This document shows positions 1 through 34,073 of a stretch of DNA of 34,073 nt, in pieces. Position numbers and translations under genes: made by a program. The notes under the pieces were generated by a model. That model was not told where the DNA came from. It made no database searches and saw only the letters and a list, made by a program, of their open reading frames with translations. The DNA is from Cafeteria roenbergensis (lineage: Eukaryota > Sar > Bigyra > Bicosoecida > Cafeteriaceae): NCBI GenBank assembly GCA_008330645.1, contig VLTN01000110.1, positions 1 through 34,073 on the forward strand. The letters run 5' to 3'. Positions within the stretch are counted from its first letter, which is position 1; every line of letters starts with the position of its first letter.

Positions 1-968
1 CGCACACATCGAGCGACGGTGGGTCCTCGAGCGCGTCCTGCGGGAAGGAGGGCCGGGATCACCGGCTCGCTGCACCGGGAAGAAAGCGGTCGGGGGGCAC
101 GAGGCGGCGGAGGCGGCGGGCGGGCCGCCAGCGCGGCAACGAGACGGAGGTCCAGGCCCCACGACTCCGCCACACGGCTTGAGCTCCTGGGCCCGTCGAT
201 TGAGTGGTCGATCGCGGTGGTCTGCGCCGGCGCTGCCAGGGACCCCCTCCAAGCTCGCCTGCTCACGCCTCCAGGCGGGGCGCGGGGCCCGCGCTCCTTG
301 GACGGCTGCCGCGGCGCGAAGGCCGCTGCAGCAGCTCCGGATGCCGATTCGCCGGCACGCCCTCCGCCGCGCGCTGGCTGGGCGCGGTCGTGGCGCCGCC
401 CAGCGGCCATGGTCAAGGCGGCACCGATGCCCGCCAGGCTCACGCCGCGGACGTCGGCGCCGCCACGGGCTCGCCACCAGCTGCATCGCTTGCACCAGAC
501 ACGCTGGTCTCGGCACCACCTTCCGCAGCGCCCATGCGGCCGCGCTTGGCCGCCGCTTCTGGGAGTCGCTGTCTGCATCGCTGGCGTCGGCGTCGCTGCC
601 CTCACCCCCCGCGCAGCCAGCCCTGCCTTGCCCTTCTGGTCCCGCTTCTTCTTCTTCTTGTCCTTGTTGCGCTTCTTCTTGCGCTCCAGCTTGGCGGCTG
701 CCTTGGCCGCGGCTGCGGCAGCTTTGCTTGAAGAGGCCGCAGCCCTGTCGGCGCCGGACGCAGCGGCACCGGCGACGGGCGCCTTCGAGGCCGCCGCAGC
801 GGCTGCGTCAGCGGCCGCTGCAGCTTCCCTCTCGTCGGCCTCCCGCTGGCGCTTGCGGCGCTTCGCCTTGCCCTGCGCCTTGTCGCGCAGGGCATCAAGG
901 TGCTCTGCCCGCTCGGCTTCGTCGCCAGCGCCCTCCCCCTCCTCGCCGAAGCGGCGAATCGCGAACAT
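1..968 (-). CDS. Partial Lys/Arg/Ala-rich protein, 3' end beyond window
   Basis: I do not recognise the family. An ATG at 968 opens a frame beginning MFAIRRFGEEGEGAG. It continues into a strongly basic stretch (KAKRRKRQRE), an Ala-rich segment and a second Lys cluster (KLERKKKRNKDKKKKRDQK), as in nucleolar, chromatin or RNA-binding proteins. The frame stays open to position 1, but it probably should not be read straight through. A GTGAGG donor lies at 605-600 (minus strand) exactly after codon 121, and downstream of it a different frame gives a plausible acidic/Ser stretch (GSDADASDADSDSQKRR). Either an intron starts at 605 or one G is missing from the G-run there. The start is divergent from the ankyrin gene at 1114. 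The remainder of the gene, and any recognisable domain, would lie left of this window. Confidence 0.5.
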   Translation of the reverse strand, partial: MFAIRRFGEEGEGAGDEAERAEHLDALRDKAQGKAKRRKRQREADEREAAAAADAAAAAASKAPVAGAAASGADRAAASSSKAAAAAAKAAAKLERKKKRNKDKKKKKRDQKGKAGLAARGVRAATPTPAMQTATPRSGGQARPHGRCGRWCRDQRVWCKRCSWWRARGGADVRGVSLAGIGAALTMAAGRRHDRAQPARGGGRAGESASGAAAAAFAPRQPSKERGPRAPPGGVSRRAWRGSLAAPAQTTAIDHSIDGPRSSSRVAESWGLDLRLVAALAARPPPPPPRAPRPLSSRCSEPVIPALLPAGRARGPTVARCV

Positions 969-1113
969 GGTCAAAGAAACACTAGCGGCACGGCGTTTGT
1001 GACCTGCGCTGCGCCCTTCAAGCCGGCTGCCGCGAAGTGCAGAAGCGTCCCACCTCGGTCCGCGGCTCTGCTCGACAAGGCGCCTCGGGACCGCTGCCCG
1101 CCACAGTCGCCGC
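969..1113. promoter_or_regulatory. Short divergent intergenic region
   Basis: These 145 bp separate the start of the leftmost minus-strand gene (968) from the start of the ankyrin gene (1114), so they probably hold both promoters. I see no clear TATA box or other element. Confidence 0.35.
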
Positions 1114-1982
1114 TTGGCCATGGCCGCCAGCTCGTCTGCCGACAGCACGATGGTGTCCATCGAGGCCGCCACCGACGCGTTTGCTGACCCGCCTGAGAAA
1201 GAGCATCTGGATTGCGGCCACCGCGGGCCGGCTCGATTGCATCGCAGCGCACCTGGCGAGCGGGATCGCTCCCCGACGCGGCCGACGACGGACTCGGGCT
1301 TCACGCCCCTGTGAGGCACAACACGGGCACCGCCACCATGTCTTTTGCCTGGGTACTGGTCGGCCAAGGCTGGCACCGCGCGCAGGCGAAGCCGCCGCTG
1401 CGCCGTGGGCTGTCGCTCTGGCCCGCGAAGGAAGGAGGAACGCGCCCCTATCCCGCCCCGCCCGTGCCCTGTTTGCGAGGATCGAGCGGAGCGCACCTGC
1501 CGTATGCAATTTGTGCCCAGCGTCGCGGTCGTGATGCGCCTGCTCGCAGGCACGCTGCGGCATCCTACTGCCACACCGACGCTTTGCGCGCACTCCTCGC
1601 CGCCCAGGCCGCGACTGGGCGCGGCGTTGATGTGTGCGACGAGGATGGCGACACTCCGCTGCACGCGTGCGAGAGCGTCGAGTGCGGCGAGCTGCTGCTT
1701 GCCGCTGGAGCCAACGTGCTGGCTCGCAACAGCGAGGGCAAGACTCCGCTCGAGGTGGCGAGAGAGGACGATCGGGTCGAAATGGCGGTGTGGCTGCTCG
1801 CCAAGACGGCGGAGGCTGGTGGGGACACTAGCGCTGTTCTGGCGGCAGCTGCTGCGGACGCTGCTGCGGCAACTGGAGCCGACGACATCGATGAGGAGGA
1901 TGACGACGATGACATCGAGGACGATGACGGCCCCGACGGCGTCCCCGCGGGAATGGAGCCAACAGCCTTCCCCGACCCGTGA
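1114..1982 (+). CDS. Small ankyrin-repeat protein with acidic tail
   Basis: Ankyrin repeats mediate protein-protein binding; no partner can be inferred. Proposed exons are 1114-1310 and 1550-1982, around a 239-bp intron with a GTGAGG donor at 1311 and a CAG acceptor ending at 1549. The junction restores a canonical repeat: GFTPL joined to HAAASYCHTDALRALLAAQ. A further repeat follows (DGDTPLHACESVECGELLLAAGANV, then SEGKTPLEVAREDD), then an Ala-rich linker and a very acidic tail (DDIDEEDDDDDIEDDD) before the stop at 1980. An additional upstream repeat (IWIAATAGRLDCIAAHL, about 1200-1250) lies in another frame. Single-base corrections near the CCCC run at about 1272 and the GG at about 1290, plus one near 1205, would join it. 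The N-terminal part of the model is therefore uncertain. The protein would be roughly 210 residues and looks soluble. Confidence 0.65.
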
Positions 1983-2690
1983 TGTGCACCGTGCTTGCGT
2001 GCCATGCTTTGCCGTGATCGCAAAACGGCGCCATAGAGCGAGCAACAGTTGTGTGATGAAACTCACGAGCTGGCTGCTTGCCTTGCCCGCCTCCCGGTGT
2101 CCCGATTCGCGCGCCCTTCACTTGCCAGAGGGCGTGGGATGGCGTGCACGCGGGAGACTGGGGCCGCGAAGCGGGAGGTGGCTGCGCTTGGTCGGCGGTG
2201 CGCTTGCCTTGGGACTGCATCTCACTGTCTCGACGTGAAGCCGATGCCGCTTCACCGCGCACGCTCGAAGTTTCTCGCGCACCTTGACAAGGCCCTATGC
2301 CGCTGCACGGTTCAAACTGGTCAACTGGAACAAGGCTGTGCTTGGCCGTGTCGGCAAGGGCAGCCGTTGGCATGCAAAGAGGCTTCAACAGCAGGCTTTT
2401 TTTGCGCTTCAGCGGAAAAAGAAAACCAAAGAGCCTGGCCTCCAACTGCCGCCGCGCTCGGAGGCGCATCCACGGGTCGGGAGGGCGGGGGACTCGCAGC
2501 ACGAGCTCGCGCGCCAGCTCGTGCAACGCGCGCGCCACCCTCCGCCTCGAGTCGCGAGACGGCACACGCAAAGGGCGACGCGCGGCCCGTGTCGAACCTG
2601 CTCCGCTGCGATCGACCAGTGGCACGGCATTCCGCTAAGCGCAGCTTCCAGCACTCCGGGGCCTCGCCGCGGGCCTGGGAGACTGGAGGC
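1983..2690. other. Intergenic, no gene recognised
   Basis: About 700 bp lie between the ankyrin gene stop and the first likely ATG of the histidine kinase. Both strands have open frames, as expected at this GC content, but none gives a recognisable domain. It probably holds the ankyrin 3' UTR and the kinase promoter or 5' UTR. Confidence 0.4.
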
Positions 2691-5600
2691 ATGCCGTTTG
2701 CGACCCCATCTGGATGGCGCCGAGTGGTGGAGCGGGGAACCGGGCCTGGCGAGATGCAGCAGGCGGCTGACGGCAGCTTGCCTTTCTCCCTGGTCCGAGT
2801 TGTCGTGTCTTTGCTCTTGCCGGCAGGCTTGCTGCTGGCATTGCCATACATCGCGCTGCTCTCACCCGCCACCGCGTACTTTGTGGCGGACGGCACGCTG
2901 CCCAGCGCGTTTGCGGGGCTTGACCGGGAGCTTGTCGACGGCACAGGCACCATTCCTCTGGACACCGAGCTTGCGGCCCACGCTTCCCTCATTGTCACAA
3001 TGGTGAACGCTGTCGTCCTCGCCCTCTTCGTGTCGGCCTCCTGGGCCCTGCTGGCAAGGCCCATCCGCGGAGCGTGAGCCCAGCGGCGCTGCCCCTGCGT
3101 ATCGTCGTCGGCTGAGTCCGCAGTGGACTTGGTTACCGGCTCGAGGGCGACTCGTGCGCACCAACACCTCAAGTCTGTCTGCTCGCCCCAGCCGCGTCCG
3201 GGCTGCTTTCGCTCCTGCGCCTGTTGCCCCGCCTGTCGTGGAGGCCGGTCCTCATGGGCATTGCTTGGTTCTGTCGCTGGGGCCCTTGTTGCGCCTCGCA
3301 GTGCCCTCGTCGTCTTCGTTGGCGTTGGCTGCTGCGCCGTCCTCGAGGTTGGCATGTTGGACGGGAAAAACCGTCCGCGTCCCGGTGAGAAGGCCAAGCG
3401 CTCCGAGCTCGAGTCCGGCACGAGCGCTTGTTAGCCACGGCGGGTGCCGCAGGAGGCCGGGGGCTGGCGCGCCCAACCGAGCTGGCCGCGGCGCCTCGAC
3501 GGCACCGGGATGCGTTTCTGACCGCCGCCGTTGCGCGTGCTCCCCGTGCCAAGCGCCCGCCCAGTTCAGACGCGCCTGATTGAGCCGTCACACCCGCATC
3601 GCGATGTGAATGCTACCGCAGAGCCTGTTCCCCGTGCCGAGCTGCGTGCTGGTTGGCGCGATGCCGGTCGGCTTTCTCGGACTCTCGACCTTGACGATGT
3701 ACGGGCTCCTCGAGGCGCTGGGGTCCTATGTCCTCGGCGATGATGCCGATGAGCTTCGGCAGTGGGCTTTGTGCGGCAGGCACTGCTGCACGGCCTCGCG
3801 CATGGCCGTGGCGGGGCGCGTTGGCCAACTGACCACGCTGGTCGCAACCCTGTCTTCCATCGCCATCCCGCTGTACCTACGCGCGACGGAGACCTCCAGC
3901 GTGGTCACGGGGACGGTGCTTTGGGCCTGTGCCATCATTGCCTCCATCCCGAACGCCTTTGCGTTCGTCACCGAGGCGCTGGCCTGCGCGCGGGCCACCA
4001 GGGCCGCGCCTGCAGCGCACACGACCGCCCAGCGCGTGGCTCGCATCACTGCCGTCACCAGCGTCCTCGTCTCGCCGTTCTTGTCCGCCATTGTGGGCGG
4101 CTGGTCAGAACACAACGCGAGCGCCTGCCCCGCGTTCTTCTTTGACCAGGATGCCCCCGTCCCCGCGACGCCGTGGCCGCTCGAGTGCAACAACAGCGAG
4201 TGCTTCAAGAACATCCAAGGCTTCGTGACCTCGCGGTCGGTGACGCTGTGGTCATCGGCGGGGGGCTTCCTCGTCTGCACGCTCATCGTCATCCTCTCAG
4301 CGCAGGCCAACGTTGCGGCCACCCGAGAGCGGGACGCGCAGCACGCCACCGCAAAGATGCGCCAGGCCCTCCAGTACATCTCGCACGAGGCGCGCGCGCC
4401 CCTGGGCGGCGCCATCCTCTCCATGGGCTTGCTGGACCAGGCCATGGCCGCCGCCGACGAGTCGCAAGCCAGCCTTCTCATCTCCGACCTGCACCTGTCC
4501 CTCGAAGCCGCGCAGCGCCAGCTCACCGACCTCCTCATGTTCGACGAGTCCGACAGCGGAGAGGGCCGTGGCGTGGCCTGGCGCTGGTCCCGCCTTGACG
4601 GGCCGCACCTGTCGCGCCTCCGGTCGTCCTTTGCCGGCGCCTGCAAGGCCGAGGGTATCGCCCTCGACATCCGTGTGCAGGCCGACCTGGCGCCAACCTC
4701 CCTGCCTGTGCAACTCGTGGAGGAGCATTGGAACGACGATCCGCCCATCACAGCGGAGCCAGCACAGCGCGAACACCCGCAGGCCGCCGACGCAGACTGC
4801 GACTCTGGTGCCGACACCCCCGCCGAGACGCGCGACGCGCCCCCAGAGGGCAAAGAGCACGCCGCTGCCAGCGAACTTGCCGACGCGCCCAGGCCCAGCG
4901 CAGCTGCGGCTGGCGACCGCACGCCCCCGCGCCCAGGATCGCCCGGTGCGGGCGGTGCCAGCGGGTCCGCAGGCGACTCCAAGCGAGTGTCGCCCAATGC
5001 GGGCGAGGCCTCCGGGCGCGCTACTGCAGCAAGCACGGTGCAAAGCAGTCCGCAGCAGCAGCTCCGGCTCCACAGCTCGGGCAGCCGGGCGCCCTCGAGC
5101 GCCTTGGGCAGCCGAGGCACCGACGCGAGCAGCGGCGACGCGGAGCTCTACATCGACGTGGAGCGCGTACTGGCCATCGTGCAGAACGCCCTCTCCAACA
5201 GCATCAAGCACGTGCGGGGCGACGGCACGGGCCGCATCTCCGTCCTCCTTACCCTCGGCCCGGCCTCGGACCTTCCCGGTCGCGACCCGGCACAGATTCC
5301 CACCGCACGAGCGCAAACGTCGTCGTCCACCTCGCAGGCGGCCGGACAGCGTCCATCTGTTGACGTTTCGGACGGCCACGCGAGCCACCGCAACGACATC
5401 AGGACCCTGCAGCATGGCGCCAGCTCGCTCCTCGGCGCTGGCGGCATCGGCGGCGGCCCGGGCGGCCCGGGCGCGCCCTCGGTGTTGGGGCGCTCAGCAA
5501 CCGTGAGCCGCACCAACCGCGAGGACTGCGGCAGCCCGAGGCGCAGAATGCACTCGGTGGGGCTGGAGCCCGCATCCAATCGCAGGAGGCAGCTTGCCGG

Positions 5601-7191
5601 CACCACGGGCGTCGTCCAGGGTGTCGCCGGCTCTGGCGTGGCTGAGCCTGCCAGCACCGGCCTTGCTGGCGTCCAGAAGCGCGTTCTGTGGATCGAGGTG
5701 CTGGACAACGGCAAAGGCATCCCCTCCAGCGTGCTGCGGCCCGGCCGCCTGTTCCGGCCCTTCCAGCAGCTGCGGCAGGGCGACGGGTCCCTGCGCATGA
5801 CGTCGAGCGGGCTGGGGCTGTCCATCGTGAAGAGCGTGGTGGTGGAGCAGCTCCAGGGGATCGTGGGCCTGGCGAGCAGGGAGGGCGAAGGCACGCTCTT
5901 CACGGCCAAGATCCCCGTGTGGGCACGGTCTGCCTCTGCGGCCTTTGCAAGCACAGCAACCCTCAACACCGGGGCGGGCGGGGCGCTCGCCACGACAGGC
6001 TCCGTCCGCCTCTCGGACAGCACGAATCCGGGCTCCGAAGCTGCGGCTGGCACCCACCAAGCGGACAGCATGGTGGTCAGGTCCGGCCACGCCGCGCCCT
6101 CGTTCAAGCGGGGCGCCTCCAACGCGTCGGCCAAGCGATCCCTCACCTCCGTCGCTGAAGAAGGGGCCTCAGTGAACTCGGCCAGCGATGCCGAGGCGGT
6201 CAAGGTGGTGCGAGCGCGCGTCCCCAGGGACGGCGCTGCCACGAGCCCTCCATCGCCTGCCGGATCGGACAGGTTCGTCATGGCGTTTGAGACGGACGCG
6301 CCAGCCAAGCAAGCCGGCGGACCGGGACTGAGCATGGCCCCAGCGAGCACGTGCGCGAGCTCCGCGGCAGCCAAGGCCATCTCCGAGGCGACGAGTCTGC
6401 CCAGCGGTCGGCCCAAGCCCACGATCATCACGACGGGACTGCCCGTGACTGCGGCCGCCGACAGGGCCGACACATTCCACCGCCCGTCGTCGTTCCAGGC
6501 CGGCAGCCCGAAGCCAGCTGCCGGCCGCCGCGCCATGAGCGCCAAGAACGCGGACCGCAAGCGCGAGCTGAGCAGGAAGCTTCGGACAGGCCGCCGGGAG
6601 CGCCCAGCCAAGGCGGTGCTTGGGTCCGCCTTCGTCGTCGACGACGAGCGTGTCAACAGGACCCTCATGGCCCGCGTGGTCCGCAGCTGGGGCTTCAAGG
6701 TGGAAGGGATGGAGAACGGCGCGGAGCTCGTCGACGCCATCAAGGTGCTTGCAGCCAAAGACATCGCCAGCTCTGAGGCTGCCCTGGCTGCAGTGGCTGC
6801 CGACAAGAGTCCAACGGCAGGCCTGTCCGCGGCAGCTGCTGCCGCGGCTGCTGCCACCGGCGGCACCACTTCGTCAGTGTGGCCCACGGTCATCACCTTG
6901 GACATTCAAATGCCGGTCATGGACGGCTTCGGCGCGCTTGCCGCGCTGCGCACGCTGGCCGAGGAGCACCGCGCTGCCGGCCACTCGGACGTGGCTGAGC
7001 GCATTCTGGGCCTCGTGATCATCGGCGTGACGGGCAACGCCGTCATCAGCGACCGCCTTCGTATGCTGAAGCTTGGGGCGCGCAAGGTGCTGACCAAGCC
7101 CGTCGACGTCCCAGACTTGGCTGCGCTCGTGCAGTCGTGCTGTGGCGTGGAGCTGCCCGCGAGGGCGCACCGCCGGGTCGGCCAACGCTAG
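2691..7191 (+). CDS. Multi-spanning hybrid sensor histidine kinase with receiver domain
   Basis: A two-component phosphorelay sensor: it should autophosphorylate on His and pass the phosphate to its own receiver Asp. The main exon (from about 3622, after a TACCGCAG acceptor, to 7191) begins with several hydrophobic segments. The H-box SHEARAPLGGA follows (His codon 4384), then the N-box QNALSNSIKH (5182-5211), the G1 box DNGKGI (Asp codon 5704), an F-box FRPFQQL and the G2 box SGLGLSIVKS. The receiver follows: acidic pair VVDDE (about 6640), phospho-acceptor LDIQMPVMDG (Asp codon 6901) and TKPVD (Lys codon 7096). An upstream exon, 2691-3073, encodes two further membrane segments (VVVSLLLPAGLLLALPYI and IVTMVNAVVLALFVSA) and ends at a GTGAGC donor. 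Whether another exon lies between 3074 and 3621 is unresolved. Long Ser/Ala/Pro-rich inserts sit between H- and N-boxes and between N- and G1-boxes. Confidence 0.85.
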
Positions 7192-7512
7192 GGGATGCGC
7201 CGGATCGCACTCCCGCCCCTCGCTCCAGCGCCTGCTGCTCTCACCAATGCATTCTTGGCTTTGCGAGCCAAGCCTCGAGAAACAACCCACGCCTCGCGAG
7301 TGAGTGCGAAGGCGTGGGCAGCGCCCAGGCCCTGCTGGCCGCTCTGGTTTCGACCGAGCGAACGATGGAATTGACCTCGCTGCATGCCTGTGTCTGCACC
7401 GCACGCAGCAGCTTGGAGCATGCAAATGCGTTTTGTGTCTCGTTCGGTCGCACCCACTCGCTCGCTCAAACTCAGTCAGCCACTCGTTCGCCGGCCCAAA
7501 GCCAACCGGCGC
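7192..7512. other. Convergent 3' intergenic region
   Basis: These 321 bp lie between two tail-to-tail genes, the histidine kinase (stop at 7191) and the SPRY kinase gene (stop at 7513), so they should hold both 3' UTRs. No further gene, tRNA or obvious hairpin terminator was recognised. Confidence 0.5.
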
Positions 7513-10500
7513 CTAGGGCGTCGGCACGTGGTTGGGCACAAGCTCCACCACCACCTCGCTGCCGCCAGCAGTGGACCCAGTGCACACTGCCGGCACAAGC
7601 GAGTGCACGGTCCCCACCACGTCGGTATACGCCTCGCCGAGGGGCTCGCCGTTGTAGTAGAGCAGGATCGACCCCGTGTCCAGGTCCGCTGTGGCGCCGA
7701 GGTGGTCGCCGGCCGACACACGGATGCGCTCGCAGAAGGGCTCCCAGATCGGGCGCGAGCTGCCATGCGACACAGCGCGCTTGCCTGTGCGCGAGATGGC
7801 CCAGGAGTGGCGGGCCGTGCCAAGGTTGTCCGTCGTGGCGTGGAACTTGCGCGCGTCGACGAAGCCCCAGGCAATGCCTGCGTCGCACGCAAGCACCCTC
7901 AAGCCGAAGCAGAGCATGCCGCTGGCGCGGCCGGGATGGTCCGCCACTGCTGTGGCCCACTTGCCGTCGTTTTGGCACATGGCGTTGCCGCCCGAGAAGG
8001 CGAGCGAGCCCTTGGACCGCGCCGGGTCCCAGCGCGTCACGGCGGGCGGCACTGCCCGGAGCGCGGCGAGGTCGCCGCCGCTGGACGAGCCGATGCACAC
8101 AGCCGGCACGATTCGCCTGCCCGGGTCCATTTCCATCGGCACCTCGCCGAGGAGGCGGGCTCCCTTGTAGTACCGCACTGTGTGTCTGTCCAGGTCTGCA
8201 TCCGCCGTGATGACGTCGCCGTGGGACCAGGCGGAATCGAAGGAGGTCCACTTGCCCCTGGTGCTGATGCGACCGCGGCTCGAGAGCGCCATGGACCCCG
8301 CCGTCGCGCCGAGGATGCCCCTGCGCGGGTCGAACGCCACTGCGTCCGCGAAGCCGATCGCCCCACCGGCGCCCCTGTCCGTGGACAGCACCTCCACGGC
8401 GAAGGTGAGGTGGCCGGTGCGCGCCCCCTCGTGGTCCGCCAGGACAGTGGCCCACTTCCCCACCGTCTGAGTTTGCTCCCCGTCGTCGAGCACCACAGCG
8501 TCCCGACCGGCGCGGTAGGGGGTGAAGGACAGCGGGTACCTCGCCGGCTCCACGATGCGCACTCGGCAGAGGGTGTCCCCGGCAGAGGAGCCCAGACACA
8601 CGGCCGGGACCAGAAGGCGGCTGGCGAAGCCGTCGGTGTCGCCGTGGAAGGCCACGCCGAGGTCCACCTTGTTGAGCGCGAAGCGGATGCAGCCGGCGCT
8701 GGGATCCACCGCGCAGGTGACCGTGTCGCCGGAGGCGAAGGACACTCCGTAGGAGCGGAACCCAGACCCAGCGCCAGCCTTTCCCGTCTTGGAATAGGCC
8801 CAGCTGCCCTCGGCGGCGCCGAGGTTTGCTCGGCGGAAATCGAAATCGCTGTCGACGAATCCGACGGCCACGCCACCGCCCGCGTCCACCTTGTCGAGCT
8901 GCACGCTGAAGGCGAAGGGCGCCTCCGCCACCCCGTAGTGCGCTCCGAGGGCGGTGGCCCACTTTTCATCGTTCGTGACCACGGCCCCGTCGTCTGAGAG
9001 CCGCATGCGGGGGTGCCTGCGGACCGGGTCCAGGGCAACAAGCGGGGCCACAGCGAGCCGCAGGCGGGTGAGCTTGTCACCGGAGTTGGAGCCCATGCAC
9101 ACGGCCGGGATGAGAGCCTCCGCTGCGTCTGCCCCGTCGCGCACGAGCGGCACGACAGCGCCTTCGGCCTGCGCCACGCCGTTTCGCCGGAACCGGAGGG
9201 CCGCCTCGCCCGCCTCGTCCATTGAGAGGTCGATGTCAAGGTCATCTCCGGTGGCGAAGCGCTCTCCGTAGGAGGAAAAGCCCTGCCCGCCGATGCCGAG
9301 CTTGCCCGTCTTGGAATAGCACCATGAGGGGGGCTGAACGCCAAGGCTCTGCTCGGCGAAGACGAAGCTGGGGCTGCCGGCGACGCCCACCGCGGCGCCG
9401 CAGGAGGACTCGGCCGAGAGGACCTCGACCCTGATGGAGCGACGGCCCGCTGCCATGGCGGGCGCAAGCACGGCCACGCTGGACCAGCGCTTCTCGGTCT
9501 CGGCGACCCGGAGGCCGTCTGAGAGGGTCACGCGAGGGCTGCAGCTCTGGGGTCGAAGCGGGGGCGGGCCATGCTCGTCGCGGTAGGGGTGACACGCGCC
9601 CCGGCAGCGAGCGACGTGGTCTCCGCGTCCAGAATTGAGACGACTTCGGATCCGGCCGGCCTGCCAACGGCATCCATGCCTGTCGCCGCCGTGGCGGCGG
9701 CAGCGGCGGCGGCGACGCGGTCGCTGCGGCCAGCCAGCTCGGCGCTGCTGCCGCCGCCAACGCCTCCGACGTCGTCCTCCTCGTCGTCGATCTCTGCTGC
9801 GCTTGAGGACTTGGCGATCCGGCGACCGCGGGCAAGCAGGCCCTGCGGGGAGCTCGAGCCTGCTCCGGTCGCCGCCGCCGCGGCTGCTGCTGTGCCCGGC
9901 GCTGCCTCTGCGGCTGCCGCTGCCGCTGCCGCTGCGGCGGCTGGACGGGAGTCGCTGGTGGCCGGAGCAGCGGAACCTTGGCTTCGCTCCTTGCCCCGCA
10001 TCGCGAGGGGCGCAGCTTGGCCCGAGGCGGGGGCGCCGCCGCCCGCCGCGCCGCCCTCCGCGCTGCCCGCGGAAGTCGCCCGGCGGAGCCTCGAGGAGGG
10101 GGGCAGGAGGGCGGGCGCCACAGCTGCTGCCACCACGTAGCCCTGCGGCGACGTCTCGACTAGGTGGACGAGAGTCATCATGGCCAGGCCGGCCTCAGCG
10201 ACGTGCTCGGAGGGATTGAGCCGCTCTCCCGCGTGGATGAGGCTGCAGTGCTCCGCTGGGGTGTCCACGCCCAGCCGTACCCGTGCCGTGTCGAGGAGCA
10301 TGCGAAGGGACATGTCTCCCCACACCACCACGGAGCAGGTGCGTCCCCGCATCGTGCGCACGAACACTCGCTCGCCAGGAACCGACTCGTCCTCGTCCGC
10401 GGCGCCGCCGGCAGCCCCCGTCGCCAAACCCGCCGCCGCCAAAGCCGCCGCCGCCGCCAAAGCCCACCGCCGCCGCCAAAGCCACCGCCGCCGCCAAAGC

Positions 10501-12234
10501 CACCGCCGCCGCCAAAGCCACCGCTGGCGGCCGTCGTTGACCCAGCCGCCTCCCCGCCATCGCTACTTCCAAAGCCGCCGCCGCCTCCAAAGCCGCCGCC
10601 CCCCCCGAAGCCGCCGCCGCCTCCAAATCCACCGCCTCCCCCGAAGCCGCCGCCTCCCCCGAAGCCGCCGCCCTCGCCCTCGTCGGCCGCAGGCGCGGCC
10701 GCGTCGCCCCCGAAGCCACCGAATGCGCCACCACCGCCAAAGCCTCCTTCGCTGGCCTGCCCCTGCGCGGCTTCGGCCCCGGCCCCCGCGGCCTCCGCGC
10801 GCTTCAGCTCCCGCGCCGCGTCCATGGCAGTCGCGCGAGCAACGGGGTTCGGCTCGATCATGGACCGAACCACCGCAGCCCAGCCGGCGGACGTGCTGGC
10901 TGCCACTGCGGCCGCTGCAGCGTCCGCGAGCGCGGGAGTCGCGGCGGCCCCGCTGGCGAAGGGAGGGCGCCCCGTGACCATCTCGCAAATGACCACCCCT
11001 GCCGCGAACACGTCGCTGGCAGCGAGGGAAACCTCCGTGCCTGGGCGCGCGTAGGCGAGCTCGGGGGCTGCGTAGGCAGCGCGGCGTCCCTTGAGGAGGC
11101 TGGGGTCGCTCCGAACCTCTGGGGCCCGACCGACGACGGCCTGTCCCAGGTCTCCGAGGACCAGGCCGCCTGCCGCGGACACCATGCAGTTTGCAAGGGC
11201 CACGTCGCAGTGGGCGACGCCGTGCGCCGCCAAATGGGCGCAGGCGTCCGCCAAGTCTGACGCCCATCGGCCAACGCTGGCGGTGCCGCGCGGGGCCGGC
11301 CCGCTTGCGACCAGCGCGTCGGACAGCGACGAGGGCTGCAGCTCGGTCACCAGCGCGGCAGGGCTGCCGTCCATCGCGGCAATGCTACTGGCAGGCAGCA
11401 GCGACGTGATGGCGGCGGGGAGCGGACCAGCCGAAGACCGGGCCAGCGGCTTCAGGAGGCAAGGCGATGGCGGCAGGGCTTCCCAGACGCGGTCCTCCAC
11501 CGCCGCAAGCTCTCCAGGCACCACCTTGACCGCCACTCGTTGCGAGCCGCGCGACGCGGCGAGCACCACGGAAGCGGCGCCTTGCGCCAGCACCGCGAGT
11601 CCCGTGAGCGCGGCCAGCTCGACACTTTCGGCTCCGTCCTGCGACGCGACGCGCAGGCAGGACACGGCAATCAAGCGAAAGCCATGCCTTGGCAGTGCCG
11701 CTGTGCCCCCGTTGGTCGCGCGCCGGCAGCGCGGCCGCGGCGCTGCAGCGAGACTTCGGTCGGCGCAAGACGACCTTGCATCTCGCGAAATAGCATCGGC
11801 TCACCGCGTTCGCAGGCCGGTCAGCTCCTCCCGCTGTTGCCACATCCACGAAGAGTCTGTCATTGTCCACAATGTCCTTGGCGCTGTCCAGCTCGGCGCC
11901 TTGTTCGTCCCGAATCTGCGTGACAGAGTCAAGCTTGCGGCGATCGCACTTATCCGGTCGGGCCTCGCGCGTTCAGTGCGGCGCCCACCGCTTCGCTCAC
12001 AGACGGACAACGCCGCCTGGTTCGGTGCGGCCAACCGGGGCAACAGTCCGTGGCAGCATCAGCCTCGGCACGCGCAGCTCTCACTCCCGTCACCGTGCCG
12101 GCTGGAAGTCCCAGCTTTTCCTCCGCCAGTGCCAGCACGTCCGCCCAGGCGAGGCTAGCGTCAACGACCATGCGCTTGCTGTTCCCAGCATCTGACCGAA
12201 GCGCGATGGCACAGCGGACCCGGGACGCCGACAT
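7513..12234 (-). CDS. Ubiquitin-like, protein kinase, FG-repeat, ubiquitin-like, 4xSPRY protein
   Basis: A giant multidomain kinase, probably a signalling scaffold of about 1,460 residues. Exon A (12234-12085, 50 codons) and exon B (11915-11805, 37 codons) join at GTGAGA and GTGAGC donors. They encode a ubiquitin-fold-like N-terminus resembling KHA/doublecortin domains (ADVLALAEEKLGL, then IRDEQGAELDSAKDIVDNDRLFV). Exon C starts at 11638. The kinase domain has VAVKVV (Lys at about 11525), HCDVALAN (about 11205), DLG in place of DFG (about 11150) and AAPELAY (about 11065). The HRD-region Lys of Ser/Thr kinases is replaced by Ala, in the style of tyrosine kinases. FGGGGG repeats follow (10745-10420), then a second ubiquitin-like domain (VFVRTMRGRTCSVVVW to TLVHLVET, about 10360-10155), Ala/Ser-rich linkers and four SPRY repeats of about 170 residues, each starting near a KW(A/S) motif (9490, 8970, 8460, 7965). 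Three one-base corrections are needed: about 10466, about 10410 and about 9530. Confidence 0.75.
10420..10745 (-). repeat. FGGGGG-coding tandem repeat
   Basis: Tandem imperfect 18-bp units (plus strand AAAGCCACCGCCGCCGCC and variants) encode Phe-Gly-rich repeats between the kinase and the second ubiquitin-like domain. One unit near 10457-10475 has 19 bases instead of 18, which shifts the frame. Another extra base follows near 10410. Such tracts are prone to slippage and to sequencing indels. Confidence 0.8.
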
Positions 12235-12541
12235 GCCAGCCCGCGGCGCCGCGGCTGAGTGGCACGCCGAGAATTCGGCTCCAGCAGAAGTCGCCTTGAA
12301 TCAGGCCGAATGGCAATTGAAGGCTCCTCCCGACTCAAACGCCAAGTGGGGCGCAGTCCGTTTCCAGGCCCGTGCCTCTGCGACACTTTGCGCCCTCTCT
12401 AGTAGCGTGTCCGCCCATGTGCGCGAAGCGGGAGCTCCAAAAGCAACGCAGCCGGGGTCACGCCCAGGGCCGCGCACAATCTTGAGGAGCACAAAAAAGC
12501 GAGCGACCAAAAAAGCTGTATGCACCTTGAGTTTGGCAAAA
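12235..12541. other. Upstream region of the SPRY kinase gene
   Basis: About 300 bp lie between the ATG of the SPRY kinase gene and the 3' end of the first tRNA-like gene. The outer end of the left inverted-repeat arm falls at 12422. I see no coding signal. The kinase promoter should be here, which puts the repeat boundary close to it. Confidence 0.4.
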
Positions 12542-12614
12542 CATCCACGCCGAGTTTCGATCTCGGGACTTCTACCGTGTCAAGGTAGCACTCTACCAAC
12601 TGAGTTACGCGAAC
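12542..12614 (-). tRNA. tRNA-Val(GAC)-like, copy 1
   Basis: The 73-nt cloverleaf has a 7-bp acceptor containing three G-T wobbles, a D-stem ACTC/GAGT, an anticodon stem CTACC/GGTAG with loop TTGACAC (anticodon GAC), and a T-stem CCGAG/CTCGG with loop ATCGAAA. A TTTT Pol III terminator follows immediately at 12541-12538. A tail shared with all other copies comes next (GCCAAACTCAAGGTGCATA, then a second T-run). Eukaryotic nuclear genomes normally read Val codons with AAC, whereas GAC is typical of bacteria and plastids. The D-arm TAACTCAG resembles plastid trnV-GAC. The discriminator base is G instead of A, so aminoacylation is uncertain. It lies in the left inverted-repeat arm. Confidence 0.8.
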
Positions 12615-13002
12615 ATACACCAAATATGGAAGATCTTGACATCTCAATCCTATATGATGCAGCAGGCGCACTCACCGCGCCATCCGCGTCTGCCCTCCCG
12701 TCCCTGCCGACCCACATCGCCCCGCACTGCCCCTCCGCCGCAAGCACACGCCACAGCGCCTCCCTGTGAGCGCACCATGCCCCGGTTTGACAGCGAGGCC
12801 GCCGACAGCCCGGCCTCCAGGCGAGGCAGTGCGTACCTGCTCTCGCACGCCACCCCCCCCCCCCCCCCCCTTTCCCCACGCTGCCCTGCCGAGGGGAAAG
12901 GCTGTCGCGCCTGCTCGCGGCATCGGCTGGATGGTGAAAAGCGAGGAGGCGGGAGCCCAGACAGCGAGGACCAAAAAGCTATGCACCTTGAGTTTGGCAA
13001 AA
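12615..13002. other. Spacer between tRNA copies 1 and 2
   Basis: A GC-rich spacer inside the left arm with an 18-base poly-C run at 12853-12870 and no coding signal. Read on the minus strand, the 45 bases upstream of tRNA copy 1 include TATATAGGATTG-like AT-rich sequence (about 12645-12660), a possible TATA-like Pol III upstream element. The right arm carries the same sequence. Confidence 0.45.
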
Positions 13003-13075
13003 CATCCACGCCGAGTTTCGATCTCGGGACTTCTACCGTGTCAAGGTAGCACTCTACCAACTGAGTTACGCGAAC
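13003..13075 (-). tRNA. tRNA-Val(GAC)-like, copy 2
   Basis: This tRNA sequence matches copy 1 over its 73 nt, with the same TTTT terminator and 3' tail. Upstream on the minus strand is the segment that in the other arm follows the CX9C gene. It is the partner of copy 4 (19534-19606). Confidence 0.8.
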
Positions 13076-13271
13076 AGACGAGTGAAGGCGACGAAAAGTG
13101 CGGATGTTGATAATGTGGCTATGCCGTCGCCTGCACAGCGCGCTGATTCCCTCCACACCGCAACCAGGCCCCGCCGCCGCGCACGCTGAGTGCGGCCGCT
13201 CTCGGGGATCCGAGTGGGAATGTCAGATTATGGGGCGAAGCAGCGGCGCACCCACTCAGAACTCCTCGGTG

Positions 13272-13415
13272 AACACGACGACCTCACTCAGCAATTCACG
13301 CTCCACATGGCCTTTGCGCACAAATCGGCCGCCAATGCGTCGTCGTTGCGGATTCGCAAGTGCAAGAAGGCGTGCAGCCAACCAAAAAGAGCTATGCACC
13401 TTGAATTTGGCAAAA
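13272..13415. other. Junction between inverted-repeat arm and tRNA copy 3
   Basis: This sequence lies between the inner end of the left arm and tRNA copy 3. On the minus strand one frame reads RRRIGGRFVRKGHVERE and ends in VFTEEF-stop, borrowing its last four codons from the repeat arm. The GGRFVRK part resembles the end of a CCT motif. No splice acceptor suits that frame, and another frame here is also open, so I do not call a gene. Confidence 0.25.
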
Positions 13416-13488
13416 CATCCACGCCGAGTTTCGATCTCGGGACTTCTACCGTGTCAAGGTAGCACTCTACCAACTGAGTTACGCGAAC
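13416..13488 (-). tRNA. tRNA-Val(GAC)-like, copy 3
   Basis: It has the same 73-nt sequence as the other copies but lies outside the inverted repeat, 144 bp inside its left arm. The 3' tail is conserved with small changes (TTGAATTTGG in place of TTGAGTTTGG on the plus strand) and ends in a CTTTTTGG run. The flanks differ completely from copies 1 and 2. The duplicated unit is therefore the tRNA plus about 35-40 nt of tail, independent of the larger arm duplication. Confidence 0.8.
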
Positions 13489-13581
13489 ATGTGGATGCAC
13501 TGGAAATTTTCACAATACCGATGCTGTGATTGACGCAATGTCAGTCCCTTGGGCCGCGTCTGATGACTCGGCGGGTGCCGT

Positions 13582-15084
13582 TCAGTGAAGCCTCGCCCGC
13601 CAAAAGAGCAGGTACTTCCTTCGGTTCCAGGCTGTCGAGAAGCGCCAGCACAGCAGTCTCCCGTGAGTCCATTGAGCCACAACTGTGTGGTCAGCCACGG
13701 CAACTGACAAGCCAGCAGCCTTTCGCCAAGCTGCCTCCAGGTCTGCTGGAGGACCGGGGCATCGCGCGTCCAGGATTGCCAGCCGGGCGCCCGATAGGCA
13801 GCTGAAAATTTCAACTTGCCTGGACTCTGACACCACAGCCACGGTTGTGCCGTCGTCGCTGAGGTACGGCCACGTACTGCCGTCATCGTCGTCTGGGGTC
13901 GTGATGTCGGCGATGAGCTTCCAAGAGCTTGCACGGGCCGGGCTGTGATCCGGATTTTTGCCCTGCCCGAATCGCCAAATGGAAAGACACCTCCCCTCTC
14001 TGGGCCCCCAGAGGCACAACAACGACTGTGGTTGAAGCACACACCAAGTGAACCGGGGCATCCCTGACCTCACGAGCGCCCCTTCCAGGACGACCGAGTG
14101 TGCCCGCCTCGGCCAGCACTCCTGGAATCTCGCCCCCTTTTCCCGGAGAATTCTGCAACGGCCAGACGCTTAAAGCGCCGCCTGGGCATGCCACCAGCCA
14201 GCTGCCGCCCACGACGCATGGCATGGTCAAGTCGCGCCAGTGCGCCTGAATGCAGCCGACGAGTGTAAACCGGTCCGACCCGCTGGTCCTGCATTGGCGC
14301 TGTGACTTGCCCTCCTCGGCGACGCCCGGGCAATGGGACTGAGCTCCGGGCCCGGAGGTGCCGGCTAGGAGGGAATCCCTCCACACGTCAACGCCGCCTG
14401 CGTCGCTGGTGCACAGCAACAGGCCGGAGGCAGCAATTGAGGCGCGCCACCCTGGTGCGCGGCCCACCTGGCTCATCACCACGACATCGACCCCCACTGA
14501 ATCGTCTGCGACCGCTACAAAGGGCCACGGTCGAAGCGGGTGTGCCTCCCGCATCGCTGCTGCTGCGCGAAGCCGCGCAGCGGTTGCTGAGTGGACCGGG
14601 CTCGACTCGACCGACGGAACGACGACAGTGCGACTGCGACCTCCGACAAGACCCTCCCATACGCCACAGATGCCGCTCACGGGGGTCCCAAGGGAGCTCA
14701 ACAGCCTGCACGCCGCTACGCAGCGGCGCGATGGAGCCAAGTCCTGCGCGAGCCCCAGCACCTCCGCCACTGGTCGAACAGCGGGCCGCGCCTTGCCAAC
14801 CACGACTGCGCTGCCGCATAGCGAAACCAGCTGCCGCACTTCACTGTCGCACGGCAGCAATGCGGACCCGGCCCACGCGTCAACGCCAGCGACCATCCGA
14901 TTCCCGTTGAACAGCTCGCACTCCCGTCCGCCGTGATCCACTCGGGGGACTCGTCGCAAACTGTGCACCGCAGCACATCTGAGTCATCGGTGCTGATGAT
15001 ATCGAGACCGTCCTCTCGCGGTGTCGCGACTCGAAGCGAGGGGTGCTCGCTGCTGCCAGCCCGCGCGACTCCGCGCATCGCCAT
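13582..15084 (-). CDS. WD40-like beta-propeller protein (frame-disrupted)
   Basis: Likely a beta-propeller scaffold; no function can be assigned. The proposed start is MAMRGVARAGSSEH at 15084. WD-like blades are suggested by GLLLCTSDAGGVDVW, the segment VVGGSWLVACPGGALSVWP, LSDDGTTVAVVSESRQVEIF and VVAQWTHGRLLCWRF, ending at the stop at 13582. Reading all of them needs two single-base corrections: one base missing near 14925 (between ESPEWITADG and RECELFNGN) and one extra near 13960 (in the AAAAA run before NPDHSPARASSW). The strong GH/WD signatures of classical WD40 repeats are absent, so the fold call rests on the spaced Trp and hydrophobic pattern. The gene is downstream of, and co-oriented with, the EF-hand gene. 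It could be a pseudogene, but the spacing of the frame breaks fits sequencing indels. Confidence 0.5.
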
Positions 15085-15662
15085 GCTTGCCGCAGCGAGC
15101 AGCCCGCCCAGTCTAGCTGCACTCCTGGCAGATGTTCCGTGCTGTGGTTCTGGCTGCCAGGACGAATGGCAGGCAGGGGAGGGGGTGCCAGCGGTAGGTT
15201 GGGCAGGGGTGCACGCAAGCCATGCTTCCAGCGCTCTGCCCAGCAACTGCGCCCTGGCGCCAATTTTGACGCCTTCACGGTGCGACTTGTCAGTTTGGGT
15301 GGCCCCGGCACGGCAACGAGACTCTGTCGGGGCTGCCGAGGCGTACTGGGCACGCGCGTACCGGGCATTTTCTGGGTATGTTCCAGACCTGGCAGCTCGT
15401 CTCCGGGTCTTTGACGCGCAGGAATCCGTTCGAGCTAGGCATCTCGCACACAGCTTCTGACAGCACGGCTTGTTCTGCGAGTTATCGCATTCCTGGGAGC
15501 CCGCCTTGGCGTTGTTAGCGCCGTCAACACATCTGGTCAGCAGGCGCGGGCAACCGCTTGCTAGGCGGAGGCCGCAATAGAAGCTCTCCGGTGCAAGCCC
15601 AAGCCACAACTCGTTTCCCGTCCTCGCCCCGGGGAAGAGGCGAGTGTAAGGCGTCGTCGCGG
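15085..15662. other. Intergenic between WD40-like and EF-hand genes
   Basis: 578 bp, open on the minus strand as an upstream extension of the WD40-like frame. The translated extension (Cys- and Arg-rich, no motif) does not look like a protein domain. I read it as 3' UTR of the EF-hand gene plus promoter of the WD40-like gene. Confidence 0.4.
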
Positions 15663-18290
15663 TCATTGCGGTTCGTCCGGCTGGGTCGGGGTGCCATTGC
15701 CAAACAGGTCGCGTTCGCGGCGGGCCGCGTTGATCACGGCAGCGGCATGGCGCCTAGTGCCCCCGCCGGTTCCGAACTCGCGGCCTGGCTCTGTTGGCCG
15801 TGACCCGTCCGAATGCTGGCCGGCGGCGAGAGCTGTGGCTCCTCGGTGCAGCGGCTTCGCTGCTGGCCCGATCATCGCAGGCGGCGGCGGCCCGGGCCTC
15901 TCGTCCAGCAGGGCAAGAGGCATGCTTTCCACGGCATGATGCCGGTTGTGGACCCTGAGCCCGAGCATGAGATCGTTGTTTGCGTTGCGCGAGTCGGCTC
16001 CGACGGGGGGCGGCGAGTCGACAACTAGGAAATCGAAAGGATCGCCGGCATCTTTTGGCTTGAACCCGGCATGCTTGGCTGCTGCTGCGGTCGCTTCTGC
16101 TGGAGCCACAAAGCCTGCAGCAATGTCAGCTCCGGTGTCGCCGTGCTGCCCCTCCAGCCAAGCACGGCTGTCGGTGTCTTCTGCTGAGTCCGTGTCTGGC
16201 TGGGCGGGTGGGGTCGCGAAACGAGCCTCTGGGCTTCGCCGATCAACCCAGAAATACCGCTGCGCGTCGTCGTCGAACCCTCGAATCCAGTCCGGGTTTG
16301 CCGGTCCGCACCAGTCGGCGATCCCGTAGCTGGGGAGGAGTTCTTCGCGCAGCGCGGCAAGTGACGCCACGAAAGCCGCCTCTTGGGCCGCGCATCGCCG
16401 CGTAGCCGCTTCGACGGCAGCCTCGACGATTGGCTCCGCCCTGGAGCGCACTGCAAACCTCCACGCTGCCTGATGGAGCGAGGGGGCGAACCCCAGGACG
16501 GCCCCCACCGCGCGCACCAGTCCTCTGTCGGCGCACGCCGACGCAGTCTCGCAGCATCCTCGGCCAGGGCCGCGCCGGCGGTCGGGTTCGGGCGTGGCTG
16601 GGCTCGCCTCCCTTTGAAACCACTCCAACGCCAGCGCAGTGTGTCCCGTCCCGCCGTGCCGGACCAGAGTCTTGAATCGTTTCAGGGCCTGCGTTGCCAT
16701 TTCCTGGGTTGCAGCTCGCTCCTCAGGGTCCAAGCGCGTGCGAGTTTCGACTGCAGCGACAGCCTCCTCTTTTGCTTTCGCCATGGCCGCGCTCAGACGT
16801 TCATTGCTCGCTTGCTCGTGCGCGGCCAAGCACTTCTCGATCTGAACTTCCACGTTGTGCACAGCTGTACAGAGCGCCTTGTCCAGCAGCCTCGCTTTCG
16901 TTTCGCGGCGGCCCTGGGCGTCCGCGCGGCGGGACTCCCTGTCGGCGCGCCTACGGAGTGCAGCAAGGTGAGCATTGCAACACCTTCAGTCAACTGCCTC
17001 GGTCCCATCGTTGCCCAGGAAGCAGCCTCGTCCTGCCGCAGCTCGGCCAAGGCCTGCGCCCCCCAGCTCCGCCCTGAGCGCTTCTGCTTTAGCCATTTCG
17101 TGTCGCATCACCTCATCTCGAGCCCGTTCTCTCCGCTCTTGGAAGTGCCGGAGTGCTTCGGCAGCGCCGGCGCCGACAGGAAGCGTGGCGAATCTGTGGG
17201 ACGAGGCCTCCTCGAACCACGCCTGCCCGAGGGTGCGCCGCCTGAGGGCCTGCCTGATCTGTCGAATCGGTGCAACTAGGGCATCGAACTCTCCCGTAAG
17301 TTGTTCAAACTGCGCCCTTGTGAGGACAAAATCCTCTATGACCTCACCAGAAGGCGGGACAATGGCCCCCGTCTTGCTGCCGGCCGCGGCGTCCTCGAAA
17401 ACGCGCGTCTCTCTGGCTGCTGTTGCAGTCGCACCGGCGCCAGCCACCCCCTGGCACTCGGTCGAATCGGGGCCTCCATCGCGGATAGACAGCTCCTTTG
17501 CTCGGGGGAGAATCTCCGCTGCCGTGGGCAGCCGGGACGGACGCGAGTCGCCCTTTATACGTTCAATACAGCTCGGGACCCCGTCCCCGATGCAAAAGCT
17601 AATCAGTGCCTCGAGTTCCGCCTCGTCCAGGTCCCCAGACGCATCTGCATCGAACACCGAGAACAGCATTCTCGCCAACAACCGATCGTCGCAGGTGCAG
17701 AGCTCCCACGTCCCCGCCACGAATCCTTGGAAGACGAGAGAGTCTCCGATATCCGCAGACGGAAACGACGGGCAGAATTTGAGCTGAGAAGTGAAGATGT
17801 ACTCTGTCAGCGGGGACCGCGTGGCGCCAACGAAGCTGCACCACTGACTGAATGACAGCCGCGACGTCCAACCCTTGTCAGCCTCGACAAACGCCACGAA
17901 CATCCTCCAGCCATCTGCCTCGGTCACTGCACAACGCTGACAGAGTTCACGAGTGTGGCGAAGCGACTCGGTCAGCGCGACCGACTGCAGCAGCAAGGCC
18001 GGACGGGATGCAAGACTGCCTTGACCCTGGACAAACCACAAGCAAACGGCGCATCGGCGCACCACCGTGCTGAGAGGAGCCGGCCGTGGTCCGTCTGCAG
18101 CGCAACGGGCGACGGAAACCAGTTGATCCGAAACCGACTCACTGTTAAACGCCCCCCAAAAGTCCTCAAGCGCGGGCCACACTTTGTAATCAAAATACTC
18201 CTGGGGGCTCAGGCCATCGACATAGGGGGTCTTGCCGTCCAGCCGAGGTGCGCCGGGCTCGGCGCCGTCAGTGCTGAGGGCGGCGCCCAT
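15663..18290 (-). CDS. EF-hand protein with myristoylation-type N-terminus and WW-like C-terminus
   Basis: A probable Ca2+-responsive, membrane-associated protein of about 875 residues. It starts MGAALSTDG at 18290, a good N-myristoylation context (Met-Gly, Ser at position 6). The N-terminal segment GLSPQEYFDYKVWPALEDFW is followed near residue 212 by a canonical EF-hand loop, DADASGDLDEAE (about 17620-17655), flanked by helices. A degenerate EF-hand may precede it (EADKGWTSRLSFSQW). The middle is helical and highly charged, with coiled-coil character (RERARDEVMRHEMAKAEALRAEL, then RRADRESRRADAQGRRETK). Near the C-terminus, WIRGFDDDAQRYFWVDRRS resembles a WW domain whose second Trp is replaced. 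Two compensating single-base corrections, one in the C6 run at about 17070 and one near 16965, join the halves into one frame. It is divergent from the CX9C gene across 267 bp. Confidence 0.65.
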
Positions 18291-18557
18291 TTCGCGTGCC
18301 GCCCGCTGGCCTGCAGGGGTGCCCGCGCGTGCCTCGCCGCAGGGCGGGCGCCAGTCAGGTGTCGTAAAACACTGCTCCGGACAGCCGAACGTGTGCCTGT
18401 TGGCGAACTCGGGGGGCGGCTGCAGCGCGGCCGCAGCGTGGACGGCTTGGGCAACGCTGGCAGAGCCGCTGGGCGGCTCGCCAATTCGTCCAACCCCCGC
18501 GCGCGGCAGGCTGGCGCCGCACCGGCCCCAGTTCGCAGCCTTCCGGCGGAACCCCCA
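18291..18557. promoter_or_regulatory. Divergent promoter region
   Basis: These 267 bp lie between the EF-hand gene (ATG at 18290, minus) and the four-CX9C gene (ATG at 18558, plus), so both promoters should lie here. No specific element was recognised. Confidence 0.4.
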
Positions 18558-19353
18558 ATGGCGGCAGCTCGCAACGCCATCGAGGCGACCAAGGCCGCAG
18601 GCCCAGAGGACGCGTTTGTCGTGCAGACTGTCAGCGACGGGGCGTCGTGGCGCAGCGGCCCGAGGTCGTCTGTCGTCCCGACGGCAGCCGCTACCCCTGC
18701 CGACCAGGCCCACTTCACGACGCTGACCAGGTTCCTCGACACCGAGCCGTACAAGAGCATCATGGAGGGGCTGGCCCAGTCCCGGCATCTCTGCTCCCAG
18801 GAGCGCCTCGCTGTGTCTCTGTGCCAGGCCGAGAAGCCGTCGCACCTCAAGGCCAGCTTCTGCTCCGAGAAGCTGTTTGACCACAAGCGCTGCATGATGA
18901 AGCTGTGAGTTACCCGTCAGCGCCCACGCAGAGGGCATGCAACCTGCTGGCCCCGAGCGCGCTGCCAGCGCGGCGCTGCTTTCAGGTCGAGCCTGCCAGC
19001 CGCCAGCCATTGCAGGGAAAACACCGCTCAGTCACGCCGCAGCAGCGACCAGCTTGCACCCCGCGCCCCCGGCTTGGGAAGCACTACACGGGCCGCTTCC
19101 TGCGCCCTCTGCGGAGGCCACTGGGGCACACTCCCTGCGCATCGCCGTGCTCATTCGCCAATCCGCCTGCTCCGCACTCCTCCTCCCGTTTGCCTCTCGC
19201 AGCGCGCGTTTCACCCAGCGTGAGTGCACCTCCGAGCTCAAGGGCCTTGCTAGCTGCATGAGGCAGCAGGGCGGCAGCGGCTCTGACCCGCGTGCAGTGT
19301 CCGCGTGCGCGGATCGCTTCCTGGCGTTTGACATGTGCACCGAGGAGTTCTGA
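18558..19353 (+). CDS. Four-CX9C (double CHCH) mitochondrial protein, NDUFA8-like
   Basis: CHCH proteins are imported into the mitochondrial intermembrane space and oxidised through Mia40. Those with two CHCH units include complex I subunit NDUFA8. Exon 1 is 18558-18904 and exon 2 is 19203-19353. The 298-bp intron has a GTGAGT donor and a pyrimidine-rich CTCTCGCAG acceptor, and the phase is preserved. The product is 165 residues; human NDUFA8 is 172. Exon 1 carries CSQERLAVSLC and CSEKLFDHKRC. Exon 2 carries CTSELKGLASC and CADRFLAFDMC. All four are exact C-X9-C motifs. There is no N-terminal presequence, as expected for this import route. The last four codons and stop are shared with the inverted-repeat arm beginning at 19338. 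The assignment to NDUFA8 rests on motif number and length; another four-CX9C family is possible. Confidence 0.8.
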
Positions 19354-19533
19354 GTGGGTGCGCCGCTGCTTCGCCCCATAATCTGACATTCCCACTCGGA
19401 TCCCCGAGAGCGGCCGCACTCAGCGTGCGCAGCGGCGGGGCCTGGTTGCGGTGTGGAGGGAATCAGCGCGCTGTGCAGGCGACGGCATAGCCACATTATC
19501 AACATCCGCACTTTTCGTCGCCTTCACTCGTCT

Positions 19534-19606
19534 GTTCGCGTAACTCAGTTGGTAGAGTGCTACCTTGACACGGTAGAAGTCCCGAGATCGAAACTCGGCG
19601 TGGATG
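19534..19606 (+). tRNA. tRNA-Val(GAC)-like, copy 4
   Basis: A 73-nt cloverleaf identical to copies 1-3, with anticodon GAC in loop TTGACAC. The A-box TAACTCAGTTGG departs from consensus only at position 10 (A for G). The B-box is weaker: T-loop ATCGAAA has A54, a feature best known from eukaryotic initiator tRNA. A TTTT terminator at 19607-19610 is followed by the shared tail and a second T-run near 19631. It lies 180 bp downstream of the CX9C gene stop. Confidence 0.8.
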
Positions 19607-19996
19607 TTTTGCCAAACTCAAGGTGCATAGCTTTTTGGGTCCTCGCTGTCTGGGCTCCCGCCTCCTCGCTTTTCACCATCCAGCCGATGCCGCGAGCAGG
19701 CGCGACAGCCTTTCCCTCGGCAGGGCAGCGTGGGGAAAGGAGAGGGGGGGGGGGGGGTGGCGTGCGAGAGCAGGTACGCACTGCCTCGCCTGGAGGCCGG
19801 GCTGTCGGCGGCCTCGCTGTCAAACCGGGGCATGGTGCGCTCACAGGGAGGCGCTGTGGCGTGTGCTTGCGGCGGAGGGGCAGTGCGGGGCGATGTGGGT
19901 CGGGCAGGGACGGGAGGGCAGACGCGGATGGCGCGGTGAGTGCGCCTGCTGCATCATATAGGATTGAGATGTCAAGATCTTCCATATTTGGTGTAT
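19607..19996. other. Spacer between tRNA copies 4 and 5
   Basis: The mirror of 12615-13002. It starts with the tRNA trailer and contains a 14-base poly-G run (19744-19757) and a GC-rich non-coding stretch. It ends with an AT-rich segment (CATCATATAGGATTGAG, about 19953-19969) upstream of copy 5 that could act as a TATA-like Pol III element. Confidence 0.45.
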
Positions 19997-20069
19997 GTTC
20001 GCGTAACTCAGTTGGTAGAGTGCTACCTTGACACGGTAGAAGTCCCGAGATCGAAACTCGGCGTGGATG
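19997..20069 (+). tRNA. tRNA-Val(GAC)-like, copy 5
   Basis: A 73-nt sequence identical to the other copies, with TTTT terminator at 20070-20073. Its tail differs by one substitution (AACTTAAGG for AACTCAAGG). It is the partner of copy 1. Upstream sequence TTCCATATTTGGTGTAT is shared with copy 1 but not with copies 2-4. Confidence 0.8.
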
Positions 20070-20429
20070 TTTTGCCAAACTTAAGGTGCATAGCTCGTTT
20101 TGGTCCTCGCTTTTTTGTGCTCCTCAAGATTGTGCGCGGCCCTGGGCGTGACCCCGGCTGCGTTGCTTCTGGAGCTCCCGCTTCGCGTTGGAGGGGGAGA
20201 AAGGAGAGCCTGAAGTGGCGTTCATCATTGCGAGCTCAATGTGTGCCGAGTGCCACTTTGCGCGCCTCTTTTTTTACCAAGGGCGAGTGCAAACAACCCG
20301 GAATGCCACACCCTGTCAGATGAATGTGATGTGCCTCTAGTTTAAACTGAGCAATCGACGTTCTCGTCGCAGTGGACCTGACGGGACTTTTCCGGACCCG
20401 AAGACATGCTGAGCAAGCTATGCCCCTTT

Positions 20430-20743
20430 TGTCCGGCAACGCCTCCGATTCGCCCTGGTGCGTGTGATCGTAGGGAATGGTGATCACGCATCCAGCAGTG
20501 GCCAAATGGGCACCTGTTAGGTGTCCGGCGCCAGCAGGCTAGGAGTGGCAGTGCCTTGCTCGGAGTCTGCACCCACAGGGGCACTGAAACCTCGCAAGCC
20601 ACCTCCCAGCCTGCCGCGGGATGGGCGGGCGGGTCACGAATGCGGCTTTGCTCTCACACAACCTCAAAGCCGACCGCAACGGGCCCTGGAGTGCTGTGCG
20701 AGCGTTCGCACGGCACGGCGGGCAAAGCGAAGCGCACGCTGCG
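20430..20743. repeat. 314-bp direct repeat, copy A
   Basis: Essentially identical to 24418-24731 in the same orientation, starting TGTCCGGCAACGCCTCC and ending CGCACGCTGCG. It contains a short palindrome (GTGCGAGCGTTCGCAC) near its end. It has no convincing coding content. Its right edge abuts the AT-rich island exactly. Confidence 0.9.
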
Positions 20744-20939
20744 TGTTATAGTTTAGTATATTGCTGAATATGGTGATATTTCATCGCGGCCAAAATGTGT
20801 GTATAGTTCTGTGTTATAGTTTAGTATATTGCTGAATATGGTGATATTTCATCGCGGCCAAAATGTGTGTATAGTACTATACACACATTTTGGCCGCGAT
20901 GAAATATCACCATATTCAGCAATATATTTAACTATAACA
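20744..20939. repeat. Three 64-bp units, two forming a near-perfect hairpin
   Basis: Unit 1 (20744-20807) is followed by TCTG, then a direct copy (20812-20875) and an inverted copy (20876-20939). The palindrome is centred between 20875 and 20876 at TATAGTACTATA. Each unit runs TGTTATAG to GTGTATAGT and includes CATCGCGGCCAAAATGTGTG. Only two mismatches separate the hairpin arms. Confidence 0.9.
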
Positions 20940-21282
20940 GTGATTATTCGCTGAATATATTGAAAACAGTGAATATATGTTGCCCAAATATGTTAGCAGG
21001 TATTACGGGGTAAAAACTTTGCAATGTTGTCCAAAAAGTTAACAGGTAAATCATAACGTTTATCGAAAGTACCTATAAGTACCGAAAAGTACCTGGAAAT
21101 TCTCAGCGGGTATTGCCTGCTAAAAATTATCCAATGTTGCCCAGAAAATCAGCGGGTAATTATTCCCCATGCTGTACAGTGTTTTTCGCGGGAATTGTTC
21201 GGGAAGCATGGGGTACCCCCCATGGGTTCAGTGTGATTCTTTGTATTATTGCTCTGTGGGAGCATTTCGGGGATAAGAGAGG

Positions 21283-21332
21283 TGTCTCGGCAATGCCATT
21301 TTTATCTATAGTAAAATGTCATTGCCAAGACA
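21283..21332. repeat. Hairpin H1
   Basis: Stem TGTCTCGGCAATG (21283-21295) pairs with CATTGCCAAGACA (21320-21332) with one G-T. Inner stem CATTTTTA pairs with TAAAATG around the loop TCTATAG. It shares its core (AGTAAAATG, then CCAAGACA) with H2. Confidence 0.8.
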
Positions 21333-21377
21333 GCGTACAAAACACAACTGCAGGTTTTGGGGAAAGTTGTCGAAAGT

Positions 21378-21448
21378 TTAGCGGGTACTGCGGGGGGAGA
21401 AATTAGCGGGATGGGGAAAAGGGGGAGTTTTGGGGTTTTGTGTGTATA
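21378..21448. repeat. 70-bp direct repeat, first copy
   Basis: It starts TTAGCGGGTACTGCGGGG and ends in TTTTGTGTGTATA. It repeats at 21606-21674 with a few indels. Each copy is followed within about 60 bp by H2 or by a TGTGTGTATA mini-hairpin. Confidence 0.8.
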
Positions 21449-21503
21449 TTAAAAAATCCTGTTATCATCTTGCACATGGTTTGGGATTCTGTGTACAAAA
21501 CGA

Positions 21504-21570
21504 TAGTGGAGGTGTCTTGTTTTATACTTTTTCTCTCTAGTAAAATGTATTATCCAAGACACCTCCACTA
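21504..21570. repeat. Hairpin H2
   Basis: A perfect 16-bp stem: TAGTGGAGGTGTCTTG (21504-21519) with CAAGACACCTCCACTA (21555-21570). The inner sequence TTTTTCTCTCTAGTAAAATG is clearly related to the H1 core. Confidence 0.85.
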
Positions 21571-21605
21571 ATTTTACTGCAGTTCTCCGTGGCTTCCGCT
21601 AATTG

Positions 21606-21674
21606 TTAGCGGGTACTGCGGGGGGAGAAATTAGCAGGGTGGGAAAAGGGGATTTGGGGGATTTTGTGTGTATA
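21606..21674. repeat. 70-bp direct repeat, second copy
   Basis: The partner of 21378-21448. It ends in TGTGTGTATA, which pairs with TATACACACA at about 21695-21704 to form a 10-bp mini-hairpin with a 20-nt loop. Confidence 0.8.
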
Positions 21675-21840
21675 CTACCTTTTTCTCGTATTGTTATACA
21701 CACATTCTGGGTGCGGTTGGGGGGCTAAACGTCATTCATTTGTTTTAAAAAAGTGGGACTGTGAATTGAACTAGCGATAATTCAGTACATAGTTGGAGCC
21801 ATAGTTGTAGCCATTTGTGTGTATACTAACAAGACATGGT

Positions 21841-21885
21841 GCCCGGCAATCCCATTGCCTCTATAGTTAACTGGGTTATCCGGGC
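21841..21885. repeat. Hairpin H3
   Basis: GCCCGG (21841-21846) pairs with CCGGGC (21880-21885), with further imperfect pairing inside. The CTCTATAG loop region and an upstream AAGACA link it loosely to H1 and H2. It is weaker than the other two. Confidence 0.55.
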
Positions 21886-22499
21886 AATGTGCGTATAGTG
21901 ATTTCGGGGTTTTGGCGACTTCACGAAAACCCCAGCCAAGGCAGCAGCCCTCGTCTCGACACCGTTTTTGCTGGGTCTCCGAAAGTCTCAATGGGGAACT
22001 GCGGGTTGGCGACTGGGAAGACCGTGTACTTCGTGGGATTTTTGCGACATTGTGTTTTGTTTGAATCAAACGGTGGTATTCAAAACCAAACTATGACTTA
22101 ACTATGGGAGGGGTATTTCGACCCCCCGGACACTCCGAGACGTCCGAGGCGTCGTGCGGGTGCATGACTCGTCCCCTTGGATGGAATCGTGCGAATTCGT
22201 ACGATAGGGTCGTTTTTTGTGTGTGAAGTCTTCGTTTAATCATGCGAATTCTTCTGTTTGCCGTTGCTTGAACCGTAGCCTTGGAGACGATCTTGTTTGT
22301 TCGCAGGGCAATATAACGGTCGAACAAACGCGCTTCCCCCTCTGCTCCTCCCCGCCCGCAGCCCGAGCCGGCGAGCTGAGATACCTGGTTTCGACTCGTG
22401 CAAATCTTGCTGACATCCAAGTCTTCGACTACCGCGTGACTGAAGCCTCTGTGTGACAAAGCAGTAACGTAATTCACTCACGCCTAATGCTTTGACAAC

Positions 22500-22730
22500 A
22501 TGAGCTCCATTGTACCCTTCGTCGTCACGACCACGGGGCGCATGGGACCGGCGGCGTTTGACTTCCTGAGAAAGGTGGCAAACACGGCCTTTGGTGACGA
22601 GCCGAGGGAGAGGGCGCGCTGGGCCTTTCGGTGGCTGTCGAAGCTGAACGAGGTCATCGCCAAGGGGCTGGCGACGCAGCTCATCTGGCAGACGCAGTAC
22701 CTGTGGCAGCAGGTGGAGCGTCGGCGGTGA
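22500..22730 (+). pseudogene. Fragment resembling reverse transcriptase C-terminus of a LINE-type element
   Basis: A 76-residue frame from ATG 22500 to TGA 22728-22730. It carries VPFVVTTTGRMGPAAFDFL, then a helical Trp-containing segment (RWAFRWLSKLNEV) ending QQVERRR. This pattern resembles the extreme C-terminus of non-LTR retrotransposon proteins, where a TTxGxxG-type motif follows the RT domain. An in-frame TAA at 22485 and AT-rich sequence upstream show that no RT catalytic domain is attached, as in a 5'-truncated copy. The stop codon is part of GGTGAGTGCG, which is also a good 5' splice site, so a first exon of a host gene is the alternative. The family call is from pattern memory and needs a profile search. 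Confidence 0.45.
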
Positions 22731-23273
22731 GTGCGCAGGTGGGGGTGTGGGAGCTGGTGGATGGACTTGGACTGGGACTGGGGTTTGAGGTGCCTGGGAT
22801 TGCTGGTTTGCGGGTGTGCTGGATGGGGACTTGGGCTTGCGCTTCTGGGTCTGCTGGTTCGCGCGCTCTGTGACTCATTGGGGATGGATATGCTGGCTTT
22901 GCCGTGTTTCATGAGGCTGAGTAGGACTGTGTGGATGCTGGTTGCTCGTCGTGTTTTTTCCCCCCCCCCTATGATGCTGAGATCCTACGATGCTGCGAAC
23001 CTGCTCCCTTGTTATTGGGGTTGAAGCAACGAGGGAATGGTTGCACGATGTTGCCCAAATGGCTCAAGTTTCGGCACGGCGGGGACCGCCAGGGTCGCCC
23101 GAGGGACGGGAGGGAGGGTCACGCGATTTCGCACATACACTTCACGCAGGGCGCGGGCGTACGACGGTTACGGGGGGAATCATCGGAGAGCCCAACTTGG
23201 GCTCGGGACCGGAGTGCTCGCCTGAGGCTGGGGTGTCGCCAACCTTTCGACATGCCCTTGGCCGCTTTGAACC
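22731..23273. other. Unassigned sequence between RT-like fragment and palindrome
   Basis: GT-rich at first (repeated CTGGGACTGG/TGGGGT-like stretches), with a run of nine C near 22967, then average GC. No domain is recognisable in any frame. It may hold the 3' UTR of the truncated retroelement. Confidence 0.4.
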
Positions 23274-23858
23274 CTATCGGGTTGCCCTCCACAGCCAAAC
23301 CGCTGTCAGCACGAGCCCGACGGAAATTACACAATCCGAGAGCGAGAGCCTCGGCATCCAAGTTGACGGTCCCGCCCCCCCCGACTTGGACGGATTCGCT
23401 TTGGTGCTCGCCGCAGCTTCCTTCGGATGGCGTCTGCGCGCCGCGGCTTCCTCCTCATGGCGTCTGCGCGCCGCGGCTTCCTCCTCATGGCGTCTGCGCG
23501 CCGCGGCTTCCTCCTTATGGCGTCTGCGCGCCGCGGCTTCCTCCTCATGGCGTCTGCGCGCCGCGGCTTCCTCCTCATGGCGTCTGCGCGCCGCGGCTTC
23601 CTCCTCATGGCGTCTGCGCGTCTCGACGTTCTGCCAGTAGCGCTCGACCGTGTTGAGGCTTACACCCCAGTGCACGTTTTCTGGGTGTGTATCGTCTCCG
23701 TTGTCCATGTTCTGCTTGATCCTCTCCAGCATCCCATAAGCGGTGCGAACATCTCCTGGCGCATCGGCCGGAGGCTTTCGAGGCATATCGGGCATGGCTT
23801 GGAAAGTGTGCAGCCTGTGCGAAAGCGAACTTTCTGCGTTGCCAAGCCGCATAGCCAT
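23274..23858 (-). CDS. Unknown tail-anchored protein with RRRHEEEAAA repeats
   Basis: I do not recognise the family. ATGs at 23858 (MAMRLGNAESS) or 23795 (MPDMPRKPPADAPGD) open a protein of about 194 or 173 residues. The N-terminal region contains MLERIKQNMDNGDDTHPENV and NTVERYWQNVET. Six near-perfect copies of the ten-residue unit RRRHEEEAAA follow (30-bp DNA unit, 23427-23606), then a degenerate one. The alternating basic and acidic blocks predict a rigid single alpha-helix. The C-terminus is a hydrophobic segment (CVISVGLVLTAVWLW) followed by RATR and the stop, as in tail-anchored membrane proteins. The whole gene except its last codons sits in the left arm of a palindrome, with a mutated second copy facing it. 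Expression is unproven, but the intact frame here versus the broken twin suggests this is the functional copy. Confidence 0.5.
   Translation of the reverse strand: MAMRLGNAESSLSHRLHTFQAMPDMPRKPPADAPGDVRTAYGMLERIKQNMDNGDDTHPENVHWGVSLNTVERYWQNVETRRRHEEEAAARRRHEEEAAARRRHEEEAAARRRHKEEAAARRRHEEEAAARRRHEEEAAARRRHPKEAAASTKANPSKSGGAGPSTWMPRLSLSDCVISVGLVLTAVWLWRATR
23291..23848. repeat. Left arm of ~0.53-kb palindrome
   Basis: The reverse complement of 23894-24417, beginning ACAGCCAAACC. It has one more 30-bp tandem unit than the right arm. The short spacer (about 23849-23893) contains CATTCCGCGTAGC repeated twice. Confidence 0.9.
23427..23606 (-). repeat. 30-bp tandem repeat, six units
   Basis: Units start at 23427, 23457, 23487, 23517, 23547 and 23577 (plus strand ATGGCGTCTGCGCGCCGCGG plus CTTCCTCCTC), with a partial seventh at 23607. 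They are in frame with the minus-strand protein and encode RRRHEEEAAA. Confidence 0.95.
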
Positions 23859-23893
23859 TCCGCGTAGCCAGCCATTCCGCGTAGCAACGCGGT

Positions 23894-24417
23894 TTGGCAA
23901 CGCGGAAGTTCGCTTTCGCACAGGCTGCACACTTTCCAAGCCATGCCCGATATGCCTCGAAAGCCTCCGGCCGATGCGCCAGGAGATGTTCGCACCGCTT
24001 ATGGGATGCTGGAGAGGATCAAGCAGAACATGGACAACGGAGACGATACACACCCAGAAAACGTGCACTGGGGTGTAAGCCTCAACACGGTCGAGCGCTA
24101 CTGGCAGAACGTCGAGACGCGCAGACGCCATGAGGAGGAAGCCGCGGCGCGCAGACGCCATCCGGCGGAAGCCGCGGCGCGCAGACGCCATGAGGAGGAA
24201 GCCGCGGCGCGCAGACGCCATAAGGAGTAAGCCGCGGCGCGCAGACGCCATGAGGAGGAAGCCGCGGCGCGCAGACGCCATCCGAAGGAAGCTGCGGCGA
24301 GCACCAAAGCGAATCCGTCCAAGTCGGGGGGGGCGGGACCGTCAACTTGGATGCCGAGGCTCTCGCTCTCGGATTGTGAAATGTCCGTCGGGCTTGTGCT
24401 GATAGTGGTTTGGCTGT
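23894..24417. repeat. Right arm of ~0.53-kb palindrome
   Basis: It mirrors 23291-23848 and ends TTTGGCTGT at 24417, directly abutting direct-repeat copy B at 24418. Changes relative to the left arm include one fewer 30-bp unit, a PAE variant and a stop codon. Confidence 0.9.
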
Positions 24418-24455
24418 TGTCCGGCAACGCCTCCGATTCGCCCTGGTGCGTGTGA
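23943..24455 (+). pseudogene. Broken second copy of the RRRHEEEAAA protein
   Basis: It starts with the same MPDMPRKPPADAPGD at 23943 and matches the minus-strand copy through the repeats. A GAA-to-TAA change at 24228-24230 ends translation after RRRHKE. Beyond the stop the frame stays intact through the remaining repeats and a diverged membrane segment (EMSVGLVLIVVWLL), then runs into the flanking direct repeat to a stop at 24453-24455. Frame retention after the stop suggests a recent event. Confidence 0.65.
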
Positions 24456-24731
24456 TCGTAGGGAATGGTGATCACGCATCCAGCAGTGGCCAAATGGGCA
24501 CCTGTTAGGTGTCCGGCGCCAGCAGGCTAGGAGTGGCAGTGCCTTGCTCGGAGTCTGCACCCACAGGGGCACTGAAACCTCGCAAGCCACCTCCCAGCCT
24601 GCCGCGGGATGGGCGGGCGGGTCACGAATGCGGCTTTGCTCTCACACAACCTCAAAGCCGACCGCAACGGGCCCTGGAGTGCTGTGCGAGCGTTCGCACG
24701 GCACGGCGGGCAAAGCGAAGCGCACGCTGCG
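24418..24731. repeat. 314-bp direct repeat, copy B
   Basis: The same sequence and length as 20430-20743. Its left edge is the outer end of the palindrome and its right flank (CGCGCCTTGCC) differs from that of copy A. Confidence 0.9.
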
Positions 24732-25130
24732 CGCGCCTTGCCAGCGAGCTGCTTGTCTTGGCCGCCGACGCAGGCGGGTAGACTTGAGCTCGAGACCCTC
24801 TGAGTCACGCCGAGGGCACCCCCAGCACGCTGTGGGGGAGCCGCGTAGCCCAAGAGAGTGTCGTGACGATGCCAGATGGCTCGTCTGTTTTGTCGGGGTA
24901 GAATCTACGTCTGCGGACAAATATGAACCCAACCGGTTACCGAACGAACTGCCCAGCAACGGCACGGCTTCTACCCACAACAGATGTTTTTAGCCAACAG
25001 ACGTAGTGAAAGGCCGAGACGGGAGCAAGCGGCTCTCCAAACTGGCACTTGATCTTGGCGGGCAAATCTCAAGGGCAAGCAAGGTTGGATGAGAACCACG
25101 TTGGTGCACGAATAGCCAGCGGCACTCTTC
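24732..25130. other. Intergenic, 3' of the ARP4-like gene
   Basis: About 400 bp with no recognised gene. It contains a short inverted pair, CTACGTCTG (about 24906) and CAGACGTAG (about 24999). It should include the 3' UTR of the minus-strand ARP gene. Confidence 0.4.
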
Positions 25131-26995
25131 TCAAATACACCTGGCGAGTAGCTTCGAAGCGTCCCCAGAGTCCCACTCCTTCGCACTGATGAAAAGGTCT
25201 GGTAGCGTGCCTGCAGACGCGATGATCGAGCCTCCCATCCACGGTGAGTGCGTGACTTCGCTGAGAGGAACAGGCAGCAGGTGAACAGCCAACCCAGCGG
25301 CCAACGCGTCTGGCTGCGCCAGCTCCCACGAAAGGCGGTCCGCACAGTGCCCTGTGCGGGAGACCCCACCAGTGAGCAGCACTGCCTCGCCACACGCTCT
25401 ACGTGCACTCTCTTCGCACGCGAAGAGCGACGCCGCGACCATCATCGGGATGGTTGCAGCCCCAGGCGGCAGGGCAGGGAACTCCGAACTGCTTTCGTCC
25501 GCAGCTGTGCTGGCTGGAGTGTCTGGTGCGTCCTCCCGGAACAGCACGTCACCGAGGCGAGCCCTCGCTTCACCGCTCAGCCTGTGCGGGCCCACAACCA
25601 CTGGCTTTGGGACAAGCGGCGGCTTTGCCAGGTCGAACGTGCCGTCACCTGCAAGCAATGGTTGGCAGCAGTCGGCTGTTGCCTCCCTCAAACTCCTGGC
25701 GCTGTCCAAAAGTGCGCGAGCTGACGCATCCGTCGCCAGAAGCGAGGCGGGGTCCACAGGACACGTCGAGGCCTTCCCCACAGAAGAGCGCGTGATGACA
25801 GAGGTTGCCAAGTCCATAAAGTCCCCAGCGACGGTGGACTGGCGATGCGCCATAACGAGAGGATACCCTGCCTCTACGGGCGTAACACGGCAGCCCGAAG
25901 CACCAATGTCGATCACCAGGCCAGAAACAAAGCCGTGAGCAAAGCTGCGACAGCGAGACAGCATTCCGCACGCAGGCACCAACAAGGCACTGACCAGGAC
26001 GCACGAGGTCCGTCGGCGCTCACGCAGCACCGACTCGCGGGCAGGGGCTGAGTCCACCCATCTCTCTCCTGCTACTCGCTCGCCCGCGCTCGCTGCCCGG
26101 TGGATGGGCATCGAGCCGGGCAGGGCGTGCACGCCGCGCGCTGCGGATGATGCAAAGCTCCCCGTCCGCAGGCAGAGAGCACTCACCAGATGGCCACCGG
26201 CTCCCGGATAAACGAAATCCCAGCGGCTCCCCTCCAAGCCAGGGCCTCCTCAGCCCACGCCTCGCGGGCAGCGCGCGGCGCGAGAAGGTTGTCAACGACG
26301 AGGAGGCGGCGGCCCTGAAGCGCACTGCGACGCAAAGACCCCCCAGATCCGCCGCCAGGACAGGAAGAGCTTGTCGACGAGGATGGCAGGGAGCTCGAAG
26401 GGGCAGCAAGAGCCGCCTGCGCGGCGGCCGAGGGCGGCGCCGCCTCTCCGTCGGCACGAGAAAGGGCCCTCTCAATATGGGCCCAGGCTGCGTCCCAGTC
26501 CGACACAAGACCGGCCTTGACGGGAGAGGTGACTTCACACCCAGCTGGAGCCGCACCTGCAGCGAAGAAGATGCGCCGGCCAGTCGTGGGCCGCGGCCGC
26601 TTGCGGCTCCCCCCGGCGGCGGGGCCTCCGGGGGCCTCGGGCGCAGCCCACACCGTCTGTGACACGGTACACACGGTGGGCACAGTGAGCGCGAAAGACG
26701 TCGGCAGACACAGGGCGACCCATCCCAGCAAACAAGCCGGCTGGGGACGGCAGCGCAGGCAGCACGCAGGAACAACGCTCACCGAGGGCTCGTCGTAGAA
26801 TGGCACCGCATCTCCTGCAAACCCAATGCGAACGCTGTGCGTTCCAAAGTTGCACACGACGATGGAAGTATCGGGTCCCCCAGCTGCGGGTGCACATTGG
26901 CGCGGGAGGGCAAGGCTGGAGCCGTCTCGGAACAAGCGCAGGTCGTTGAGCTGCCCTGGCCCACGCGCCACGAGCCGAGGAGCACTCTCACCCAT
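25131..26995 (-). CDS. ARP4: Actin-related protein, ARP4/BAF53-like
   Basis: ARP4 is a nuclear actin-fold subunit of NuA4, SWR1 and INO80 chromatin complexes. Proposed exons: 26995-26783, 26656-26187 and 25944-25131. The introns are 126 and 242 bp, with GTGAGC and GTGAGT donors, ACAG and GCAG acceptors, and conserved phases (about 498 residues). Exon 1 has the actin phosphate-1 loop region (SIVVCNFGTHSVRIGFAGD, then FYDEPS). Exon 2 has SPVKAGLVSDWDAAW and LAPRAAREAWAEEAL. Exon 3 has phosphate-2 motif GLVIDIGASGCRVTPV, an AGDF motif typical of ARP4, LLTGGVS and the C-terminal SPWMGGSIIASAGTL. Low-complexity insertions account for the extra length over the usual 430-490. The start is uncertain; ATG 26995 is the best in-frame candidate, and the first codons look unlike actin. 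It is divergent from the Tdp1 gene. Confidence 0.8.
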
Positions 26996-27314
26996 GAAAG
27001 CCCCAGTACTTGCGCGGACGCAGTGTCCCTGTTTCGTGGACGCGGCCCGGGGTGTGGCCAGGCTCAGCCTTTCGCGACGCTTGGGCGCTGTTTGCAAATT
27101 CTCAAATATGTGGGCGCTCGCGCCCGCACCACTCCGAAATCGCCTCGGCGGGGCGCTGCTCGGCCAGCACTCGCAGGTCCAAGGTGACAGACCAAGCCGC
27201 TGAAGCTCAAAGGGGGCGCACGCAGCGGGTCTTCGTCCTCTGTGGGGGTCGCGGGCTTGGGGAGTCAGGGCGCGCACTGTGCGGCCTTGCCGCAACCGGG
27301 TCTAGCTGCCGCCG
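26996..27314. promoter_or_regulatory. Divergent region between ARP4-like and Tdp1 genes
   Basis: About 320 bp separating two head-to-head genes with nuclear roles (chromatin and DNA repair). It presumably carries both promoters. No TATA box or clear motif was recognised. The minus-strand frame continues open through it, so the ARP start could lie further upstream. Confidence 0.35.
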
Positions 27315-30003
27315 ATGGAGAGCACGTGGCCCCTGTTCACGGCGGCGGCGGTTGCAGCTGCCCAGAGGGCTTCGGCGGGCGGGAGCCGTGGAGTGGGGAG
27401 GCCTTCCTCTGTGGACTCTGCGTCCGCGCACGCATCGTTTGGCGAAGACGCCCTAGCTCGTCGGCTGGCCGCCCAGCTGCGGCGGCCGAGGCTCTGGGCT
27501 GACGTAGTGGCCCCCTCTTCGTCGTGTGAAGCGGCCAGCTCGCTGGCTGGTGCCTGCCCGCCGCATGCCTTTCTGCTCACCCGGCTGCTGGCAGGCGGCG
27601 CCTCGCCAGCGGCCAACGCCGGGACGGCGACATTACCCCAAGCGTTATGCGGTGGGGGGCCTGCAGGAGTCGTGCTGGCATCTGGTGTCGGGGCCACCTG
27701 CGGACCGTGGTTGCCCCCCGTGCGTTGACGGAGGCGTCAGCAGGTCCAGCACGCCACGCCGGAGCCAGGCACGGGGCAGCGGCACAGCGCGGGGGCCAGG
27801 GGCCTTGCGCGGCATCGCCCTCGGGAACTTCATGACGTCGCCTCGCTTCCTGGCGGAGAGCCTTCGGCCCGCGCTCGCCACCGCTGCGGACGGCGCGGCG
27901 GCGAGAAGCGTCCCCGTTGTGTTCCTCGGCGACGCACCTCGAGACCGGGGCGGGCGCGGGCTGGCCGAGGCCCAAGAGCTGGCTCGGTGCATCGAAGAGG
28001 TGTCCCCTGCTGCGGCAGCCTCACCGTCAGGACGCGCGGGCGCGGCGGCGGCGGGCCGTGTAGCCAGCGTGACCGTTGCTTGGTTTGAGCGCAACGCGGA
28101 AGCCGCGGGGCCTGACTTCCGAGTGAACCACGCCAAGTGGGCAGTCTTGTGCTGGGAGCGGTGCTCGCGGGTGGTGGTGTTCACTGCGAACTTCATTCCG
28201 ATCGACTGGGACAGCAAGACACAGGCAGTGTGGTGGGCAGACGTTCCGCGGAGCGGCTGGGTGCGCGAGAGCAGGACTGCGGGCGCTCAAAAATGCGCCG
28301 CGCGCGCAGGACCCGGGACTGCCCCCCTGGAGGCAGCTCCTGCCGATCCGCCGAGGCGCCCAGGCTTGCCTGCCGGCGATTTCCAGGAGAGCCTGCGCGC
28401 GTTCCTCGAGCGCCTCTCGCGCGTCTGCAAGGCCAGAGGCGCCCTCGAATGGCTGCTCGGCCCGTCGCTTTGCCGGAACCCCGGCTTTGGCACCCGTCCG
28501 TCGGCCGCTGCGCCGTCGACGCGGGGACCAGTCGACGGCGCAAAAGGCAGCGACCCTGCGCGGCAAGGTGCGAGGACGCCCGAGTTCCACGTGCCGCCAG
28601 CAGCGTCCCTGCCTCCTTCGGCGGAAGCGTCGCCGGCAAGCAGGCCACGAGACGCCGAACCTGTCGGCTGCTCGAGCAGCAGCTCGAGCTGGGCGCGGGC
28701 CCACAGGCTCGACTCTGGGTCCGAAGAGGCAGCGATCCGAGCGAGAGAGGGAATGCTGGCCGACTATGACTGGACGGGCGTTCGCCCAGTCTTAATCTCG
28801 ACGGCGCCCGGCCTTCGCGGCACGTCTGCAACGTCGGCAAGTGGTCGCCCTCACTCAAGCGCGGCGAGCCTTGCGCAGCACCTCCAACACGAGCCCATGC
28901 CCTTGGCGTACGCAGGCCCTGGCCCCGGAGTGGCAAGCGGAAGCGGCCAGGTGGCTCCGTTGGTCTTGCAGTTCAGCTCCGTTGGCGCGGTCCTGAACGA
29001 CGTCGACGCACGCGGGCAGGGGTGCATCGCTGCGGAGCGAGGGCGAGGAGGACGACTGCTCAGCGCGCTTTCAAGGCTCGGGCCATGCCCAGAGCACCCA
29101 CCACCAGCAGCCAACAGGGCGGGCTCCCAAGCACAAGCCAGCGGGCAGTTGCTGCGACCCCCGCCTCCTAGGGGCAGCAGCGCCATCTGGACCGTGGGCC
29201 ACCGCGCGGGGCTCGCAGCGGCGCCAGCAGCCGCAGCACGAGGAGCGACCGCGTCGATGCGACAGACGACGCTGGGAGGAGCGCGGCGCGCCTTGCTCGC
29301 TCCCGTGTTTGTCGTGTATCCGTCCATGGGCCAGGTGAGGGGCAGTTTCGAAGGCCTTCCTGAAGGCGGCTGCTCCATGCCGTCGGCAGCTAAGAGATGG
29401 CTGAGGTACCGAGGCGAAGGCGTGCAGCCGCAGCGTATCATGCAGGCATGGCGACTGTGGGGCGGTGGATCATACCAGCGCGAGCAGGCAATGCCGCACT
29501 GCAAGATGTTCTTCCGCTTTGCGGAGCAGACCGCTCCAGCAGGTGCGGAAGGAGCAAAGGCTGGGCGCCGACCAGCAAGACTGCTGTGGCTAATGCTGGG
29601 CTCCCAGAACATGAGCTCGCTCGCCTGGGCGCCCGATGGTTTGCAAGACACGAAGGACGGGGTCGTGGCCAGGCCCATCGGAGCTGCGCACTTTGAGCTT
29701 GGCGTGCTGTTCCTCCCATCCCGGTTCAGGGAAGCACGCGACAGCCCGCTCCCCAGCTTCGTCCCCCTGCATCCACCGGGCGATTCGCATGGTGGCCTGG
29801 GCGGTACCGACTTGCTCGGAGGCGAGGGGCAAGCGCTTGGGTTCCCCATCCCGTTCCCGCTTCCACCCGCCACGCCGGTGAACTCCGACATCCCGTGGTG
29901 CACAGCCGGCCCAGACGACTGCGCCTCGCTCCGCCGCGCGGTGGAGGGGGCTGCCAGCGGTGACGCATGTGCGACCGCGGCGTCGCCAGTAGACTTGACG
30001 TGA
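27315..30003 (+). CDS. TDP1: Tyrosyl-DNA phosphodiesterase 1
   Basis: Tdp1 removes topoisomerase I remnants from DNA 3' ends in the nucleus, using two HKN motifs of the phospholipase D superfamily. The N-terminal region has HAFLLTRLLAGG, like the FxLTR segment of Tdp1, then IALGNFMTSPRFLAESL and VPVVFLGDA. The first HKN motif is VNHAKWAVL (His codon 28129) with VVVFTANF. The second is MPHCKMFFRF (His codon 29497) with LMLGSQNMSSLAW. A 148-bp intron (27652-27799, weak GTGGGG donor, CCAG acceptor) joins the ATG frame at 27315 to the main frame in phase, giving about 846 residues. Human TDP1 has 608. Most of the excess is a disordered Pro/Ser/Ala-rich insert between the two catalytic motifs. It is divergent from the ARP4-like gene and upstream of the ValRS gene. 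Confidence 0.85.
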
Positions 30004-30247
30004 GCGTCGCGAGCGGTGGTGCGGCGGCGTTTGCAAGCCCGAGGCCAAACGCGCACCGACACACACGCGCAGCAACGCTTGCGTGCACGCACGGCGAGGG
30101 CCCAGTCGAAGGGGACCTCTCGCTTGCCGGCCAATCCTTGGGTCGCACTCGCCAGGGCTGGCCATCGGCGTCGTCTCACGCAAGGGGGCTCTGCCGCACA
30201 GCGTCCCGGGTCCTTGCACGCCCTTGGCTGGGCACGTGCGGAGAAAA
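30004..30247. promoter_or_regulatory. Short gap between Tdp1 and ValRS genes
   Basis: 244 bp between two same-strand genes. It must hold the Tdp1 3' UTR and the ValRS promoter. The ValRS frame is open upstream of its first ATG here, but no earlier in-frame ATG was seen. Confidence 0.4.
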
Positions 30248-33200
30248 ATGCTGGCCCGAGCCGCGTGTCGGCACCAAAGAGCGGCGCAGGCGGTCACACA
30301 GCGGCTGGGAGCCGCTCGCCGCGCGTTCTCGGCCGGCCGGCCAGTGCTGGCAATCGACTTGCCTGCGGGCAAGGGAGAGCCCATGGCAAAGAGCTTCGAG
30401 CCGTCCGTCGTGGAGCGCGGGTGGTACGAGTGGTGGCACACCGAGGCACGGGTGTTCGGGCCGCGCTCAGAGCGAGAGGGCGGGGAGGAGCGCCCTCCGT
30501 TTTCGATGCTGCTGCCCCCCCCGAACGTCACAGGGGCGCTGCACATCGGCCACGCGCTGACTGTCGCAGCGCAGGACTCCATTGCTCGGTGGCGGCGCAT
30601 GTGCGGTGACGACGTGCTGTGGGTCCCTGGCCTGGACCACGCCGGCATCGCCACGCAAACCGTGGTCGAGCGCAGGCTGCTGAAGGAGGAGGGTCTCACG
30701 CGGCACGATCTGGGACGGGACGAGTTTTTGCGCCGGGTATGGGCCTGGCGGGACCAGTACGGAGAGCGTATCACCGGCCAGGTGCGGCGCCTGGGCGCGT
30801 CGTTGGACTGGAGTCGCGAGTTTTTCACGCTGGACGACGCTCGCTCCAGGGCCGTGAACGAGGCCTTCTCCCGCATGTTCGAGGACGGGGTTATGTACCG
30901 CGGGCAGCGCCTGGTCAACTGGTGCCCTGCCCTGCGGACGGCGCTCAGCGATATTGAGGTGGACATCAAACAGATCGAGGGCCCAACCAAGCTGTCGGTG
31001 CCTGCCCCCTCGGGCAGCGCCACGGCCGAGGCCGCGATGCGAGAGGTGGAGCTGGGGTGGATCGAGACATTCGAGTACGCGGCAGAGGGGGGCGGGCCCG
31101 GCCTGCGAGTGGCCACCACGCGGCTGGAGACCATGCTGGGGGACGCCGCCGTGGGCGTGCACCCTGAGGACCCCCGCTACGCTGCCCTGGTGGGGAAAAA
31201 CCTTGTGCACCCCCTCACGGGCCGCCTCATCCCCGTGGTGGCGGACGCGGATCTTGTGGACATGGACACCGGAACCGGCGCTGTCAAGGTGACTCCGGCT
31301 CACGAACCCAACGACTTCGAGTGCGGCCTTCGGCACGGGCTGCACGCAGCCGGGCTGTTTGACGACAGCGGCCGTCTGGTGCAGTCGGTGTGGCCGGACG
31401 GCGGCGGCGAGGTCGTGCCCGGCGATTTGGTGGGCGCGGACAGGTTCCACGCGCGGGACGCCGTACGGGCGCTCCTGCAGCAGCGCGGGGCCTACGTCGG
31501 CCGCGAGCCCAAGAGCATGGCAGTCGCAGTGTGCAGCAGGAGCGGGGACGTGTTGGAGCCCATGATGAGGGCGCAGTGGTGGGCCCGCGCGGACGCCATG
31601 GCTGGCAGGGCCAGGGAGGCGGTGTCGAGCGGCGAAACCGCAGTCAGGCCGGCCTCCGCCGAGGCCGAGTGGCAGCGCTGGCTGGGCGAGAGCAGGGACT
31701 GGTGCGTCAGCCGCCAGCTCTGGTGGGGTCACCGCATCCCTGCGTGGCGAGTGCGGCGCTCGGGCGGCGCGCCGGCGCCCGTGCCAGATGGGCCTGGCGA
31801 GGCCCCAGCGGTGAGCTCAGCGCTGAGGAGATGGGGGGTGTTCGAGGGGGAGGAGTGGGTGTGCGCTGCGGACGAGGATGAGGCCTTGCGCATCGCTCGG
31901 CTTGCCGCGCGCAGCGAGGAGGCCCAGGCTTCCGCGCGCGCAGCAGGGCTCGACCTCTCCGAGGTCGCCTGCGTGGAGCGGGACCCAGACGTGCTTGACA
32001 CGTGGTTCAGCTCCGGCCTGCTGCCGCTCGCCGCGCTCGGCTGGCCGGCTGACGACGCAGCCGGCACCCCCGGCGACCTCGGCCTCTCGCCGTCGCTGCG
32101 CCGCTTCTACCCCATGAGCGTGCTGGAGACCGGCCAGGACATCCTCTTCTTCTGGGTGGCGCGCATGGTGATGCTCTGCGCCACGGTGCCGAGGGAGACC
32201 AGCGCCACCAGTCCTGGTCCGTTGCAGTCGCCGTTCGAGCAGGTCCTGCTTCACGGCATGGTGCGCGACGCTGAGGGCCGCAAGATGAGCAAGAGCCTCG
32301 GGAACGTGATCGACCCCCTCGCCGTCACAGACGGACGTCCCCTGGCAGACATGCTGGCCGACGTCGCATCCGGAAACCTGTCCGCCGCTGAGGCCAAGCG
32401 GGCAGAAGCCCGCATCCTGGCCGATTTTCCAGAGGGGATTCCAGCCAGCGGGGCGGACGCGCTCCGAGGCGCTCTCCTCCACCTCATGCAAGGCCAGAGC
32501 GCCGACGTCAACATGGATGTCAGGCGCGTGCAGAGCTGGCGGCTGTTCTGCAACAAGCTCTGGAACGCGTCTCGCTTCGTGCTGGCCGGGGTGGAGGCCC
32601 AGGCCGCCCCTGCAGGGGCAGCCCAGCCGGCGGCCGCAGCTGGCGTCGGCGCGGCCGGACCTCTTGGACCGCGGCACGCCGTGCTCACCGAGGACCTGGC
32701 GGCGGCTCTGCCGTTGCCCGCCCGCTGGCTGCTGCACCGCGCTGCCGTGGCCACCGCAGACGTCAACACGGCGTTCGCAACGTTTGATATCGGGGCGGGC
32801 GCTGCCAGGGCCCAGGCTTTCGTGCAGGCGGACCTGTGCGACGTGGCGATCGAGTGGTGCAAGCCCAGCCTCTCAGTGCAGCCTGCCGGTGGCGAGACGG
32901 GGCCCCTGCAGAGGCATCTGCAGCGCGCCGCGAGGAGGCCGCGGCCACGGCAGCGGCCCTTGGCAGTCGCGCTCGACGCCGCCTTGCGCCTCCTCCACCC
33001 AATGATGCCCTTTCGTCACCGAGGAGCTGTGGCAGCGGCTGCACCGCACGGGGCTGGAGGGGCCCGATGGACGGGCAGACCCCTTACGACCTCGCTGGCG
33101 GAGGCGCCTTCCCGCTGCTCCCAGGCCCCTACCGTGCGGGGCTCAGCGTGTCGACTGCTCGCAGGGCGGCTTGGTTCGAGCGCGGGAGCCCGCCCTCCGG

Positions 33201-33792
33201 CCCGTCCCTCCTCCGCTTCGTCGACCCCGATCTCGACGCCACCATGGCGACACTCACCAGCGTGGTGTCGTCGGCCCGCGCCGTGACGGCGGTGGCCAGC
33301 GCGTGGCCGGGGCCGCTTTCCGCGATCACCCCCGCTGCGTGTTGTGGCCTGCCAGAGGCGAGGCCGACGCCGCGGCGGTTGCGTGCGCACGAACGCGAGC
33401 TGCGAGCGATGCTCCGATTGACGCATCGGGTGGCGCGCTGGCGGGGGAGCTTCGTCGTTGTCGCGGGCGAGGCGACGCGGCTGGCGGCGCGCGCGGGGGT
33501 GCTCGCCCCAGGTGGCGTGCGCGGGCGTGTCCGTGGGCCGTGGCAGCTGCCGGGCGGGTCAGACACCCGTGATGCAGTGGCGGCCGAGGCGGCGCGCCTC
33601 GCAAGCGCGCCGCCCAGCGCACCTCCAAGGCCCAAGGCATGCAGCGCAAGCTGCGGCTCCGGGCTTCGGCAAAAAAAGCGCCGCAGCGCGTGAGGGATGA
33701 TGCGCCAGCGCGTCTTGAGGTGGAGCAAGCCGCAGCCGCGCGCGGCGGACGAGCAGGCTGCGTTGGCGCTCGAGGTGGCAGCGCGCGCTTGA
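30248..33792 (+). CDS. VARS: Valyl-tRNA synthetase, possibly dual-targeted
   Basis: A class I synthetase charging tRNA-Val with valine. From ATG 30248 the first 30 residues (MLARAACRHQRAAQAVTQ, then LGAARRAFSAG) are rich in Arg/Ala without acids, typical of a mitochondrial presequence. A second in-frame ATG at 30383 (CCCATGG, MAKSFEPSVVERGWYEWW) would give a cytosolic form. Motifs: PNVTGALHIGHA (HIGH near residue 99), LDHAGIATQ, editing-domain TTRLETMLGDAAVGVHP, DTWFSSGLLPL, the catalytic KMSKSLGNVIDP (about 32282) and an anticodon-binding region SADVNMDVRRVQSWRLFCNK. Single-base surpluses near 33011 and 33067 interrupt the region MMPFVTEELWQRLHRTGLEG/PMDGQTPYD. Further shifts near 33600-33740 precede a C-terminal coiled coil (KKAPQRVRDDAPARLEVEQ) ending at TGA 33790-33792. 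Total about 1,180 residues, within the eukaryotic range. Confidence 0.9.
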
Positions 33793-34073
33793 GGAGGCGA
33801 CAGCGAGAGCTTGGGGCGCGTAGGGAGTGTGCCAGATTCCGAGAAGGCCGATGGCAGGGAACGCCCCGTGGTAACTTGCCTTGGCGGGACGAGAGCAGCA
33901 GCCTTGCCATGCAACACGAACACGCTCCAGCAAGGCATGAGCCCTCGCGCTGCGCGCTAGGCCAGCCCACAAAAGAGAGTGAGAGAGAGAAGGAAAAAAA
34001 AAAACTGCACTCAGATCCCGTCGTCAAAGCCTCGCCGCCGAGGGAGCCACGCGACGCTCACGCGCGGGAGCCG
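33793..34073. other. Right edge, no gene recognised
   Basis: 281 bp with a purine-rich tract (GAGAGTGAGAGAGAGAAGG and A11, about 33976-34005). It is probably ValRS 3' UTR and flank. Confidence 0.4.

Follow-up and report, generated by a model that had tools for sequence, protein, structure and literature searches.

A probable nest of Ngaro-type and virophage-type remnants at a single insertion site in Cafeteria roenbergensis

The window analyzed here is a 34,073-nucleotide stretch of Cafeteria roenbergensis DNA (assembly GCA_008330645.1, contig VLTN01000110.1), and the features below lie on its forward strand unless stated otherwise. It contains two 314-bp direct repeats, at 20430..20743 and 24418..24731, which are identical at 314/314 positions, have a spacing of 3,988 bp and enclose 3,674 bp, exactly as a preliminary description of this DNA had claimed. 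A chance origin of the repeat and palindrome structure was rejected, the structure being far past random expectation. The enclosed DNA had also been called foreign in composition to its GC-rich surroundings. This holds for 20744–22300, to which the AT-rich part is confined (43% GC), but not for 22301–24417, which at 61% (22301–23290) and 63% (23291–24417) resembles the 5-kb flanks (65% and 68%). Both inner edges are sharp, as described: on the left, a direct repeat that we measure at 68 bp rather than 64 bp (TRF 20743–20875, 2.0 copies) is followed by an inverted copy, and on the right a palindrome arm ends at 24417.

The insert opens with the tip of a virophage-type inverted repeat (20744..20939), whose natural terminus is TGTTATAG and which is made of an extra 68-bp arm and a 128-bp palindrome that is 97% complementary. 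AT-rich terminal-inverted-repeat sequence follows (20940..21476), with relatives on contigs C58 and C76 and in other copies. The stretch 21301..22986 is an arm shared with an 8.4-kb element on contig C31, at 82% over 21935–22986 and 75–82% in shorter, earlier blocks. Inside the part common to the C31 arms falls the RT-like fragment of the preliminary description, a C-terminal coding fragment of an RVT_1 retroelement (22494..22731) at 86–89% to many dispersed copies. The palindromic gene pair reported there is also present: a 173-aa frame on the minus strand (23277..23795), with 30-bp repeats and, by eye, a C-terminal hydrophobic stretch, and its inverted copy (23943..24417), which has one internal stop and is cut short precisely where the right repeat begins. 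The palindrome arms match at 98% (23435–23832/23906–24303) and 95% (23291–23602/24106–24417), and the block has no second locus in the assembly outside the window. A 17-bp tandem motif lies at 23853..23885, and elsewhere its exact 33-mer occurs only at C31:104690–104739. For the 173-aa frame, Pfam gave E values of 0.15–0.38 only, far under the cut-offs, PHROGs gave no match at E 0.01, and none of 23 pattern matches in viral_contigs was confirmed. Five genome matches outside the window (E 7e-7 to 4e-5) concern its repeat region, and we read them as compositional.

The 314-bp repeat is the first part of a dispersed repeat of about 529 bp, which starts sharply at TGTCCGG and is the AB unit of a retroelement with split direct repeats, of Ngaro type. 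The 314-bp length is therefore exact as a match but is not the natural length of the unit: the right copy runs on to 24945 and is a complete solo unit of 528 bp (24418..24945) with natural start and natural end, and the left copy (20430..20743) has the natural start and is truncated at position 314. At least 42 matches to the repeat are present across the same genome (40 of 138 candidates scored). Since 12 of the 42 matches listed, the window's two copies included, show no difference across the 314 bp, left/right identity alone establishes no link between the window copies. The ends of 30 AB copies, not all independent, were examined; flanks are common to L006, L007 and L035, to L002 and L005, and to two L045 copies. 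Complete AB units lacking a second copy of positions 1–186 account for 20 of the 30, so that the solo copies sought elsewhere in the genome do exist; 8 run straight into such a second copy and 2 are truncated. Partial or more diverged copies stand outside this count: L015 (92%, full length), L024 (185 and 46 bp), L034 (157 bp), L010 (43 bp) and L026 (39 bp). The base preceding both window copies is T; C precedes most examined copies. Two AB subfamilies are separated by sites 326, 367, 368, 376 and 401, all past position 314 and outside the left copy. L050 is identical to the right AB over 315–528 and differs at 11/314 positions on the left part. We considered the right AB as a mosaic of a young left and an old right part, and dropped the idea after comparing copies site by site, because 10 of the 11 L050 differences cluster at 48–79, where the other compared copies carry the window's state.

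The parent retroelement is complete at C107:22221–29084, minus strand (= L037:2022–8885), in the order A1-ORFs-B1-A2-B2 and with RT/RNaseH matches; it is the one element in which the split-repeat structure was checked at both ends. In L037, AB occupies 2022–2551, the second copy of positions 1–186 occupies 2552–2737, and positions 198–530 recur at 8554–8885. Against Pfam, L037:3869–5419 matches RT_RNaseH over its cut-off (1.2e-5), and RVT_1 (7.7e-5) and RT_RNaseH_2 (2.9e-6) under theirs; the RT frame has no PDB match at E 0.01. A 371-aa frame with HAFR and a downstream Tyr, recognized by eye, is a putative tyrosine recombinase, with no match in Pfam at E 0.1 or PDB at E 1; on C31, a remnant related to it at 36.5% identity matches PF00589 with an E value of 0.0022, which falls under the cut-off. 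For 3 of the 19 complete AB units without B1 (L005 and L002, which have the same flank, and L036), the joined flanks align ungapped and at full length; for the remaining 16, they are matched partially or not at all among the examined loci. Ngaro elements are not known to make target duplications, and the window locus and the L005/L002 and L036 solo copies are likewise inserted without one. Four Ngaro types (DIRS order) are published from C. burkhardae, with an A1-[ORFs]-B1A2B2 structure and ‘isolated AB repeats’ (PMC8547959). The split direct repeats of L037, its RT/RNaseH and the dispersed solo AB units resemble these, whereas the window holds AB units only, one of them cut at 314 by another element. 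Of the options raised in the preliminary description, split-repeat retroelement termini thus proved right.

The left AB is 314 bp long because a virophage-type terminus begins there: at that point the unit gives way to the natural tip of the terminal inverted repeat. The same tip is found on an 18.95-kb element at C58:11506–30457, which has inverted repeats of about 1 kb (99.6%), a 5-bp target-site duplication (AGACC) and a mavirus-like capsid frame (PDB 6g45, E 1.7e-29; Pfam MCP_V20_C), and which by its inverted repeats, target duplication and capsid gene is an EMALE, or mavirus-like virophage. The window sequence 20940–21476 is 72–73% identical to this complete element in its first part and 85% over 21299–21476, and 75–77% to most other copies; 20812–21316 is 90% to a fragment on C76. 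Like the EMALEs of C. burkhardae (PMC8547959), the window has a tip with a long palindrome, and its inverted-repeat sequence is related to C58. Unlike them, it has the left end alone: the insert 20744–24417 carries one tip rather than paired terminal inverted repeats with a target duplication, and a narrow scan of the insert found no right-hand tip with the expected duplication behind it. Nor were virophage genes found there, the 48 stop-to-stop frames of the C58 region (≥100 aa) matching the insert solely through frames in or reaching the inverted repeats.

An empty version of the site lies in the same assembly, on contig C10. C10:125994–126311 corresponds to 20112–20429 and C10:125689–125993 to 24946–25250, both at 98% and abutting, and the joined flanks 20429/24946 align to C10 with no gap at the junction. 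Because these flanks are adjacent on C10, 20430..24945 is a single 4,516-bp insertion at C10 125993|125994 without target-site duplication. On both sides the insertion is bounded by a natural AB end. The ends of the window's contig (C110) match C10:116873 and 146400, a length difference of 4,545 against the 4,516 of the insertion, and the insertion is probably heterozygous. An empty site with one 314-bp copy in another strain had been proposed; the one found is in the same assembly, holds no 314-bp copy and has its flanks directly joined. LTR retrotransposons have two matching terminal repeats and a short target duplication at their outer edges. The LTR-like option of the preliminary description was rejected for this segment, as its repeats are unequal (314 versus 528 bp) and the flanks join with zero duplicated bases. 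The segment was also rejected as one Ngaro-type element, since it has AB(1–314) at one end, a complete AB at the other and no further copy.

We consider it likely that 20430–24945 is one insertion of nested mobile-element remnants, present in one of two near-identical versions of the region. A Ngaro element would have inserted between 20429 and 24946 without target duplication and been reduced to a solo AB by A1×A2 recombination. A short virophage-ended element related to that of C31 would then have entered this solo AB after position 314, and a second Ngaro/AB would have landed in its inverted gene pair. Finally, recombination between the second AB and the remaining 3′ part of the first would have removed the virophage-ended element's right half, leaving a restored, complete AB at the right edge. 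This last step would account together for three losses: the 3′ remainder of the AB, the right-hand terminus, and the missing portion of the right palindrome arm, which stops exactly where the right AB starts. The order of the second to fourth steps is set purely by parsimony, and we found no intermediate stage. There is precedent for such nesting in EMALE03 of strain Cflag, which is interrupted by two Ngaro1 copies and itself lies within Ngaro4 (PMC8547959); the window is likewise a nested EMALE/Ngaro-type insertion, but the EMALE03 case is at a different locus, in strain Cflag, and is described as Ngaro insertions, not solo AB units.

Nested insertion and recombination-mediated capture, both listed in the preliminary description, each fit the locus. 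In the latter, AB(1–314)-insert-AB would have formed elsewhere, and gene conversion or a double crossover, through AB homology at either side, would have transferred a copy of it to a solo AB already present here. Outer edges of one simple AB insertion are predicted by this route too, and the numerous AB units, 12 of the 42 listed being identical over 314 bp, offer ample substrate for ectopic exchange; we nevertheless regard it as unlikely, as no donor was found, the palindromic block occurs in the assembly only in the window, and the two C31 arms, at about 82%, are the only long relatives listed for 21935–22986. A history in which two solo ABs inserted independently, with one deletion taking the remainder of the left AB and another the right half of the element, would agree with all four AB and virophage-tip edges being natural termini. 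It seems improbable, because the endpoint of a deletion would have to coincide precisely with the right AB's final base, and the rejoining of the flanks as one AB insertion without target duplication would be left unexplained.

We find it hardly credible that a Ngaro recombinase moved the whole 4.5 kb in one step as a unit with AB termini. What is observed, one net insertion bounded by natural AB ends and lacking a target duplication, does suit a recombinase-integrated unit, but the repeats are not ordered as in a split-direct-repeat element (there is neither a B1-A2-B2 end nor an A1 end), a second locus of the palindromic block is absent from the assembly, and simple nesting explains why a virophage tip terminates the left AB. 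An assembly join of repeat-rich reads is also very improbable. The draft is a Canu/PacBio assembly with 13–45x long-read coverage per strain (PMC6972860), and some EMALEs may contain assembly errors according to the authors of the EMALE survey (PMC8547959). However, compared with C10, an independent contig, the outer junctions are exact to the base and coincide with natural element ends, both contig ends match, contigs were broken by the authors at unexpected coverage drops (PMC6972860), and 529-bp repeats would be short compared with long reads.

The nested reading involves a short virophage-ended element, for which C31 supplies a complete relative. At C31:100971–109347 lies an 8.4-kb inverted-repeat element with both ends, a target duplication (GCTGA) and a central 506-aa frame. 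Its two arms are the only long relatives listed for 21935–22986, at about 82% (37 of 37 candidates scored, and 40 of 361 in a second search, which makes this a lower bound). The window member also has the same G variant in the tip, and the 33-mer of the 17-bp motif occurs in these two places alone; the window member differs in being truncated and in carrying the inverted gene pair instead of the 506-aa central frame. No second copy of that frame exists in the genome, and searches with parts of it were negative in Pfam (E 1) and in PHROGs (E 0.01). We tentatively suggest that the insert and the C31 element could represent an undescribed short family with EMALE-type ends, none of the tested virophage genes and cargo of their own, maybe moved by the integrase of full-length endogenous virophages. 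If so, they may be non-autonomous satellites of integrated virophage, layered with Ngaro in the same nests. Among the open-licence PMC papers surveyed, passages of PMC12220804 included, we found no short virophage-ended elements without virophage genes described. By its own account, the published survey might have missed elements with host-like GC and no recognizable virophage similarity (PMC8547959).

The segment is a true insertion, but the data do not support the undescribed composite or new mobile system proposed for it: the repeats are of a described kind, and nothing we found points to transfer of the composite in one piece. That candidate gives way to a nest of known parasites. The locus offers a case, resolved to the base, of parasites in layers: a retroelement, a virophage-type element and a further retroelement, with an empty version in the same assembly. 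The short virophage-ended elements in which no virophage genes were detected, complete on C31 and truncated in the window, are possibly new, and if they move with the help of endogenous virophages, the Cafeteria parasite chain would gain another level.

At 20430-24945 (4,516 bp), Ngaro AB units and an element with virophage-type ends form a nest of an ordinary kind, informative in its detail. Two exact 314-bp copies with 3,674 bp between them are present, as the preliminary description had reported, and each copy begins an AB unit, a dispersed repeat of ~529 bp derived from an Ngaro-type split-direct-repeat retroelement. The genome (36.3 Mb, 167 contigs) holds at least 42 matches to the 314-bp repeat (the best 40 of 138 candidates scored), and 12 of these at least 42 listed matches are identical over the full length. 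We inspected the ends of 30 copies, both window copies included, with 12 further listed matches, two of them partial, falling outside the classification. All 30 start with TGTCCGG and their upstream flanks are mostly unlike each other, some copies sharing a common flank; 20 are complete units, eight are directly adjoined by a further copy of positions 1-186, and two, the left window copy and one at locus L043, are cut short. The left window copy is the first 314 bp of an AB unit. The right one (24418-24945) is a complete solo AB of the kind described in Cafeteria burkhardae, where the survey's passages on Ngaro elements report an A1-[ORFs]-B1A2B2 order together with scattered "isolated AB repeats", compared to solo LTRs (PMC8547959). 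The same split-direct-repeat order is found at locus L037, where the element spanning 2022-8885 (C107:22221-29084) reads, on the minus strand, most of A (8885-8554), the frames, a copy of positions 1-186 (B1), A2 and B2. Its frames include one of 516 aa with RNase H and RT family matches and one of 371 aa that shows HAFR and, further on, Tyr by eye but has no match in Pfam and PDB searches.

An empty site for the segment exists in the same assembly, on contig C10. The left flank (20112-20429) corresponds to C10:125994-126311 and the right flank (24946-25250) to C10:125689-125993, both at 98%; the two matches abut, and the joined flanks align without a break through CCCCTTT/GAACTGCC. Base 1 of the window falls at C10:146400 and base 34073 at C10:116873, and identity is 95-99% in the stretches compared, which sample the region ends and the surroundings of the insertion. 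C110, the window contig, is most simply read from these alignments as a second, unmerged haplotype of C10, because both ends match and the insertion makes up 4,516 of the 4,545 bp by which its 34,073 bp exceed the 29,528 bp on C10. Inverted tRNA-Val repeat blocks (12422-13275 and 19334-20187, ~98% identical) lie either side of a ~6-kb interval, whose orientation in C110 is opposite to that in C10 (C10:125994-133998) at both edges sampled, which looks like an inversion of one version relative to the other. Among the loci compared, three of the 19 complete AB units lacking B1 have ungapped full-length empty sites with no duplication (L005 and L002, with a common flank, and L036).

The first bases of the insert (20744-24417), TGTTATAG, form the tip of a long palindrome. 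The same tip start follows unrelated flanks in four plus-strand relatives (L010, L014, L016 and L018), and a pattern search for the tip that tolerated 3 or fewer mismatches found 64 matches, grouped into 36 clusters, compared with 7 matches for the reversed control. On C58, two tips enclose an 18.95-kb element (C58:11506-30457; L051, L052) with ~1-kb inverted repeats of 99.6% identity and a 5-bp duplication, AGACC; its frames match 6g45, a capsid structure of mavirus type (E 1.7e-29), as well as MCP_V20_C, primase-type domains and transposase-type PHROGs. We read this as an endogenous mavirus-like element (EMALE) with both ends present. Its open frames include ones of capsid, fibre-like (Peptidase_S74), primase-helicase and transposase type. 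On C88, a pair of virophage-type ends (13169-13298 and 20238-20367) share one orientation and lie ~7 kb apart, suggesting a truncated or abutting element. Against the C58 inverted repeat, the AT-rich window block shows 72-73% identity across its first ~500 bp and 85% for 21299-21476; it matches a C76 fragment at 90% and most other copies at 75-77%. The left inner edge carries a 68-bp direct repeat plus an inverted copy, and a palindrome arm whose last base is 24417 forms the right inner edge. At 20744-20939 the tip arm occurs three times (two direct, one inverted) versus twice at other tips compared. The insert had been called foreign in composition to its surroundings; this is clearly so for 20744-22300 (43% GC) but not for 22301-23290 (61%) and 23291-24417 (63%), the 5-kb flanks being at 65% and 68%.

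The proposed RT-like fragment (22494-22731) is real, as the same sequence ends a long RVT_1 frame (E 1.5e-20) on C109, where two loci (L026, L067; C109:29868-33716) join in frame, judged by coordinates. The last ~80 codons of this retroelement frame recur as many dispersed fragments, many within ~12 kb of a contig start among the matches listed. Within this assembly the inverted gene pair is found as DNA only in the window, and as protein has only weak matches elsewhere, to the repeat region; its right copy ends exactly where AB begins. The 8.4-kb element on C31 (100971-109347, within C31:100700-109800; L055, L019, L022, L023, L056) has arms 99.5% identical over 2.75 kb, a flanking 5-bp duplication, GCTGA, and an open 506-aa frame of no recognised family. 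The whole insert is tied to one C31-like element by an 82% match of 21935-22986 to both C31 arms, by a 33-mer (23853-23885) whose sole other place, even with 3 mismatches, is just inside a C31 arm, and by the tip G variant, confined among exact tip matches to C110, C31 and C76, though 23046-23217 is also 78-81% similar to repeats on C52, C3 and C14.

The segment is one net insertion whose outer edges are both natural AB ends, with the left AB interrupted by a natural virophage-type tip and a complete AB following the broken palindrome arm. We propose that a solo AB was in place, that a C31-like element may have inserted into it, that a second AB would then have landed inside this element, and that it would have recombined with the remainder of the first; this single event would retain the original outer flanks but delete what was left of the first AB, together with the right terminus and the missing part of the palindrome arm. 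The five sites separating AB subfamilies all lie beyond position 314, so these variants have no power over the recombination step. Two options of the preliminary description, split-repeat retroelement termini and a nested insertion, were correct; the new mobile system it favoured is unneeded.

C31-like elements may form a non-autonomous family that depends on endogenous virophages; the evidence is a single complete copy flanked by a target duplication, on C31, and a truncated relative, in the window. The 48 C58-region frames matched C31 and the insert only via frames that lie within the inverted repeats or extend into them. A recombinant or decayed virophage is also possible, because a Ngaro-like recombinase remnant lies beside the left tip of the C31 element and because the virophage genes compared with C31 and the insert were those of the C58 region; the C. 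burkhardae survey itself includes three truncated EMALEs of 5-15 kb (PMC8547959).
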